From Massilia sp. YIM B02763 (GTDB lineage: Bacteria > Pseudomonadota > Gammaproteobacteria > Burkholderiales > Burkholderiaceae_D): a stretch of 64,000 nt of DNA. Below the pieces are notes generated by a model. The model was not told where the DNA came from and did not search any database. It worked only from the letters and a program-made list of their open reading frames with translations. A program made the translations under genes and the position numbers. Shown one piece after another: positions 1 through 64,000 of the stretch (positions within the stretch are counted from its first letter, which is position 1; every line of letters starts with the position of its first letter). The DNA lies in assembly GCF_030412015.1 (NCBI RefSeq), contig NZ_JASNRD010000018.1:1-64000 (forward strand), in the 5' to 3' direction.

Positions 1-32
1 GGTAGCTAACCACCAACTCAATCAAGATACAA

Positions 33-69
33 GGGTGGGCGCGGCCGGCGTAGGCACCACGTGCCCACC
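33..69. repeat. GGGTGGGC-type palindromic repeat, copy 1
   Basis: A 37-bp unit that begins GGGTGGGC and ends GTGCCCACC, so its ends are inverted. It differs at only two positions from the unit at 61646-61682. It lies 7 bp beyond the stop of the dehydrogenase gene, the usual place for this family (beyond stop codons). Confidence 0.75.
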
Positions 70-76
70 ATCGCGT

Positions 77-898
77 TCACGCGGCCTTGGCGCTGGCCAC
101 GCCGTAGCGGCTGGCCGGCTGCGTGCCCGACAGTTCCGGATGCATCGCGCGGCGCGCGGCTTCGTAGGCATCCCACTTGGCGCCGTCCTGCAGGGCGGGG
201 ATGGTGGCGAACTCGCCCTGGTCGAAGCCGGCCAGCGCGGCGTCGACCATGTCCTCGGCACGCATCACGATTTCCTGCGGCAGGTGTTCGACCGGCACGC
301 CGGCGATGCGCCAGAAGTCGGTGGCGGTGGCGCCCGGCAGCACGGCCTGCACGCGCACGCCCTTGTCGGCCAGCTCGTGCTGCAGCGACTGGCTGAAGGC
401 GACGACAAAGGCCTTGCTGCCGCCGTAGACGCCGTTCAGGATTTCCGGCGCGATCGCGGCGATCGAGGCGATATTGATGAAGGCGCCGTGCTTGCGCTCG
501 ACGAAGCCCGGGGCCGCGGCATAGGTCAGGCGGGTCAGCGCGGTGACGTTCAGCGCGATCATGTCCTGCATCTTGCCGATGTCCGATTGCAGCAGCGGGC
601 CGGTGCCGCCGACGCCGGCATTGTTCACGAGCAGCGTGATGCTCGCATCGCCGCGCAGCAGGTCTTCGACGCGGGCCAGGTCGGCAGCCCGGGTCAGGTC
701 GGCGGCGACGGTGCGCACGCTGCGGCCGTGGGTGGCTTCCAGGCGGTTGGCCAGCTCCTGCAGGCGGTCGGCGCTGCGGGCCACCAGCACGAGGTCGTAG
801 CCGCGCTTGGCGAGGCGGTCGGCATAGATGGCGCCGATGCCGGTCGATGCACCGGTGATGACGGCGGTGCCCAGCTTGGTGTTGTCGGTTTGGCTCAT
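77..898 (-). CDS. Short-chain dehydrogenase/reductase
   Basis: A 273-residue classical SDR. The Rossmann glycine motif TGASTGIG is at residues 15-22, NNAG at 92-95, and the catalytic Ser145, Tyr158 and Lys162 are present. SDRs of this type reduce or oxidise carbonyl/alcohol groups with NAD(P)H in the cytoplasm; the substrate cannot be read from sequence. The chosen ATG (896-898) has AAGGAGA seven bases upstream; two upstream in-frame starts lack a spaced Shine-Dalgarno. A MarR gene lies just upstream on the same strand, and both promoters carry a GTGTG-N4-CACAC palindrome, so the enzyme is probably controlled by that regulator and perhaps induced by a small aromatic or oxidising compound (inference). 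Confidence 0.85.
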   Translation of the reverse strand: MSQTDNTKLGTAVITGASTGIGAIYADRLAKRGYDLVLVARSADRLQELANRLEATHGRSVRTVAADLTRAADLARVEDLLRGDASITLLVNNAGVGGTGPLLQSDIGKMQDMIALNVTALTRLTYAAAPGFVERKHGAFINIASIAAIAPEILNGVYGGSKAFVVAFSQSLQHELADKGVRVQAVLPGATATDFWRIAGVPVEHLPQEIVMRAEDMVDAALAGFDQGEFATIPALQDGAKWDAYEAARRAMHPELSGTQPASRYGVASAKAA

Positions 899-935
899 GA
901 TCATTCTCCTTGAAAGTGGTCGTTGAATGTTTTGT

Positions 936-949
936 GTGTGTACGCACAC
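936..949. promoter_or_regulatory. Candidate MarR operator upstream of the SDR gene
   Basis: GTGTG-TACG-CACAC, extending to an 18-bp imperfect palindrome at 933-950 with one mismatched pair. It lies 38 bp upstream of the SDR start. The same GTGTG-N4-CACAC arrangement occurs in front of the neighbouring marR gene. Function as an operator is inferred. Confidence 0.55.
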
Positions 950-984
950 ATTAGTCTAAAAAATTTTGCTGCTGCTGTTGCTAC

Positions 985-1407
985 TCAGGTCCCCAGCTTG
1001 TGCGTCGACTCGCGCAACTGGCTCGCCAGCTCGCTGCCGAACTTGCGCTCGAATTCTTCCTGCGCGGCCTGCCACACGGGCAAGGCCTCGGCCAGCTTGC
1101 GCCGCCCCGCATCGCTCAGGCGCACCACGTTGCGGCGGGCGTCTTCCTGGTCCGGTCCGATGGCCAGGTAGCCGTCGCGCTCCAGCGGTTGCAAGGCACG
1201 CACGACGCTGGTGCGCTCCATCACGAGCCCGTCGACCAGGTCCTTCATCGACGCCGCACCGGCGTCGTCGACGTAGATCAGGATCGAAAACTGCGTGCTC
1301 GTCAGACCCACGGTCGACAGGCGGTCCTCGTACAGCTTGGTGATGAGACGCGCCGCCTTGCGTGAAGCGAAGCAGTTGCAGTAAGTGAGTCGTTCCGAAG
1401 TAGCCAT
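985..1407 (-). CDS. MarR-family transcriptional regulator
   Basis: A 140-residue winged-helix protein starting MATSERLTYC. The MarR core runs from about residue 20 to 120: a dimer helix, the recognition segment ASMKDLVDGLVMERTSVVRA and the wing DQEDARRNVVRLSDAG. MarR dimers bind short palindromes and release them on binding phenolic ligands or on cysteine oxidation; two Cys near the N-terminus (residues 10 and 12) could be sensors, which is speculation. The ATG at 1405-1407 was chosen because the conserved domain starts soon after it. A perfect 14-bp palindrome begins 15 bp upstream of this start, as expected for autorepression. The downstream SDR gene is the likely target. Confidence 0.85.
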   Translation of the reverse strand: MATSERLTYCNCFASRKAARLITKLYEDRLSTVGLTSTQFSILIYVDDAGAASMKDLVDGLVMERTSVVRALQPLERDGYLAIGPDQEDARRNVVRLSDAGRRKLAEALPVWQAAQEEFERKFGSELASQLRESTHKLGT

Positions 1408-1421
1408 GGACTCAGTATCTA

Positions 1422-1435
1422 GTGTGTGCACACAC
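1422..1435. promoter_or_regulatory. Candidate MarR operator upstream of marR
   Basis: GTGTG-TGCA-CACAC, a perfect 14-bp palindrome 15 bp before the marR start codon. It matches the half-sites and spacing of the palindrome before the SDR gene. Confidence 0.6.
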
Positions 1436-1475
1436 ATGTCAAGCACTTTTTTCGCGGCCGCGAAAAAACGAGGCT

Positions 1476-2396
1476 TCAGCAATCCGGGCAGCGGCCCGGC
1501 AGGTCTTCGATATGGGCCTTGAGCATGTCGATGAACACCCGGGTGCGGGCGGGCACCAGCCGCCGCCCCGGCAGCAGGCACCAAATGCCGACGCTGGGCA
1601 AGCCCCATTCCGGCAGCACGCGTACCAGCCTGCCCTGGTCGATCAGCGACTGCACCACGTAGTCGACGGGCAGGTGGGCGATGCCGGCGCCGGCCAGGGC
1701 CAGGTCGCGCTGCAGGCGCGGCGAATTGCAGCGGACGGCGCCCAGCGGCGTCCACTCGGACCGCTCGCCACCACGCTCCAGCCGCCACGCGACGGGCAGG
1801 CCGTCGTTCCCCGCCAGCGGCAGGCAGGCGTGCGCCGCCAGCTCGGCGGGCAGTTGCGGGGATCCGTGCCGCGCCAGGTAGTCCGAGCTGGCATACAAGC
1901 CTTCGCGCATGTCGAACAGCTTGCGCGCGACGAGCGTGGCATCGTCCGGCAGCCGCGGCGCGGCCCGGATCGCCAGGTCGAAGCGCTCGCCCAGCAGGTC
2001 GACGCGGCGCGGCGACACGTCCAGGCGCAGCGCGATCTCCGGATAGCGCTCGCGGAAGGCCAGGCAGAAGCGGGGGAAATCGAACTCGAGGAAGTCGGGC
2101 GGCATCGAGACGCGCAGCTCGCCGCGCGGGGCGGCCTGGCGGTGCAGCGCCAGCGCCGACACCTCCTCCGCCTCGTCCACCAGGCGGCGCGCATGCTCGA
2201 GGATGCGCTCGCCGAATTCCGTGATCGCCAGGCGCCGCGTGCTGCGCACGAACAGCTTTTCTCCCAGCGCCTCCTCGAGCAGGCCCAGGCGCCGTGACAG
2301 CGTCGACTTGGGCAGGTCGATGCGCTCGGCCGCCTGCGTGAAGCTGCCGGCGTCGACCACGCGCACGAACAGGATCAAGTCATTCGCATCGACCAT
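1476..2396 (-). CDS. LysR-family transcriptional regulator
   Basis: A 306-residue LysR-type regulator. The N-terminal winged HTH is at residues 5-64 (FTQAAERIDLPKSTLSRRLG), followed by the linker helix and a type 2 periplasmic-binding effector domain from about residue 90. It is transcribed divergently from the azoreductase-like gene at 2510, with 113 bp between the start codons. This is the classic layout for a LysR regulator controlling its neighbour. The class (DlpA/CrgA-like, with SFTQAAE and STLSRRLG) is common in Burkholderiales next to quinone or azo reductases. The effector cannot be predicted. Confidence 0.85.
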   Translation of the reverse strand: MVDANDLILFVRVVDAGSFTQAAERIDLPKSTLSRRLGLLEEALGEKLFVRSTRRLAITEFGERILEHARRLVDEAEEVSALALHRQAAPRGELRVSMPPDFLEFDFPRFCLAFRERYPEIALRLDVSPRRVDLLGERFDLAIRAAPRLPDDATLVARKLFDMREGLYASSDYLARHGSPQLPAELAAHACLPLAGNDGLPVAWRLERGGERSEWTPLGAVRCNSPRLQRDLALAGAGIAHLPVDYVVQSLIDQGRLVRVLPEWGLPSVGIWCLLPGRRLVPARTRVFIDMLKAHIEDLPGRCPDC

Positions 2397-2509
2397 CGGA
2401 CCGCCTCATTTTTCCAGGAATGGAACAATGATACCCGCAATCCCCACTTAATTCCCGGAAATATGCGGAATAGAATGCTTCCATCGTTTGAACACCCGTG
2501 GAGAAAACC
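2397..2509. promoter_or_regulatory. Divergent LysR/azoR control region
   Basis: The region between the two start codons contains TTCCA-GGAA-TGGAA at 2412-2425 and TTCC-C-GGAA at 2452-2460. Both are short inverted repeats of the sort LysR dimers use. Which one is bound cannot be decided from a single sequence. Confidence 0.35.
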
Positions 2510-3109
2510 ATGAACATCCTGCAGATCAACGGCAGCGCCCGCGCCAATGGCGCCAATTCCACCCGCGTCGCCGACGCCATCACGGCGCGCCTGAAGGCCC
2601 GTCATCCGGACGCGACCGTCGAGCTGCGCGACCTGGCGCGCGACCCGCATCCGATGCTGGACGAAGCGGCGCTGGGCGCCCTGTTCACGCCGGCCGACCA
2701 GCGCACGCCGGAACAGGCCGCGCGCGTGGCCCTGGACGACGCCCTGATCGCGCAACTCAAACGCGCCGACGTCGTCGTGCTGGGCGTGCCGATGTATAAC
2801 TTCGGCGTCTCGGTGCAGACCAAGTCCTGGATCGACGCCATCGCCCGCGCCGGCCAGACCTTCCGCTACACGGCCAACGGCCCCGAAGGCCTCGTCACCG
2901 GCAAGAAGGTCTACGTGGGCCTGGCCCGCGGCGGCATCTACCGCGACACGCCCAACGATGCGCAGGTGCCTTACCTGCGGGGCGTGCTGGGCCTGATGGG
3001 CATGACCGACGTCGACTTCATCTACGCCGAAGGCGTGAACATGGGTCCGGAACGCGCCCAGGCCGCCTTCGACGCGGTGGAGGCGCAGATCGCCGAAGCG
3101 ATCGCCTGA
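2510..3109 (+). CDS. azoR: FMN-dependent NADH:azoreductase/quinone reductase
   Basis: A 199-residue flavodoxin-fold protein of the AzoR family. It has the N-terminal phosphate-binding loop (INGSAR near residues 6-11), the PMYNFGV motif that contacts FMN near residues 91-97, and the AYARGGIY-like segment LARGGIY. AzoR enzymes are cytoplasmic homodimers that pass two electrons from NADH through FMN to quinones or azo compounds and help in thiol and quinone stress. The ATG at 2510 follows GGAG at 2500-2503; an upstream in-frame GTG would place the SD inside the gene and was not used. The divergent LysR gene is the probable regulator. Confidence 0.85.
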
Positions 3110-3132
3110 TCAGCTCAGCGAGCGCCTGGGCG

Positions 3133-3711
3133 TCACTTGGCGACCAGGCCCAGTTGCTGCATCAGGGTCAGGTTGTCCTCGATGTGCCAGTTGTCGACGA
3201 TGCTGCCGCCCTCGATGCGGTAGATGTCGGTGGCGATGAAGTCGATGTCCTGGCCCCGGCCCTTGACCTTGTCCTGCGTGCCTGCCCATTGCCCCGTGAA
3301 GTGGCCGTGGAAGCGGTAGTGCGCCGTGACGCGGTCGCCCGTGACGATCATCTGCTGCAGGTCCGCCTTCAGGTCCGGGATCGCGGTGCGCACGAACTTC
3401 GAGGCGGCCAGCGGTCCCTGCGGGCCCTGGGCGCGGCCCGGAGGCAGCGTGCGGTCGGTGAAGCGCGGGGCCAGCGCGGCCTGCGCGAAACGGTCCTCGC
3501 CGGTATCCCAGAACGTGGCGTAACGGCGCGCGGCCAGCATGGCGGCCTGCGCCTGCGCCTTGGGCAGCGACTTGTCGACGATGACCGTCCGGGCTTGTAC
3601 CAGGTCGGCATCGGCAACGGGCGCAGCGGCGGAAGCGGCGCCATGGACGGACAGCGCCAGCAGCAGGCCGGCGCCGAAAGAAGCGGTACGGTGGATGGAT
3701 GCGGTATTCAT
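3133..3711 (-). CDS. Exported SnoaL-like (NTF2-fold) protein
   Basis: A 192-residue protein with a clear Sec signal peptide (hydrophobic run GAGLLLALSVHG ending ASAAA near residue 28), followed by an NTF2/SnoaL-like domain at about residues 60-185. Its core (HYRFHGHFTGQWAG, followed by IYRIEGGSIVDNWHIED) is typical of the SnoaL-like ester cyclase/dehydratase superfamily. Many members have no known substrate, and this one is predicted to be periplasmic. The start at 3711 has AGGAA upstream. It is divergent from the LysR gene at 3828, its likely regulator. It converges on azoR with 23 bp between stop codons. Confidence 0.7.
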   Translation of the reverse strand: MNTASIHRTASFGAGLLLALSVHGAASAAAPVADADLVQARTVIVDKSLPKAQAQAAMLAARRYATFWDTGEDRFAQAALAPRFTDRTLPPGRAQGPQGPLAASKFVRTAIPDLKADLQQMIVTGDRVTAHYRFHGHFTGQWAGTQDKVKGRGQDIDFIATDIYRIEGGSIVDNWHIEDNLTLMQQLGLVAK

Positions 3712-3827
3712 GGTGGGTTCCTTGTTGTCGTGGGCCGTGTGCTGCTCGGCCATGGACTCATCATAGATTTCCCGAATGTGGAAAAATAGCGGGTAGAAAG
3801 GAAAGGATTATTTCCAAAAACCGCAAA

Positions 3828-4730
3828 ATGACCACGCTCGCCCACCATTTCCCCGCCCTCCTCGCCTTCGCCAAGATCGTCTCCTGCGGCAGCCTGTCGG
3901 CCGCCGCGCGCGAGCTGGACGTGCCCGTCTCCGTCGTCAGCAAGCGCCTGTCCCTGCTCGAAACGAGCCTCGGCACGCGCCTGCTGCAGCGCACGACGCG
4001 GCGCCAGGTGCTGACCGAGGAAGGCGCGCTGTTCCACGCCCGCGTGCTGCGCATCCTCGACGAGGTGGCGCAGGCCGAGGCCGTGCTGCAGCAGCGCCGC
4101 GAGGGCGTCGAAGGGCTGCTGCGCGTGACGGCGCCGGGAGAACTGGGGCGGCGCTGGATCGTGCCCGTCGCGGCGGCGTTCCAGGAGCGGCATCCGCGGG
4201 TGACGCTGCAACTGGACTTGAGCGACAAGGTCGTCGACCTGATCGACCACGGCGTCGACATGGCGGTGCGCTACGGCGCGCTGGCCGATTCCTCGCTGGT
4301 GGCGCGCGAGCTCGCGCCGAACTACCGCGTGCTGTGCGCCTCCCCCGCCTACCTGGAACGCCACGGCGAGCCGCGCGTGCCGGAGGACCTGGCCGCGCAC
4401 CGCTGCATCGTGATCGGCGACCAGCGCCGCACCGACTGGCGCTTCGACGGCGCGGACAAGGCCGTCGTGCGCGTGGAGGCCAGCGCCCTCACCAACGACG
4501 GCGGCGCCGCCCACCAGCTGGCGCTGGAAGGCGCGGGCATCGCCCTGAAGTCGATCTGGGACGTCGGCGACGACCTGCTGGCCGGCCGCCTCGCGCGCGT
4601 GCTGCCCGGCCACGCGATCGCGGCGGCGCCACTGCATGCTGTCTATCCGCACCGGCGCAACCTGGCGCCGAAGGTGGAGGCGTTCGTCGCGTTCCTGCGC
4701 GAGCGCTTGCAGGACGCGTGGCGGTGGTGA
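3828..4730 (+). CDS. LysR-family transcriptional regulator
   Basis: A 300-residue LysR-type regulator. The HTH is at residues 5-65 (GSLSAAARELDVPVSVVSKR) and the effector domain starts near residue 92 (LLRVTAPGELGRRWIVPV). It belongs to the DmlR/AaeR-like subgroup, where the effector domain starts with a VTAP-type motif. The start is the ATG at 3828; it lacks a strong SD, so a nearby alternative remains possible. It faces away from the SnoaL-like gene across about 115 bp. A 29-bp perfect inverted repeat follows its stop and probably terminates both it and the convergent ldcA-like gene. Confidence 0.82.
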   Translation: MTTLAHHFPALLAFAKIVSCGSLSAAARELDVPVSVVSKRLSLLETSLGTRLLQRTTRRQVLTEEGALFHARVLRILDEVAQAEAVLQQRREGVEGLLRVTAPGELGRRWIVPVAAAFQERHPRVTLQLDLSDKVVDLIDHGVDMAVRYGALADSSLVARELAPNYRVLCASPAYLERHGEPRVPEDLAAHRCIVIGDQRRTDWRFDGADKAVVRVEASALTNDGGAAHQLALEGAGIALKSIWDVGDDLLAGRLARVLPGHAIAAAPLHAVYPHRRNLAPKVEAFVAFLRERLQDAWRW

Positions 4731-4731
4731 C

Positions 4732-4805
4732 GGCATGGTGGGCACTTGGTGCCCACCCTATGTGACCGCAACAAAGTAGGGTGGGCACCAAGTGCCCACC
4801 ATGCC
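4732..4805. repeat. Large palindromic repeat of the GTAGGGTGGGC family, copy 2
   Basis: The arms at 4732-4760 and 4777-4805 are perfect reverse complements over 29 bp, with a 16-nt spacer. Each arm contains the family core TAGGGTGGGCAC and is itself nearly palindromic. The repeat fills the space between two convergent genes (stops at 4730 and 4808), so it could work as a bidirectional terminator or transcript stabiliser. Confidence 0.8.
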
Positions 4806-4807
4806 CC

Positions 4808-5845
4808 TCAAGTGACCGCAGGCTCCAGCAAGGTCAGCGTTTGGACCTGCGTGTCGAGCCGTGCCCGGATCCCCAGCGGGATCGTGAACTGGTGGCGGAT
4901 ATGCCCGAACGAGTAGCCCGTTACCGCGGGCACCCGCAGCGGCTTCAAATGCACGTCGAGCGTCTCGTCCAGCGTCAGCGACGATCCTTCTCCCTGCGGC
5001 CCGCAGTTCTCGCAGATGCCGATCATCAGCGCGGCCGCCTTGTCGAAACCGCCGGCCAGGTCGAGCTGGGTCATCCAGCGGTCGATGCGGTACGGTTCCT
5101 CGTTGACTTCTTCGATGAACAGGATGGCGTCCTTCCAGTCGGCCGCATACGGCGTGCCGGCCAGCGCGCTCACCAGCGACAGGTTGCCGCCCACGAGGGG
5201 ACCGGTGGCCACGCCCCCGTGCACGGTGCGCACGGCGTAGTGCGGCTCCTCGCGCGCGCGCTGCGCGTTCTCGGGCGCCATCGCGATCGTGTACGCCGGC
5301 TGCGGCTCCATCAGCACGGACAGCAGGTGGCCGTCCGCGTACGCCGACGGGGTGCTCGATGCTACCGGGCCGTGGAAGGTCACGAGGCCGGCATGGCGGC
5401 GGATCGCCAGGTGCAGCGCCGTGATGTCCGAGTAGCCCAGCAGGACTTTCGGATTGGCGCGGATCAGCGCGTAGTCGAGATGCTTCAGCAGCGAGATGCA
5501 GCCGGAACCGCCGCGGATCGCCCACACGGCCTTCACTTCCGGGTCGCGGAACATGCCGTGCAGGTCGGCGATGCGGGCGGCGACGGTGCCGCCGTAGTTG
5601 CCCCAGACTTCGCGCAGCCAGGCGCCCTGCTTGACGCGAAAGCCGAGCGATTCGATGTGCCGGACCGCCTTCTCGATGGCGGCGTCGCTGGTGTAGCCGC
5701 TGGGGGCCACGAGGCCGACCAGGTCGCCGCGGCGCAGGCGCGGAGGTTTGATGAGCGTTTGCATGCGGGGGATGGCGCGCGCCGGCAGTGCCGGCAGCAG
5801 CAGGGCTGCCGCCAGCGCGCGCTGAAAGGTGCGTCGATCGGCCAA
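4808..5845 (-). CDS. Exported S66-family LD-carboxypeptidase (LdcA/MccF-like)
   Basis: A 345-residue peptidase S66 protein. The serine nucleophile lies in GYSD (Ser139), and the Glu and His of the triad are in LFIEEV (Glu245) and GHIRHQF (His315); their spacing is close to that of Pseudomonas LdcA. LdcA removes the terminal D-Ala from tetrapeptide muropeptides, while MccF relatives cleave microcin C-type peptides. Unusually, the first 24 residues look like a signal peptide with a twin-arginine start (DRRTFQRA, then ALLLPALPARA), while typical LdcA is cytoplasmic. The start codon is TTG directly after the TGA of the receptor gene upstream, so translation is probably coupled. An ATG at 5764 would remove the signal. 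Context suggests processing of a peptide taken up through the receptor (inference). Confidence 0.8.
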   Translation of the reverse strand: MADRRTFQRALAAALLLPALPARAIPRMQTLIKPPRLRRGDLVGLVAPSGYTSDAAIEKAVRHIESLGFRVKQGAWLREVWGNYGGTVAARIADLHGMFRDPEVKAVWAIRGGSGCISLLKHLDYALIRANPKVLLGYSDITALHLAIRRHAGLVTFHGPVASSTPSAYADGHLLSVLMEPQPAYTIAMAPENAQRAREEPHYAVRTVHGGVATGPLVGGNLSLVSALAGTPYAADWKDAILFIEEVNEEPYRIDRWMTQLDLAGGFDKAAALMIGICENCGPQGEGSSLTLDETLDVHLKPLRVPAVTGYSFGHIRHQFTIPLGIRARLDTQVQTLTLLEPAVT

Positions 5846-8608
5846 TCAGAAGAACTTGTACTTGACGTCGAAGCTCAGCGAGCGGCCGCGCGGGTCGGCC
5901 ACGCGCGGATCCCAGCCGGCGCCCACGACTTCGTCCACGTTGTGCGCGGTGAACGGCGGGTCGCGGTCGAACAGGTTCTGGATGCCGACGGTGATGGTCG
6001 TGTTCTTCAGGCCCGTGTACGTGCCCGACAGGCCCCACGTCGTGTAGCTGGACACGTGCGGGTTGAAGCCGGCCGGCGGCGTGCTCTTGCCGGCGTCCGG
6101 CAGCTGGTCCTTGTAGCCGTCGCGGTACAGGTTGCTGAGCAGGACGCTCCAGTCGCCGCGGCTCACGTTGAAGGTCGCGTTGTGCTTCCAGCGCAGGTAG
6201 ATGTCGCGGGTGTAGAAGTTGCCCACGTATTCGACGTAGGGCTGGCCTTCGAACTCGGCGAACTGGTAGCTCTGGGTCCAGGTGCCGTCCAGCGAGGCAT
6301 TCCACTTGTAGCCGCCCGGCAGGGTGCCGCGGCCGCGCAGGCCGACGTCGGCGCCGCGCGTCTTGAGGCCCGCCGCGTTGATCCAGCCGGCGTCGATGTA
6401 CTCGATGACGCCGTCGGCGCCGCGGTGGATGTAGTCCTGCAGGTAGGCCGAATTGGCCAGCACGACCTGCGGGGTGCGGTTCAGGATGCGGTCCTTGACG
6501 TTGATCGCCCAGTAGTCGACGGACACCGAGAAGTTCGCGTTCGGCTCGACGATGAAGCCCAGCGTGCCCTGCTTCGAGGTTTCCGGCTTCAGGTTCGGGT
6601 TGCCGCCGCTGAAGTAGTCGAGGCGCTCGATCGCGCAGAAGCGCGGATCGCCCGGGTGCGTGGCGCAGCCGACCGGGTCGGACACGCCGCTCGGCAGTTC
6701 CTGGCTCAGGCGGCCCGCGTACAGCTGGTTGAAGCTCGGCGCCAGGAAGCCCTTGTTGGCCGAACCGCGCAGCATCAGCCAGCCCGTCGGCTTGTAGCTG
6801 AAGGCGACCTTCGGATTCGTCGTCGCGCCGATCAGGCTGTAGTCGTCGCGGCGGATCGCCAGCTGCAGTTCCAGGTCCTTGATGACGGGGACGGCCAGCT
6901 CGGCGTACACCGCCTTGATGTTGCGCGCCACGCGGTCCTGGTTGCCGTTGCCCGGCGCCAGCAGGATCTGGGTGGCGTCGACGTCCTGGCGGAACTGGTA
7001 GCTCTCGCGGCGCAGGTCGGTGCCGATCGCGCCCGAGACGGCGCCGGCCGGCAGGTTGAACAGTTCGCCGGAGATCGAGCCGTTCAACTGGGTCAGCGTG
7101 GTCTTGCCGTGCTGCAGGCGGCCATAGAACTTGGTCGATTCCAGCGCATCCATCGCCTGCTGGCTTTGGCCTTCGGCCGGCGAAGCCCACGGGTTCACGA
7201 CGCCGCTGCCCAGCACCTTGTACAGGGCGGCCGTGTTCGCGTAGCCGTCGAGCAGGTCGGTCGTCGTGCGGCTGAAGCTGTGCGACAGGTCGAGGCGGTA
7301 GTCCCACTTGCTGGCGATGGTGCCCTCGGCGCCCAGCAGCAGGCGCGCGGTGTCCGTCTCGTATTTCTGGGTGCGGTCGCCCAGCGGCCAGGCGCGCCAC
7401 TTGTAGATGATCGGCTTGGTCGGGTCGTAGCTCGGGATGTAGGCCGACAAGTCCTGGTAGTACTGGCCGCCGACCGGGTAGGCGTTGCCGGCCGCCAGCG
7501 TGGTCGAGATCTGCACCGGCGTCAGGATCGCCGAGGTGCTGGTGTGCGCGCCCACGACTTCCGCGTACAGGCGGTGTTCCGGCGTGAGCTGGTAGGTGCC
7601 GCGGCCGACGAAGTTGGTGCGCTCGGTCGGCAGCTGCATCACGTAGTCGCCGCCGTAGTCGTACGAGCAGGAATAGGTCGAGCGCAGCGGCGACGTCACG
7701 TTGGCCCACAGATTGGTCGCGTACTGCTGCATGCCGGCGACCGTGTCGCACTTGCCTTGCAGGCTGAGCAGGCCCGCCTGCAGGTAGTTGCTGTTGCTGC
7801 CCGGCATGCGGAAGCCCGTGCCCAGCGCCGTGCCGGCGCCCGTCAGCTGGTTCGCGACGGGGGTGCCCGTGGTATCCGGGGCCAGGCCGCGGCCCGGCTG
7901 GAAGCCGTTGGCGAAGCCGCGCTGGCTGGAATCGAGGCGGTCGTTCTTGTCGTAGCCGATGGCGGCCATCACGTTGAAGCGGTCGGTGTCCAGGTTGCCC
8001 TTGCCGGCGATCAGCTGCAGGCGGCGGGTGGCGCCGCCGCCGTGTTCCGTGAAGTTGCCGCTGGCATTCGCCTGCACGCCTTCGAAGTCGGTCTTGAGGA
8101 TGAAGTTGATCACGCCGCCGACGGCGTCGGTGCCGTAGATCGCGGAGGCGCCGTCCTTCAGGACCTCGACGCGGGCGACGGCCGCCAGCGGAATCGTGTT
8201 CAGGTCGACCGCCTTGCCCGACAGGCCATAGCCGGCGATGCGGCGGCCGTTGATCAGCACCAGGGTGCCGGATGGGCCCAGGCCGCGCAGCGAGGCGAAG
8301 GAGCCGCCGCCGCTGACGCGGTCGGCGTCGGCGCCGAACACGTTGTTCCCCGAGGTCATGTTGTCCGCGCCGGTGCCGTTCGCCGAGATCAGGCGCAGCA
8401 TCTGTTCCGCATTCGTGATGCCCTGCTTGTCCATCTGGTCGATCGAAATCGTCTGCACGGGGAGCGCGCCTTCGACGGCCATGCGCTTGATGCTGGAACC
8501 CGTGATCTCGACGCGCTGCATGGCGGCGGACGATTGCGCCTGCTGGGCGAGGGCGGGGGCGGCCGCGCCGATCAGGGCAATCATGTGGGCAAGAGTCTTC
8601 AACTTCAC
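5846..8608 (-). CDS. TonB-dependent outer-membrane receptor
   Basis: A 920-residue receptor with a signal peptide (cleavage after APALA, about residue 21). The plug domain is at about 45-180 (VLINGRRIAGYG, then VEVLKDGASAIYGTDAVGGVINF) and a long beta-barrel ends in the C-terminal signature FDVKYKFF with terminal Phe. The NGRR-type plug is typical of receptors for peptides, glycans and other non-heme ligands in Xanthomonas/Caulobacter-like and Massilia-like bacteria. The start is GTG at 8608 with AAGGAG upstream. The S66 peptidase gene follows with no gap, so the pair probably takes up and trims a peptide-containing ligand. No Fur-like box or sigma/anti-sigma pair is visible nearby. Confidence 0.88.
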   Translation of the reverse strand: MKLKTLAHMIALIGAAAPALAQQAQSSAAMQRVEITGSSIKRMAVEGALPVQTISIDQMDKQGITNAEQMLRLISANGTGADNMTSGNNVFGADADRVSGGGSFASLRGLGPSGTLVLINGRRIAGYGLSGKAVDLNTIPLAAVARVEVLKDGASAIYGTDAVGGVINFILKTDFEGVQANASGNFTEHGGGATRRLQLIAGKGNLDTDRFNVMAAIGYDKNDRLDSSQRGFANGFQPGRGLAPDTTGTPVANQLTGAGTALGTGFRMPGSNSNYLQAGLLSLQGKCDTVAGMQQYATNLWANVTSPLRSTYSCSYDYGGDYVMQLPTERTNFVGRGTYQLTPEHRLYAEVVGAHTSTSAILTPVQISTTLAAGNAYPVGGQYYQDLSAYIPSYDPTKPIIYKWRAWPLGDRTQKYETDTARLLLGAEGTIASKWDYRLDLSHSFSRTTTDLLDGYANTAALYKVLGSGVVNPWASPAEGQSQQAMDALESTKFYGRLQHGKTTLTQLNGSISGELFNLPAGAVSGAIGTDLRRESYQFRQDVDATQILLAPGNGNQDRVARNIKAVYAELAVPVIKDLELQLAIRRDDYSLIGATTNPKVAFSYKPTGWLMLRGSANKGFLAPSFNQLYAGRLSQELPSGVSDPVGCATHPGDPRFCAIERLDYFSGGNPNLKPETSKQGTLGFIVEPNANFSVSVDYWAINVKDRILNRTPQVVLANSAYLQDYIHRGADGVIEYIDAGWINAAGLKTRGADVGLRGRGTLPGGYKWNASLDGTWTQSYQFAEFEGQPYVEYVGNFYTRDIYLRWKHNATFNVSRGDWSVLLSNLYRDGYKDQLPDAGKSTPPAGFNPHVSSYTTWGLSGTYTGLKNTTITVGIQNLFDRDPPFTAHNVDEVVGAGWDPRVADPRGRSLSFDVKYKFF

Positions 8609-8788
8609 GCGTCTTCTCCTTCGGGTTCTGCTAGGGCTCGGCTTGGGATGTAACAGTCAAGTAATGTCTTTGCATTACGATATTTGTGCGTTCAAAGGTA
8701 AGCGTAGAGTTTTTCGCCAGCCAATGAATAATCCGGCGCTGAGTATAACTAGAGGGAATGTTTAGTTAGGGAAAAACCAACGCGGCCC

Positions 8789-10585
8789 TCACTTCTCTCT
8801 GCTGTTCCGTTCTCTTTCCGCAACATCCACGTCCAGGTAACGCCACTGCGTGAACTCGACCGGGTGGCGCTTGTAGTTTTTAAGCCACGGTTGACGGATA
8901 TCGGCCGACAGCACATGGGTCAACGGCACCCAGGGGTTATAGGCGTGGATCAGCTGGTTCATCTCGGCGTACAGCTTCTGGCGCGCCGGACCGTTGGTCA
9001 GCTGGCGCGCCTGCTCGTAGCGGATGTTGTAGGCCGGCAGGTCAAAGCGCGCATAATTGGCGCGGCCCGCGTTCGGGCCGTACAGCAGCTGGTAGAAATT
9101 GTCGCCGTCGGGGAAGTCGGCGATCCAGTTACTCTCGAACATCTGCACCTTGCCGAGGCGCGAGGCCTTGATGATCTCCGTCTTCTTGTCCGACTTGAAC
9201 ACGACGCGCAGGCCGACGGCGTTCAGGCATTTGCGCCACAGCTCGTCGCGCAGGCGGCCGCCCACTGTCGCTTCGCTGCTCATTTCCAGCGTCAACGGTT
9301 CCGTCTCTCCCGGCTTGCCGCCGCGGCGGGGCTGGCGCCGAAAGCCGTCCGGATCGCGCTTGTCGTAGCCGTACCGGTCCAGCAGCGCGTTCGCGAGCGC
9401 CGGGTCGTGCGGCACGGGGCTGCGGTAAGCGGGGTCGTAGCCCAGCACGCCGGGCGGCAGCGGCGACTCCGCCTTCATCGCGAAACCCTTCTTCAGCAGG
9501 GCGATGTCCTCGGCGCTGTCGTAGCTGAGCGAGATGGCGCGGCGCAGGGCGATTCGCTCCTTGCCATAGCCGCCCAGCACCGGGTCCTGCATGTTCATCC
9601 ACATGTAGTAGGTCTGCAGCACGGGAAAGCGATACAGCTGCATGCCGCGCCTGGCGAGGTCCGGCTTCAGCTTGCCGTTGTCGATGACCATGTCCGTCAT
9701 CGATTCCGGCACCTGTTCCAGGTAGTCGTACTCGCCGTTCAGGAAGCCCAGCATGCGGCCCTGGAATTCCTCGGCAATCTTGACCTCGACGCGGTCCACG
9801 CGCGGCAGGCGCTGGCCTTCGAGCGCCTTGGCGATGGCCTGGTCCGCGGGATCGGCGCCCGGCGTGCCGTGGAAGACGGCCGTGGAATCGGGATTGGCGA
9901 CCAGCACGATGCGGTCGCTGCGCTTCCAGTCGCCCAGCATGAACGGCCCCGTGCCGACCGGGTGGTTGCCGGCCTGGCCCGGATACGCTTCGATCACCTC
10001 GCGCGCGACGACGCCGCTGGCGGGCGTGGCGAGATAGAACAGGAAGTTGTTGTCCCGCGCGGACAGGCGGATGCGCAGCGTGTAACGGTCCGGCGCCTGC
10101 AGGCCGGGAATCTCGGTGGCGTAGCTGAACCGGTCCTTCAACGCGGCATCGCCCAGCAGCTTGCCGTCGAACATGAAGGACCAGGGCGATTTCAGCGACG
10201 GGTCGTACAGGCGCTTGATGCTGTAGACGTAGTCGGCAGCCGTCACTTCGCGCTTGCCGCCCTTGAACGCCGGGTCCGGCGTGAAATGGATGCCGGGGCG
10301 GAGGTGGAAGGTGTAGGTCAGCCCATCCTGCGAGATCTCCGGCAGGCCCGTCGCCGTATTGCCCTGCAATTTGACGGGACGCGCCAGGTAGTCGTAGCGC
10401 AGCAGCGGATCGAACAGGTTTTCCAGCAGCGACAGCGTGGCGATGTCGGAGGCGACGGCGGGGTCGAGGCCCGTCTCGCTGGTGGACAGGAACATGTGCA
10501 GCACCTTGGGCGGGGCGGCGCAGGCGCTGCCGGTGGCGAGGGCGGCGAAGAGGACGGCGGTGGCGAGGGAGCGGAATGGCGGCAT
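8789..10585 (-). CDS. Family 5 extracellular solute-binding protein (peptide ABC type)
   Basis: A 598-residue periplasmic protein with a Sec signal (LATAVLFAALATGSACA, cleavage near residue 22). It is an SBP_bac_5 fold throughout: LLENLFDPLLRYDY near the N-terminus, LRPGIHFTPDPAFKGG, NHPVGTGPFMLGDWKR mid-protein and FESNWIADFPDGDNFYQLLYGP near the C-terminus. These proteins deliver oligopeptides, muropeptides or sugars to Dpp/Opp/MppA-type permeases. No permease or ATPase gene adjoins it here, so it must use a transporter encoded elsewhere. The ATG at 10585 was chosen for its AGGA at the right distance and because the signal peptide then starts correctly. It may form one transcription unit with the receptor and peptidase genes downstream (180 bp gap). 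Confidence 0.85.
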   Translation of the reverse strand: MPPFRSLATAVLFAALATGSACAAPPKVLHMFLSTSETGLDPAVASDIATLSLLENLFDPLLRYDYLARPVKLQGNTATGLPEISQDGLTYTFHLRPGIHFTPDPAFKGGKREVTAADYVYSIKRLYDPSLKSPWSFMFDGKLLGDAALKDRFSYATEIPGLQAPDRYTLRIRLSARDNNFLFYLATPASGVVAREVIEAYPGQAGNHPVGTGPFMLGDWKRSDRIVLVANPDSTAVFHGTPGADPADQAIAKALEGQRLPRVDRVEVKIAEEFQGRMLGFLNGEYDYLEQVPESMTDMVIDNGKLKPDLARRGMQLYRFPVLQTYYMWMNMQDPVLGGYGKERIALRRAISLSYDSAEDIALLKKGFAMKAESPLPPGVLGYDPAYRSPVPHDPALANALLDRYGYDKRDPDGFRRQPRRGGKPGETEPLTLEMSSEATVGGRLRDELWRKCLNAVGLRVVFKSDKKTEIIKASRLGKVQMFESNWIADFPDGDNFYQLLYGPNAGRANYARFDLPAYNIRYEQARQLTNGPARQKLYAEMNQLIHAYNPWVPLTHVLSADIRQPWLKNYKRHPVEFTQWRYLDVDVAERERNSREK

Positions 10586-10650
10586 GGCGGAGGTCCTGGG
10601 GGCGTTGCGTATCATAGGGCCAGGGTTATGAGCAGGCAATATGCCAGTGA

Positions 10651-10737
10651 AATTGGGCCCCTGCCTTCGCAGGAGCGACGGAACACGCGTCATCGCTCCC
10701 AACACAACGTCATCCCTGCGCAGGCAGGGATCCAATT
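10651..10737. repeat. CCTGC-TTCG-GCAGG inverted repeat pair
   Basis: Two inverted copies of a REP-like unit: 10651-10680 (AATTGGGCCCCTGCCTTCGC, then AGGAGCGACG) and 10708-10737 (its near reverse complement). The same unit occurs as a pair at 31670-31751. Each copy has an internal hairpin built on CCTGC/GCAGG. It sits in the 267-bp space between the divergent binding-protein and spmAB genes. Confidence 0.75.
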
Positions 10738-10852
10738 CCCTCTACAGCACCCCACTCCACATAACTTTTTTGCATAACCCCGCCGCATTCTTTCATCAGT
10801 GCAGCTTCCCCAGCGCCTATACTCTCCCCTGCACATCGAACGCACACATCAC

Positions 10853-12091
10853 ATGGCTCTGAACTACATCTGGATCGGCTTCTTCCTGGTCGGCTTCGTC
10901 GCGGCGCTCGCGCAACTGGTTTTCTTCGGCGACACCGAGATCTTCAAGCGCATCATCGACGGCACCTTCGAGTCCGCCAAGACGGGCGTGATGGACATCG
11001 CGCTGCCGCTGGCCGGCGTCATGACGCTGTGGCTGGGCATCATGAACATCGGCGAGAAGGCGGGCGCGATCGGCTGGCTGGCCAAGCTCATCTCGCCGTT
11101 CTTCTCGCGTATCTTCCCGGAAGTGCCGAAGGACCATCCGGCCACGGGCCACATGGTGATGAACTTCTCGGCCAACCTGCTGGGCCTGGACAATGCCGCC
11201 ACCCCGTTCGGCCTGAAGGCGATGGAAAGCCTGCAGACGCTGAACCCGAACAAGGACACGGCCACCAATGCCCAGATCATGTTCCTGGTGCTGCACACCT
11301 CGGGCCTGACGCTGATCCCGCTGGCGATCATGGCCCAGCGCGCCATCCTCGGCGCGGCCGATCCGTCCGACATCTTCATCCCCTGCATGGTCGCGACCTA
11401 CGTCGCCACCGTCGCCGGCATCATCGCCGTGTCGATCCGCCAGCGCATCAACCTGTTCGACGGCGTGGTGCTCAGCTGGCTGGGCGGCATGACGGCGGCG
11501 ATCGCGCTGATGATGTGGTATTTCACCAGCTACCTGAGCAAGACCGAGATCGAGACCGTCTCCAAGGTGGCCAGCAACTTCATCCTGTTTTCCATCATCG
11601 TCGTGTTCATCGTCGGCGCCATGCGCAAGGGCGTCAACGTGTACGAGGCCTTCATCGAAGGCGCCAAGGGCGGCATCCAGACCTCGCTCACCATCATTCC
11701 CTACCTGGTCGGCATGCTGGTGGCGATTTCCGTGATCCGCAACTCCGGCGTGCTCGGCTACGTCGTCAACGGCCTCGCCTGGGTCATCGGGCAGCTGGGC
11801 CTGGACACCAGCTTCACGCCGGCGCTGCCGACGGCGCTGATGAAACCGCTGTCCGGCAGCGGCTCGCGCGCGCTGATGATCGACGCGATGAAGACCTACG
11901 GCGTCGACTCCTTCGTGGGCCGCCTGGCCTGCATCTTCCAGGGCTCGGCCGACACCACGTTCTACATCGTCGCCCTGTACTTCGGCTCCGTCGGCGTGCG
12001 CAAGACCCGCTATGCGATTTCCTGCGGGCTGATCGCCGACCTGGCCGGCATCGTCGCCGCCATCTCGGTGGCCTACGTCTTCTTCGGCTGA
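10853..12091 (+). CDS. Fused SpmA/SpmB-like nucleoside-recognition (Gate) membrane protein
   Basis: A 412-residue polytopic membrane protein. The N-terminal half (residues 1-200) resembles SpmA, with a signature LPLAGVMTLWLGIMNIGEKA and the region LLGLDNAATPFGLKAMESL. The C-terminal half (residues 230-412) resembles SpmB, with NVYEAFIEGAKGG and LPTALMKPLSGSGSRALMID. In Bacillus these are two genes needed for spore core dehydration; Gram-negative bacteria carry fused versions of unknown role. Both halves carry Gate domains related to nucleoside transporters. The ATG at 10853 was chosen because the first membrane segment begins there. The dacB-type gene starts 44 bp downstream, so a joint envelope function is likely. 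Confidence 0.8.
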   Translation: MALNYIWIGFFLVGFVAALAQLVFFGDTEIFKRIIDGTFESAKTGVMDIALPLAGVMTLWLGIMNIGEKAGAIGWLAKLISPFFSRIFPEVPKDHPATGHMVMNFSANLLGLDNAATPFGLKAMESLQTLNPNKDTATNAQIMFLVLHTSGLTLIPLAIMAQRAILGAADPSDIFIPCMVATYVATVAGIIAVSIRQRINLFDGVVLSWLGGMTAAIALMMWYFTSYLSKTEIETVSKVASNFILFSIIVVFIVGAMRKGVNVYEAFIEGAKGGIQTSLTIIPYLVGMLVAISVIRNSGVLGYVVNGLAWVIGQLGLDTSFTPALPTALMKPLSGSGSRALMIDAMKTYGVDSFVGRLACIFQGSADTTFYIVALYFGSVGVRKTRYAISCGLIADLAGIVAAISVAYVFFG

Positions 12092-12135
12092 CGCTTCGGC
12101 TGACCCGACAACGATCAACACTGACAAGGACCAGC

Positions 12136-13698
12136 ATGTCTCGACGCTTCGCTCCCGCCCTCGCCCGCACTGCCGCCGCCGCCGCCACCGTATTCCTGCT
12201 GGCCGCCTGGCTGCCGGCCCGCGCGCAGTTGCCGGAACCGGTGACGAGCGCCCTGCGCGCGGCGGCGATCCCCGAGAGCGCCCTGTCCGTGCTGGTGCTG
12301 CGCGGCGACCAGACCGTGCTGGCGCACCTGGCCGACCGTCCCATGCAGCCGGCGTCGACCATGAAACTGATCACGACGCTGGCCGGCCTGGAGCAGCTCG
12401 GCCCCGTGTTTCGCGGCCGTACCGAATTGCGCACGACCGGGACCGTGGAAGGCGACACGCTGAAGGGCGACCTGTACCTGCGCGGCGGCGCCGACATGGA
12501 CCTGTCCACGGAGGCCTTGACGGCGATGCTGCGCAGCCTGCGCACACAGGGCATCCACCGCATCGACGGCCGCCTCGTCGTCGACCGCCAGCTGTTCAAT
12601 CCGGCCCGCGCCGACCTGGGCCGCGCCCCCTTCGACGAGTCGCCCGAGGCGTACTACAACGTCGTGCCCGACGCGCTGCTGATCAACAAGAACATGCTGC
12701 AGATCGACATGCGCAGCATCGGCACGGGCAAGCGTGTGAAGGTGACGATGCAGCCGGACCTGGAGGGCGTGACGATCGCCTCCGACATGACGCTCGTCGA
12801 TGCCGATTGCAGCGCGTGGGAAGACGGCTGGAAGACCCCGGAAGCCGTCCCGCAGCCCGATGGCGGCATCAAGGTCATGCTGCACGGGACCTTCCCGAAA
12901 AACTGCGCCGCCCATTACGCGATCAACGTCGTCGACCGCCAGGAATACGTCGACCGCCTGCTGCGCCTGACGTGGAAGCAGCTGGGCGGCAAGCTCGCGG
13001 GGACGACCGTCGAAGGCGCGACGCCGCCGGAAGCGCGCCTGCTGGCCGAGCACGTCTCGCGCGCGCTGCCGGAACTCGTCCGCGACATCAACAAGCCCTC
13101 GGACAACGCCCTGGCCCGCACCTTGTACCTGAGCCTGGGCGCGCTCGAAGCGGACCCGCTGCTGGGCAGCCGTCCGCAGGCGGGCGGCGCCGCCACGACC
13201 CTGTCGCGCAGCGAAGCCGTCGTGCGCACTTGGCTGCGCGGCCACCGCATCGACGATGCCGGCCTGGTGCTCGAAAATGCCGCCGGCCTGTCGCGCACCG
13301 AGCAGGTCACCGCGGTGCAGATGGCGGGTGTGCTGCAGGCGGGCTTGCGCAGCAACTGGGCGCCGGAATTCTTGGCCAGCATGCCGATCGTCGCCGTCGA
13401 CGGCACCATGCGCCGCCGCCTGGCCGGCAGCCCGGCCGCCGGACGCGCGCGCATGAAGACGGGCACGCTGCGCAACGTGGTCGCCCTGGCCGGCTACGTG
13501 CCGGATGCGTCCGGTCGCCAGTGCGTGCTGGTGGCCATGCTGGGCAGCGAACTGGTCGGCAACGGACGCGGCCGCGCCGTGCTCGACGCGCTGGTCGACT
13601 GGGTCGCGCGGCTGGACGGCGCACCGGCCACGATGCCGGCGCCGGCACCGGCGCCGGACGGTAGGGTGGGCAGCTCCACCATGCTGCCCGCACGATGA
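12136..13698 (+). CDS. dacB: D-alanyl-D-alanine carboxypeptidase/endopeptidase, PBP4 type
   Basis: A 520-residue class C penicillin-binding protein (peptidase S13). It has a signal peptide cleaved after PARA (residue 30), the active-site STMK at 74-77, SDN at 322-324 and KTG at 441-443. The large insertion between SxxK and SxN is usual for the family. PBP4 enzymes work in the periplasm, trimming terminal D-Ala and cutting DD-crosslinks. The ATG at 12136 follows AAGGA. It is probably cotranscribed with the SpmA/B-like gene. The last dozen residues (GRVGSSTMLPAR) are encoded by the palindromic repeat that begins at 13659, so the repeat has supplied a new C-terminus and stop codon. Confidence 0.9.
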   Translation: MSRRFAPALARTAAAAATVFLLAAWLPARAQLPEPVTSALRAAAIPESALSVLVLRGDQTVLAHLADRPMQPASTMKLITTLAGLEQLGPVFRGRTELRTTGTVEGDTLKGDLYLRGGADMDLSTEALTAMLRSLRTQGIHRIDGRLVVDRQLFNPARADLGRAPFDESPEAYYNVVPDALLINKNMLQIDMRSIGTGKRVKVTMQPDLEGVTIASDMTLVDADCSAWEDGWKTPEAVPQPDGGIKVMLHGTFPKNCAAHYAINVVDRQEYVDRLLRLTWKQLGGKLAGTTVEGATPPEARLLAEHVSRALPELVRDINKPSDNALARTLYLSLGALEADPLLGSRPQAGGAATTLSRSEAVVRTWLRGHRIDDAGLVLENAAGLSRTEQVTAVQMAGVLQAGLRSNWAPEFLASMPIVAVDGTMRRRLAGSPAAGRARMKTGTLRNVVALAGYVPDASGRQCVLVAMLGSELVGNGRGRAVLDALVDWVARLDGAPATMPAPAPAPDGRVGSSTMLPAR

Positions 13699-13880
13699 CG
13701 ACGCGTGCGCTGCCCACGCGGTGATACGCGCCGCTCGATCCGTCGAGGCCGCGAGCGGCGCCGGGGTCAAGGCAGCTAAGCCAGGCGCAACCATCCGCAA
13801 CCGCCACGTATCACCGCGTGGACGGCATCACCGGCGCGGCTCGGCCACCACCAGCCCTGGCCGAGCCGTCCACCCTACCG
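13659..13880. repeat. Composite palindromic element of the GTAGGGTGG family, copy 3
   Basis: A 222-bp block of nested inverted repeats. The outer ends are 13659-13669 and 13870-13880 (11 bp, perfect, core GTAGGGTGG). The inner pair is 13714-13728 and 13807-13821 (15 bp, perfect, CCACGCGGTGATACG and its complement). Each half contains further hairpins, for example CGCCGCTCG/CGAGCGGCG in the middle. It looks like two inverted units of the family joined tail to tail. It overlaps the 3' ends of dacB and of the convergent lipoprotein gene and supplies the TAG stop of the latter. Confidence 0.75.
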
Positions 13881-14798
13881 CAAGCCGTCCGGCATCGCGG
13901 TGGAGGCCGTGCCCGGCGCCGTTGCGGACGTCGGCGCCGGCGCGGTGACAGAGGTGGTCGCTGCTGCAGGCGCAACCGCTGCCGGAGTAACCGCTGCCGG
14001 GGTGGCTGCTGCCGGCGTGGCCGGTGCCGGGGCCGCCGCCGTTGCAGGGATCGTCGCTGCGGGCGCTGTCACCACCGCTGCAGGCGCTGCCGTCGTTGCC
14101 GCCGGTGCCGCCGCTGCGGGCGCCACGGCCGCCACGGCCTGCGCATTGCCCGGTCCCGATCCCATCCACGGCGCCTCGGCCAGCTCCGGCCGCGCCTCCA
14201 CCAGCGAGACGTTCGCGCCCGTGCCTTCGCGGATCGCGCGCACCAGGTCCATCATCGTGTTTTCCGTGAACTTCTCCGGCGTGCCGAACAGGGCGCCGAC
14301 GCCGCGCCGCGGCAATGCCAGCAGGCCCCCTTCGGGACGGGTGAACACGGTGTACATGTCGAGGTGGTAGCCATTGCGGTAGGGGAACAGGCAGGCGACC
14401 AGGTTCAGGTTCTGGCCGCCGCGCACGGTGGGAGCGGCCTTGGCCGTCCACGATGCGCCTTCGCAGGTGGGCGCCGCCGGCGAACTGCCCGCCGCGGGAC
14501 TGCCCGCTGCCGTGCTGCCGGATGCGGCCGGTTCGGCCATGCGGAAGCGGCCCGGCACGTCGCCGACCGGGGCCCCGGACGGGATCGCCACCACGGCATC
14601 CTTCACGTTACGCTGGATGCCGGCGCTGGCGGCCTGGGCCACGGTGGCCTGGGACGCGTTGGTCTTGATGTCGAACACGCGGTAATACTCGACCGTCTTG
14701 TCCTGGGCCGCGAACATATTGTCGCCGGTGCTCTGGCACCCCGTCAGCAGGGTCGCCGACAGGGCAAGGAACGTGCCGGCCATCATCGAGTTCTTCAT
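13875..14798 (-). CDS. Lipoprotein with Ala/Pro/Thr-rich C-terminal tail, unknown function
   Basis: A 307-residue predicted lipoprotein. The lipobox LLTGC places the acylated cysteine at residue 21. Residues 22-215 form a globular part with no family I recognise; it contains a region CLFPYRNGYHLDMYTVFTRP and the helix KFTENTMMDLVRAIREGTG. Residues 225-300 are low-complexity Ala/Pro/Thr, probably a flexible linker in the envelope. The start at 14798 has AGAGGTG upstream. The terminal TAG belongs to the palindromic repeat, so the tail length may vary between strains. It is the last gene on the minus strand of the cell-wall block, 152 bp after ddpX. Confidence 0.75.
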   Translation of the reverse strand: MKNSMMAGTFLALSATLLTGCQSTGDNMFAAQDKTVEYYRVFDIKTNASQATVAQAASAGIQRNVKDAVVAIPSGAPVGDVPGRFRMAEPAASGSTAAGSPAAGSSPAAPTCEGASWTAKAAPTVRGGQNLNLVACLFPYRNGYHLDMYTVFTRPEGGLLALPRRGVGALFGTPEKFTENTMMDLVRAIREGTGANVSLVEARPELAEAPWMGSGPGNAQAVAAVAPAAAAPAATTAAPAAVVTAPAATIPATAAAPAPATPAAATPAAVTPAAVAPAAATTSVTAPAPTSATAPGTASTAMPDGLR

Positions 14799-14950
14799 CG
14801 TGCACCTCTGTGTGGAATGGATGAGGATGCGGGACGATGACCCATCCCGCATGACAGCCCGATTTTCACGGTGGGGAATGGATGGGAAATGAGATGGCGC
14901 AAGCGTGCAGCCGCGCCGTCTGCGCGGCGCGACAGGAACGCCGGCTGCGG

Positions 14951-15577
14951 TCAGAGCACGCGGCGGAAGGTCTGGCGCACCAGGTTGCGGTCGCCGCAAT
15001 CGAAATGCCACCACTCGCTGTTGATGCCGTGAAAACCCGCCTGCAGCATGGCCGCGCGCAGCAGCCGGCGGTTGGCCACCTGTTCCTCGCTCAGCCTGCC
15101 GGCAATGAGGAAGCCTTCTTCCAGCGCCGGGTGCGACAGGTCCGTCATGTCGTCGAAACCGGTGCCCATGTCGAGTTCGCTGCCGGCGGCATCGAGCAAG
15201 GTGATGTCCAGCGCCATGCCGAACGAGTGGATCGAACCGCGCTGCGGATCGGCCAGGTACATGCGCAGATCGGTGCCGGCGAGCGCATCCCACAGTTCCT
15301 GCTGCACGCGCTGGGGGCGCACGGCGTCCAGCACCAGCGGCACGACGTCGGGCCGGCGCTCCTTCAGCCAGGCCACCACCCGTTCCAGCGCGGCGGCGGC
15401 GTCGACGTGCAGCCAGGCGCAGTCGTACGGGGAATACAGGTCGCGGCCGACGAAGTTGTTCGGACTTGCGTAGCGCAGGTCGACGGCGATGCCGGCGATC
15501 GTCGACAGGTGGCGGAAGTGGGGGTCGCGGGCGATGTCTTCGCTGGCGATGGTCAGTCCCGGGACGGCGGCGTTCAT
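14951..15577 (-). CDS. ddpX: D-Ala-D-Ala dipeptidase (VanX/DdpX type, peptidase M15D)
   Basis: A 208-residue zinc dipeptidase. The M15 motif SIHSFGMALD supplies the first His and Asp ligands, and EWWHFD near the C-terminus supplies the catalytic Glu and last His. VanX/DdpX enzymes hydrolyse free D-Ala-D-Ala. There is no signal peptide, so it should act in the cytoplasm. Its ATG overlaps the stop of the upstream LysR gene by four bases (ATGA), showing translational coupling. With MurQ, the permease and DadA nearby, it fits recovery of D-alanine from murein rather than vancomycin resistance, as no vanH/vanA genes are seen. Confidence 0.87.
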   Translation of the reverse strand: MNAAVPGLTIASEDIARDPHFRHLSTIAGIAVDLRYASPNNFVGRDLYSPYDCAWLHVDAAAALERVVAWLKERRPDVVPLVLDAVRPQRVQQELWDALAGTDLRMYLADPQRGSIHSFGMALDITLLDAAGSELDMGTGFDDMTDLSHPALEEGFLIAGRLSEEQVANRRLLRAAMLQAGFHGINSEWWHFDCGDRNLVRQTFRRVL

Positions 15578-16485
15578 GCGGCGGCCCGGTCCTTGTCCAG
15601 CAGCGCGCGGGCGGTGGCGCCGATGCAGTTGGCCAGCTCGCGGGCGCCATGCGACAACGGCGCGTGGCTGGCCGTCAGCAGGTACAGCTGGACGGAGATC
15701 GCCGGCGCCCACGGCCGGCACTGGACCTTGCCGGGCGCGGCCGACGCGGCGGTGAACGGATCGAGCACGGCGGTGCCGGCGCCCGCCTCCACCAGCGAGC
15801 GCGCGATCTGGTACGTTTGCACGACGGTCTGGAACACGGGATGCACGTCCTGGGCCTCGCAGGCGGCCACGACCATTTCGCCGAGCGGATCGCCGTCGGC
15901 CAGGCCGATCAGTTCGCCACTCAGGGCCGCCGGCACGATCGGCTGGCGGCATTCCTCCTCGCTCCAGGTGCCGGCCGGCGCCATCACCACCAGGCCGCCC
16001 TGGGCGATCGGCTCGGCCTCGATGCCGGGGTGGCGCGGGTCCTGCAGCGACAGCGCGAGGTCGGCCTCTCCCAGGCGCAGCGCGTTCACGATCTCGCTCG
16101 TGTGGAAGGTGGCCAGCTCGCAGCGGGTCTGGGCAAAGCTGCGGCGCCAGTCGGTGAGCGCGGCCGGCAGCACGCTGACGGCGATGGTGGGCGTGGACAC
16201 CAGGCGCACGGTCTCGCCGGCGCGGCTTTTCAGGCTGGCGGCCAGGCGGCGGATGCCCTGCAGGTCGCGGTTCAGCTTCTCCGTCTCGGCGAACAGGCGG
16301 TGCGCTTCCGGCTTCGGGTACAGCTTGCCGCGCACGCGTTCGAACAGCGGCATGCCCAGCTGCAGTTCCGCGTGCTGCAGCACCTTGGTCACCGCCGGCT
16401 GCGAGATGTGCAACACCTGCGCGGCACCGCTGATGGTGCCGACTTGCATGATGGCGTGGAAGACTTCGATGTGGCGCAGGCGCAT
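15574..16485 (-). CDS. LysR-family regulator coupled to ddpX
   Basis: A 303-residue LysR-type regulator with the HTH at residues 3-62 (GTISGAAQVLHISQPAVTKV) and the effector domain from about residue 90. Unlike most LysR genes it is in the same direction as, and overlaps, its downstream gene. The TGA stop shares bases with the ATG of ddpX, so both proteins come from one message. It may sense a cell-wall-derived molecule such as D-Ala-D-Ala or a muropeptide. That idea is inferred from context only. Confidence 0.82.
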   Translation of the reverse strand: MRLRHIEVFHAIMQVGTISGAAQVLHISQPAVTKVLQHAELQLGMPLFERVRGKLYPKPEAHRLFAETEKLNRDLQGIRRLAASLKSRAGETVRLVSTPTIAVSVLPAALTDWRRSFAQTRCELATFHTSEIVNALRLGEADLALSLQDPRHPGIEAEPIAQGGLVVMAPAGTWSEEECRQPIVPAALSGELIGLADGDPLGEMVVAACEAQDVHPVFQTVVQTYQIARSLVEAGAGTAVLDPFTAASAAPGKVQCRPWAPAISVQLYLLTASHAPLSHGARELANCIGATARALLDKDRAAA

Positions 16486-16557
16486 GGATCGGTTCCTTAG
16501 GATGCGTGGACGATGTCGCGCCTCAGGATAGCGGAAAACGCCTGCTGCATAAAAGCA

Positions 16558-17598
16558 TCATTGCTGGACGGGCGACGGCGGTGTTGCGGGATTGCCGGCC
16601 GGCGGCAGCGGCGGGGCGGCCTGGTCGAGCGGCTGGGTCGCCGCCGGCGGCGCGGGCGGCACTGGCGGGACCGGCTGGCCCGGTGTCGGCGCCTGCGGCG
16701 GCTGGACGGGCTGGGCCGGCTGGACCGGCTGAACAGGTTGGAACTGCGGCGGCGGCGCCGTCTCCGGCTGCACGGGACGGTAGATCGACGGCGGCACCGG
16801 CGGCAGCGGGCCGCTCGGGTTGGTCAGCGCTTCCAGCAGCGCGGCCGTCTCGACGTCGGGCACGCCGGCGATGTTGGACGGACGGTATTTCATCTGGAAG
16901 GCGGACAGCACGGTGCGGGTCTGCTCGTCCAGCACGCCGGACTCGACGATGCCATAGCCCCAGGTGTGCAGCTTCTTCTGGAACCAGGCCGTGTCCGGAA
17001 TCTGGGTCTGGAAGATCGGCGTGACCTGGGCCACGCGCGCGGCGTTCGGCCAGGCGACGAGGCCGGCGTCGGCCAGCTGGCGCCACGGGAACATGGGGCC
17101 CGGATCCTGCTTGCGCAGCGGCGCGATGTCGGAGTGGCCCAGCACGTTCTCGGGCGCGATGTGGTGGCGCGTGACGATGTCGCGCACCAGCGGGATGATG
17201 GCGTCGATCTGCGATTGCGCGAACGGCGCGTAGACGCGGCCGTTCGGCGTGTCCTTCCAGCCCGGGTTGACGATCTCGATGCCGATCGAGCTGTTGTTCA
17301 ATTGCGTGAAGTTCTTCCAGCTCGAATTGCCCGCATGCCAGGCGGCGTTCTTCTCGTCGACCAGGTTGTAGATGACGGGCACGGGATCGTCCGTCACCAG
17401 GTAGTGGGCGCTGACTTCCTGCTGGGTCAGGATCTTGATCGAGTTGGCGCGGTCGCTGACGGTGTAGTGCAGCACCAGGAAGCGCGCGCGGCTGGCCTGG
17501 CCCTTGGCGGTATAGGTATGGTCGTATTGCGGTCCGGACGGCGGCGTGGCGCAGCCGGCCAGCAGGGCGATCAGCAGGGTAGCGGCAAGAGCTTTCAT
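16558..17598 (-). CDS. amiD: Lipoprotein N-acetylmuramoyl-L-alanine amidase (AmiD-like)
   Basis: A 346-residue Amidase_2 protein. The lipobox LLAGC puts the lipidated Cys at residue 16. The amidase domain spans about 25-190, with zinc ligands in LHYT and in GHSDIAPLRKQDPGP. A peptidoglycan-binding domain follows (WGYGIVESGVLDEQTRTVLSAFQMKYRP) and the C-terminal 80 residues are Pro/Gln/Val-rich. AmiD in E. coli is an outer-membrane lipoprotein that cuts the MurNAc-L-Ala bond of intact or anhydro-muropeptides. The start at 17598 was chosen for the lipoprotein signal; it begins four bases after the stop of the kinase gene. A longer start at 17634 would put 12 polar residues ahead of the signal. 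Confidence 0.87.
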   Translation of the reverse strand: MKALAATLLIALLAGCATPPSGPQYDHTYTAKGQASRARFLVLHYTVSDRANSIKILTQQEVSAHYLVTDDPVPVIYNLVDEKNAAWHAGNSSWKNFTQLNNSSIGIEIVNPGWKDTPNGRVYAPFAQSQIDAIIPLVRDIVTRHHIAPENVLGHSDIAPLRKQDPGPMFPWRQLADAGLVAWPNAARVAQVTPIFQTQIPDTAWFQKKLHTWGYGIVESGVLDEQTRTVLSAFQMKYRPSNIAGVPDVETAALLEALTNPSGPLPPVPPSIYRPVQPETAPPPQFQPVQPVQPAQPVQPPQAPTPGQPVPPVPPAPPAATQPLDQAAPPLPPAGNPATPPSPVQQ

Positions 17599-17602
17599 GG
17601 GG

Positions 17603-18562
17603 TCATTGGTCGAGTGGTTGATCGGGTTCGGCATCGAGCGCGGAATCGACTGCCATGCGCGCCGCCGCGTGATGGGCCCCGCCCGCGGTCCGGGTCAGGG
17701 GCAGGTCGTCCGGCAGCGCCGCGCGCATCGCCGCGACGATGGACGGGTGCAGTGCCGCCGCGCGGCCGGACACGGCCACGGGACGCGCGCCGAACCGTCC
17801 CAGCAGCGCGTGCGCCAGGCGTGCCAGTTCCTCGCCGGCGCGGCGCAGGATCGCGGCCGCCGCGGGATCGGCGTCCGCGGACGCGGCCACGGCCAGCGCC
17901 AGCTTGCCGACGGCGCCGCGCTCCTGGCCATAGATGAACTGGCGCGAATACGTCCAGTCGGCGCCGCCGACGTAGTCGAACACGGCGCGCGCCATGGGCG
18001 AAGCGCGCCAGGCGCCGGGACGCTCGTCCTCGTCGCGCCAGATGTGGCGCAGCGCCTCGCGTGCGATCCAGAAGCCGCCGCCGCCGTCGTCCAGCACGAC
18101 GCCGCGCCCGCCGGCACGGTGGAACACGCCGTCCGTGTCGATATAGGCGCCGATCGAGCCCGTGCCCGCATACACGAGGTAGCCCTGGCCGGGCGCGAAG
18201 CTGGCGCGGTAGGCGATCTCCATGTCGCTGCAGAAGCGGATCGCGCCCGGCGCCAGGTGCAGCAGCTCGGCCAGCCAGCGCTGCAGCAGTTCGCCGTCGC
18301 CGCCGAAGCCCGTCAAGCCGGCCTGTACGCGCGCCGGCTGGCCGTGCACCAGCACGGCGGCCGCCAGTTCGGAAAACGTCGCGCGCACGGCCTCCCGGCC
18401 GTGGCCGGTGGCCATCTGCAGCGCGGACAGGCCGGCGCAGGCGCCTTCCGCCACGATGGCGCCGCCGGGTGCGGCCAGCGCCCAGCGCGTCTGGGTGCCG
18501 CCGGCATCGATGCCCAGGCCCAGGCCCGCCTGGCGTGCGTGATCAGCTTGCAAATCGGTCAT
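17603..18562 (-). CDS. BadF/BadG-type sugar kinase (GlcNAc/MurNAc kinase candidate)
   Basis: A 319-residue member of the BadF/BadG/BcrA/BcrD ATPase family within the hexokinase/actin superfamily. It has phosphate loop 1 GIDAGGTQTRWAL near residue 17, the GTGS loop (YAGTGSIGAYI) near 135, and LDDGGGGFWIAREAL near 160. Proteins of this family phosphorylate N-acetylglucosamine, and the clostridial member MurK phosphorylates both GlcNAc and MurNAc. Placed in one operon with murQ, which needs MurNAc-6-phosphate, this is the most likely source of that substrate. No anmK-like gene is seen in the window. Substrate preference is inferred. Confidence 0.82.
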   Translation of the reverse strand: MTDLQADHARQAGLGLGIDAGGTQTRWALAAPGGAIVAEGACAGLSALQMATGHGREAVRATFSELAAAVLVHGQPARVQAGLTGFGGDGELLQRWLAELLHLAPGAIRFCSDMEIAYRASFAPGQGYLVYAGTGSIGAYIDTDGVFHRAGGRGVVLDDGGGGFWIAREALRHIWRDEDERPGAWRASPMARAVFDYVGGADWTYSRQFIYGQERGAVGKLALAVAASADADPAAAAILRRAGEELARLAHALLGRFGARPVAVSGRAAALHPSIVAAMRAALPDDLPLTRTAGGAHHAAARMAVDSALDAEPDQPLDQ

Positions 18563-18644
18563 GGTAGGAAAGTCTACGCGGGCGCCCGCCAGAGCGTGAA
18601 TGAATGCGGCGAATGAATGCTGGCGCTGAACGCATGAGCCAATG

Positions 18645-20285
18645 TTATGCCTTTAGCGGTTTTCCTGCCCACGCCTGCACGCGCGCGCTTTCGTTGCCGA
18701 GGCGGTCGACGGCGCTGACCACCACCAGGTCCGGCTGGCCCAGCTTGACGTCGTCCGGCACCGTCCAGTCCACGCGCGAGGCCGGCACCACGGCGAAGCG
18801 CCACTGGCCGCCGTAGCGGGACCACACGGCGTACAGCGCGTTCGCCTTGGCCGCCGCCAGTTTCAGATACACGCCGTTGCCCTTGCGCGCGCCCGTCACG
18901 GCCGGGGTGCCCGGGATATCGTTGCCGAGCCAGGGCGTGGCCGGCACCAGGGCCGGGCCGACATAGGCGCTGCTGCGCAACTGGTCGCCGATGCCCTTGC
19001 GGTTCTGCATCAGCGCGACCATGCTGAAGTGCACGTGGCCGCTGGCACCGGGTCGCGTGCGCGTGACGCCGATCTGCTCGACGATTTCCTGCGGCGGATA
19101 ATCCCTGGTCGGCGCGCCGATGCGGCTCGTGTACAGGCCCGGCCACACGTGGCGGTTCCGCGTGTTCTGCGCGATCCAGTAGTCGAGCAGCACGCCGTAG
19201 GCCTGGCCCGGCTGGCGGATGCCCCAGTACAGCTGCGGCGTGAAATAGTCGATCCAGCCGTTCTGCAGCCACAGCTCGGCGTCGGCATACAGCTTGTCGT
19301 ACTGCGAAAAACCGTTGATGCCGGGCGGACGGCGGTCCGGGCGGCCCAGGCCGAACGGGCTGATGCCGAAACGGACCCAGCTCTTTTCGCGGTGGATGCC
19401 CTCGTACAGCGCCTCGATCAGGCGGTTGACGTTCTGGCGCCGCCAGGACGCGCGGTCCAGCCTGCCGCCGCCGGCGACGTAGCGCTGCCACGACGGCTGG
19501 TCCGGGAAGTCGAGCTCCGTCTTGCCGCTGCGGCCTTCCAGCGCCGCGCCTTCCGCGCCGGACGCGGTGGGCGTCTCGATCGGGTAGGGATAGAAATAGT
19601 CGTCGATGTGGACGCCGTCGATGTCGTAGCGGCGCACGACGTCCAGCACCACGTCCAGCGTCTGCTTGACGGCGGCCTCCTCGCCCGGGTCCATCCACAG
19701 GAACTTGCCGTAGGATTTGACGGCCGCCGGATTGGTGCGCGCGATGTGGTTCGGCGCGAACGGCGAGCGGGCGCCGTTGTTGCGCGCGCGGTAGGGATTG
19801 AACCAGGCATGCAGTTCCAGGCCGCGCGCATGCGCCTGCGTCACCCAGAACTCGAGCGGATCGTAGTACGGCTGCGGCGCGGCGCCCTGCAGGCCCGTCA
19901 GGTATTCCGACCAGGGCTCGATCTTCGATGGATAGATGGCGTCCGCGGCCGGCCGTACCTGCAGCACGATGGCGTTCAGGTTCAGCGCCTTGGCGCGGTC
20001 GAGGATGGCGATCGCCTCGGCCTGCTGCTTGGCCGCATTCAGGTTCGGCTTGCTGGGCCAGTCGATATTGGCCACCGTCGACACCCAGGCGGCGCGGAAT
20101 TCGCGCGGCGCCGGCGGCGGCATGTCGCCGCCGGTCGGTCCGGTCACGACGGTCGGTGCCGTCGTACATCCCGTAAATAGTCCTCCCAGCGCCAGCGCAC
20201 CGGCGACCCCCGCAAGCGCGAACGCGCGTCGTTTCTGATCAGGTTGCAAAACCACTTCGCTGCTTTCAAATTGGATGCGCCGCAT
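18645..20285 (-). CDS. DigH-like glycoside hydrolase lipoprotein (GHL10/DUF187)
   Basis: A 546-residue protein of the GHL10 (former DUF187) family, of which E. coli DigH (YddW) cleaves denuded, peptide-free murein glycans. A basic N-region is followed by a hydrophobic stretch and lipobox LFTGC (Cys40). The TIM-barrel catalytic region covers about residues 70-400: EFRAAWVSTVANIDWP at its start, ELHAWFNPYRAR, DIDGVHIDDYFYP with the likely acidic residues, and YFTPQLYWGIR. A C-terminal fibronectin-like domain follows. The ATG at 20285 is preferred to an upstream in-frame TTG. Its position between the permease and kinase genes supports a role in murein sugar recovery. Confidence 0.83.
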   Translation of the reverse strand: MRRIQFESSEVVLQPDQKRRAFALAGVAGALALGGLFTGCTTAPTVVTGPTGGDMPPPAPREFRAAWVSTVANIDWPSKPNLNAAKQQAEAIAILDRAKALNLNAIVLQVRPAADAIYPSKIEPWSEYLTGLQGAAPQPYYDPLEFWVTQAHARGLELHAWFNPYRARNNGARSPFAPNHIARTNPAAVKSYGKFLWMDPGEEAAVKQTLDVVLDVVRRYDIDGVHIDDYFYPYPIETPTASGAEGAALEGRSGKTELDFPDQPSWQRYVAGGGRLDRASWRRQNVNRLIEALYEGIHREKSWVRFGISPFGLGRPDRRPPGINGFSQYDKLYADAELWLQNGWIDYFTPQLYWGIRQPGQAYGVLLDYWIAQNTRNRHVWPGLYTSRIGAPTRDYPPQEIVEQIGVTRTRPGASGHVHFSMVALMQNRKGIGDQLRSSAYVGPALVPATPWLGNDIPGTPAVTGARKGNGVYLKLAAAKANALYAVWSRYGGQWRFAVVPASRVDWTVPDDVKLGQPDLVVVSAVDRLGNESARVQAWAGKPLKA

Positions 20286-20339
20286 TGTACCCAGCTCGGC
20301 AATTTCATGACGCAAATACGGACGGGCCGGTGCGATCGC

Positions 20340-21605
20340 TTATTTCTTTCCAAATTCCGGGTCGATCTTCACCAGCGCCGCCATGGCGAACGCGGGAATC
20401 GTGGCCAGGCAGGTCCAGACGAAGAAGTGCCGGTAGCCCAGCATCTCCTGCAGCGCCCCGCTCCACATGCCCGGCACCATCATGCCCAGCGCCATCAGGC
20501 CCGTGCAGATCGAGTAATGCGCCGTTTTATACGGACCGTCCGAGACCATGATCATGTACATCAACAGCGCCGTGAAGCCGAAGCCGTAGCCGAACTGCTC
20601 GACCGCAAGGAAGGCGCAGATCGTCGCGAAATGCGTGGGCTGGGCCGCGGACAGGTAGACGAACACGAGGTCCGGCAAATGCACGGCGAACACCATCAGC
20701 CACAGGCAGCGCTTCAGGCCCAGGCGCGAGATCAGCCAGCCGCCGAACAGGCCGCCGATGGTCAGCGCGATGATGCCGACGGTGCCGTAGGCGGTGCCGT
20801 ATTCGGCGGTGGACAGGCCCAGGCCGCCCTTCGCGATCGGATCCTTCAGAAAAGGCGCGACCAGCTTCAGCAGCTGCGATTCGCCCAGGCGGAAGGTCAG
20901 GATGAAACCGAGGATCAGCCAGATGTCGCGCTTGCGGAAGAAGCTGGCGAAGGTGGCGACGAATTCGCCGAACGGGTCATGCCCTTGCGCCGCCTTGTGG
21001 TCGGCGTCCGGATGCGGCAGCACCGCATGGTGCCAGGCGAACAGCGCGAAGAACACGCCGGCCAGCACGAAGAACACGATGGCCCAGGCCTGGTTGGCGT
21101 CGTTCAGGCGCGTCGCCAGCCAGCCGGCCAGGATCACCAGCGGGCCCTGCGCGGCCAGCGTGGCCAGGCGGTAGAAGGTGCTGCGCACGCCCACGTAGGC
21201 GGCCTGCTGCTGCTGGCGCAGGCCCAGCATGTAGAAGCCGTCGGCGGAGATGTCGTGGGTGGCCGAGCTGAACGCCATGACCCACATGACGGCCAGGCTC
21301 ACCATGAAGAAGGCGGGCAGGTGCAGCGTGGCGCCGACGGCCCCCAGCGAGGCCGCCAGCACCAGCTGCAGCGTGACGGTCCAGCCGCGCTTGGTGCCGA
21401 ACATGTCGACCAGCGGCGACCACAGGGGCTTGATCACCCACGGCAGGTACAGCAGGCTCGTGTAGAAGGCGATGTCGGTGTTCGAGATCCCCATGTCCTT
21501 GTACATGATGACGGACAGGCTCATCACGACGACGTAGGGAATGGCCTGGCCGAAGTACAGGGAGGGCACCCACGACCATGGGTTTCTGGTTGGCGAAGTC
21601 TGCAT
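20340..21605 (-). CDS. AmpG-like MFS permease
   Basis: A 421-residue permease of about 12 membrane helices. It has the PAT/AmpG-type signature PLWSPLVDMFGTKRGW after the second loop, which corresponds to the FLWSPLMDR region of E. coli AmpG. AmpG imports anhydro-muropeptides into the cytoplasm; shorter relatives carry GlcNAc or other amino sugars. The gene lies 47 bp behind murQ and 54 bp before the DigH-like gene, all on one strand, so import of MurNAc-containing products is the natural reading. The ATG at 21605 has GAAAGAG upstream. Exact substrate (anhydro-muropeptide, MurNAc or chitobiose-type sugar) is undetermined. Confidence 0.8.
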   Translation of the reverse strand: MQTSPTRNPWSWVPSLYFGQAIPYVVVMSLSVIMYKDMGISNTDIAFYTSLLYLPWVIKPLWSPLVDMFGTKRGWTVTLQLVLAASLGAVGATLHLPAFFMVSLAVMWVMAFSSATHDISADGFYMLGLRQQQQAAYVGVRSTFYRLATLAAQGPLVILAGWLATRLNDANQAWAIVFFVLAGVFFALFAWHHAVLPHPDADHKAAQGHDPFGEFVATFASFFRKRDIWLILGFILTFRLGESQLLKLVAPFLKDPIAKGGLGLSTAEYGTAYGTVGIIALTIGGLFGGWLISRLGLKRCLWLMVFAVHLPDLVFVYLSAAQPTHFATICAFLAVEQFGYGFGFTALLMYMIMVSDGPYKTAHYSICTGLMALGMMVPGMWSGALQEMLGYRHFFVWTCLATIPAFAMAALVKIDPEFGKK

Positions 21606-21652
21606 TGCTCTTTCGTGGCCGGCGGGCGGATGCGGCCGGAGCGCCCTTGCCG

Positions 21653-22534
21653 TCAGCCGGCCAGGGCTTGGCGCACGCTGCCGTGCGCCGACTCCAGCAG
21701 CGCTCGCGCCTGCTCGACCTGGATATTCTTGGACAAGGCCACGATCGCGACCTTGACATGGAAATTGCACTGTTCCAGCACCGCGCGCGCTGCTTCCTCG
21801 CTGGCGCCGGTGGCGAACGTCGTGAGGCGGATGGCACGCCGGACCAGCTTGGCGTTGGTAGCTTTCAAGTCTACCATCAGGTTGCCATAAACCTTGTTCA
21901 AACGCACCATCAAGGCGCTCGAAAACGCGTTCAGCGCGATCTTTTGCGAGGTGCCGGCCTTCAGGCGCGTGCTGCCCGAGATCGCCTCGGCGCCCGTGTC
22001 CAGCGTGATGCCGATTTCCGCTTCCCCGGCGACCGGCGCGCCCGGGTTGTTGGCGAAGCCCACCGTGAGGGCCCCCGCCGCCCGCGCGGCCCGCAGCGCG
22101 CCCAGCACATAGGGCGTGGCGCCCGAGGCAGCGAGCAGCAACACGACGTCGCTGGGGCCCACGTCCACGCTGGCCAGGTCGGCGGCGCCCTGTTCCAGGT
22201 CGTCCTCGGCCCCCTCGACGGCGACGAACATGGCGTCGTTGCCGCCGGCCAGCAGCGCCACGGCGCGCCCGTGCGGCCAGGAAAAGGTCGGGTACAGTTC
22301 GACGCTGTCCAGCACGCCCAGGCGACCCGAGGTGCCGGCGCCCACGTACACGAGCCGCCCACCCGCCTCCATGCGCGGCAGCGCGGCGGTGACGGCGGCG
22401 GCGATGCGCGGCGCGGCGGCGCGGACGGCCTCGACGGCCTTGAACTGGTCGTCGACCAGCGCGTTCACCAGTTCCGTGGTCGGGTATTGGTCGAGGGTCG
22501 CGTGTTGCTGGGCGGGCGTTTCGGTGTTGAGCAT
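21653..22534 (-). CDS. murQ: N-acetylmuramic acid 6-phosphate etherase
   Basis: A 293-residue SIS-domain protein with the MurQ signatures GRLVYVGAGTSGRLGVLDSVE (from residue 58), ALLAGG and the C-terminal helix TNAKLVRRAIRL. MurQ cleaves the lactyl ether of MurNAc-6-phosphate to give GlcNAc-6-phosphate and D-lactate, in the cytoplasm. It is the first gene of the minus-strand murein-recovery operon. A 12-bp perfect palindrome (22555-22566) lies 21 bp ahead of its start and may bind a repressor. No MurR-type (RpiR) regulator is encoded in the window. Confidence 0.92.
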   Translation of the reverse strand: MLNTETPAQQHATLDQYPTTELVNALVDDQFKAVEAVRAAAPRIAAAVTAALPRMEAGGRLVYVGAGTSGRLGVLDSVELYPTFSWPHGRAVALLAGGNDAMFVAVEGAEDDLEQGAADLASVDVGPSDVVLLLAASGATPYVLGALRAARAAGALTVGFANNPGAPVAGEAEIGITLDTGAEAISGSTRLKAGTSQKIALNAFSSALMVRLNKVYGNLMVDLKATNAKLVRRAIRLTTFATGASEEAARAVLEQCNFHVKVAIVALSKNIQVEQARALLESAHGSVRQALAG

Positions 22535-22864
22535 GGCGTCGGCTACCGTTATCGATGATGCATCATTGTGCGCATGCCAGTGTAATACCGATCCCGCCGC
22601 GGCTGCCATGAAAGGATCGGCCGCAGGCATTCCGAAAAGTTATGCAGACACGCGGGATGCATAGACCCTGGTTATGCTTGGGCGAACGAATGCACGGTCA
22701 GCGGGCAGCGCGCGGGGCGATGATGGTGCAGATTATCACTGAGAGGCCTCGAAACGGTGCATGACATGACTGCCGGTTATGCCTGCCCGCGCTACATTCA
22801 TTAGCCGCACGACAAGCCAGCGCCTAAGCTTTCGGACCATGTCAATGAACCATAGCGTGCACGG
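22535..22864. promoter_or_regulatory. Divergent control region between murQ and dadA
   Basis: This 330-bp stretch has no credible gene. It holds the palindrome ATGATGCATCAT at 22555-22566 close to murQ, and otherwise unremarkable GC-rich sequence leading to dadA. Both the murein-sugar operon and dadA must be transcribed from here, so it is the place where a shared cell-wall signal could act. Confidence 0.5.
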
Positions 22865-24109
22865 ATGCAAGAAATAATCGTCATCGGCGGCGGTGTCGTC
22901 GGCCTCACCTCGGCCTGGTGGCTGGTGGAAGCCGGCTACCGCGTCACGCTGCTCGAGCGCGCACCGGCACCGGGCATGGGCACCAGCTTCAGCAATGGCG
23001 GCCAGCTCAGCTACCGCTACGTGGCGCCGCTGGCCGATGCCGGCGTGCCGCTGAAGGCCGTGCAATGGCTGTTCCAGGAACACGGTCCGCTGCGCTTCAA
23101 GCCGCAGTTCGACCTGCACCAGTGGCGCTGGCTGGCGTCCTTCCTCGCCAACTGCCGCGCCGACGTCAACCGCCGCATGACGAACAAGCTCCTCGAACTG
23201 GGCGACCTGTCGCGCCGCGCCATGGCCGAGCTGGCGCCGACCGTGCCGCTCGATGCCTTCCAGTGGCGCGACGCCGGCAAGCTGGTCGTCTACCGCACGC
23301 AAAAGGCCTTCGACGCGGCCGTCGCCAAGCCGGACACGGCCGGCACCCGCCAGGTGTGGAGCGCGGCCGAATGCGTGGCCCGCGAACCGGCACTGGCGGC
23401 GATGGAAGACCGTCTCGCCGGCGGCATCTACAACGGCGGCGAGGCGGTGGCCGACTGCTACGCCTTCTGCGTGGCGCTGGCCGAACGCCTCGCCGCCCAC
23501 CCGCGCTTCGCCGGTTTCATCCAGGTGGAGGCGACGCGCATCCTGGCGGACAAGGGGCGCGTGACGGCCCTGGAGACGAGCGCCGGCCCCATCGCCGCCG
23601 ACGCCTACGTGCTGGCGGCCGGCATGCAGAGCCGCGCGCTGGGGCTGACGGCCGGCATCGACCTGCCGCTGTATCCCTTGAAGGGCTACAGCCTGACGGC
23701 GCCGATCCGCCTGGACGACGTGGCGCCCGAGATCAGCGTCACCGATTTCGAGCGCAAGGTGCTGTACGCCCGCATCGGCGACAAATTGCGGGTGGCGGCG
23801 ATGGTCGACATGGTCGGCGAAGACCTCAGCCTGAACGAGAAGCGCCTGGACAGCCTGGCGCGCCAGGTGCGCGAGACCATGCCGCGCGCGGCCGACTATA
23901 CCCAGATCGTGCCCTGGGCCGGCCTGCGCCCGGCCACGCCGACCAGTTCCCCCATCATCGGCGCCACGCCCTACGCCAACCTGTGGCTGAACGTGGGCCA
24001 CGGCCCGTTGGGCTTCACCTTCGCCTGCGGCACGGCAAGCCTGCTGGCCGACCTCATGCAGGGCAAGCCCATGCCCTTCCCTTTGGACGGCTTGACATAT
24101 CGCCACTGA
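22865..24109 (+). CDS. dadA: D-amino acid dehydrogenase (small subunit type)
   Basis: A 414-residue FAD protein. It has the N-terminal dinucleotide motif VIGGGVVGLTSAWWL at residues 6-20, TSFSNGGQLSYRYVAPLA near 38-55 (typical of DadA) and the C-terminal FAD segment NVGHGPLGFTFACGTA. DadA oxidises D-alanine and other D-amino acids to 2-oxo acids, feeding electrons to the respiratory chain at the inner membrane. The gene is divergent from the murein-recovery operon, which releases D-Ala through DacB, the LD/DD-peptidases and DdpX. No alanine racemase gene accompanies it. Confidence 0.9.
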   Translation: MQEIIVIGGGVVGLTSAWWLVEAGYRVTLLERAPAPGMGTSFSNGGQLSYRYVAPLADAGVPLKAVQWLFQEHGPLRFKPQFDLHQWRWLASFLANCRADVNRRMTNKLLELGDLSRRAMAELAPTVPLDAFQWRDAGKLVVYRTQKAFDAAVAKPDTAGTRQVWSAAECVAREPALAAMEDRLAGGIYNGGEAVADCYAFCVALAERLAAHPRFAGFIQVEATRILADKGRVTALETSAGPIAADAYVLAAGMQSRALGLTAGIDLPLYPLKGYSLTAPIRLDDVAPEISVTDFERKVLYARIGDKLRVAAMVDMVGEDLSLNEKRLDSLARQVRETMPRAADYTQIVPWAGLRPATPTSSPIIGATPYANLWLNVGHGPLGFTFACGTASLLADLMQGKPMPFPLDGLTYRH

Positions 24110-24135
24110 ACTAATTGTTCAAGTGATATTTCCCA

Positions 24136-24170
24136 AAACCGGGCTCTGACCCCGGCTCTGACCCCGGTTT
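24136..24170. repeat. Tandem GGCTCTGACCCC repeat inside an AAACCGG inverted repeat
   Basis: Two 12-bp direct repeats (24142-24153 and 24154-24165) lie between AAACCGG (24136-24142) and CCGGTTT (24164-24170). It falls in the 226-bp space between dadA and the YchJ gene. Similar CTGACCCCGG strings are dispersed in Massilia-like genomes (recalled, not checked). The rest of this spacer shows no gene. Confidence 0.6.
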
Positions 24171-24335
24171 GAGAAAACGCAAAAATTTTCTCGCGCCCGT
24201 TCAAACCGGTTCAATTTATTTTCGGCAAAAAATGCCGGCAGATGAGGCAACTGCGGCCAACGTGCCGGCATCTTGCAAATTCGTAACGCGCGCACAGCCT
24301 GCCTCGCGTTCGCGAAATGGCGGATAATTGCCGCC

Positions 24336-24785
24336 ATGGCTACCTCCTCGAAAACCCCTCTTCCTTGTCCCTGCGGCGGCCCGGGCATCATGCGCTGCTG
24401 CGGTCCCTATATCGCCGGCGCCGAGCTGCCCCCGACGGCGGAAGCGCTGATGCGTTCGCGCTACGTGGCATTCAAGATGCAGGACGAGGCGTACCTGCGC
24501 GCGACCTGGCATCCGAGCACGCGGCCCACCGAGCCCATCGTCAACAAGGACGAAAAGATCCAATGGCTTGGACTTGAGATAAAATCTGGTTTACGTTTAC
24601 GTCAAGCAGACCTGCCGGAAGATCCAGACAAGGCCACCGTCGAATTCGTCGCCCGCTACAAGATCAATGGCCGCGCCTATACCCTGCATGAAATCAGTCG
24701 TTTCGTGCGCGAGCCGGATCCCGCCCTGGGCGGCAAACCGCGGTGGTTCTACCTGGACGGCAGTTTTCCCGAGTATCCAGAATAG
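24336..24785 (+). CDS. ychJ: YchJ-family (UPF0225) SEC-C motif protein
   Basis: A 149-residue protein with the N-terminal zinc-binding cysteines of the SEC-C motif (CPCG at 11-14, CC at 21-22) and the YchJ/NTF2-like core ([24 protein letters not shown]). The role of YchJ proteins is not established. The ATG at 24336 has no Shine-Dalgarno; a GATAAT -10-like hexamer at 24323-24328 would start the transcript at or next to the ATG, so a leaderless message is possible. It precedes the leucine-degradation genes by 19 bp and may be cotranscribed with them. Confidence 0.8.
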
Positions 24786-24804
24786 AACAACGCCAGGAGA
24801 CGCA

Positions 24805-26412
24805 ATGCCATCCATCGAGAGCAAACTCAACCCGCGCGGCGAGGACTTCAAGGTCAACGCCGCCGCCATGCAAGCCCTGGTCGACGACCTGCGCGCGAAG
24901 GTCGCCGCCGTCGCCGAAGGGGGCGGCGCGGCGGCCTGCGCCAAGCACGTCGCCCGCGGCAAGCTGCTGCCGCGCGAACGCGTGCAGATGCTGCTCGATC
25001 CCGGCACGCCGTTCCTGGAACTGTCGCAACTGGCCGCCTACGGCATGTACGACGATGCGGCGCCCGCCGCCGGCATCATCACGGGCATCGGCAGGGTCAG
25101 CGACCAGGAATGCGTCATCGTCTGCAACGACGCCACCGTCAAGGGCGGCACCTACTACCCGGTGACGGTGAAAAAACACCTGCGCGCCCAGGAGATCGCC
25201 GAGCAGAACAAGCTGCCCTGCATCTACCTGGTCGACTCGGGCGGCGCCAACCTGCCGAACCAGGACGAGGTGTTCCCCGACCGCGACCACTTCGGCCGCA
25301 TCTTCTACAACCAGGCCAACCTGTCGGCGCAGGGCATCCCGCAAGTCGCCGTCGTGATGGGCTCGTGCACGGCCGGCGGCGCCTACGTGCCGGCGATGAG
25401 CGACGAGTCGATCATCGTCAAGGAGCAAGGCACGATCTTCCTGGGCGGTCCGCCGCTGGTGAAGGCCGCGACGGGCGAAGTGGTCAGTGCCGAGGACCTG
25501 GGCGGCGGCGACGTGCACACGCGCCTGTCCGGCGTGGCCGATCACCTGGCCCAGGACGACACGCACGCGCTGGCGCTGGCGCGCACCATCGTCTCGAACC
25601 TGAACCGCGGCAAGCCGCAGCAGGATTCCGTGCGCGCGGCGGCGGAACCGAAGTACGCGCCGGAAGAACTGTACGGCGTGATCCCCGTCGACACCCGCAA
25701 GCCCTTCGATGTGCGCGAGGTCATCGCCCGCATCGTCGACGACAGCGCGTTCGACGAATTCAAGGCGAGATACGGCACCACGCTCGTGTGCGGCTTCGCC
25801 CACATCTTCGGCATGAAGGTCGGGATCATCGCCAACAACGGCATCCTGTTCTCGGAATCGGCGCTCAAGGGCACGCACTTCATCGAGCTGTGCTGCCAGC
25901 GCAAGATCCCGCTCGTCTTCCTGCAGAACATCACCGGCTTCATGGTCGGCCGCAAGTACGAGAACGAAGGCATCGCCCGCAACGGCGCCAAGATGGTGAC
26001 GGCCGTCGCCACGGCCGCCGTGCCCAAGTTCACGGTGATCATCGGCGGCTCCTTCGGCGCCGGCAACTACGGCATGTGCGGCCGCGCGTTCTCGCCGCGC
26101 TTCCTGTGGATGTGGCCGAACGCGCGCATCTCCGTCATGGGCGGCGACCAGGCCGCGTCCGTGCTGGCCACCGTCAAGCGCGACGGCATCGAGGCCAAGG
26201 GCGGGCAATGGAGCGCCGACGAGGAAAGCGCGTTCAAGCAGCCGATCAAGGAACAGTACGAGCGCCAGGGCCACCCGTACTACGCCACCGCGCGCCTGTG
26301 GGACGACGGCGTCATCGACCCGGCCGACACGCGCATGGTGCTGGGCCTGGGCCTCTCGGCCGCGCTGAATGCGCCGATCGAAGAGACGAAGTTCGGCGTC
26401 TTCCGCATGTAA
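24805..26412 (+). CDS. liuB: Methylcrotonyl-CoA carboxylase, carboxyltransferase (beta) subunit
   Basis: A 535-residue carboxyltransferase of the AccD-type superfamily, full length for MccB/LiuB. The N-terminal half carries LIDSGGAN-like [15 protein letters not shown] and [18 protein letters not shown]. The C-terminal half carries [19 protein letters not shown] and [16 protein letters not shown], characteristic of the MCC branch. It transfers carboxyl from biotin to 3-methylcrotonyl-CoA in leucine and isovalerate catabolism. AGGAGA precedes the ATG. Its partner LiuD is encoded 5.4 kb downstream, after the biotin operon. Confidence 0.93.
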
Positions 26413-26421
26413 GGGGGCGAC

Positions 26422-27207
26422 ATGGACTATCAGACCCTGACCGTCGCCGTCGACGGCCGCATCGCGCGCGTCACGCTGAACCGCCCGGAACTGCGCAACG
26501 CCTTCAACGAGCAGAGCATCGCCGAGCTGGCGCTCGCCTTCGACGAACTGGGACGCCACGAACTGGTGCGCGCCATCGTGCTGCAGGCGAACGGTTCCGC
26601 CTTCTGCGCCGGCGCGGACCTGAACTGGATGAAGAAGATGGCCGGCTACTCGGACAGCGAGAACCGCGCCGACGCCATGCTGCTGGCCGACATGCTGCGC
26701 ACGATCTACCTGTGCCCGAAGCCCGTGGTGGCCAAGGTACAGGGCGACTGCTACGCCGGCGGCATGGGCCTGGTGGCGGCCTGCGACATGGCCGTCAGCG
26801 TGGACACGGCCAACTTCTGCCTGTCCGAGGTAAAGCTGGGCCTGATCCCGGCGACGATCTCGCCCTACGTGATCAAGGCGATGGGCGAGAACGCGGCGCG
26901 CCGTTACTTCCTGACGGCGGAACGCTTCGACGCGCGCGAAGCCCACCGCATCGGCTTCGTGCACGAGGTCGTCGCGGCCGACGCGCTGGACGCACGCGCC
27001 GCGGCGCTGGCCGAGACGCTGGCCAACAACAGCCCGAACGCCGTCAAGGAAGCCAAGAAACTGGTGCGCGAGATCGCCGGACAGCCCGTCACGGAAGGCC
27101 TGCTGGAAGATACCGCCGGACGCATCGCCGCGATCCGCGCGTCAACCGAAGGACGCGAAGGGGTCGCGTCCTTCCTCGAAAAACGCCGGCCCTCGTGGCT
27201 GGATTAG
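26422..27207 (+). CDS. liuC: Enoyl-CoA hydratase, probable methylglutaconyl-CoA hydratase
   Basis: A 261-residue crotonase-fold enzyme. Oxyanion-hole segments are GSAFCAGADLNWMKKM and GDCYAGGMGLVAACDMAV, and the Glu-containing helix is in FCLSEVKLGLIPATISPYV. Nine bases after liuB on the same strand, it is most simply the hydratase that makes HMG-CoA from 3-methylglutaconyl-CoA. The ADLNWM motif is common in LiuC/AtuE proteins. The step after it (HMG-CoA lyase) is at 34873. Confidence 0.88.
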   Translation: MDYQTLTVAVDGRIARVTLNRPELRNAFNEQSIAELALAFDELGRHELVRAIVLQANGSAFCAGADLNWMKKMAGYSDSENRADAMLLADMLRTIYLCPKPVVAKVQGDCYAGGMGLVAACDMAVSVDTANFCLSEVKLGLIPATISPYVIKAMGENAARRYFLTAERFDAREAHRIGFVHEVVAADALDARAAALAETLANNSPNAVKEAKKLVREIAGQPVTEGLLEDTAGRIAAIRASTEGREGVASFLEKRRPSWLD

Positions 27208-27238
27208 CAAGTCATCAGCAATAGAAGCGGGAATAACG

Positions 27239-28579
27239 TTGAATCAGAATACCTCCTCCGACTGGATCGCGCGCAGCTTGCGCAGCGTCTGGCATCCATG
27301 CACGCAAATGCAGCACCACGAAGAGGTGCCGCTGATCGCCGTCAGCCGCGCCAAGGGGGCGTGGCTGTACGACCATGAAGGACGGCGCTACATGGACGGC
27401 ATCAGCTCGTGGTGGGTCAACCTGTTCGGCCACGCGAACCCGCGCATCAACGCCGCCCTGAAGGAGCAGCTCGACACGCTGGAACACGCGATGCTGGCCG
27501 GCTTCACCCACGAGCCGGTGGTCGAGCTGTCCGAGCGCCTGGCCGCGCTGACGGGCCACAACCTGGGCCATGCCTTCTACGCATCGGACGGCGCCTCCGC
27601 CGTCGAGATCGCGCTGAAGATGAGCTTTCATTACTGGCGCAACGCCGGCCATGCGGACAAGCAGGAATTCGTCTGCCTGCAGGGCTCCTACCACGGCGAG
27701 ACGGTCGGCGCGCTGGGCGTGACCGACGTCGCCCTGTTCAAGGATGCCTACGGCCCGCTGCTGCGCGCCGCGCGCACGGTGGCCTCGCCCGATGCGCGCA
27801 ATGCGCGCGAGGGAGAGTCGGCGCAGGACGTGGCGCTGCGCGCCGCGCAGGACGTGGAGGAACTGTTCGCCGAACGGGCCGACCATATCGCCGCCATCAT
27901 CGTCGAGCCGCTGGTGCAGTGCGCGACCGGCATGGCGATGCACGACCCGCTGTACCTGCAGCGCCTGCGCGAGCTGTGCGACAAATACCACGTGCACCTG
28001 ATCGCCGACGAGATCGCGGTCGGCTGCGGCCGCACCGGCACCTTCTTCGCCTGCGAACAGGCGGCAATCTGGCCGGACTTCATGTGCCTGTCGAAGGGCA
28101 TCAGCGGCGGCTACCTGCCGCTGTCCCTGGTGCTCACCACCGAGAAGGTCTACGAGGCGTTCTACAGCGAGGACATCACGCGCGGCTTCCTGCATTCGCA
28201 CTCGTACACGGGCAATGCGCTGGCCTGCCGCGCGGCGCTCGCGACGCTGCGGATCTTCGAGGAAGACGACGTGCTGAACAAGAACCGCGCGACGGCCACC
28301 CGCCTGATGACGGAACTGGCGCCGCTGCTGGACCACCCGCGCGCGACCAACTTCCGCCAGCGCGGCATGATCCTCGCGTTCGACGCCGTCGAGCCGGACA
28401 GCGCGCGCGCCGCGACCTTCGCGCGCCGCTTCTTTACCAGCGCCGTCGAGAACGAGCTCCTGCTGCGCCCGATCGGCCGCACGGTCTACCTGATGCCGCC
28501 CTACGTGCTGGACGAGGAAGAGATCGTGGGCCTGGCCGCGCGCACGCGCAAGGTATTCGAGACGGTGATCGCGGCGTGA
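27239..28579 (+). CDS. bioA: Adenosylmethionine-8-amino-7-oxononanoate aminotransferase
   Basis: A 446-residue class III PLP aminotransferase. It has the BioA substrate-site segment VWHPCTQM near residue 17 and [18 protein letters not shown], with the PLP lysine in [13 protein letters not shown]. It converts KAPA to DAPA using SAM as amino donor. The only start that keeps the conserved N-terminus is TTG at 27239, with a weak GGGA upstream; a rare start codon would lower expression. It opens the biotin operon 31 bp behind liuC. No BirA-type operator is seen, so it may be read through from the liu genes. Confidence 0.92.
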
Positions 28580-28581
28580 CG

Positions 28582-29769
28582 ATGGACCTGATCGCCCACA
28601 TCGACAGCCAGCTCGAGGCGCTGGCCGCGCGCAGCCTGACCCGGCGCCGCCGCACGGCCGAGACGCCGTGCGCGCCGCGCCAGGTCGTCGACGGCCGCGA
28701 ACTGCTCGCGTTCTGCAGCAACGACTACCTGGGCCTGGCCGCGCACCCGCGCGTGGTCGAGGCGCTGCGCGAAGGCGCGTCCCTGTACGGCGCCGGCAGC
28801 GGCGCCTCCCACCTCGTGTCCGGCCACGGCCGCGCGCACGCGCAGCTGGAAGAACGCCTGGCCGCGTTCGAGGCGCCGCACCTGGTCGATGCGCGCGCGC
28901 TGTACTTCTGCACCGGCTACATGGCCAACCTGGCCGTGCTGACGGCGCTGGGCGGCGACAAGGAAGCCATGATCTTCTCGGAAGCGCTGAACCACGCGTC
29001 GCTGATCGACGGTGCGCGCCTGGCCCGGGCCGGTGTCACCGTCTACCCGCACGGCGACACGGCGGCGCTGGACGCGCAGCTGGCAGCAAGCAACGCCGCC
29101 ACGAAGATCGTCGTCACCGACAGCGTGTTCAGCATGGACGGCGACCTGGCCCCGCTGCCGCAACTGCTGGCCCTGTGCGAACGGTACGGCGCCTGGCTCG
29201 TCGTCGACGACGCCCACGGCTTCGGCGTGCTGGGAGAGAACGGCCGCGGCGCGCTCGAGCACTTCGGCCTGCGCTCGCCCAACCTCGTCTACGTCGGCAC
29301 GCTGGGCAAGGCCGCCGGCGTGGGCGGCGCCTTCGTGGCGGCGCATGCGTCCGTGGTCGAGCTGCTGGTCCAGCGCGCCCGACCCTACATCTACACGACG
29401 GCCGCGGCACCGGCGCTGGCGCACGCGCTGCTGGCCAGCCTCGACATCATCGAGGGCGAGGAAGGCCGCGCGCGCCGCGTCCACTTGAATACGCTGATCG
29501 CCCGACTGGACGGGGAACTGCGCCTGGAACGCTGGCAGCGCCCGCCCTCGACGACGGCGATCCAGCCGATCGTCATCGGCGCCAACGACGAGGCGCTGGC
29601 CGTCTCCGCCCATCTGCACGAGCAGGGCCTGTGGGTGCCGGCGATCCGCCCGCCGACCGTGGCGCCGGGCACGGCACGCCTGCGCGTGACCCTGTCGGCG
29701 GCGCACACGCATGACGACGTCGCGCAGCTCGCCGCTGCGCTCAACCGCCTGGAAAGGAGCGGAGCATGA
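28582..29769 (+). CDS. bioF: 8-amino-7-oxononanoate synthase
   Basis: A 395-residue alpha-oxoamine synthase. Conserved segments include [13 protein letters not shown] near residue 45, [12 protein letters not shown] near 72, [12 protein letters not shown] for PLP contacts and the Schiff-base Lys in [12 protein letters not shown]. It condenses pimeloyl-ACP or -CoA with L-alanine to KAPA. The ATG lies two bases after the bioA stop, and the gene end overlaps bioD by four bases (ATGA), so the three are translated together. Confidence 0.93.
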
Positions 29770-30599
29770 CCCTGAACGATCCCGAACAAACCGGAAACGG
29801 CACGGCTGCCAACCCGGACGTCGGCTTCGCCGAACCCGCAACGGCCACGGAGCCGAAGACCATCGAGGTGCCGGCCGCGCTGGCCGCCGAAGGCATCCCG
29901 ACCCGCTTCGCCTGCTTCGTCACCGGCACCGACACCGAGATCGGCAAGACGCTGATCTCCAGCGCGATCCTGCACAAGCTCGTGCAGCAGGGCCAGCGCG
30001 CCTGCGGCATGAAGCCGATCGCGGCCGGCGCCGAGGAACGCGACGGCGTGCTGCACAACGACGACGCCGCCATGCTGCGCGCCGCCGGCAACGTGAACCT
30101 GCCGCAGCACATCACCACGCCCTTCATGCTGCGCGAACCGTGCGCGCCGCACATCGCGGCCGCATTGGAGGGCGTGACGATCGAACCGGTGCCCATCATG
30201 ACGGCGTATGCCGAGATCCTGGGCGCGTCCGACGCCACCGTCGTCGAAGGCGTGGGCGGCTTCTGCGTGCCGTTCTCGAACGACTTCGACAGCGCCGACC
30301 TGGCCGTGCAATTGAACCTGCCGGTGGTGCTGGTGGTCGGCCTGCGCCTGGGCTGCATCAACCATGCGCTGCTGACGGCCGAGGCGATCGTCGCGCGCGG
30401 CCTGGTGCTGGCCGGCTGGGTCGCCAACCAGGTCGACCCGGACATGCGCTTCGCCGACGAGAACATCGTGGCGCTGCAGGAGCGCATGCCGGCGCCGCTG
30501 CTGGGCCGCGTGCCCCGGCTGCAAGAACCCACGGCTGCGCAAGCGGCCGCCTACATCGAACTCGCGGGCCTGCCGGGATGGCCGGCCACGCGTGCGTAA
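29766..30599 (+). CDS. bioD: Dethiobiotin synthetase with N-terminal extension
   Basis: A 277-residue protein with the BioD P-loop GTDTEIGKT at 54-62, then KPIAAGAEE and [11 protein letters not shown] for substrate and metal binding. It closes the ureido ring of dethiobiotin with ATP and CO2. E. coli BioD is about 225 residues; here some 45 extra residues (Ala/Pro/Thr/Glu-rich, low complexity) precede the P-loop. No internal ATG lies between the overlap start and the conserved core, so the extension seems real. Confidence 0.9.
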
Positions 30600-30620
30600 T
30601 CTTTCAAAACAAGGAATCCC

Positions 30621-31649
30621 ATGTCCCAAGTCGTCACTCTCCACCCGCCGGCCGCCCCCGTCACGCTGCCGAAGAACGCCACCTGGCCGCTGGCCGACGT
30701 GCTCGCGCTGTTCGAGCTGCCGCTGCCGGAACTGATGTTCCGCGCCGCCCAGGCGCACCGCACCCACTTCCCCGACGGCGACGTCGAACTGGCCACGCTG
30801 CTGTCGATCAAGACCGGCGGCTGCGAGGAAGACTGCGGCTACTGCCCGCAGGCGGCGCGCTACGACACCGGCGTCGAAGCCAAGAAGATCCTCGACCTGG
30901 ACATCGTGCTGGCCGCCGCCAGCGAAGCCAAGGCCAAGGGCGCGACCCGCTTCTGCATGGGCGCCGCCTGGCGCAGCCCGAAGGAACGCGACATGGAAAA
31001 GGTCGAAGCCATGGTGCGCGGCGTGAAGGCGCTGGGCATGGAGACCTGCGCCACGCTGGGCATGCTGGAAGAAGGCCAGGCCGAACAGCTGGCCGCCGCC
31101 GGCCTGGACTTCTACAACCATAACATCGACACCTCGCCGGACTTCTACGGCGACGTCATCTCGACCCGCGAATACCAGGACCGCCTGGACACGCTGGGCC
31201 GCGTGCGCAATGCGGGCCTGAAGGTCTGCTGCGGCGGCATCGTCGGCATGGGCGAGACCCGCGAACAGCGCGCCGGCCTGATCGCCCAGCTGGCGAACAT
31301 GAATCCGTATCCGGAATCGGTGCCCGTCAACCACCTCGTGCAGGTCGAAGGCACGCCGCTGCACGGCCTGCCGCCGCTGGACCCGATCGAATTCGTGCGC
31401 ACCATCGCCGTCGCCCGCATCACGATGCCGAAGGCGCGCGTGCGCCTGTCGGCGGGCCGGCGCGAGCTGGGCGAAGCGGTGCAGGCGATGTGCTTCATGG
31501 CCGGCGCCAACTCGATCTTCTACGGCGACAAGCTGCTGACGACCGACAATCCGGAAGCGAACGATGACCGCGCGCTGCTGGAGAAGCTGGGCCTCAAGAC
31601 GCGCGCGACGACGCTGAACGAGGCGCCGAAGGAGCGTTGCGGCTGCTGA
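30621..31649 (+). CDS. bioB: Biotin synthase (radical SAM)
   Basis: A 342-residue radical-SAM enzyme. The SAM-cluster cysteines are in CEEDCGYC (Cys68, 72, 75). The ligands of the sulfur-donating [2Fe-2S] cluster are in [14 protein letters not shown] and [13 protein letters not shown]. The C-terminus has the usual cysteine-rich end (KERCGC). It inserts sulfur into dethiobiotin. AAGGAA precedes the ATG. An inverted repeat pair at 31670-31751 follows and may end the operon. Confidence 0.95.
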
Positions 31650-31669
31650 TGAAGCACGCTGCGCTTGAA

Positions 31670-31751
31670 CGTCGCCCCTGCGGAGGCAGGGGCCCAATTT
31701 TGAGCTGCCGAAACGCGTGCAAATTGGGTCCCTGCCTTCGCAGGGACGACG
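31670..31751. repeat. CCTGC-TTCG-GCAGG inverted repeat pair between bioB and liuD
   Basis: The arms at 31670-31700 and 31721-31751 are near reverse complements of each other, and each also forms a small hairpin on CCCTGC/GCAGGG. The unit matches that at 10651-10737. It separates the biotin operon from liuD and could terminate or stabilise the bio transcript. Confidence 0.75.
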
Positions 31752-31792
31752 TGGTTGATTTTCATAAAATTTAAAACATTACGAGACACCAC

Positions 31793-33817
<2,025 letters not shown>

Positions 33818-33829
33818 CGGGCCGTTCAT

Positions 33830-33890
33830 GGTGGGCACGTGGTGCCCACCCTACGTACGCATGCCGTAGGGTGGGCATCACATGCCCACC
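33830..33890. repeat. GTAGGGTGGGC palindromic repeat, copy 4
   Basis: The arms at 33830-33855 and 33865-33890 match as reverse complements at 24 of 26 positions, with a 9-nt spacer. The core is again CGTAGGGTGGGCA. It stands between liuD and the reductase gene, so it may attenuate transcription inside the cluster. Confidence 0.8.
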
Positions 33891-33922
33891 GAACCACAAG
33901 CACAATAACAAAGGAGACAACG

Positions 33923-34852
33923 ATGCGGATACTGCTGTACCGCAGCGACGGCGACACGGGTCCCTGGGCCGAGGACTTCGCCGCGGCGCTGCCGCATGCC
34001 GAGACCGTCGCGTGGCGGGAAGGGGTGGCCACGCCCCCGTGCGACTACGCCGCCGTCTGGGCGCCGCCGCCCGCCATGCTGGCCGACCTGGCGCGGGTGA
34101 AGGCGGTCTTCCTGATGGGCGCCGGCGTCGACGGCCTCCTGAAATTCGGCGACGCCCTGCCCGACGTGCCCATCGTGCGCCTGGGCGATGCCGGCATGGG
34201 CGAGCAGATGGCGGACTATGTGCTGCACGCCGTGCTGCGCTACTTCCGCCGCTTCGACGAGTACGCGCAGCAGGCGCGCCAGGGCCTGTGGAACCCGCTG
34301 GCCGCGCGCGACAAGGCCGAATTCTCCGTCGGCGTGCTGGGACTCGGCAAGCTGGGCGTGCCCGTGCTGCAGGCGCTGCGCCGGCAGGGCTTTCCCGTGC
34401 GCGGCTGGAGCCGCACGCCGAAGGACCTGCCCCACATGGCCTGCTACGCCGGCATGGAGACGCTGGACGCCTTCCTGGCCGATACCCGCGTGCTCGTGTG
34501 CATGCTGCCGCTGACGCCCGACACGAACAACCTGCTCGACCGCGCGCGCCTGTCGCGGCTGCCGCAGGGCGCCTACCTCGTCAACGTCGCGCGCGGGGCA
34601 CTGGTGGCGGAGCCGGACCTGCTCGCGCTGATCCGCGCCGGCCATATCGCGGGGGCCACACTGGACGTGTTCCGCAACGAGCCGCTGCCCGCGCCGCATC
34701 CGTTCTGGGACGAGCCGCGCATCACCATCACGCCGCACGTCTCGGCGCTGACGCTGCGCGGCGAAGCGGTGCGCCAGATCGCGACGAAGATACGCCTGCT
34801 CGAACAGGGCGAGACGGTCGCGGACGTCGTCGACCGGCAACGGGGATACTGA
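33923..34852 (+). CDS. ghrA: Glyoxylate/hydroxypyruvate reductase A-type dehydrogenase
   Basis: A 309-residue D-2-hydroxyacid dehydrogenase of the GhrA type. The NAD(P) motif is VGVLGLGKLG near residue 138. The catalytic Arg is in NVARGALV, the Glu follows in DVFRNEPL and the His is in TPHVSAL. GhrA reduces glyoxylate and hydroxypyruvate with NADPH. AAGGAGA precedes the ATG. It sits between liuD and the HMG-CoA lyase gene without an obvious link to leucine; it might serve the oxalate/glyoxylate pathway at 47-63 kb or act on a branched 2-oxo acid. Confidence 0.83.
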   Translation: MRILLYRSDGDTGPWAEDFAAALPHAETVAWREGVATPPCDYAAVWAPPPAMLADLARVKAVFLMGAGVDGLLKFGDALPDVPIVRLGDAGMGEQMADYVLHAVLRYFRRFDEYAQQARQGLWNPLAARDKAEFSVGVLGLGKLGVPVLQALRRQGFPVRGWSRTPKDLPHMACYAGMETLDAFLADTRVLVCMLPLTPDTNNLLDRARLSRLPQGAYLVNVARGALVAEPDLLALIRAGHIAGATLDVFRNEPLPAPHPFWDEPRITITPHVSALTLRGEAVRQIATKIRLLEQGETVADVVDRQRGY

Positions 34853-34872
34853 ATGAAAATCGAGGAGATGCC

Positions 34873-35781
34873 ATGAACCTGCCGAACAAGGTCAAGATCG
34901 TCGAAGTGGGCCCGCGCGACGGCCTGCAGAACGAAAAGGAGGCGGTGTCCGCCGCCGTGAAGATCGAGCTGGTCGACCGCCTCGCGCGCGCCGGCTTCCG
35001 GAACGTGGAGGCGGCGTCCTTCGTGTCACCGAAATGGGTGCCGCAGATGGCGACCAGCGCCGAGGTCCTGGCCGGCATCGCCCGCCTGCCCGGCACCATC
35101 TATTCCGCGCTGACGCCGAACATGCAGGGCTTCGAGGCGGCGCTGGCCAGCCGCGCCGACGAAGTCGTGATCTTCGGCTCGGCATCGGAAGCGTTCTCGC
35201 AGCGGAACATCAACTGCTCGATCGCGGAATCGATCGCGCGCTTCGAGCCGGTGGCGCGCGCGGCCAAGGATCACGGGCTGCGCCTGCGCGGCAGCGTCAG
35301 CTGCTCGTTCGGCTGCCCGTACCAGGGCGAGGTCCCCTTGTCCGCGGTGGCCGACGTGGTGGGCCGCATGCGCGACCTGGGCTGCGACGAGATCGACATC
35401 GCCGACACCATCGGCGTCTCCACGCCGAGGAAGACGCAGGCCGTGATGGAGACGGCGGCGCGCGCGTTCGACCTGGCGCGCATCGCCGGCCACTTCCACG
35501 ACACCTACGGCCAGGCGCTGGCGAACATCTATGCCAGCATGGAAGTGGGCGTGGCGATCTTCCATTCGTCCGTATCGGGCCTGGGCGGTTGTCCGTATGC
35601 CAAGGGCGCGACGGGCAACGTCGCCACCGAGGACGTGCTGTACATGCTGCACGGCTTGGGGATCGAGACGGGCGTGGACCTGGACCAGGTAGTGGATGCG
35701 GGCGACTTCATCTCGCGCCAGCTGGGACGCAAGGGCGCGAGCCGCGCGGGGAATGCCTTGCTCGCCAAACGCACGGCCTGA
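34873..35781 (+). CDS. liuE: Hydroxymethylglutaryl-CoA lyase
   Basis: A 302-residue TIM-barrel lyase. It has the N-terminal VEVGPRDGLQNE with metal-binding Asp, SCSFGCPYQGEV, AGHFHDTYGQALANIYA and the active-site loop VSGLGGCPYAKGATGNVATED with the conserved Cys. It splits HMG-CoA to acetoacetate and acetyl-CoA, the last step of leucine breakdown. The ATG follows GAGGAGATG. A strong intrinsic terminator begins 20 bp after the stop, closing the region. Confidence 0.95.
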   Translation: MNLPNKVKIVEVGPRDGLQNEKEAVSAAVKIELVDRLARAGFRNVEAASFVSPKWVPQMATSAEVLAGIARLPGTIYSALTPNMQGFEAALASRADEVVIFGSASEAFSQRNINCSIAESIARFEPVARAAKDHGLRLRGSVSCSFGCPYQGEVPLSAVADVVGRMRDLGCDEIDIADTIGVSTPRKTQAVMETAARAFDLARIAGHFHDTYGQALANIYASMEVGVAIFHSSVSGLGGCPYAKGATGNVATEDVLYMLHGLGIETGVDLDQVVDAGDFISRQLGRKGASRAGNALLAKRTA

Positions 35782-35800
35782 CCGCGCGGAAATGAAAAAA

Positions 35801-35826
35801 GGCCGACGATCGCTCGTCGGCCTTTT
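35801..35826. terminator. Bidirectional intrinsic terminator
   Basis: A perfect 9-bp stem GGCCGACGA/TCGTCGGCC with a 4-nt loop, preceded by six A and followed by TTTT. It serves liuE on the plus strand and, read from the other side, the tRNA-Pro gene. Confidence 0.9.
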
Positions 35827-35834
35827 CGTTATAC

Positions 35835-35911
<77 letters not shown>

Positions 35912-35998
35912 AAGACGGCCATCATAACCGTCGCGGACACCCGGGTCAAGGAAAGCACCCTTGATTGAGCGCGGCTGCGGTTTTCCTGCACAAACCTG

Positions 35999-36685
35999 AT
36001 GGATCGAGACGTGAACGCGACTTTCGACTTCGACGCCGCCAACCCCGCCCTGCCCGCGCCCGAACGCAGGCAGGTCATGCGCATCGTCGCGGGCATGGCC
36101 CTGTCGATCGCCGTGCACGTCGTGCTGCTGGCGCTGTACCGCGCGCCGGCCGCCCCGCCCGCGCCGCCGGCCAGCGAAGCGCTGACGGTGCGCCTGCGCG
36201 CCGCACCTGTGCCTGCACCTGTCCCTGTGCCGATCCCAGAACCTGTGCAGCCCTCCGTTCCCCGTGACGAGACGCCCGCCGTGCCGAAGGCGGCACCGGC
36301 GCCGCGCAGCCGATCCGCCGAACGCCCGGCGCGCCGCGTGATCGCCGTCGACCCCGAGGTGCGCCAATCGGCCGAGGAAAGCTATCCCGTCGAGGCGGCG
36401 TCCGAGCCGCCCGCGCAGGCCGCGGCACCGGAAACGCCGGCCGCCCCGCGCTTCGACCTGGACGCCGCGCGCAAGACGGCGCGCCTCGTCGCGGGCGAAC
36501 CCGATCCCGCCAAGAAAGGCACGGCGCTGGAGCGCCTGCCGCCGCCGCCCTTGCAAACCGAGAACAAGTTCGAGCGCGCGATCAAGTCGGCCAAGCGGCG
36601 CGACTGCAAGGATGGCGTGCCGGGCGGCTTGCTGGCGCCCCTGTTCCTGGCCATGGACAAGAAGGACAGCGGCTGCAAGTGGTGA
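35999..36685 (+). CDS. Membrane-anchored Pro/Ala-rich protein, unknown function
   Basis: A 228-residue protein with one N-terminal membrane helix (about residues 28-48, GMALSIAVHVVLLALYRAP), then a long Pro/Ala/Arg-rich region (50-150) and a short C-terminal part with two cysteines (RDCKDG and SGCKW). The layout resembles TonB and related energy-transducing or envelope-spanning proteins, but no TonB C-terminal domain is recognisable. It starts about 90 bp beyond the divergently read tRNA gene and has no clear partner. Confidence 0.65.
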   Translation: MDRDVNATFDFDAANPALPAPERRQVMRIVAGMALSIAVHVVLLALYRAPAAPPAPPASEALTVRLRAAPVPAPVPVPIPEPVQPSVPRDETPAVPKAAPAPRSRSAERPARRVIAVDPEVRQSAEESYPVEAASEPPAQAAAPETPAAPRFDLDAARKTARLVAGEPDPAKKGTALERLPPPPLQTENKFERAIKSAKRRDCKDGVPGGLLAPLFLAMDKKDSGCKW

Positions 36686-36723
36686 GCCGCGCGGCGGACC
36701 GTCACAAAACGCTTGTCCATCAT

Positions 36724-36739
36724 CCTACCTTCTAGTAGG
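36724..36739. promoter_or_regulatory. Candidate TetR operator, upstream of the TetR gene
   Basis: CCTAC-CTTCTA-GTAGG. It overlaps the Shine-Dalgarno region of the TetR gene and matches 14 of 16 bases of the site before the membrane-protein gene at 37402-37417. Confidence 0.6.
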
Positions 36740-36748
36740 ATGATTCGC

Positions 36749-37333
36749 ATGAACAAATCTTCGACCACAGCCGACGATATCCTGGCCTGCACGCGCAAGC
36801 TGATCGTCGCCGGCGGCTACAACGGCTTCAGCTATGCGGACATCGCCGACGTGGTCGGCATCCGCAAGGCCAGCATCCACCACCATTTCCCCAGCAAGGC
36901 GGAGCTGGTGACGACGCTCGTCGCCCGCTACCGGGAAGCGGCCGAGGAAGGCATCGCCAACCTGGCACGCAGCATTCCCGAGCCGCTCGAGCAATTGCGC
37001 GCCTACCTGCGCTACTGGGAGACCTGCATCGAGGATGCCAGCGCGCCGTTCTGCATCTGCGCGCTGCTGGCCGGCGAACTGCCGCTGCTGCCGGAAGCGG
37101 TGGCGCTCGAAGTGCGGGCTTATTTCCGCTTCCTGTCAGGCTGGCTGGCCTCGGTATTGGAACGGGGCGTGCAGGAAGGCGCTCTAACGCTGGCGCACCC
37201 GCCGCGCGTGGAGGCGGAAGCGTTCATGGCCATCGTCCATGGCGCCATGCTGTCGGCGCGCGCCTATGGCGATGCCCGGACCTTCGGCGCCATCATGTGG
37301 CCGCAACTGGAGCGCTTCTCGGCAGGAAAGTAA
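36749..37333 (+). CDS. TetR-family transcriptional regulator
   Basis: A 194-residue TetR/AcrR regulator. The N-terminal HTH is at about 8-55 (YNGFSYADIADVVGIRKASIHHHF) and the C-terminal ligand/dimer domain resembles the TetR_C_6-like group. The ATG at 36749 has AGGA eight bases upstream; an ATG at 36740 is also in frame. A 16-bp palindrome overlaps the translation start region, and the same palindrome lies before the next gene, so both are probably repressed by this protein. Confidence 0.85.
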   Translation: MNKSSTTADDILACTRKLIVAGGYNGFSYADIADVVGIRKASIHHHFPSKAELVTTLVARYREAAEEGIANLARSIPEPLEQLRAYLRYWETCIEDASAPFCICALLAGELPLLPEAVALEVRAYFRFLSGWLASVLERGVQEGALTLAHPPRVEAEAFMAIVHGAMLSARAYGDARTFGAIMWPQLERFSAGK

Positions 37334-37401
37334 ATATAAGCAGTATCCGCGCGGCCCAGGCGCGCTGCGGGGGTAGTCGTCGTCTTTGTGCGCCCAACAC
37401 G

Positions 37402-37417
37402 CCTACCAACTAGTAGG
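37402..37417. promoter_or_regulatory. Candidate TetR operator, upstream of the membrane-protein gene
   Basis: CCTAC-CAACTA-GTAGG, 23 bp ahead of the start codon at 37441. Its half-sites and spacing are the same as in the site at 36724-36739. Confidence 0.6.
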
Positions 37418-37440
37418 TAGCAAACTCGAAAGGAACCATC

Positions 37441-38013
37441 ATGCAAGCACACGACAGCACCGGCCAGGAACGCTGGCTGACCCGCTACTATTTCACCCGC
37501 GCCGCGTTTTCCTTCGCCTGGGTCGCCGCGGCCCTCACGGCGGGACGGCAATCCTGGCTCGCCGCCGCGGCCCTGCTGGTCGCCTATCCCGTCTGGGATG
37601 CGCTGGCCAACTACGTCGACGGGGCCAAAAGCGGCGGCCTGGGCCGCAACAAGACGCAGGCCGTCAACGTCGCGGTGAGCCTGGCGACGGCCATTGCCGT
37701 GGCGTTCTCGCTGGCGAGCATGAACCTGGTGCTGGGCGTGTTCGGCGCCTGGGCGATCCTGTCCGGCCTGCTGCAGCTGGGCACGGCGCTGCGGCGCTGG
37801 AAGACCCACGGCGCGCAGTGGGCGATGGTGCTGAGCGGCGCCCAGTCGGCGCTGGCGGGCGGCTTCTTCATTGCCCAGGCGCGGATGCCGGCGGTGCCGT
37901 CGATCGCCAACGTGGCCGGCTATGCGGGCGTCGGCGCCGCCTATTTCCTCGTGTCGGCGGTGTGGCTGACCGTCACCGTGGCGCGTAGAAAGGTGGCGCT
38001 CACTCGCCCTTGA
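37441..38013 (+). CDS. Small multipass membrane protein (DUF308-like)
   Basis: A 190-residue protein with about six membrane helices, in paired hydrophobic runs like HdeD/DUF308 proteins (LLVAYPVWDALANYV, then NLVLGVFGAWAILSGLLQLGTALRR). HdeD-type proteins are linked to acid or stress responses, but this assignment is by pattern only. AAAGGAA precedes the ATG. The TetR gene upstream and the shared operator suggest it is the regulated effector. The 3' end overlaps the convergent rsmI gene by 14 bp. Confidence 0.7.
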   Translation: MQAHDSTGQERWLTRYYFTRAAFSFAWVAAALTAGRQSWLAAAALLVAYPVWDALANYVDGAKSGGLGRNKTQAVNVAVSLATAIAVAFSLASMNLVLGVFGAWAILSGLLQLGTALRRWKTHGAQWAMVLSGAQSALAGGFFIAQARMPAVPSIANVAGYAGVGAAYFLVSAVWLTVTVARRKVALTRP

Positions 38014-38917
38014 TCTGCAGGGCGCGCTCGTACAGCGCGTTCTTCTTCTTCCCCGTGATCTGCGCGGCCAGGCTGGCCGCCTGCTTCACCGAGCACTCCG
38101 CCAGCAGGATGTTCAGGATGCGCTCCGCCTCGGCATCGCCTTCCTCGCCGGCCTGGGGCGCGCCCTCGACCAGCACGACGAATTCGCCCCGTTCGCGGTT
38201 GGCGTCGGCCTTCACCCAGGCCAGCGCCTCGCCCAGCGGGCAGCGGTGGATTTCCTCGAACAGCTTGGTCAGCTCGCGCGCGAACACGACTTGCCGCGTG
38301 GGCTCGAACACGGCCGCCAGGGCCTCGACGCAATCGACGATGCGATGCGGTGCCTCATAGATGACGAGGGTCGCCGCCATCGGCTTGAGCGCCGCCAGTT
38401 CCGCTTCGCGCTGCTTCGTCTTGGCCGGCAGGAATCCGACAAAATGGAAGCGGTCGTTGACCAGGCCGCTGGCCGACAACGCCGTCACCGCCGCCGACGC
38501 GCCCGGCAGCGGCACCACGTTCAGGCCGGCGGCGCGCACGGCGTCGACGATGCGCGCGCCCGGATCGGACACGGCCGGCGTACCGGCGTCGGACACCAAC
38601 GCCACCCGTTCGCCCGCCTGCAGGCGCTGCACCAGTTTTTCCGCCGCCTCGCGCTCGTTGTGCTGGTGCGCGGCCACCATGTGCTTGTTCAGGCCGAAAC
38701 GGGCCAGCAGCGCCCCGGTCTTGCGCGTATCCTCGCAGGCCACGACGTCGGCCAGCGCCAGCAGGTGCAGGGCGCGCAGCGTGATGTCGGTGACGTTGCC
38801 GATCGGCGTTGCCACTACATAAAGTGTGCCAGTAGGATAAGATTGCTGGGCGGCCTCGCCCAGCACGGGCAGTTGGACGATCTGGGTGGTCTGCTGACTG
38901 TTCTCTTTAACTGTCAT
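38000..38917 (-). CDS. rsmI: 16S rRNA 2'-O-ribose C1402 methyltransferase
   Basis: A 305-residue tetrapyrrole-methylase-fold enzyme. It has the RsmI N-terminus LYVVATPIGNVTDITLRAL, the CEDTRKTGALL segment, LVSDAGTPAVSDPGARIV and PLPGASAAVTALSASGL. It methylates C1402 in the decoding centre of 16S rRNA using SAM. About 30 extra residues precede the conserved core. The start codon is only 10 bp from that of lpoA on the opposite strand, as in E. coli where the two genes are also divergent neighbours. Confidence 0.93.
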   Translation of the reverse strand: MTVKENSQQTTQIVQLPVLGEAAQQSYPTGTLYVVATPIGNVTDITLRALHLLALADVVACEDTRKTGALLARFGLNKHMVAAHQHNEREAAEKLVQRLQAGERVALVSDAGTPAVSDPGARIVDAVRAAGLNVVPLPGASAAVTALSASGLVNDRFHFVGFLPAKTKQREAELAALKPMAATLVIYEAPHRIVDCVEALAAVFEPTRQVVFARELTKLFEEIHRCPLGEALAWVKADANRERGEFVVLVEGAPQAGEEGDAEAERILNILLAECSVKQAASLAAQITGKKKNALYERALQIKGE

Positions 38918-38927
38918 GGTGGGATAG

Positions 38928-40337
38928 ATGCAAATAAAAACTTTCAAGGCACGGGCCGTCGGCATGGCGTCGGTACTCATGCCGCTGTTGTTCGTCGCCG
39001 GTTGCAGCTCGATCTGCGTCGACCCCGACCCGCGAGTGTGCCCCACGGGCAGCACAAACACAAGCTTGACGCCCGTCGTGGAGGAGCGCTCGGCCCGGCC
39101 GCTGGCGGCGCCCGTCCGGGCCGCCCCGGCCCCGGCCACCCCGCAGCCGGATCCGTCCGACGCCGTGCAGACGGCGCCGATCCAGCTGTTCGACGGTCCG
39201 GCGGCCGATGCGGGCGCGGGCGCGGCACGCGCCGGCGCGGCTCCCCTGGCGGCCAATGCCGGCCCGGTCGGCGCCGGCGTGCGCATCGCCCTGCTGCTGC
39301 CGATGAACTCGGCCAGCCTGGGCGGCGCCGCCGAAGCGGTGCGCGCCGGCTTCATGGCCGGCTTCCAGCGCGACGGCAGCGGCGTGCAGGTCGAGCTGGT
39401 GCCGACCGGCGACGCGCCGGACGAAACGCTGGCCGCCTATGCGCGCGCGGCCGCCAGCCACGACCTCGTCGTCGGCCCGCTGGCCCGTCCCGCGGTGAGC
39501 GCGCTGGCGTCCGGCGGCGCCGTCGCCAAGCCGACCATCGCCCTGAACCATCCGGAACAGCGCGGCGTGCTGCCGCGCGGGATGCTGGTGGCCGGCCTCT
39601 CGATCGAGGACGAGGCGGCCCAGGTGGCGGAATGGGCGGCGCGCGAGCGGCCCCAGGGACGCGTTCTGATCCTGACCGGCAGCGCGGCCTGGGCGTTGCG
39701 CGCGGCGGGCGCCTTCGAGGCGCGCTGGAGCGCGCTCGGCCGCACCGGCCAGCGCTTCGACCTGCCGTCCAGCGGCGGCCGGGTGGAACTGTCCGCCATC
39801 GATACGCTCAAGACCCGCATCGGCATCGATCCGCCCGACCTCGTGTTCGCCGCGCTCGACGTGGCCGAACTGCGCCAGGTCGTCGCCCAGACCGGCCAGG
39901 TCTGCGCCGTGATCGCCTGCTACGGCGGCTCGTCCGTCAATCCGGGCCGCGCGCCCGGCGCGGGCGTGGCCGAGCTGAACGGCCTGCGCCTCGTCGACGT
40001 GCCCTGGCTGGTGCGGCGCGACGCCAGCGCCGTGATGGTCTATCCGCGTCCCGACGACAACGCCCAGCCGCTGTACATGAGCCGCCTGTACGCGCTCGGC
40101 ATCGATGCCTTCCGCGTGGCGCGCGACGTCGCGCTGCAGCCGGGTACGCCGCTCGCGATCGATGGCGTGACCGGACAATTGTCCACCGGCGGCGATGCCG
40201 CCTTCCCCAGGCTGCAGCGGCGCGAAGCCGAAGCCATCTACCAGAACGGCGACTTCCAACCGGCGCCCCCGCCGGTCGATCCGGCGGCCACGATGCCGGT
40301 GAACCCGCCGGCCGCACCGGCCAGAACGGGCGGCTGA
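38928..40337 (+). CDS. lpoA: LpoA/LppC-like penicillin-binding-protein activator lipoprotein
   Basis: A 469-residue lipoprotein (lipobox FVAGC, Cys26). A Pro/Ala-rich linker (40-115) leads to a periplasmic-binding-protein fold domain (RIALLLPMNSASLGGAAEAVRAGF, followed by LVVGPLARPAVSAL and VFAALDVAELRQV). This corresponds to the C-terminal domain of LpoA, which activates PBP1A from the outer membrane. The N-terminal TPR domain of the gamma-proteobacterial protein is absent, as is common in betaproteobacteria. Synteny with rsmI, yraN, diaA and dolP supports the assignment. Confidence 0.85.
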   Translation: MQIKTFKARAVGMASVLMPLLFVAGCSSICVDPDPRVCPTGSTNTSLTPVVEERSARPLAAPVRAAPAPATPQPDPSDAVQTAPIQLFDGPAADAGAGAARAGAAPLAANAGPVGAGVRIALLLPMNSASLGGAAEAVRAGFMAGFQRDGSGVQVELVPTGDAPDETLAAYARAAASHDLVVGPLARPAVSALASGGAVAKPTIALNHPEQRGVLPRGMLVAGLSIEDEAAQVAEWAARERPQGRVLILTGSAAWALRAAGAFEARWSALGRTGQRFDLPSSGGRVELSAIDTLKTRIGIDPPDLVFAALDVAELRQVVAQTGQVCAVIACYGGSSVNPGRAPGAGVAELNGLRLVDVPWLVRRDASAVMVYPRPDDNAQPLYMSRLYALGIDAFRVARDVALQPGTPLAIDGVTGQLSTGGDAAFPRLQRREAEAIYQNGDFQPAPPPVDPAATMPVNPPAAPARTGG

Positions 40338-40338
40338 C

Positions 40339-40698
40339 ATGTGGCCGACCCGCCTGTCGCAGAAGCAGGAACAGGGTCGGAAATGGGAAGAAGCGGCCAT
40401 GGCGTATCTTCGGCGCCACGGTCTTGTCTTGATCGAAGCGAATTTCCGGTGCAAGCTGGGCGAGATCGACTTGATCGTGCGCGACGGCGCTACCCTCGTC
40501 TTCGTCGAAGTGCGCCAGCGCGCCGCCGGCGCCCCGGTCGATGCCGCCACCAGTATCGGTCCGGCGAAGATCCGCCGCATCGTGCGCGCCGCCCAGTACT
40601 ACCTGCAGCGCTTCCGCCAGATGCCGCCTTGCCGCATCGATGTCATCGCCATTAACGGAAACGATATTCAATGGTTAAGAAACGCCATTGAAGTGTAA
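40339..40698 (+). CDS. yraN: YraN family (UPF0102) predicted endonuclease-fold protein
   Basis: A 119-residue protein with the UPF0102 core: GRKWEEAAMAYLRRHGLVLIEANFRCKLGEIDLIVRD in pieces, then FVEVRQR, giving the E-D-ExK arrangement of restriction-endonuclease-like folds. The biological role is not settled. The ATG is one base after the lpoA stop, so it is cotranslated. Confidence 0.88.
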   Translation: MWPTRLSQKQEQGRKWEEAAMAYLRRHGLVLIEANFRCKLGEIDLIVRDGATLVFVEVRQRAAGAPVDAATSIGPAKIRRIVRAAQYYLQRFRQMPPCRIDVIAINGNDIQWLRNAIEV

Positions 40699-40740
40699 GC
40701 ATTTTTTTCCCCAGTTGCTCGTTGGCCATGGGCACTGCAC

Positions 40741-41994
<1,254 letters not shown>

Positions 41995-42008
41995 AGCGGC
42001 GGCCTTCG

Positions 42009-42109
42009 GAGGCTGTCGCGAAAGGTGCAGGGCAAGGCGCGGCGCCGAAGACAGTGCTAGTGCACGGCGAGGCGCCGCAACGCCGCCATGCGCCTTTCGC
42101 GACAGCCTC
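42009..42109. repeat. 101-bp structured element, copy A
   Basis: Nested inverted repeats: outer arms 42009-42025 and 42093-42109 (17 bp, perfect), middle stem 42039-42046 with 42071-42078 (8 bp, GCGGCGCC/GGCGCCGC) and a terminal GTGC/GCAC stem. Linkers AGGGCAAGGCG, CGAAGACAGT, CGGCGAG and GCAACGCCGCCATG are shared with copy B at 42712-42812, while the stems differ in sequence but still pair. It lies between dolP and the thioredoxin-like gene. Confidence 0.85.
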
Positions 42110-42134
42110 TTCAGCAGGGAATGGGCGACGGGCC

Positions 42135-42140
42135 TATAAT
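42135..42140 (+). promoter_or_regulatory. -10 box of the tlpA-like gene
   Basis: TATAAT, 32 bp before the start codon at 42173 and 25 bp after structured element A. The -35 region is poor. Confidence 0.5.
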
Positions 42141-42172
42141 GGCTCGTCGCCAACAGAGGATGTGTCGAGACC

Positions 42173-42697
42173 ATGACCGCAACTTCTTCCACTACCCGTT
42201 CCTGGGCCAAGCCCGCCTTCATCGGCGCGGCCGTGCTGGCCATCGCCGGCATCGGCTTCGCCACCTTCGGCAAGCAGCAGCAAGCCCCCGACGTCACCTT
42301 CATCAGCATCGATGGCCAGAAGATCAGCTCGCAGGATTTGCGCGGCAAGGTCGTGATGGTCAATTTCTGGGCCACGTCCTGCACCACCTGCGTGAAGGAA
42401 ATGCCGCAGATGATCGAGACCTATAACAAGTTCAAGGGCCAGGGCCTGGAATTCGTCGCGGTGGCGATGAACTACGACCGCCCCGACTATGTGCTGAACT
42501 ACACCCAGGCCAAGCAGCTGCCGTTCAAGGTGGCGCTCGATTCCGGCGGCGACCTGGCCAAGCAGTTCGGCGACGTCAACATGACCCCGACCACCTTCGT
42601 CATCGACAAGGACGGCAAGATCCTCAAGCGCTACCTGGGCGAGCCGGATTTCGGACAACTGCATACCTTGCTGCAAAAGTCGCTGAGCACGACCTGA
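42173..42697 (+). CDS. TlpA/ResA-like membrane-anchored thioredoxin
   Basis: A 174-residue protein with one N-terminal membrane anchor (residues 14-32) and a thioredoxin fold of the AhpC/TSA-Redoxin type. The active site is CTTC (Cys70, Cys73) in NFWATSCTTCVKEMP. The cis-Pro loop is MTPTTFVIDKDG. Such proteins reduce periplasmic disulfides, often for cytochrome c maturation or copper-site assembly. The ATG at 42173 lacks a strong SD but follows a TATAAT promoter. The gene is bracketed by two copies of the 101-bp structured element, 63 bp upstream and 14 bp downstream. Confidence 0.88.
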   Translation: MTATSSTTRSWAKPAFIGAAVLAIAGIGFATFGKQQQAPDVTFISIDGQKISSQDLRGKVVMVNFWATSCTTCVKEMPQMIETYNKFKGQGLEFVAVAMNYDRPDYVLNYTQAKQLPFKVALDSGGDLAKQFGDVNMTPTTFVIDKDGKILKRYLGEPDFGQLHTLLQKSLSTT

Positions 42698-42711
42698 CGC
42701 ACACCGTGTGC

Positions 42712-42812
42712 GAGCGCCTGAGAAAGCCTCCAGGGCAAGGCGCGTTGTCGAAGACAGTACGCGCGTACGGCGAGACAATGCAACGCCGCCATGGAGGCTT
42801 TGTCAGGCGCTC
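42712..42812. repeat. 101-bp structured element, copy B
   Basis: The same length and linkers as copy A, but with different stems. Outer arms 42712-42731 and 42793-42812 pair at 19 of 20 positions, the middle stem is GTTGTC/GACAAT (one G-T), and the apical stem is the palindrome GTACGCGCGTAC. Conserved pairing with changed bases in all three stems indicates selection on structure. Confidence 0.85.
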
Positions 42813-42918
42813 TGTCTTGCACACGCCTGACATCCCGCAAATCGGGCCAATGCCTTTGGCCCAAGCTTGACGCGCCTGCTGACGCTGTTCCACATTGCCC
42901 TGGCAAAGGAGATGGCGA

Positions 42919-43566
42919 ATGCGTACATGGATCCCGGCCCTGCGGCTGCCCTGCCTGCTGCTGCCCTGCCTGCTGACGGCGGGATGCACGAGCGTCGATA
43001 CGCAGCTGCGCAACACCGTCGTGCTGCACTACCAGCACGTGGCCAATGTCCAGCGGATCGATTTTTCCACGCCCGTGATGCTGCCCGGGCGCGGCGCGCC
43101 GGCGCACTTCGTGCAGCCGCTCGAATCGCAGGGCTTCTGGGCCGTGTTCGTGGTGTGCAGCGTGGATGCGACGGGCGCCGGCATTCCCAGCTTTTACTTC
43201 GACGCCGAGCGCCTGCGCGTGCAATACGGCGAGCAGCGCTACGGCCCGCTACGCCCCTACACGGTACGCCTGGACGACACGACCGACCTGAACACGCGCC
43301 GGGACACGCCGGTGCTGGCCGCGGCCATCGCCGCCGAGATCGGCGAAGGGCCGCAGAGCCAGATCTTCCGCCACGGCTTCCACCCGGACCTCGACATCCG
43401 CGTCGCCCTCTACGTTCCGCATGCCTTGCCGGACTATTCCGGCGATCGACTGCCGCTGCGCTACGAAGGCGGCCAGACCCTGGTGCTGGGCAACGACTAT
43501 CCGCCGTCGAGCATTCCCATCGCCGGGCTGGGCGGGACCGGGATCGCCTCGCACTGCCTGCCGTGA
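42919..43566 (+). CDS. Lipoprotein of unknown function
   Basis: A 215-residue predicted lipoprotein (lipobox LLTAGC, Cys23). The rest is a soluble periplasmic domain with alternating strands (PAHFVQPLESQGFWAVFVVC and IPSFYFDAERLRVQYG) that I do not recognise. The ATG at 42919 has a perfect AAGGAG seven bases upstream. It is followed 62 bp later by mgtC on the same strand; no functional link is evident. Confidence 0.7.
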   Translation: MRTWIPALRLPCLLLPCLLTAGCTSVDTQLRNTVVLHYQHVANVQRIDFSTPVMLPGRGAPAHFVQPLESQGFWAVFVVCSVDATGAGIPSFYFDAERLRVQYGEQRYGPLRPYTVRLDDTTDLNTRRDTPVLAAAIAAEIGEGPQSQIFRHGFHPDLDIRVALYVPHALPDYSGDRLPLRYEGGQTLVLGNDYPPSSIPIAGLGGTGIASHCLP

Positions 43567-43628
43567 CCCATCATGACACATGCACGCTTGCGCCCGGAGC
43601 ACAAAAGCGCGCGTGATACCATGGGCCG

Positions 43629-44333
43629 ATGAGCAACCTGCCCCAGCTGGAATTCATTGCACGCCTCGGCCTCGCGGCCCTGCTCGGCGGCGCGATCGGC
43701 TTCGAGCGCGAACGCCTGTCCTGGGCGGCCGGATTGCGCACGCACATGCTCGTGTCCGTCGGCGCCTGCCTGTTCATGATCGTCTCCGCCTACGGCTTCA
43801 TGGAAGTCCTGGGCCACGAGCACATCTCGCTCGACCCCTCGCGCGTCGCGGCCCAGGTGGTCTCGGGCATCGGTTTCCTGGGCGCCGGCTCGATCCTGCT
43901 GCGCGGCGAAATCGTGCGCGGCCTGACGACGGCCGCCAGCCTGTGGACGGTGGCGGCGATCGGCCTGGCCGTCGGCGGGGGCCTGTACGTGGCGGCGGTC
44001 GCGGCCACGGTGATCATCCTGTTCATCCTGGCCGGCATCAAGCCGCTGGAACGCTGGTATTTCTCCACGCGCCAGCGCCGCGAACTGCTGATTTCCGCCG
44101 AGCGCGGCCGCGTGACGCTGCCCGTGCTGCAGCGCGAGCTGGGCCACGTGACGGGCCGCATCAGCACCTTCGTCGTCCAGCACAACGAGGAAGCGGCCGA
44201 CATCGACGACGTGCTGATCGCCTTTACGCGCATGTCGGCCCAGGAATTCAATGTGATGCTCGAGCGCCTGCAGCGCATCCCCGGCGTGCTCAAGCTGGAC
44301 GTCAAGGGCCAGCCGGAACAGCGCGGCGCCTAG
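43629..44333 (+). CDS. MgtC/SapB family membrane protein
   Basis: A 234-residue protein. The N-terminal MgtC domain (four to five helices, residues 1-140) has the motifs GAIGFERERLSWAAGLRTHMLVSVGA in pieces and GIGFLGAGSILLRG, followed by a cytoplasmic ACT-like C-terminal domain. MgtC inhibits the F-type ATP synthase in Salmonella and aids growth at low Mg2+. SapB relatives are of unknown role. Its stop lies within the overlapping 3' end of the helicase gene on the other strand. Confidence 0.85.
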   Translation: MSNLPQLEFIARLGLAALLGGAIGFERERLSWAAGLRTHMLVSVGACLFMIVSAYGFMEVLGHEHISLDPSRVAAQVVSGIGFLGAGSILLRGEIVRGLTTAASLWTVAAIGLAVGGGLYVAAVAATVIILFILAGIKPLERWYFSTRQRRELLISAERGRVTLPVLQRELGHVTGRISTFVVQHNEEAADIDDVLIAFTRMSAQEFNVMLERLQRIPGVLKLDVKGQPEQRGA

Positions 44334-46248
44334 GGCTCACCAGCGCCCGCGTTCCTTCTTCGACTGGCGCTTGCGCGCTGCTGGGGAAGAACTCCGGCAT
44401 GCGGTAGCCGAGCCAGGCATAGGCCGAATACATGCGGCAGGTATCCTCGACTTCCTGCAGGTTTTGCCAGAACAGCTCCTGCGGATGGGGCTGCAGCTTG
44501 CAGACCTTGCGCTTGGCCAGCGATTGCGCCCAGTGCGACCAGGCGCTTTCCAGCGTCGGCACCCTGGTCGAGATCGGCACCAGCGACATCGTGAATTTCT
44601 CGGCCACGCTCAGGTCGAGCGTATCGAGCCATTCGGCGCGCTCGTTCTGCTCCTCCGTGATCTTCGGATAGAAAAAGCCGTCCGGCACGTCGATATTGTG
44701 CACGAAGCGCTTCAGCAGTTTCACGAGCGAGGTCTCGCCCGTCACCGCCGAGATGCGGTGCAATTGCTCGATCGACGGCGCCACCGCGAAGCCGCTCGCC
44801 TTGACGGGCGGGATCTTTTCCTTCATCAGCGAGCGCACGATCTCGTGCGTGTCGTCGTCGTAGCCGGCGACAAAACCTTCCTCGTGCACGCCGTAGCGGC
44901 CGGCGCGTCCCGCGATCTGCTTGGCCAGCGCCGCCGAGATCTCTTCTTCCTCGACACCGTTGTACTTGACGGCCGTCGTCATCACGATGCGCTGGATCGG
45001 CATGTTCAAGCCCATGGCGATCGCATCGGTGCCGACGACGATGTCGGCCTGCCCCTCGCGGAAGCGTTCCGCCTGGGCGCGCCGCACTTCCGGAGACAGA
45101 TTGCCGTAGACGGTGGCGACCGTCAGCCCCAGCTCCGTGATCATGTCGCGCCACATCAGCACGTTGCGGCGCGAGAACGCGATGACGGCATCGCCGCGGC
45201 GCAGGTTGCGGATCCGGCGCACGGCCGACGGTTCCATCGACAGCGGCGCCTTGCGTTTCAGCACGTGCACCTCGAGGGGGCACTCGAGGCGTTCGGCCAG
45301 CGCCTCGATCGCGCGGCGCGCTTCCGGAGCGCCGACCAGGTACACGGTCGAGGCCGGCGCGCCGCACACGGCCGCGGTCCAGGCGGCGCCGCGGTCGCGG
45401 TCGGCCAGCATCTGGATCTCGTCGATGACGGCAACCTCGACCCGCGTGCGGGTATCGAGCATCTCGACCGTGCTGACGACGTGGGTCGCGTTCTCGGCCA
45501 GGCGCCGCTCTTCTCCCGTGACGAGGCTCACGGCCAGCGGCTCGCCGTCGTCGCGCCGGACGGCCTGCAGGCGTTCGTAGTTTTCCAGCGCCAGCAGGCG
45601 CAGCGGCGCCAGGTAGACGCCGCTGCCGGCCTGGGCCAGCGCTTCCATCGCCCGGTGGGTCTTGCCGGAGTTGGTCGGGCCCAGCAGCGCGACGAAGCGG
45701 CGCGCCATCTTGCTGGCGACCTCGAACGAGGCCGGGTACTCGGCCAGGTTGATGCTTTCCTTGGTGCGCGCCGCATGGCGCTCTTCCTGTTCGCGCTCGA
45801 CGGCGTGCTCCAGGCGCTGGCGGATGCGGTCGAACACGTACTCGGCCGGTTCGGACGTTTCCAGCTCTTCCAGCACGTGCAGGAACAGCATCGGATCGAA
45901 GCCCGCTTCCTCGCAGGCATCGGCGACCTCGCGCACGAATTCCTCGACCTCCTGGTTCAGGTCGTCGGCCGCGTCGCGGCTGGCGCGCTCCTCGATCAGT
46001 TCGCGGCGTGCGGACAACTCCATCTTGCGCCACTTGCTCGGCTTGGCCAGCACGCCGCGCGACGGCACCAGACGGTACTCGACGTGCAGGCCGTCGACGC
46101 GCACGGCGCCGCCGAAGCGCAGGAAGACGCGGCCTTCCATCTTGACCAGTTCGATGCCGCGCGCGGCAAGGTTCAAGTCGTGCTCGAGGAAGGCGTCGTC
46201 GTCGCCCAGGTTGGTATCGGAATCGTTGTCGCTGCGGTGTTGGGTCAT
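44302..46248 (-). CDS. Suv3-like DExH-box RNA helicase (C-terminus possibly frameshifted)
   Basis: A 648-residue superfamily 2 helicase. Motif I is GPTNSGKT (190-197), motif II DEIQ (276-279) and motif VI QIAGRAGRYG; this combination is the hallmark of the Suv3 family. Suv3 unwinds RNA for the mitochondrial degradosome. Bacterial members occur in alpha- and some betaproteobacteria, and their partner is not well known. An N-terminal acidic domain of about 170 residues precedes the helicase core. The annotated frame runs 32 bp into mgtC. Skipping one base of the GGGG at 44393-44396 would instead end the protein in a basic tail (ARKRQSKKERGRW) with a stop at 44337, just clear of mgtC, so a one-base insertion is likely. 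Confidence 0.85.
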   Translation of the reverse strand: MTQHRSDNDSDTNLGDDDAFLEHDLNLAARGIELVKMEGRVFLRFGGAVRVDGLHVEYRLVPSRGVLAKPSKWRKMELSARRELIEERASRDAADDLNQEVEEFVREVADACEEAGFDPMLFLHVLEELETSEPAEYVFDRIRQRLEHAVEREQEERHAARTKESINLAEYPASFEVASKMARRFVALLGPTNSGKTHRAMEALAQAGSGVYLAPLRLLALENYERLQAVRRDDGEPLAVSLVTGEERRLAENATHVVSTVEMLDTRTRVEVAVIDEIQMLADRDRGAAWTAAVCGAPASTVYLVGAPEARRAIEALAERLECPLEVHVLKRKAPLSMEPSAVRRIRNLRRGDAVIAFSRRNVLMWRDMITELGLTVATVYGNLSPEVRRAQAERFREGQADIVVGTDAIAMGLNMPIQRIVMTTAVKYNGVEEEEISAALAKQIAGRAGRYGVHEEGFVAGYDDDTHEIVRSLMKEKIPPVKASGFAVAPSIEQLHRISAVTGETSLVKLLKRFVHNIDVPDGFFYPKITEEQNERAEWLDTLDLSVAEKFTMSLVPISTRVPTLESAWSHWAQSLAKRKVCKLQPHPQELFWQNLQEVEDTCRMYSAYAWLGYRMPEFFPSSAQAPVEEGTRALVSPRRRAVPAGP

Positions 46249-46324
46249 GTGATGCCAATGATATCTCGTTGGCAGCACTATAACGGATACGCCCCGGGCC
46301 CGGCACGCGCCACCGGCGGCATGC

Positions 46325-46753
46325 CTAGCGCGTCGGCACCGCCTCCAGTTCGCGCAGGCGCGAGCGCAACGCGCGCTCCTCGGTCCAGCGCGCGGTATCG
46401 TCGCGCACGACGGCCGCGATGGCGGCCACCTTGCCGTCCGGCGCATGCAGCAGCGCCACGGTGAAGGCGATCGACAAGGGCTTGCCTTCCTTGTGCAGCG
46501 CGGGCACGCGCAGGACGTCGCTGCCGTAGCGCGTTTCTCCGGTCGCCATGGTCTTGTGGTAACCGTCCCAGTGGCGCCCCTGCTGGCGCTCGGGAATGAT
46601 CAGGTCGAGCGACTGGCCGACGGCATCGTCTTCCGTGAATCCGAAGATGCGCGTGGCCGCCGCATTCCAGAACACGATCGTGCCGGCGGCATCGCAGACG
46701 ACGATGCCGTCGCCCAACGCCTGGGCCAGTTGCTGAAAGTCGAGCTGCTGCAT
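46325..46753 (-). CDS. Stand-alone PAS-domain protein
   Basis: A 142-residue protein consisting of one PAS domain (GIVVCDAAGTIVFWNAAATRIFGFTEDDAVGQSLDLIIP near the N-terminus, then a PAC-like segment) and a short charged C-terminal helix. No output domain follows. Such proteins bind heme, flavin or small ligands and act through partners. The ATG at 46753 has AGGAGG. It is 72 bp after the helicase gene's start and 82 bp beyond the stop of frc; neither neighbour explains it. Confidence 0.82.
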   Translation of the reverse strand: MQQLDFQQLAQALGDGIVVCDAAGTIVFWNAAATRIFGFTEDDAVGQSLDLIIPERQQGRHWDGYHKTMATGETRYGSDVLRVPALHKEGKPLSIAFTVALLHAPDGKVAAIAAVVRDDTARWTEERALRSRLRELEAVPTR

Positions 46754-46834
46754 GGCTCCTCCTGCAAAAGACGATGCGCGCCGGCATCCGCGGGCGCGCA
46801 TCGGGTGCGCATCGGTTACCTCAAGCGGCGGGCA

Positions 46835-48085
46835 TCAGACCACGCGCCGTTCGTGGAAGTCCTTGATCTGCTGCTGGCTGTAGCCCATGCTCTCCAGGAT
46901 CTCGTCGGTATGCTCGCCCAGCAGCGGTGACGCCTTGATTTCCGGCTTCATGTCCGAGAACTTGATCGGGCTGCCCACCGTCAGGTAGGTGCCGCGCTCC
47001 TTGTGGTCGACCTCGACGATCGTGCCGCTGGCGCGCAGCGACGGGTCGTTCGCCAGCTCCTTCATCGTCAGCACCGGCGCGCACGGGATGTCGAACTTGC
47101 GCAGCACGTCGACGGCCTCGAACTTGGTCTTGTCCTTCAGCCATTCCTCGATGGTGCCGAAGATGTCGAAGATCTTGTCCTGGCGCGCCTGCGCCGTCAT
47201 GTAGGCCGGATCGTCGATCCATTCCTCCTTGCCGATGGCGCGGCAGATCGGCGCCCACGCGTGGCCCTGGATCGTGAAATAGATGTAGGCATTCGGATCC
47301 GTCTCCCAGCCCTTGCATTTCAGGACCCAGCCCGGCTGGCCGCCGCCGCCCGCGTTGCCGCCGCGCGGCACCACGTCCGAGAAGCTGCCGTGCGGATATT
47401 GCGGATACTCTTCCAGGTAACCCACGCGGTCCAGGCGCTGCTGGTCGCGCAACTTCACGCGGCACAGGTTCAGCACGCTGTCCTGCATCGACACCGCGAC
47501 CTTCTGCCCCTTGCCGGTCGTGTCGCGCGCGCGCAGCGCCGTCAGGATGCCGATGGCGAGATGCATGCCGGTGTTGCTGTCGCCCAGCGCGGCGGCGGAC
47601 ACGGTCGGCGGACCGTCGTCGAAGCCGGTGGTCGATGCCGCGCCGCCCGCGCACTGCGCCACGTTCTCGTACACCTTCAGGTCTTCGTAGTGGTGGCCGT
47701 CGCTGAAGCCCTTCACGGACGCGACGATCATGCCGGGATTCAGTTCCTTGATGTGCTCCCAGGTAAAGCCCATGCGGTCCAGCGCGCCGGGGCCGAAGTT
47801 TTCCACCAGCACGTCGGATTCCTTGATCAGCTTCGTCAGGATTTCCTTGCCTTCCGGCGTCTTGGTGTCCAGCGTCAGCGAGCGCTTATTGCTGTTCAAC
47901 ATGGTGAAATACAGGGCGTCCACGCCCGGGATGTCGCGCAGCTGCGAACGGGTGACGTCGCCGGCGCCGGGGCGCTCGACCTTGATCACGTCGGCGCCGT
48001 ACCAGGCCAGCAGCTGGGTGCAGGCCGGACCTGCCTGCACGTGCGTGAAGTCGATGATCTTGATGCCTTCCAACGGTTTGCTCAT
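46835..48085 (-). CDS. frc: Formyl-CoA:oxalate CoA-transferase
   Basis: A 416-residue class III CoA-transferase. Asp169, the catalytic nucleophile of Oxalobacter formigenes FRC, is at the same residue number (LGDSNTG). Gln17 is conserved, and the glycine loop GGGGQPGW is at 246-253. The enzyme moves CoA from formyl-CoA to oxalate. AAGGAGAC precedes the ATG. It lies 114 bp after oxc on the same strand, giving an oxc-frc operon. A paralog is at 61688. Confidence 0.95.
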
Positions 48086-48199
48086 GATGCCTGTCTCCTT
48101 GTCGATGTCTGCAAACGTGACGGGTCTGCGCGCCGGCGTGCGTGGCGCCGGCGCTGGCCTGCTGTACTTGCTGTACTTGCTGTCGCTGGGTGCTCGGGA

Positions 48200-49903
48200 T
48201 TACTTCTTGGCGCTCTGCGGATTCAGGTTGGTCAGGCGGCCGCTCTCGGTGCCGGCCGTCTCGTCGATGACGGCATTGATCAGGGCGGGCTTGCCGGCCG
48301 CGATGGCTTCGCGCAGCGCACTGGCCAGTTCTTCCGGCGTGGTCGCGTGGTAGCCGATGCCGCCGAAGGCCTCGATCATCTTGTCGTAGCGGGCGTTCTT
48401 GACGAACACGGTGGGCGCCACGTCCTTGCCGCCGGTGGGATTGACGTCGGTGCCCTTGTACACGCCGTTGTTGTTGAAGACGATCGTCGTCACGGGCAAC
48501 TCGTAGCGGCAGATGGTTTCCAGCTCCATGCCGGAGAAGCCGAAGGCGCTGTCGCCTTCCACGGCCACCACCGGCTTGCCGCTGGTGACGGCCGCGCCGA
48601 TGGCATAGCCCATGCCGATGCCCATGATGCCCCAGGTGCCGGAATCGAAACGCTTGCGCGGCTGGTACTGGTCGATGATGCTGCGCGCATAGTCCAGCGT
48701 GTTGGCGCCCTCGTTGACGAGGTTGATGTCCGGATGGTCCTTCAGGACGTCTCGGATCGCGCGCAGCGCGCTGTGGAAATTCATCGGCACCGGATTCTTG
48801 TCCAGCAGCGCGGCCATCTTGGCCTGGTTCTGCTCCTTGCGCTGGGCGATGGCGCCGAGCCATTCCGCGTCGGGCTGCTCGATGCCGGCGGCGTCCAGCC
48901 CTTGCAGCAGCGCGGCCACGCAGGAACCGATGTCGCCCGCCAGCGGCGCGGCGATCGGCACGTTGCTGTCGAATTCCGTCGGCGCGATGTCGATCTGCAC
49001 GAACTGCTTCGGCTTGCCCCAGGTCTTGCCCTTGCCATGCGCCAGCAGCCAGTTCAGGCGCGCGCCGATCAGCACGACGACGTCGGCCTCGGCCAGCACG
49101 AAGGAGCGCGCCGCGGATGCCGACTGCGCATGGGTGTCCGGCAGCAGGCCCTTGGCCATCGACATCGGCAGGTAGGGAATGCCGGTGCGTTCGACCAGCG
49201 CCTGGATGTCGGCATCGGCCTGGGCGTAGGCGGCGCCCTTGCCCAGCAGGATCAGCGGCTTCTTCGCGCCCTTGATGAGGTCCAGCGCGCGCTGCACGGA
49301 GTCCGGCGCCGGCAACTGGCGCGGCACCGGATCGACGACCTTCACCAGCGAGCGCTTGCCGTGGCCAGCCTCGATCGTCTGCGCCAGCAGCTGGGCCGGC
49401 AGGTCGAGGTAGACGCCGCCCGGGCGGCCCGAGACGGCGGCGCGGATCGCGCGCGCCACGCCGGTGCCGATGTCCTCGGCCTTGTTGATGCGGTAGGCCG
49501 CCTTCGCGTACGGCTTGGCGGCGTTGAGCTGGTCCATCTCTTCGTAGTCGCCCTGCTGCAGGTCGACGATCTCGCGTTCGCTGGAGCCGGAAATCAGGAT
49601 CATGGGGAAGCAGTTGGTGGTGGCATTCGCCAGCGCCGTCAGGCCATTCAGGAAACCGGGCGCCGACACGGTCAGGCAGATGCCCGGCTTTTGCGTCATG
49701 AAGCCGGCGATGGCGGCGGCGTTACCCGCGTTCTGCTCGTGGCGGAAACCGATGAAGCGCATGCCTTCCGCCTGCGCCAGGCGGGCCAGGTCCGTGATCG
49801 GGATCCCGACCAGGCCGAAGATCGTGTCGATGTCGTTTTCCTTCAGGGCGTCGATCACCAGGTGGAAGCCATCGGTGACTTCTACCGATACGTTGTGTGT
49901 CAT
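48200..49903 (-). CDS. oxc: Oxalyl-CoA decarboxylase
   Basis: A 567-residue thiamine-diphosphate enzyme. Glu56, in [12 protein letters not shown], activates ThDP and has the same number as in O. formigenes. The ThDP/Mg motif is [22 protein letters not shown] to FNNNGVY in pieces. It converts oxalyl-CoA to formyl-CoA and CO2. GGAGAC precedes the ATG. A TATGAT -10 box at 50010-50015 stands 23 nt downstream of an FNR-like palindrome, giving a predicted 100-nt leader. Confidence 0.96.
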
Positions 49904-50009
49904 GGTTGTCTCCGGTTATGAGCCGCCGTCGCCGCATGCTTGCTGCGGTGCGTCGAAGCTCCTCGTTGTCGGTGCAGGCGACCTGACCAGCCGTCTCGCC
50001 CTGGAAATC

Positions 50010-50015
50010 ATCATA
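50010..50015 (-). promoter_or_regulatory. -10 box of the oxc-frc promoter
   Basis: TATGAT on the minus strand, separated by 23 nt from the FNR-like site at 50039-50052. This is the spacing of class II FNR/CRP-activated promoters, in which the activator replaces the -35 element; indeed no -35 is seen. Confidence 0.6.
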
Positions 50016-50038
50016 GCCAGCACGCCTGATTTCAATCA

Positions 50039-50052
50039 TTGACCCCGGTCAA
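50039..50052. promoter_or_regulatory. FNR-like operator 1 (oxc / Crp-Fnr gene)
   Basis: TTGACC-CC-GGTCAA with perfect half-sites. It lies between oxc and the divergent Crp/Fnr-type regulator gene, 45 bp before the latter's start. Confidence 0.7.
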
Positions 50053-50096
50053 GATTCGCCAGATGATGTAGAGACTCCGACCATCGACCGGCCGCC

Positions 50097-50705
50097 ATGA
50101 CCCTCATTGCCAATCACCCGGAACGAAACATCATTCGCGTGCAGTTGAAGCAGAACGTCGTACTCAAGGAGTTGCGCGACAGCGAAATGGCCGCGCTCGA
50201 ACCCTATCTCACCATCACCAACCACCAGAAGGGCGACCTGCTGCTGAACCAGGGGGTCTACGAGATGGAGCAGTACTTCATCCTCGACGGCATCCTGAAG
50301 CGCCAGGTCACCAACCACGAGGCGAAGGAAATGATCCTGCGCTTCTCGTCGGAACGCGACATCGAGACCAGCTACGCCGCCTGGCGCCTCAAGACACCGA
50401 CGCCCTACAGCATCGTGTGCGTGACGAAGGCGCGCGTGGCCAGCATGCCGCTGACGCAATGGGTCGATTTCCTGCAGAGCCACAGCCTCGTGAAGGAAGC
50501 GTTCGAGTTCGAAGTGATGAGCCTGATGAGCGGCATCATGGCGCACACGATCACCTTGCACCTGCTCGACGCGCCGGGCCGCGTGCACCGCTTCATGCGC
50601 AAGCAGCCCGAGTTGTTCGAGCGCCTGCCGAAGAAGGAACTGGCGGCCTACCTGAACCTGTCTCCCGAAACCCTGAGCCGCCTGAAACACCAGGGAAAGA
50701 TCTGA
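50097..50705 (+). CDS. Crp/Fnr-family regulator, probable activator of oxalate genes
   Basis: A 202-residue protein. The cyclic-nucleotide-binding-like domain covers about 20-125, a long dimer helix 125-160 and the C-terminal HTH 165-202. The recognition helix reads SPETLSRLK; Glu191, Ser194 and Arg195 match the E-xx-SR pattern by which FNR reads TTGA half-sites. It has one cysteine (Cys108), so it cannot bind an FNR-type iron-sulfur cluster, and the signal must be something else. The gene is divergent from oxc. Three TTGAC-N4-RTYAA sites in this region are its predicted targets. Confidence 0.85.
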   Translation: MTLIANHPERNIIRVQLKQNVVLKELRDSEMAALEPYLTITNHQKGDLLLNQGVYEMEQYFILDGILKRQVTNHEAKEMILRFSSERDIETSYAAWRLKTPTPYSIVCVTKARVASMPLTQWVDFLQSHSLVKEAFEFEVMSLMSGIMAHTITLHLLDAPGRVHRFMRKQPELFERLPKKELAAYLNLSPETLSRLKHQGKI

Positions 50706-50765
50706 AAACAACGTTTTTTGCAGCGCCGCCACAGATTTTTTCTGCCTCTTTTTTGGGCGCTTTTT
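50706..50765 (+). terminator. T-rich region after the Crp/Fnr gene, possible terminator
   Basis: Three T5-T6 runs stand out in GC-rich surroundings. AGCGCC near 50718 can pair with GGCGCT just before TTTTTC at 50760-50765, but the loop is large, so intrinsic termination is uncertain. Confidence 0.4.
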
Positions 50766-50812
50766 CATAGCTAGACATTCATGCGTGGAATGTCCCGTAT
50801 CACGCCGTTCAA

Positions 50813-50841
50813 TTGGACGATGGACAGTCTGCCTTTACAAT
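50813..50841 (+). promoter_or_regulatory. Sigma-70 promoter of the small-protein gene
   Basis: A -35 TTGGAC (50813-50818), a 17-bp spacer and a -10 TACAAT (50836-50841). The predicted start is near 50848, giving a leader of about 37 nt with AAGGAG at 50871-50876. Confidence 0.7.
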
Positions 50842-50884
50842 CAAAGGCATACATCTTTTCGACCTTGAATAAGGAGTGGCAACC

Positions 50885-51031
50885 ATGAATGGCATGAGCG
50901 ACACCGCAACGCAACAAAACGGCGCATCTTTCTCCTTCGCAGCACTGATCGCCGCCCTGTTCCAGCTGAACCTGCGCGACAAGCTGAGCGCAGCCAACCG
51001 CGACGACGGCGCCCACACCTGGGGCCTGTAA
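50885..51031 (+). CDS. 48-residue small protein, unknown function
   Basis: A short gene encoding MNGMSDTATQQNGASFSFAA and then a hydrophobic helix (LIAALFQLN), ending DDGAHTWGL. It has its own near-consensus promoter, a perfect AAGGAG eight bases before the ATG, and an intrinsic terminator after the stop, so expression is very likely. The middle could form one amphipathic or membrane-associated helix. I know no family for it. It stands alone between the Crp/Fnr gene and the convergent reductase gene. Confidence 0.7.
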   Translation: MNGMSDTATQQNGASFSFAALIAALFQLNLRDKLSAANRDDGAHTWGL

Positions 51032-51094
51032 TTCCGCGGCTTGTCTTCCGGGAGCCGCACGACGAGGTTCCCGCAAGCGCCGCCCGCACGTCCG

Positions 51095-51133
51095 ACGCAC
51101 CGGCCGGGATCCCCCCGCCGGTGCGTTCTTTTT
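51095..51133. terminator. Intrinsic terminator after the small gene
   Basis: Stem ACGCACCGG(C)/(G)CCGGTGCGT with a GC-rich loop, followed by TCTTTTT. It ends at the stop codon of the convergent PanE-like gene and can serve both strands. Confidence 0.8.
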
Positions 51134-52148
51134 ACGCGGTCACCGCCTTCTGCAGGCGCACGCCGCCGCGTGCTTCCACCATTGTCTGTTCAAGCAATTT
51201 CACCAGCGCATAGGCCGAATCGATATGCGGGGTGGGCGTGCCGGTCATGCGCGCCAGCTCGATCACCGAGCCCACCAGGGCATCGATTTCCGGCCCGCGG
51301 CCCGCTTCCACATCCTGCAGCATCGACGTCTTGTGCTTGCCGATCTTCTCGGCCCCTGCGATGCGCCGCTCCAGGCTGACGCGGAAGGAAATGCCCAGCC
51401 GCGCCGCCACGCTTTCGGCCTCGCGCATCATGTCGGCCGCCAGGTCGCGCGCGAGCGGGTGCTGGCAGATGTCGACCAGCGTCGAATGCGCCAGCGCGCT
51501 GATCGGGTTGAACGACAGGTTGCCCCACAGCTTCAGCCAGATCTCGGCGCGGATGTCGTCCAGGATCGGCGACTTGAAGCCAGCCGCCTCGAACGCCGCC
51601 GTGACGCGCACGATCCGTTCGCTCGTGCTGCCGTCGAGCTCGCCCAACGGAAAGCGGTTGCCCTCGATATGGCGGATGACGCCGGGCGCGAGCAATTCCG
51701 CCGCCGGATAGACGACGCAACCGAGCACGCGCTCCGGCGGGATCAGGCGCGCCAGGTCGCCGCCCGGGTCCACGCTGTGCACGCTGCGTCCCTCGTACTC
51801 GCCGCCGTGGCGGTGGAAGTACCAGAACGGAATCCCGTTCTGCATCGTCACCACGACCGTGTCCGGCCCGAACAGCTTGCCCACGCGCGCTGCCACGTCC
51901 CCGACCTGGTGCGCCTTCACGGCCAGCACCACCACGTCCTGCACCCCTGCGGCATCGTAGTCGTCCGTGGCCTGCACTTGCGCCGCCACGCGTTCCGTTC
52001 CATCCGTCTCCACGAGCCGGATGCCGTGCGCGCGGATGGCTTGCAGGTTCGCCCCGCGCACGACGAAGGTCACCGTCTGCCCTGCCAGCGCGAGCCTCGC
52101 CCCGACGAGTCCGCCTATGGCGCCCGCCCCGATCACTGCGATCTTCAT
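51132..52148 (-). CDS. 2-dehydropantoate 2-reductase-like (ApbA/PanE) protein
   Basis: A 338-residue ketopantoate-reductase-fold protein. The NADPH motif GAGAIGG is at residues 7-13, the catalytic Lys lies in the C-terminal domain (EIWLKLWGNLSFNPISALA) and the C-terminal ApbA_C domain is present. Paralogs of PanE are common in catabolic operons and reduce other 2-oxo acids, so pantothenate synthesis is not implied here. It follows the fumarylacetoacetase-type gene by 17 bp on the minus strand. Confidence 0.82.
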   Translation of the reverse strand: MKIAVIGAGAIGGLVGARLALAGQTVTFVVRGANLQAIRAHGIRLVETDGTERVAAQVQATDDYDAAGVQDVVVLAVKAHQVGDVAARVGKLFGPDTVVVTMQNGIPFWYFHRHGGEYEGRSVHSVDPGGDLARLIPPERVLGCVVYPAAELLAPGVIRHIEGNRFPLGELDGSTSERIVRVTAAFEAAGFKSPILDDIRAEIWLKLWGNLSFNPISALAHSTLVDICQHPLARDLAADMMREAESVAARLGISFRVSLERRIAGAEKIGKHKTSMLQDVEAGRGPEIDALVGSVIELARMTGTPTPHIDSAYALVKLLEQTMVEARGGVRLQKAVTA

Positions 52149-52165
52149 GACACACCCCTTGATGG

Positions 52166-52933
52166 TTACTCGAAACGGTTGGTGAGCGTGCCGATGCCGT
52201 CGATCTCCACCTCGATCGTGCTGCCCGGGCGCATCGAGCCCACGCCGACCGACGTCCCGCACAGCAGGAGGTCGCCCGGCTCCAATGTCATGTCCTGCGA
52301 AATCATGCTGACCAGTTCGGCCACGCTGAACACCATGTCGTTGACCGGATAGTCCTGGCGTACCTCGCCGTTGAGGATGGTGCGCACGACCAGCATCGCC
52401 GGATTCAGCCCGGTGGCGATCACGGGCCCGAACGGGCAGAAGGTATCGAAGCCCTTGGCGCGCACCCATTGCGGGAAGGTCGGATCGCGCTGGATGATCT
52501 CGCCCACCGTCACGTCGTTCGCGCAGGTATAGCCGAAGATATGGTCGGGCGCGCTTTCCACCGTCACGCCGCTGCAGGTGCTGCCGATCACGATCGCCAG
52601 TTCGCCCTCGAAGGCCACCTTGGCATCGGTCCGCGGCTTGCGGATCGTGCCGCCCGGCGCCAGGAAGGACGTCGGCGGCTTCATCAGGTACAGGGGTTCG
52701 GGCGGCGGCGCCAGGCCGAGCTTCTTGCCCAGCGCATGAAAATTATTCCACATCGCCAGCACCTTGCCGGGAACGACGGGCGTGAGCACGGTGACGTCGG
52801 CCAGGTTGATCGCGATGTCGGTGCGGCTCGGGCCGTCGAACATGTCGCCCTTGAAGACCCGGATCTTGTCGCCATCGAGCGTGCCGAAGCGCACCGTGTC
52901 GAGATGCAGGAAGCGTATCCAGCGCTGGATCAT
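52166..52933 (-). CDS. Fumarylacetoacetate hydrolase family protein
   Basis: A 255-residue FAH-fold protein. Metal ligands are the acidic residues in FEGELAIVIG and GYTCANDVT, with KGFDTFCPFGPVI and GDLLLCGTSVGVG as further family segments. FAH-family enzymes hydrolyse or decarboxylate acylpyruvates and oxaloacetate. Given its neighbours, a C4 or C2 oxo acid is possible but unproven. It lies downstream of the oxalate antiporter gene, from which it is separated by a hairpin (52974-52996). Confidence 0.82.
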   Translation of the reverse strand: MIQRWIRFLHLDTVRFGTLDGDKIRVFKGDMFDGPSRTDIAINLADVTVLTPVVPGKVLAMWNNFHALGKKLGLAPPPEPLYLMKPPTSFLAPGGTIRKPRTDAKVAFEGELAIVIGSTCSGVTVESAPDHIFGYTCANDVTVGEIIQRDPTFPQWVRAKGFDTFCPFGPVIATGLNPAMLVVRTILNGEVRQDYPVNDMVFSVAELVSMISQDMTLEPGDLLLCGTSVGVGSMRPGSTIEVEIDGIGTLTNRFE

Positions 52934-52973
52934 GGGAAGCCTCTTTCAGGAGGATCGTCGTTCCGTGTGATAC

Positions 52974-52996
52974 GCGTGCGGCGGGACGCCGCACGC
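52974..52996. repeat. GC-rich hairpin between the antiporter and FAH genes
   Basis: A 10-bp perfect stem GCGTGCGGCG/CGCCGCACGC with a GGA loop and no T-run. It may act as a processing or attenuation signal that lowers expression of the downstream genes. Confidence 0.55.
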
Positions 52997-53012
52997 GCCA
53001 GGCGTATCGCCT

Positions 53013-54368
53013 TCAGTTGCTTGCCCGGGCTGCCGCGGTACCGCCGGCAGGGCTGCTGGTACCGGGCACGTAGTCGCCCTCGGCGGCGCTGACGATGCCG
53101 CTGGACTCCTCGATGAAGCGCTTGCGCATCGGCCGGAGTACCCACCATGCCATGATCGCCGCCACCGCGTTCATGCCGCAGCCGATGAAGAACACGGATT
53201 CCCAGCTGCCGCTGGCGGCCATGATCAGGCTGGAGATCGGCACGAAGATCGAGGCCGTGCCCTTCGCCGTGTACATCAGGCCCGCGTTGCCGGCGGCGTT
53301 GCGGGTGCCGAAGGTATCCGCCGTCGTGGCCGGGAACAGGCTGTAGATCTCGCCCCAGGCAAAGAACACGAGGCCGGTCAGGATGACGAACATGATCGGG
53401 TCGCGGCCGAAGTAGTACAGCGCGATGATGCCGACCGATTCCAGCGCGAAGGCGATGAACATCGTCTTCTCGCGGCCGATCTGGTCCGATACCCAGCCGA
53501 AGAACGGCCGCGTCAAGCCGTTCAGCACGCGGTCGATGGCCAGTGCGAAGGTCAGCGCCGGCAGCACCATGCCCATGACGTTGAAGCGGACGCCATCGAT
53601 CTCGAAGTCCTTGGCGATCGGGCCCATCTGCGCGGTAGCCATCAGGCCGCCGGCGGCGACCAGCACGAACATCACGTACATGACCCAGAATACGGGTTTG
53701 CGCACCATCTGCGACGGCGTGAAATCGGCCGTGGTCTGCAGCACGTTCGGGTTCTTCTTCTTGGCCGACTTGGCGGCCTGGTGCGGCGGCCGCACCATCA
53801 TGGCGGCCAGCAGCATCACGATCGCGCCCTGGCCGATGCCGAAGTAGAGGAAGGTATCGGCATAGCCGCTGCTTTCGATCATCTTCGAGATCGGGATGAT
53901 GGTGGCGGCCGAGCCGGCACCGAAGCCCGCAGCCGTCAGGCCGGCGGCCAGGCCGCGCCGGTCGGGGAACCATTTCAGTGCCGATCCCACGCAGGTGCCG
54001 TAGACCGCACCTGCGCCGATGCCGCTGATGGCCGCGGCGACGTACAGCACGAACAGCGTGGAAGCGAACGAATTCATCACCCAGCCGATCGCGCACAGCA
54101 GGCCGCCGAACAGCACCACGGGGCGCGGCCCCCATTTGTCGACGGCCCAGCCTTCGATCGGCACCAGCCACGTCTCGGTGAGGATGAAGATGGTGAACGC
54201 CACCTGGATGGCCGCCTTGGACCAGCCGTGGGCTTCCGACAGCGGATTGACGAACAGGGTCCAGCCGTACTGCAGGTTGGCGATCATGGCCATGCAGACG
54301 ATGCCCATGACGAGTTGGATCCAGCGGAACGATGCTGGTCTTTCGACTGCCAGTGTCTCGGTTTTCAT
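53013..54368 (-). CDS. oxlT: Oxalate:formate antiporter (OFA family MFS)
   Basis: A 451-residue, 12-helix MFS protein with the OFA signature NLQYGWTLFVNPL in helix 1-2. Arg287 (LTRPFFGW) and Lys369 (MYTAKGTA) correspond to the substrate-binding Arg272 and Lys355 of O. formigenes OxlT. It exchanges external oxalate for internal formate across the inner membrane. AGGAGA precedes the ATG. The predicted leader is about 260 nt and contains a small reading frame. Confidence 0.92.
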   Translation of the reverse strand: MKTETLAVERPASFRWIQLVMGIVCMAMIANLQYGWTLFVNPLSEAHGWSKAAIQVAFTIFILTETWLVPIEGWAVDKWGPRPVVLFGGLLCAIGWVMNSFASTLFVLYVAAAISGIGAGAVYGTCVGSALKWFPDRRGLAAGLTAAGFGAGSAATIIPISKMIESSGYADTFLYFGIGQGAIVMLLAAMMVRPPHQAAKSAKKKNPNVLQTTADFTPSQMVRKPVFWVMYVMFVLVAAGGLMATAQMGPIAKDFEIDGVRFNVMGMVLPALTFALAIDRVLNGLTRPFFGWVSDQIGREKTMFIAFALESVGIIALYYFGRDPIMFVILTGLVFFAWGEIYSLFPATTADTFGTRNAAGNAGLMYTAKGTASIFVPISSLIMAASGSWESVFFIGCGMNAVAAIMAWWVLRPMRKRFIEESSGIVSAAEGDYVPGTSSPAGGTAAARASN

Positions 54369-54414
54369 GCGATGTCTCCTGTGCTTTGGTTTTTATGCGC
54401 TGGAAGGTGTCGCT

Positions 54415-54516
54415 TCAGGTACGGTCTCCACGTCGTACCCGGCGGTCGTGCGCACCGGGCGGATCGGCTGCATGAAGGCGGGGGGCACTGGCATGGCGGT
54501 GCGCTGGGTTGCTCAT
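54415..54516 (-). CDS. Possible small leader reading frame, perhaps frameshifted
   Basis: ATG at 54516 has GGAG eight bases upstream and opens a 33-codon frame. After a run of six C, the third-position GC preference moves to another frame, which starts at ATG 54494 and ends with a TAA at 54393-54395. Removing one C would join both into a 40-residue protein containing MQPIRPVRTTAGYDVETVPE. No homologue is recalled. It may be a leader peptide, a broken gene or chance. Confidence 0.3.
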   Translation of the reverse strand: MSNPAHRHASAPRLHAADPPGAHDRRVRRGDRT

Positions 54517-54663
54517 GACCTTGTCTCCAGATAGGGGTTCACGAAAGCTACCGAAGGATTCTGGAACCGTTTTTTTTCGCGCCGCCGGTCGGGTCCGGCC
54601 TGGCGCCGCTTATGGAAAGTTCAACAGATGGGCCGATTGTGGAAGAACGGTTTTCGCATATCC

Positions 54664-54677
54664 TTGACCGCGGTTAA
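54664..54677. promoter_or_regulatory. FNR-like operator 2 (antiporter promoter)
   Basis: TTGACC-GC-GGTTAA, one mismatch to a perfect palindrome. It stands 22 nt upstream of the minus-strand -10 box CACAAT. Confidence 0.6.
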
Positions 54678-54708
54678 GTTTCGAAAATCTGGTCCCGGCC
54701 CGCGACGT

Positions 54709-55044
54709 TCAGACCCCGACCTGGTGCTGGCGCAGCGCGCGCCAGTCGATCGCGGCCGCCGGATTGCAACCGGGCGCCGTCAATTGCGGCACGCAGCGTT
54801 CCTTGGCCGCGAGGATCGCGTCGACGAGGAACTCGGCGTCGTAGGCCTTGAGCAGGTGGGACTGGTGCTGCGCCAGGTAGTCGCGCACGCAGTCGCGTTC
54901 TCCGTCCGCGCACGGCAGTTCGAAGGCCGCATCCCAGAACCAGTTCAGTCCCAGTTCGTGGAAGGCGGCGTTGTAGGCGTTGCGGCGCAGCTGCGCATCG
55001 GATCCTGCATGGATGTCGTTACCGCTGTCGATCAAGTTCGTCAT
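54709..55044 (-). CDS. Small conserved-looking protein, unknown function
   Basis: A 111-residue, probably helical, soluble protein without signal or membrane segment. It has cysteines in LPCADGERDCVRDYL and KERCVPQ, and reads HELGLNWFWDAAFE near the N-terminus. A good SD (GGAGAGAG) precedes the ATG. It is divergent from the LysR gene at 55168 and could be its target. I do not recognise the family. Confidence 0.65.
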   Translation of the reverse strand: MTNLIDSGNDIHAGSDAQLRRNAYNAAFHELGLNWFWDAAFELPCADGERDCVRDYLAQHQSHLLKAYDAEFLVDAILAAKERCVPQLTAPGCNPAAAIDWRALRQHQVGV

Positions 55045-55101
55045 GGCACTCTCTCTCCGGTCGTGTGTTCAACGGACTGCACATCGATACTAGGGGATTT
55101 A

Positions 55102-55140
55102 AATGATTAGAAAAATTTAAAGTTTTTAGGGATAATCATT
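55102..55140. promoter_or_regulatory. AT-rich divergent region with inverted repeat
   Basis: AATGATTA (55102-55109) and TAATCATT (55133-55140) are perfect reverse complements, 23 bp apart, in a strikingly AT-rich tract between the small gene and the LysR gene. A LysR-type dimer-of-dimers site is plausible. Confidence 0.5.
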
Positions 55141-55167
55141 AGGGATCGCTGATACATCGGAGCCGTG

Positions 55168-56094
55168 ATGAAGAACGCCACGCTGCGCCAGCTAAAAGTC
55201 TTCGAGGCAGTTGCTCGCCACCTCAGTTTCTCCCGCGCTGCAGCAGAACTGCACCTCACGCAGCCGGCCGTCTCGACCCAGATCCGCACGCTCGAAGGCC
55301 ATGTGGGGCTGGCGCTGTTCGAACAACTCGGGAAGAAGACCTACCTGACGCAGGCGGGCACGGAACTGCTGCAGTTCTCGCGCGCGATCATCCAGCAGTT
55401 CCACGAGGCCGACACGGCGATGGCGCAGCACCGCGGCATCGCCGGCGGCCAGCTGAACGTGGCCGTGATCAGCGCCGGCGATTATTTTTTCCCGCAGCTG
55501 ATGGTGGCGTTCGCGCGCCGCCATCCCGGCGTGCAGCTGAACCTGTCCGTGCACAACCGCGAGGAGCTGCTCGGCCAGATCGCGGAGAACCGCACGGACC
55601 TGGCCGTGATGGTGCGTCCGCCCGCGCAGGAGGACATGCACAGCGAGGCTTTCGCGCCGCACCCCTACGTGATCGTGTCCGCGCCGGACCACCCGCTGGC
55701 GGGACGCGCGCGCATCGGCATGGAGGAATTGCTGCGCCACCCTTTCGTGGTGCGCGAGCGCGGTTCGGATACCTGGCAGTCGATGGAGGACGCCTTCGGC
55801 GCGCACATGGACGGCATCCGCGTGGCGATGGCGATCCGCAGCACGGAGACGATCAAGCAGGCCGTCATCGCCGGCATCGGCCTGGGTTTCCTGTCGGCGC
55901 ACACGATCGGCCGCGAACTGGCGGACGGCAGCCTGGTGGTGCTGCCGGTGGACGGTTTTCCGCTGATGCTGCACTGGTACGTGGTGCACCGCCGCGAGAA
56001 ACGCCTGCCGCCGGTGGCGCGTGCCTTCCATGCCTTCCTGATGGAGGAAGGCGCGCAGCGCATCGCTGCGCTGATTCCCTCGGCCCACCACTGA
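55168..56094 (+). CDS. LysR-family regulator (CbbR-like subgroup)
   Basis: A 308-residue LysR-type regulator starting KNATLRQLKVFEAVARHLSF, with HTH to residue 62 and an effector domain whose sequence (NVAVISAGDYFFPQLMVAF) resembles the CbbR/YeiE group. The ATG at 55168 has GGAG five bases upstream; GTG at 55165 is also in frame. It is divergent from the 111-residue protein gene and lies between the oxalate and glyoxylate blocks. Confidence 0.82.
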   Translation: MKNATLRQLKVFEAVARHLSFSRAAAELHLTQPAVSTQIRTLEGHVGLALFEQLGKKTYLTQAGTELLQFSRAIIQQFHEADTAMAQHRGIAGGQLNVAVISAGDYFFPQLMVAFARRHPGVQLNLSVHNREELLGQIAENRTDLAVMVRPPAQEDMHSEAFAPHPYVIVSAPDHPLAGRARIGMEELLRHPFVVRERGSDTWQSMEDAFGAHMDGIRVAMAIRSTETIKQAVIAGIGLGFLSAHTIGRELADGSLVVLPVDGFPLMLHWYVVHRREKRLPPVARAFHAFLMEEGAQRIAALIPSAHH

Positions 56095-56131
56095 CGGCGC
56101 GCTGCGGCAGGCGCCCATCGCCAGGGCGGCA

Positions 56132-57064
56132 TCAATGGGCCATCAGCGCCTTCACGTGGGCCGCGCAGCCGCCGGCCAGCCCGGCGCCGCTGTAGCCGCC
56201 TTCCAGCACCGAAACGATGCGGCCGCCGCAGGCCGCGTCGGCGACCGCCATCACGCGTTCGGTAATCCAGCGGAAGTCCTCGTCTTCCAGCGCCATCTGC
56301 GCCAGCGGATCGAGACGGTGCGCATCGAAGCCGGCCGACACCAGGATCAGTTCGGGGCCGAACGCATGCAGCGCGGGCAGCAGCGCCTCCTCCACGCGCG
56401 CGCGGAACAGGGCCGATGCGCAGCCGGGCGGCAAGGGCACGTTGACGATGTTGCCGCCGCTGCCCCGTTCCGTCGCCGCGCCGGTGCCCGGATACAGCGG
56501 CGACTGGTGGGTCGAGCCGAAGAACAGTTCGGGGCGGTGATGGAAGGCCGCCTGCGTGCCGTTGCCATGATGGACATCGAAGTCGACGACGGCGACGCGC
56601 GCCAGGCCGTGCCCTTCCAGCGCGTGCAGGGCGGCGACGGCGACCTGGTTGAAGATGCAGAACCCCATCGCCCGCCCAGGCTCCGCATGGTGGCCGCAGG
56701 GACGCGTGGCGCAGAAGACATTGCGCGCCTCGCCGGCCAGCACGGCGTCCACGCCAGCGCAGGCGGCGCCCACGCACGCCATCACGGCCTCCCACGAACC
56801 GGGCGACATCATCGTGTCCCCGCCATCCAGCATGACGAGGCCGGCTTGCGGCGCCAGTGCGGCGATCTCGTCGACATAGGCGGCGTCGTGCACGCGCAGC
56901 AGCTGTTCGCGCGTGCCCGGCGGCGCCTGGCGCCACTGCAGCTGCTCGAATCCGGGCCCGCGCAGCGCCGCCAGCACGGCATGCAGGCGCTGCGGCGACT
57001 CGGGGTGGGAAGGACCCGGCCGGTGCTCGAAGCACGCCGGGTGGGACAGTACCAGCGTTCCCAT
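56132..57064 (-). CDS. Histone-deacetylase-family (acetylpolyamine amidohydrolase-like) protein
   Basis: A 310-residue zinc hydrolase of the arginase/deacetylase fold. Active-site motifs are RPCGHHAEP, VDFDVHHGNGTQ (zinc Asp/His), SAGFDAHRLDPL and the C-terminal LEGGYS. Bacterial members deacetylate polyamines or other small amides. It follows the tartronate semialdehyde reductase gene with 10 bp between and so appears to be the last gene of the gcl operon. Confidence 0.87.
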   Translation of the reverse strand: MGTLVLSHPACFEHRPGPSHPESPQRLHAVLAALRGPGFEQLQWRQAPPGTREQLLRVHDAAYVDEIAALAPQAGLVMLDGGDTMMSPGSWEAVMACVGAACAGVDAVLAGEARNVFCATRPCGHHAEPGRAMGFCIFNQVAVAALHALEGHGLARVAVVDFDVHHGNGTQAAFHHRPELFFGSTHQSPLYPGTGAATERGSGGNIVNVPLPPGCASALFRARVEEALLPALHAFGPELILVSAGFDAHRLDPLAQMALEDEDFRWITERVMAVADAACGGRIVSVLEGGYSGAGLAGGCAAHVKALMAH

Positions 57065-57074
57065 GGCGATCGCT

Positions 57075-57971
57075 TCAGTCCACCGCGCCGGCCGCGATCG
57101 GGTGGTTGGACATGCGCTCGATCGCCTGGCACAGCGCGGAATGATCCAGTTGCGCGAGCCCGTGCGCGGCGCAGGAATTCATCAGCTCCTGGACGACGGC
57201 CGTATTCGGCAGCGATACGCCCAGGCTCTTCGCGCCCTGCAGCGCCAGGTTCAGGTCCTTCTGGTGCAGCGCAATGCGAAAGCCCGGTGCGAACGTGCGC
57301 TTGACCATGCGCTCGCCATGCACCTCGAGGATGCGCGACGCGGCGAAGCCGCCCATCAGCGCCTCGCGCACCCTGGCCGGGTCGGCGCCCGCCTTCGACG
57401 CGAACAGCAACGCCTCCGACACCGCCTGGATCGTCAGCGCGACGATGATCTGGTTCGCCACCTTGGCCGTCTGGCCGTCGCCGTTGCCGCCCACCAGCGT
57501 GATGTTCTTGCCCATCATCCGGAACAGCGGCAGCACCCGCTCGAACGCTTCCTGCGATCCGCCCGCCATGATCGTCAGCGTGGCCGCCTTGGCGCCCACT
57601 TCGCCGCCCGACACGGGCGCATCGAGATAGTCGCAGTCGCGCTTGTTGATCCGCTTGGCGAATTCCTTGGTCGCCAGCGGAGAAATCGAACTCATGTCGA
57701 CGACGATCTTGCCGGGGCTGAGCGCCGCGGCGACACCGTTCTCGCCGAACAGCACCTCCTCCACCTGCGGCGTGTCCGGCACCATGACGATGACGATGTC
57801 GGCGCGCTTGGCGACCTCGCCCGCATTCGTGCACACGGTGGCGCCGCCCTCCACCAGCGCCAGCGGCGGGTTCTTCACGTCGTGCAGGTACAGCTTGCAG
57901 CCGCCCGCCTGCAGGTGGCCGGCCATGGGGCCGCCCATGATGCCCAGGCCGATGAATCCTACTTTGGTCAT
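57075..57971 (-). CDS. glxR: Tartronate semialdehyde (2-hydroxy-3-oxopropionate) reductase
   Basis: A 298-residue beta-hydroxyacid dehydrogenase. The NAD motif GFIGLGIMGGPMAGHL is at the N-terminus, DAPVSGGEVGA is the substrate loop, and the catalytic Lys is in GQTAKVANQ. It reduces tartronate semialdehyde to D-glycerate. AAAGGAGAC precedes the ATG. Downstream of gcl and hyi on the same strand. Confidence 0.93.
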   Translation of the reverse strand: MTKVGFIGLGIMGGPMAGHLQAGGCKLYLHDVKNPPLALVEGGATVCTNAGEVAKRADIVIVMVPDTPQVEEVLFGENGVAAALSPGKIVVDMSSISPLATKEFAKRINKRDCDYLDAPVSGGEVGAKAATLTIMAGGSQEAFERVLPLFRMMGKNITLVGGNGDGQTAKVANQIIVALTIQAVSEALLFASKAGADPARVREALMGGFAASRILEVHGERMVKRTFAPGFRIALHQKDLNLALQGAKSLGVSLPNTAVVQELMNSCAAHGLAQLDHSALCQAIERMSNHPIAAGAVD

Positions 57972-58010
57972 GATGGTCTCCTTTTCTTGTCGAGAATTAC
58001 TGCGCCAGGA

Positions 58011-58820
58011 TTAATGCGCAACGCTCGCTTCGCCATGACTGGTCAGGGCGCCGTGCCGGGCCAGCCAGTCCAGGCCGTCGTAGGTCGTGGTGCGCGGCTT
58101 GTATTCGCAACCGATCCAGCCCGTGTAGCCGAGGCGGTCCAGGCGGTCGAACAGGTAGCGGTAATTGATCTCCCCGGTGCCGGGTTCGTTGCGGCCCGGG
58201 TTGTCGGCCAGCTGGATGTGGCGGATCATCGGCAGGTTGGCGGACATGGTGGCGGCCAGTTCTCCCTCCATGCGCTGCATGTGGTAGATGTCGTACTGCA
58301 GGAACAGGTTGTCCGATCCCGTCTCGGCGATCAGGTCCAGCGCCTGGCGCGTGCCGTGCAGGAAGAAGCCGGGGATGTCGAAGGTGTTGATCGGCTCGAC
58401 CAGCAGCGCGATGCCCTCGTCCTTCAGACGGCGCGCCGCGAACGCCAGGTTCGCCACCAGCACGTCGTGGGCCCGGGCCCGCTCGACGCCCGGCGGCACG
58501 ATGCCGGCCAGGCAGTTCAGCTGCTTTACGCCCAGCGCCTTGGCATAGGCGATCGCGCTCGCCACGCCCTGCTCGAACTCGCCGCGCCGGCCCGGGTGGC
58601 AAGCGATGCCGCGCTCGCCGCCGGCCCAGTCGCCGGCCGGCAGGTTGTGCAGCACCAGCTCCAGGCCGTGCGCATCGAGCCGCTCGGCGATCTGCGCGGC
58701 CGGGTAGGCGTAGGGGAACAGGAACTCGACACCCCCGAAGCCCGCTTGCGCGGCCTTCTCGAAACGGTCGAGGAAATCGAATTCGGTAAACAGCATCGTC
58801 AGGTTGGCGGCCAGTTTCAT
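58011..58820 (-). CDS. hyi: Hydroxypyruvate isomerase
   Basis: A 269-residue TIM-barrel isomerase. Conserved segments are ANLTMLFTEFDFLDRF, GVEFLFPYAY, LLVEPINTFDIPGFFL (metal-binding Glu) and GEINYRYLFDRL to YTGWIGCEYKP. It interconverts hydroxypyruvate and tartronate semialdehyde. It lies 10 bp after gcl. Confidence 0.93.
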   Translation of the reverse strand: MKLAANLTMLFTEFDFLDRFEKAAQAGFGGVEFLFPYAYPAAQIAERLDAHGLELVLHNLPAGDWAGGERGIACHPGRRGEFEQGVASAIAYAKALGVKQLNCLAGIVPPGVERARAHDVLVANLAFAARRLKDEGIALLVEPINTFDIPGFFLHGTRQALDLIAETGSDNLFLQYDIYHMQRMEGELAATMSANLPMIRHIQLADNPGRNEPGTGEINYRYLFDRLDRLGYTGWIGCEYKPRTTTYDGLDWLARHGALTSHGEASVAH

Positions 58821-58830
58821 GTCGTCGTCC

Positions 58831-60573
<1,743 letters not shown>

Positions 60574-60658
60574 CATTCCTCCGGCGGGATGGTTGTGCGA
60601 ATCGATGAGCCCATGCTAGGACGGGGCGGCGCGTTTGATAAGGCCACAAAAAATCCGT

Positions 60659-60685
60659 GTATTCGATACCTGGGGTATGGAATAC
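60659..60685. promoter_or_regulatory. Palindromic operator between gcl and its LysR gene
   Basis: GTATTCGATACC (60659-60670), TGG, GGTATGGAATAC (60674-60685): inverted repeat with one mismatched pair out of 12. It lies 86 bp before gcl and 40 bp before the LysR start, the expected place for a LysR operator. Confidence 0.65.
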
Positions 60686-60724
60686 TGGGCACTCATCGGG
60701 ACGGTTCCACTGAGACAGGCGCCT

Positions 60725-61639
60725 ATGGACAAGATCAAGGAGATGACCGCCTTCGTCGACGCCGTCGACCAAGGCAGCCTGGCGCGCGCGGCGCTGGCCC
60801 AGCACGTCACGCCCGTGATGCTGGGACGCCGCATCGACGCGCTGGAGCGCAGGCTGGGCGTGAAGCTGCTGCACCGGACCACGCGCCACCTCACGCTGAC
60901 GGAAGCGGGAACGCTATTCCTGGAACATTGCCGCAAGCTGCTGTCGGACCTGGACCTGGCCGAGACCATCGTCTCCGAAGGACGCGGCGAGGCGAGCGGC
61001 CACCTGATCGTGTCGGCACCGGCCGCATTCGGGCGGCTGCACGTGGCGCCGCATGCGCCGCCCTTCCTGGCCGCGCATCCGAAGGTGCGCATCTCGTTCA
61101 ACCTCACCGACCAGGTCGTGGACCTCGTGCGCGAAGGCTACGAGCTCGGCATCCGCATCGGCGGCGCGCTCGATCCGAGTTCCGTCGCGGTACGCCTCGC
61201 GTCGAACCGCCGCGTCGTGTGCGGCACGCCCGCCTACTTCGCGCGCTGCGGCGTCCCGCGCACGCTGGACGACCTGGCGCAGCACAACTGCCTCGCCTTC
61301 AACCTGCAGGGCGGACAGCAGCGCGGCTGGTATTTTCAAAAGGACGGCAAGCCCGTCACCATCAAGGTCGGCGGCAACCTCGATTGCAACGACGGCGAAC
61401 TGCTGCACCGCTGGGTAAGCGAGGGACTGGGCCTGGCATGGCGCTCGACCTGGGAGATCCAGGCCCAGCTGGCGGCAGGGGAATTGATGACGGTGCTGGA
61501 CGACTACGCGCTGCCCGACTACGACATCATGGCCGTCTACATGCAGCAGCGGCACCTGCCGGCGCGCGTGCGCGCCTTCATCGATACCTTGAAGGCGACC
61601 TATGCGCAGCCGGGGTACTGGACTCGAAGCACCCCTTAG
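60725..61639 (+). CDS. LysR-family regulator, probable regulator of the gcl operon
   Basis: A 304-residue LysR-type regulator with the HTH at residues 5-64 (GSLARAALAQHVTPVMLGRR; slightly atypical recognition helix) and effector domain from about 93 (LIVSAPAAFGRLHVAPHAP). DmlR-like subgroup. It is divergent from gcl with a strong palindrome between them. An upstream in-frame start at 60635 would read through the operator and is rejected. Confidence 0.83.
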   Translation: MDKIKEMTAFVDAVDQGSLARAALAQHVTPVMLGRRIDALERRLGVKLLHRTTRHLTLTEAGTLFLEHCRKLLSDLDLAETIVSEGRGEASGHLIVSAPAAFGRLHVAPHAPPFLAAHPKVRISFNLTDQVVDLVREGYELGIRIGGALDPSSVAVRLASNRRVVCGTPAYFARCGVPRTLDDLAQHNCLAFNLQGGQQRGWYFQKDGKPVTIKVGGNLDCNDGELLHRWVSEGLGLAWRSTWEIQAQLAAGELMTVLDDYALPDYDIMAVYMQQRHLPARVRAFIDTLKATYAQPGYWTRSTP

Positions 61640-61645
61640 TCCGTA

Positions 61646-61682
61646 GGATGGGCGCGGCCGGCGCAGGCACCACGTGCCCACC
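61646..61682. repeat. GGATGGGC-type palindromic repeat, copy 5
   Basis: A 37-bp unit, 35 of 37 identical to copy 1 at 33-69. It sits between the convergent LysR and second frc genes. Confidence 0.75.
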
Positions 61683-61687
61683 GAACG

Positions 61688-62935
61688 TCAAATCACCCGC
61701 TCGGCGCGCAGCGCCGCGATCTGCAGCGGCGTATAGCCCAGCTGCGACAGCACCTCGTCCGTGTGTTCTCCCAGCAGCGGCGAGCGGCGCACCTCGGTCG
61801 GGCTGTCGGACAGCTTGATCGGATTGCCCACCGTGAGATAGCTGCCCCGTTCCGGATGCTCGACCTCGACGATGGTGCCGGTGGCGCGCAGCGACGGTTC
61901 CTCGGCGATCTCCTTCATCGACAGGATCGGGCCGCAAGGGATGTCGTACTGGTTCAGCACATCCATCACGTCGAACTTGGTGTGCTGCTTCGTCCACTCC
62001 TCGACCGTGGCGAAGATCTCCATCAGGCGCGGCAGGCGCGCGCGCGGCGTGGCGAAGTCCGGGTGCGCAATCCACTCCTCGCGCCCGATCACCTTGCAGA
62101 TCGCCGGCCACACGGCCGCCTGCGCGATGAAATAGATGTAGGCGTTGGGATCGTCTTCCCAGCCCCGGCACTTGAGGATCCAGCCCGGCTGGCCGCCGCC
62201 GGACGCGTTGCCGGCGCGCGGCACGGACGTGCCGAAGCTGCCTTCCGGGTATTGTGGATATTCCTCCATCACGCCCGTGCGTTCGAGGCGCTGCTGGTCG
62301 CGCAGCTTGACGCGGCACAGGTTCAGCACGGCATCCTGCATCGCCGTCAGCACGCGCTGGCCGCGGCCCGTGCTCGTGCGCTGGTACAGCGCGGTAACGA
62401 TGCCCAGGGCGAGATGCAGGCCGCTGCCGCTGTCGCCGATCTGGGCGCCCGTCACCACGGGCGGGCCGTCGTCGAAGCCGGTGGTGGAGGCGGAGCCGCC
62501 CGTGCACTGGGCGACGTTCTCGTACACCTTGCAGTGTTCGTAGGGGCCGGGGCCGAAACCCTTCACGGAGGCGACGATCATGCGCGGGTTCAGCTGCTGG
62601 ATGCGCTCCCAGGTAAAGCCCATGCGGTCCAGCGCGCCCGGCGCGAAGTTCTCGACCAGCACGTCGCAGTCGCGGATCAGCGTCTCCAGCACCTCCTTGC
62701 CGGCCGGGTGCTTGGCGTCGAGCGTGATCGAGCGCTTGTTGTGGTTGAGCATCGTGAAGTACAGGCTGTCCACGCCGGGAATGTCGCGCAGTTGGGCGCG
62801 CGTGGCGTCGCCCTCGCCGGCGCGCTCGACCTTGATGACGTCGGCGCCGAACCAGGCCAGCAGCTGGGTACACGTGGGGCCCGACTGGACGTGGGTGAAA
62901 TCGAGAACGCGAACGCCTTCCAGTGCCTTGCTCAT
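61688..62935 (-). CDS. Formyl-CoA:oxalate CoA-transferase, second copy
   Basis: A 415-residue class III CoA-transferase, clearly paralogous to the frc product at 46835. It has Gln17 and catalytic Asp168 (IGDSGSG); the glycine loop is SGGGQPGW instead of GGGGQPGW. That change, in the loop that opens and closes over the active site, may alter kinetics or acceptor acid. GAGGAGAC precedes the ATG. The gene has its own FNR-like site and -10 box. Confidence 0.9.
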
Positions 62936-62993
62936 GCCCGTCTCCTCGGATGTTTTATGCGTACTCGGCAGCGGGGCGCGCCGGTGCCGGGCC

Positions 62994-62999
62994 ATCTTA
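62994..62999 (-). promoter_or_regulatory. -10 box of the second frc promoter
   Basis: TAAGAT on the minus strand, 23 nt from the FNR-like site at 63023-63036, the same spacing as at oxc. Predicted leader about 52 nt. Confidence 0.55.
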
Positions 63000-63022
63000 T
63001 CGAAACAATCACGAATCACCAC

Positions 63023-63036
63023 TTGACCGCGATCAA
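63023..63036. promoter_or_regulatory. FNR-like operator 3 (second frc promoter)
   Basis: TTGAC-CGCG-ATCAA. It shares with sites 1 and 2 the half-site TTGACC and the flanking AAG-TT on the upstream side of the minus-strand promoter. Confidence 0.65.
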
Positions 63037-63058
63037 GATTTACAAAATGCGGATCAGA

Positions 63059-64000
63059 TCAGAACAGGGTTTCCAGCGCGCCGGACGCGCTGCCGTCGTA
63101 GCCGGGCAAGCCGTCCAGCACGGTGCGGAAGGCGGCGCTCTCCAGCGCCGCGCGCACGGCGGCCAGCAGCGGCGTGGCCAGGGCCGTCTTGTCGCAGGCG
63201 AGGAAGTAGCGTTCGCGGCAGACGGGGATGAAGTCGAGGTCGAAGCGCCGCGCCGCCGTCTCCACGCCGAAGCTGACGTCGGCCATGCCACTCGCCACGT
63301 AGGCCGCCACCGCCGCATGCGTGAATTCGGCGCTGTCGAAGCCGGCGATGCGCGATGGGTCGAGCGCGCGGTCGGCCAGCAGCAGTTCCAGCAGCACGCG
63401 GGTGCCGGAACCATGCTGGCGGTTGACGAAGCGCAGGTCGGGACGCACGAGGTCGTCCAGCCCCGCTACCCCCTTCGGATTGCCCCTTCCGACGAACAGG
63501 CCCTGCTGGCGGCAGGCCAAGTGCAGGAAGGCGTGGCGCGCCGGGTCCAGCCACTGGCGATGCGCGGCGACGGCAGCCGGTTCGAACTGGCCGACGGGCA
63601 GGTGGAAGCCGGCCAGGTCGCACTCGCCCCTGGCCAGCGCCGCCACGGCTTCCGTGCTGCTGCGGTACTTGATGTCGACCGTGACGCCGCCCTCGCCCAG
63701 CTGCGTGACGAGGGCCGCCACCGCGAAGCCGTGCGAGGCGGTCAGGCGCAGCACCTGGGCATCGGCGGCCAGCACACGCGCCAGTTCCTGCTGCAGTTCG
63801 GACGCCAGGCTGTCCAGCAGGGGACTCAGGCGGGCGCTGATGCGGCGGTCGGCCCAGATCAGTTTTTCCGCCAGCGGCGACAGCAGCGTGCCCTGGCCGC
63901 GCACCTTGTGCACCAGGCGCGCGCCGAACTGCTCGCCGAACTGCTCCAGCAAACCCCAGGCGTGGCGGTAGGACATGCCGCAGGCCGCCGCGGCCTTGCT
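63059..64000 (-). CDS. HTH regulator with substrate-binding domain (FdsR-like), 5' truncated
   Basis: The last 313 codons of a gene that continues beyond the window. The visible N-terminal part (SKAAAACGMSYRHAWGLLEQ) is the ModE/LysR-type winged HTH; a periplasmic-binding-like domain follows (LTASHGFAVAALVTQL, then HGSGTRVLLELLLADR and GMADVSFGVETAARRF). This two-domain layout is known for the regulator next to fdsGBACD, the molybdenum NAD-dependent formate dehydrogenase, in Burkholderiales such as Cupriavidus. Formate is the end product of the oxalate pathway here, so that neighbour is expected just outside. The assignment is tentative. Confidence 0.7.
   Translation of the reverse strand, partial: SKAAAACGMSYRHAWGLLEQFGEQFGARLVHKVRGQGTLLSPLAEKLIWADRRISARLSPLLDSLASELQQELARVLAADAQVLRLTASHGFAVAALVTQLGEGGVTVDIKYRSSTEAVAALARGECDLAGFHLPVGQFEPAAVAAHRQWLDPARHAFLHLACRQQGLFVGRGNPKGVAGLDDLVRPDLRFVNRQHGSGTRVLLELLLADRALDPSRIAGFDSAEFTHAAVAAYVASGMADVSFGVETAARRFDLDFIPVCRERYFLACDKTALATPLLAAVRAALESAAFRTVLDGLPGYDGSASGALETLF

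What the first reader, a model, noticed from the sequence alone, without database searches (positions are those of the whole stretch)
50039..63036. A predicted oxalate regulon: one Crp/Fnr-type regulator and three matching promoters
Three palindromes of the form TTGAC-N4-RTYAA occur at 50039-50052, 54664-54677 and 63023-63036. They lie ahead of exactly the three oxalate transcription units (oxc-frc, the oxalate:formate antiporter, the second frc). In each, the space to a minus-strand -10 box (TATGAT, CACAAT, TAAGAT) is 23, 22 and 23 nt, as in class II FNR promoters. The Crp/Fnr gene at 50097 shares site 1, and its recognition helix has the E-xx-SR pattern (Glu191, Ser194, Arg195) that reads TTGA. 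It lacks the cysteines for an Fe-S cluster, so it likely senses something other than oxygen directly, perhaps oxalyl-CoA, formate or another ligand. Such control of oxalate use is, as far as I know, not described.
Basis: partly seen in the sequence, partly recalled or inferred. Interest (0 to 1): 0.75.

Follow-up and report, generated by a model that had tools for sequence, protein, structure and literature searches.

The report
Conserved regulator of bacterial oxalate breakdown
A small DNA-binding protein encoded beside the oxalate-degrading genes probably switches those genes on through a short palindromic DNA box, and the same protein-and-box pairing recurs in many related bacteria, including the gut oxalate eater Oxalobacter formigenes.

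Summary
Confirmed, and the reading holds far beyond the window. The three palindromes are its only good matches (24.3, 21.0, 18.2 bits; next 3.5), each 22 or 23 nt before a -10 box. The adjacent Crp/Fnr-type gene (REG here) occurs in 68 of 294 family genomes; frc is in 65 of 68 REG+ against 7 of 226 REG- genomes, oxc in 52 of 68 against 5 of 226. The box lies upstream of oxc in 97 of 98 distinct promoters and of REG in 110 of 111, rarely upstream of neighbouring genes (0-3% for seven, 15% for one). A TATGAT-like -10 follows at 22/23 nt, as in class II activation. Where REG and oxc are not divergent neighbours, the box stays with oxc (12 of 12 pairs; REG 9 of 12). REG lacks Fe-S cysteines, CRP's cAMP contacts and a wing. 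O. formigenes has four boxes at 24-bp steps. Boxes elsewhere precede TctCBA and formate-metabolism genes. Against exclusivity: five oxc genomes lack REG yet keep a box (one a variant). Binding, ligand and direction of control are untested; ten paper searches listed no such regulator.

The parts
50097..50705 (+). REG, short Crp/Fnr-type regulator (202 aa + stop), proposed activator of the oxalate genes
   Evidence: PF00027 28.4 bits over cut-off 27.5; 28 orthologues, E191/S194/R195 invariant; best model mean pLDDT 90.4
50039..50052 (.). Box 1, TTGACCCCGGTCAA, shared by the divergent oxc and REG promoters
   Evidence: PWM 24.3 bits, best in the window; 108 divergent REG/oxc pairs among the fetched loci, some genomes fetched twice
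50010..50015 (-). -10 box TATGAT of the oxc promoter, 23 nt after box 1
   Evidence: sequence; -10 score peak at 23 nt across oxc promoters
50062..50067 (+). weak -10 (GATGAT) of REG, 17 bp from TTGACC of box 1, so box 1 would supply REG's own -35
   Evidence: sequence; xA...T at this offset in 70 of 107 REG promoters
48200..49903 (-). oxc, oxalyl-CoA decarboxylase, first gene of unit 1
   Evidence: TIGR03254 993 bits, cut-off 739.4
46835..48085 (-). frc, formyl-CoA transferase, second gene of unit 1
   Evidence: TIGR03253 731 bits, cut-off 504.2
54664..54677 (.). Box 2 (TTAACCGCGGTCAA read toward OFA)
   Evidence: PWM 18.2; the TTAACC half-site recurs in OFA promoters of relatives
54636..54641 (-). 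-10 box CACAAT of the OFA promoter, 22 nt after box 2
   Evidence: sequence; mean -10 score peaks at 22 nt in 11 nonredundant OFA promoters, only 1 of 11 over 4 bits
53013..54368 (-). OFA, oxalate/formate antiporter, first gene of unit 2
   Evidence: TIGR04259 627 bits, cut-off 335
52166..52933 (-). fumarylacetoacetate-hydrolase-family gene, probably in the OFA unit
   Evidence: PF01557 198.5 bits; same strand, 79-bp gap after OFA
51132..52154 (-). PanE/ApbA-type reductase, probable oxalyl-CoA reductase, probably in the OFA unit (start codon at 52154 is my choice; the longest ORF starts at 52469)
   Evidence: NF005089 469 bits; ApbA2 beside frc-oxc of C. necator acts as CoA-acylating glyoxylate dehydrogenase (PMC7486775, passages)
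63023..63036 (.). Box 3 (TTGATCGCGGTCAA read toward frc2)
   Evidence: PWM 21.0
62994..62999 (-). -10 box TAAGAT of the frc2 promoter, 23 nt after box 3
   Evidence: sequence; over 4 bits at 23 nt in 18 of 18 nonredundant frc2 promoters that have a box
61688..62938 (-). frc2, second formyl-CoA transferase, unit 3 (start at 62938 or shortly downstream)
   Evidence: TIGR03253 721 bits

Best explanation
REG is a dedicated Crp/Fnr-family transcription factor of oxalate catabolism. As a dimer it binds TTGACC-N2-GGTCAA. Bound with its centre about 41.5 to 42.5 nt before the transcription start (if the -10 begins at -12), 22 or 23 nt ahead of a TATGAT-like -10, it recruits RNA polymerase at promoters without a good -35: oxc-frc, the antiporter unit and frc2. 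So it acts as a class II activator. At its own divergent promoter the same box supplies the -35 hexamer (TTGACC, 17 bp from a weak -10), so binding there should repress REG. Shown: the box, its conservation and spacing, co-occurrence and linkage with REG, the fold and the recognition-helix residues. Inferred: that REG binds this box, dimer binding, activation, autorepression, and gating by a pathway ligand (oxalate, oxalyl-CoA or formyl-CoA) rather than by oxygen or cAMP.
For: Window PWM 24.3/21.0/18.2 against a next best of 3.5. Box within 400 bp upstream: oxc 97 of 98, REG 110 of 111, OFA 25 of 43, frc2 28 of 82; controls KPR 1 of 41, GCL 0 of 11, HYI 0 of 17, TSR 0 of 17, LYSR1 1 of 30, LYSR2 0 of 12, PBP 0 of 3; shuffles at most 1.8%. 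-10 score above 4 bits at 23 nt in 27 of 47 nonredundant oxc promoters and at 22 nt in 11, against 0 or 1 at the 33 other offsets; frc2 18 of 18 at 23 nt. No oxc promoter of 105 matches TTGACA at 5 or 6 of 6 positions at a 16-18-bp spacer. frc in 65 of 68 REG+ against 7 of 226 REG- genomes, oxc 52 of 68 against 5 of 226. Box upstream of REG in 78 of 80 named loci, any oxalate gene in 78 of 80; an oxalate-type gene in the locus in 19 of 20 order-level loci. Box stays with oxc in 12 of 12 rearranged or distant pairs, with REG in 9 of 12. E191-xx-S194-R195 invariant, aligned to CRP ETVGR. REG -10 at a 17-bp spacer in 70 of 107.
Against: No binding or expression data. G006, G124, G137 and G158 have oxc and the box but no REG; in G124, G137 and G158 no cNMP-binding protein and no Crp-type HTH over cut-off was found. 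G275 has oxc, no REG and a variant box. The tight box occurs in 105 of 226 REG- genomes (62 of 68 REG+; hand count), so it is not private to REG. The genome has a cysteine-bearing FNR (L023). In L450, L451 and L453 REG has no box, so autorepression is not universal, and the L453 oxc box is weak (9.7 bits). A partial -35 (4 of 6 matches) is seen in 29 of 105 oxc promoters, more often than in random sequence (7.6%), so the promoters are not strictly without a -35. Box upstream of FAH in 6 of 41 and of frc in 6 of 88; 18 of 43 OFA and 54 of 82 frc2 upstream regions have none.
Confidence: 0.84

Rival explanations
1. The boxes are targets of the global oxygen regulator FNR (or another TTGAT-reading Crp/Fnr protein); REG is a passenger gene linked to oxc.
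For: The genome encodes a cysteine-bearing FNR (L023). The box resembles the FNR box (consensus recalled). G006 keeps the box; REG was not found there, and a cNMP-binding protein with a Crp-type HTH over cut-off was. The tight box also occurs in 105 of 226 REG- genomes.
Against: Positions 5-6 and 9-10 are CC and GG in 110 of 135 best oxc boxes (some genomes counted twice), whereas FNR prefers T at position 5 (recalled). REG is the divergent neighbour of oxc in 108 pairs. G020 (frc, no REG) has no box in its fetched 9 kb.
Confidence: 0.08
2. REG is chiefly a repressor: the box blocks oxc transcription and a ligand releases it.
For: The box overlaps REG's own -35, so REG may repress there.
Against: For oxc and frc2 the box lies 22/23 nt before the -10 and does not cover it; the gap is held in 38 of 47 nonredundant oxc promoters (27 at 23 nt, 11 at 22) and 18 of 18 frc2 promoters with a box, the spacing of a class II activator; a repressor would tolerate more positions (inference).
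Confidence: 0.06
3. The palindromes are inherited sequence without a role for REG (linkage and common descent of an oxalate island).
For: REG and oxc travel together, so linkage alone could keep the intergenic region.
Against: Flanks have diverged (mostly 0.3 bits or less) while most box positions carry 1.5-2.0 bits. Boxes recur at unlinked oxc, OFA, frc2, TctC and formate genes.
Confidence: 0.02

Closest known systems
FNR (oxygen-sensing Fe-S activator)
   Same: fold; E-xx-SR recognition helix and TTGA palindrome (FNR features recalled); class II spacing
   Different: no conserved cysteine; CC/GG at box positions 5-6 and 9-10; no wing; linked to oxalate genes
E. coli CRP
   Same: fold, alignment over query residues 35-195, E and R of the recognition helix
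   Different: residues at cAMP contacts differ: E72->S/T/A, R82->T/A, S83->P (S in 3 of 28), T127->I/V, S128->M (alignment, columns; contacts recalled); different box
3dn7 cyclic-nucleotide-binding regulatory protein, Cytophaga hutchinsonii
   Same: closest solved sequence (2.3e-13), 194 aa, alignment reaches residue 190
   Different: 16-17% identity in the structural match; its function is not given
DNR protein, Pseudomonas aeruginosa
   Same: second-best solved relative (5.2e-07)
   Different: NO response and haem (recalled) not testable here; no link to oxalate known to me
EvgA control of yfdXWUVE (E. coli oxalate/acid-resistance operon; PMC6128205, passages)
   Different: EvgA is a response regulator (recalled), a different protein family; another bacterial order
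frc-oxc and apbA2 of Cupriavidus necator (PMC7486775, passages)
   Same: frc-oxc operon with a PanE-like reductase nearby; its deletion abolishes growth on oxalate
   Different: no regulator of the operon in the 12 of 22 places shown

Membership tests
Crp/Fnr superfamily | N-terminal cyclic-nucleotide-binding (jelly-roll) domain | tested here: met
   PF00027 28.4 bits, cut-off 27.5; fold matches CRP/GlxR/FNR
Crp/Fnr superfamily | C-terminal helix-turn-helix with E..(S/G)R recognition helix | tested here: met
   E191, S194, R195 invariant in 28 of 28; aligned with CRP ETVGR
Crp/Fnr superfamily (typical members) | beta wing after the recognition helix (recalled) | tested here: not met
   the stop follows directly in 27 of 28 orthologues, in one after 5 more residues; last helix 190-198, no strand after it
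FNR subfamily | cysteines ligating a [4Fe-4S] cluster | tested here: not met
   no invariant cysteine in 28 orthologues; highest column 13 of 28
FNR subfamily | box TTGAT-N4-ATCAA (recalled) | tested here: not met
   CC..GG at positions 5-6/9-10 in 110 of 135 best oxc boxes
CRP (cAMP-dependent) | cAMP contacts E72, R82, S83, T127, S128 (recalled) | tested here: not met
   aligned residues S/T/A, T/A, P (S in 3 of 28), I/V, M; cAMP binding itself not tested
Class II activator promoters | activator box centred near -41.5, about 22 nt before the -10 | tested here: met
   peak at 22/23 nt in oxc, OFA and frc2 promoters; transcription starts not mapped
DNR-type haem sensors | haem binding and NO response | not testable with these tools
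   H150 in 28 of 28, H7 and H155 in 27 of 28; no functional meaning shown

The most novel reading that the evidence does not exclude
REG founds a wingless Crp/Fnr subfamily that directly senses an intermediate of the oxalate pathway (oxalate, oxalyl-CoA or formyl-CoA). Across the Burkholderiales it controls a complete regulon from uptake (antiporter or, elsewhere, TctCBA) through oxc/frc to formate oxidation or assimilation. In Oxalobacter formigenes a four-box array at 24-bp steps makes oxc a strong, cooperatively controlled promoter.
Probability: 0.45. Interest if true: 0.7.

Novelty: new member of a known kind. Interest (0 to 1): 0.58.

Why it matters
Oxalate degradation matters for kidney-stone risk (lack of O. 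formigenes is called a risk factor in the abstract of PMC4764995) and for soil carbon. The searches named in the report listed no dedicated transcription factor for it in this group. A defined regulator and a 14-bp box make control of oxc directly testable, could serve as an oxalate biosensor if REG is ligand-gated, and act as an annotation tool: boxes point to a TctCBA transporter as a candidate oxalate importer in Herminiimonas-like genomes and tie formate dehydrogenase and formate-THF ligase to oxalate use.

Tried and rejected
The loose pattern alone was rejected as a regulon test: 17 of its 20 genomic places lie outside the oxalate locus. A plasmid search for REG gave only proteins under 60% identity (15 records). 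Genome-level presence of the tight box was rejected as a diagnostic (105 of 226 REG- genomes have it). A profile search for REG in the REG-less Oxalobacter-like genomes found none. The REG slot of G143 read in one frame gave only a low-complexity frame with stops and was not pursued. Of 546 site-strand rows with a box of 14 bits or more and an ORF downstream, 190 fall before ORFs with no assigned gene, 82 of them with a -10 score above 0; several of those ORFs look like spurious antisense frames. The 24-bp step of the O. formigenes array has no explanation yet. cAMP as ligand was set aside because CRP's contacts are not conserved.

Papers: none was read whole. Passages by term search: PMC4764995, PMC9476978, PMC7190790, PMC7486775, PMC8305402, PMC6128205. 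Term search without a hit: PMC12927642, PMC10192776, PMC3886118. All others only as search listings, of which searches showed 20 of 119, 20 of 43 and 20 of 22 papers.
Full report
Observation. TTGACNNNNRTYAA occurs at three places in the window (mean 0.19 expected, 0 of 100 shuffles reach the 4 strand matches). Read on the minus strand, each is followed by a -10-like hexamer at the stated gap: TATGAT (23 nt), CACAAT (22) and TAAGAT (23). Downstream lie oxc-frc, an oxalate/formate antiporter and a second frc, all over the NCBIfam cut-offs. A position-weight matrix was built from 118 boxes upstream of oxc in the fetched loci; the window, its nearest relative (loci L150 and L309) and loci L203-L228 (mainly the Oxalobacter-like genomes) were left out, and some genomes are in twice. 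It scores the three places 24.3, 21.0 and 18.2; the next best 14-mer in 64 kb scores 3.5. The nearest named relative of REG is a Massilia MAG at 98%.

Whole genome. The loose pattern has 20 places in the 5.9-Mb assembly. By the matrix the oxalate boxes rank 1, 2 and 5 of the 20; the two between (19.0 and 18.3) overlap long ORFs and have no -10 above 1 bit at 22/23 nt, while the oxalate boxes have 6.5, 4.8 and 3.2 bits. Only two other places have a -10 above 4 bits there (L002, L003), both within 10 kb of the FNR gene, so they look like ordinary FNR promoters. Places outside the loose pattern were not scanned.

Co-occurrence. In 294 genomes of the family REG is found in 68 (one, G143, only as a 30%-identical relic with a stop), oxc in 57 at E 1e-200 or better, frc in 72 at 1e-100 or better. 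From the lists: oxc in 52 of 68 REG+ and 5 of 226 REG- genomes; frc in 65 of 68 and 7 of 226. In 399 genomes of the order REG is in 76, in 30 of 158 genera, 14 families by my count. I fetched loci of 20 of these 76 genomes, one to three per family: 19 of 20 hold oxc, an frc-like gene (52-84% identical to frc) or an oxc-like TPP gene in the same locus, adjacent to REG or, in L440 and L441, 4 to 5 kb away (L454 has none), and 14 of 20 have a box within 250 bp upstream of REG. Of 360 relatives in named genomes the best 80 were kept: 78 of 80 have the box within 250 bp upstream of REG (misses: L327, with 22 bp of upstream sequence, and L320), 63 have oxc, 67 frc, and 78 any of oxc, frc or OFA in the locus (misses: L355 and L379, short contigs).

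Promoters. Counting distinct upstream regions of up to 400 bp (genes hit within 12 residues of their start and at least 150 bp of upstream sequence; others dropped; the family and named sets overlap and were merged by exact sequence only), the box is found for REG in 110 of 111, oxc 97 of 98, OFA 25 of 43, frc2 28 of 82, frc 6 of 88 (usually the gene after oxc), the oxc-like TPP gene 9 of 9; for other genes of the same loci: KPR 1 of 41, FAH 6 of 41, GCL 0 of 11, HYI 0 of 17, TSR 0 of 17, LYSR1 1 of 30, LYSR2 0 of 12, PBP 0 of 3; dinucleotide shuffles at most 1.8%. After reduction below 75% identity, the -10 score exceeds 4 bits at 23 nt in 27 of 47 oxc promoters and at 22 nt in 11, against 0 or 1 at the other offsets from 5 to 39; frc2 has 18 of 18 at 23 nt; OFA peaks at 22 nt in mean score, with 1 of 11 above 4 bits. 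Of the 14 box positions in oxc promoters the 12 outer ones carry 1.5-2.0 bits and the two centre bases 0.1-0.2; most flanking positions carry 0.3 or less, with an A-tract just upstream. At a 16-18-bp spacer from that -10, 0 of 105 oxc promoters match TTGACA at 5 or 6 positions, 29 match 4 (28%, against 7.6% in random sequence): the -35 is poor, not absent.

Rearrangements. In the fetched loci 108 REG/oxc pairs are divergent neighbours. In the 12 others (11 loci; co-directional or distant) the best box before oxc scores 9.7 to 24.3 bits in 12 of 12, and before REG 13.9 or more in 9 of 12. The three without it before REG (L450, L451, L453) have it before oxc only (18.3, 19.5 and a weak 9.7 bits). 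So the box belongs to oxc first. Toward REG, an xA...T hexamer 9 nt after the box, i.e. 17 bp from its TTGACC, is present in 70 of 107 promoters (of 115; those with the gene too close or too little sequence were dropped) against at most 32 at any other offset, suggesting that the box doubles as REG's -35 and that REG represses itself. That step is inference.

Protein. REG is 202 aa; an AlphaFold2 model from 28 orthologues has mean pLDDT 90.4 (the five models range from 62.4 to 90.4) and matches CRP, GlxR, FNR and the short Cytophaga protein 3dn7. E191, S194 and R195 are invariant, the pattern that reads TTGA in FNR (recalled). CRP's cAMP contacts are replaced, no cysteine is conserved, and the chain ends four residues after the last helix, the stop following directly in 27 of 28 (one has 5 more residues), without a wing. 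Whether REG senses oxalate, oxalyl-CoA, formyl-CoA or formate is unknown.

Oxalobacter formigenes. The oxc product of genome G073 matches PDB 2c31 over residues 1-560 with no mismatch that I can see in the printed alignment (that 2c31 comes from O. formigenes is recalled). Its oxc promoter, and that of G049 of the same genus, carry four boxes at exact 24-bp steps. REG promoters in this genus and in g41 carry two boxes 38-40 bp apart in 10 of 12 loci scored.

Extended regulon. Boxes away from the core genes, with a -10 score above 0 at 22/23 nt (often only about 1 bit), precede a cluster of 30 similar ORFs whose one examined member is the TctC receptor of a TctCBA transporter (L168; some of the 30 are one genome fetched twice); four similar ORFs of which L176 was examined, a fused NuoE/NuoF-type subunit followed by a formate dehydrogenase alpha subunit (TIGR01591, 781 bits) and FdhD; and formate-tetrahydrofolate ligase in two loci, both searched, with TATAGT at 23 nt.

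Against the reading. G006, G124, G137 and G158 have oxc and the box but no REG; in G124, G137 and G158 neither a cyclic-nucleotide-binding protein nor a Crp-type HTH over cut-off was found. G275 has oxc, no REG and a variant box. Some other protein may read the box there, or the drafts (87-99% complete) may lack it. The tight box also occurs in 105 of 226 REG- genomes against 62 of 68 REG+ (hand count).

Novelty. Ten searches of the open-access library (three of them capped at 20 rows) listed no paper on a Crp/Fnr regulator of oxalate genes. The O. formigenes proteome paper mentions neither Crp nor Fnr in its main text (PMC4764995). In E. coli the yfdXWUVE operon is under EvgA (PMC6128205, passages); in Paraburkholderia phymatum oxc and frc were not changed in nodules of a nifA mutant (PMC8305402, passage). 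Most subscription journals are absent from that library, so absence is not proof. I rate it a new member of a known kind (Crp/Fnr) with a clear, testable and apparently undescribed regulon.

Noticed in passing
L221:2309-2394 and L222:2642-2727: Four palindromes at exact 24-bp steps before oxc in O. formigenes (G073) and in G049 of the same genus; 24 bp is not a whole number of helix turns.
   Followed up: partly
L168:1759-5195 and similar loci: A box precedes a TctCBA tripartite transporter (cluster of 30 similar ORFs, one examined), a candidate oxalate importer.
   Followed up: partly
L458:847-7738; L460:3503-5291; L461:2007-3770: Boxes precede a formate dehydrogenase operon with FdhD (L458) and formate-THF ligase (L460, L461), linking formate use to the regulon.
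   Followed up: partly
L173:7193-8809, L184:6123-7754: In Collimonas-like and some other genomes a TPP enzyme only 27% identical to OXC takes the oxc position under the same box; best NCBIfam model an acetolactate synthase, below its cut-off.
   Followed up: partly
L226, L227, L228 (G137, G158, G124), L220 (G006): oxc with the box but without REG.
   Followed up: partly
L229:6046-6059 (G275): frc-oxc operon without REG, with a variant box TTGACGTGGATCAA about 90 bp upstream.
   Followed up: no
L218:3628-4164 (G143): The REG position next to a box holds only a 30%-identical relic with a stop.
   Followed up: no
window 54709-55044 (-): 111-aa ORF upstream of box 2 with no Pfam or NCBIfam match.
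   Followed up: no
window 57075-60576 (-): Glyoxylate module inside the oxalate island (glyoxylate carboligase; the two following genes read as hyi and tsr from sequence only) without a box of its own.
   Followed up: no
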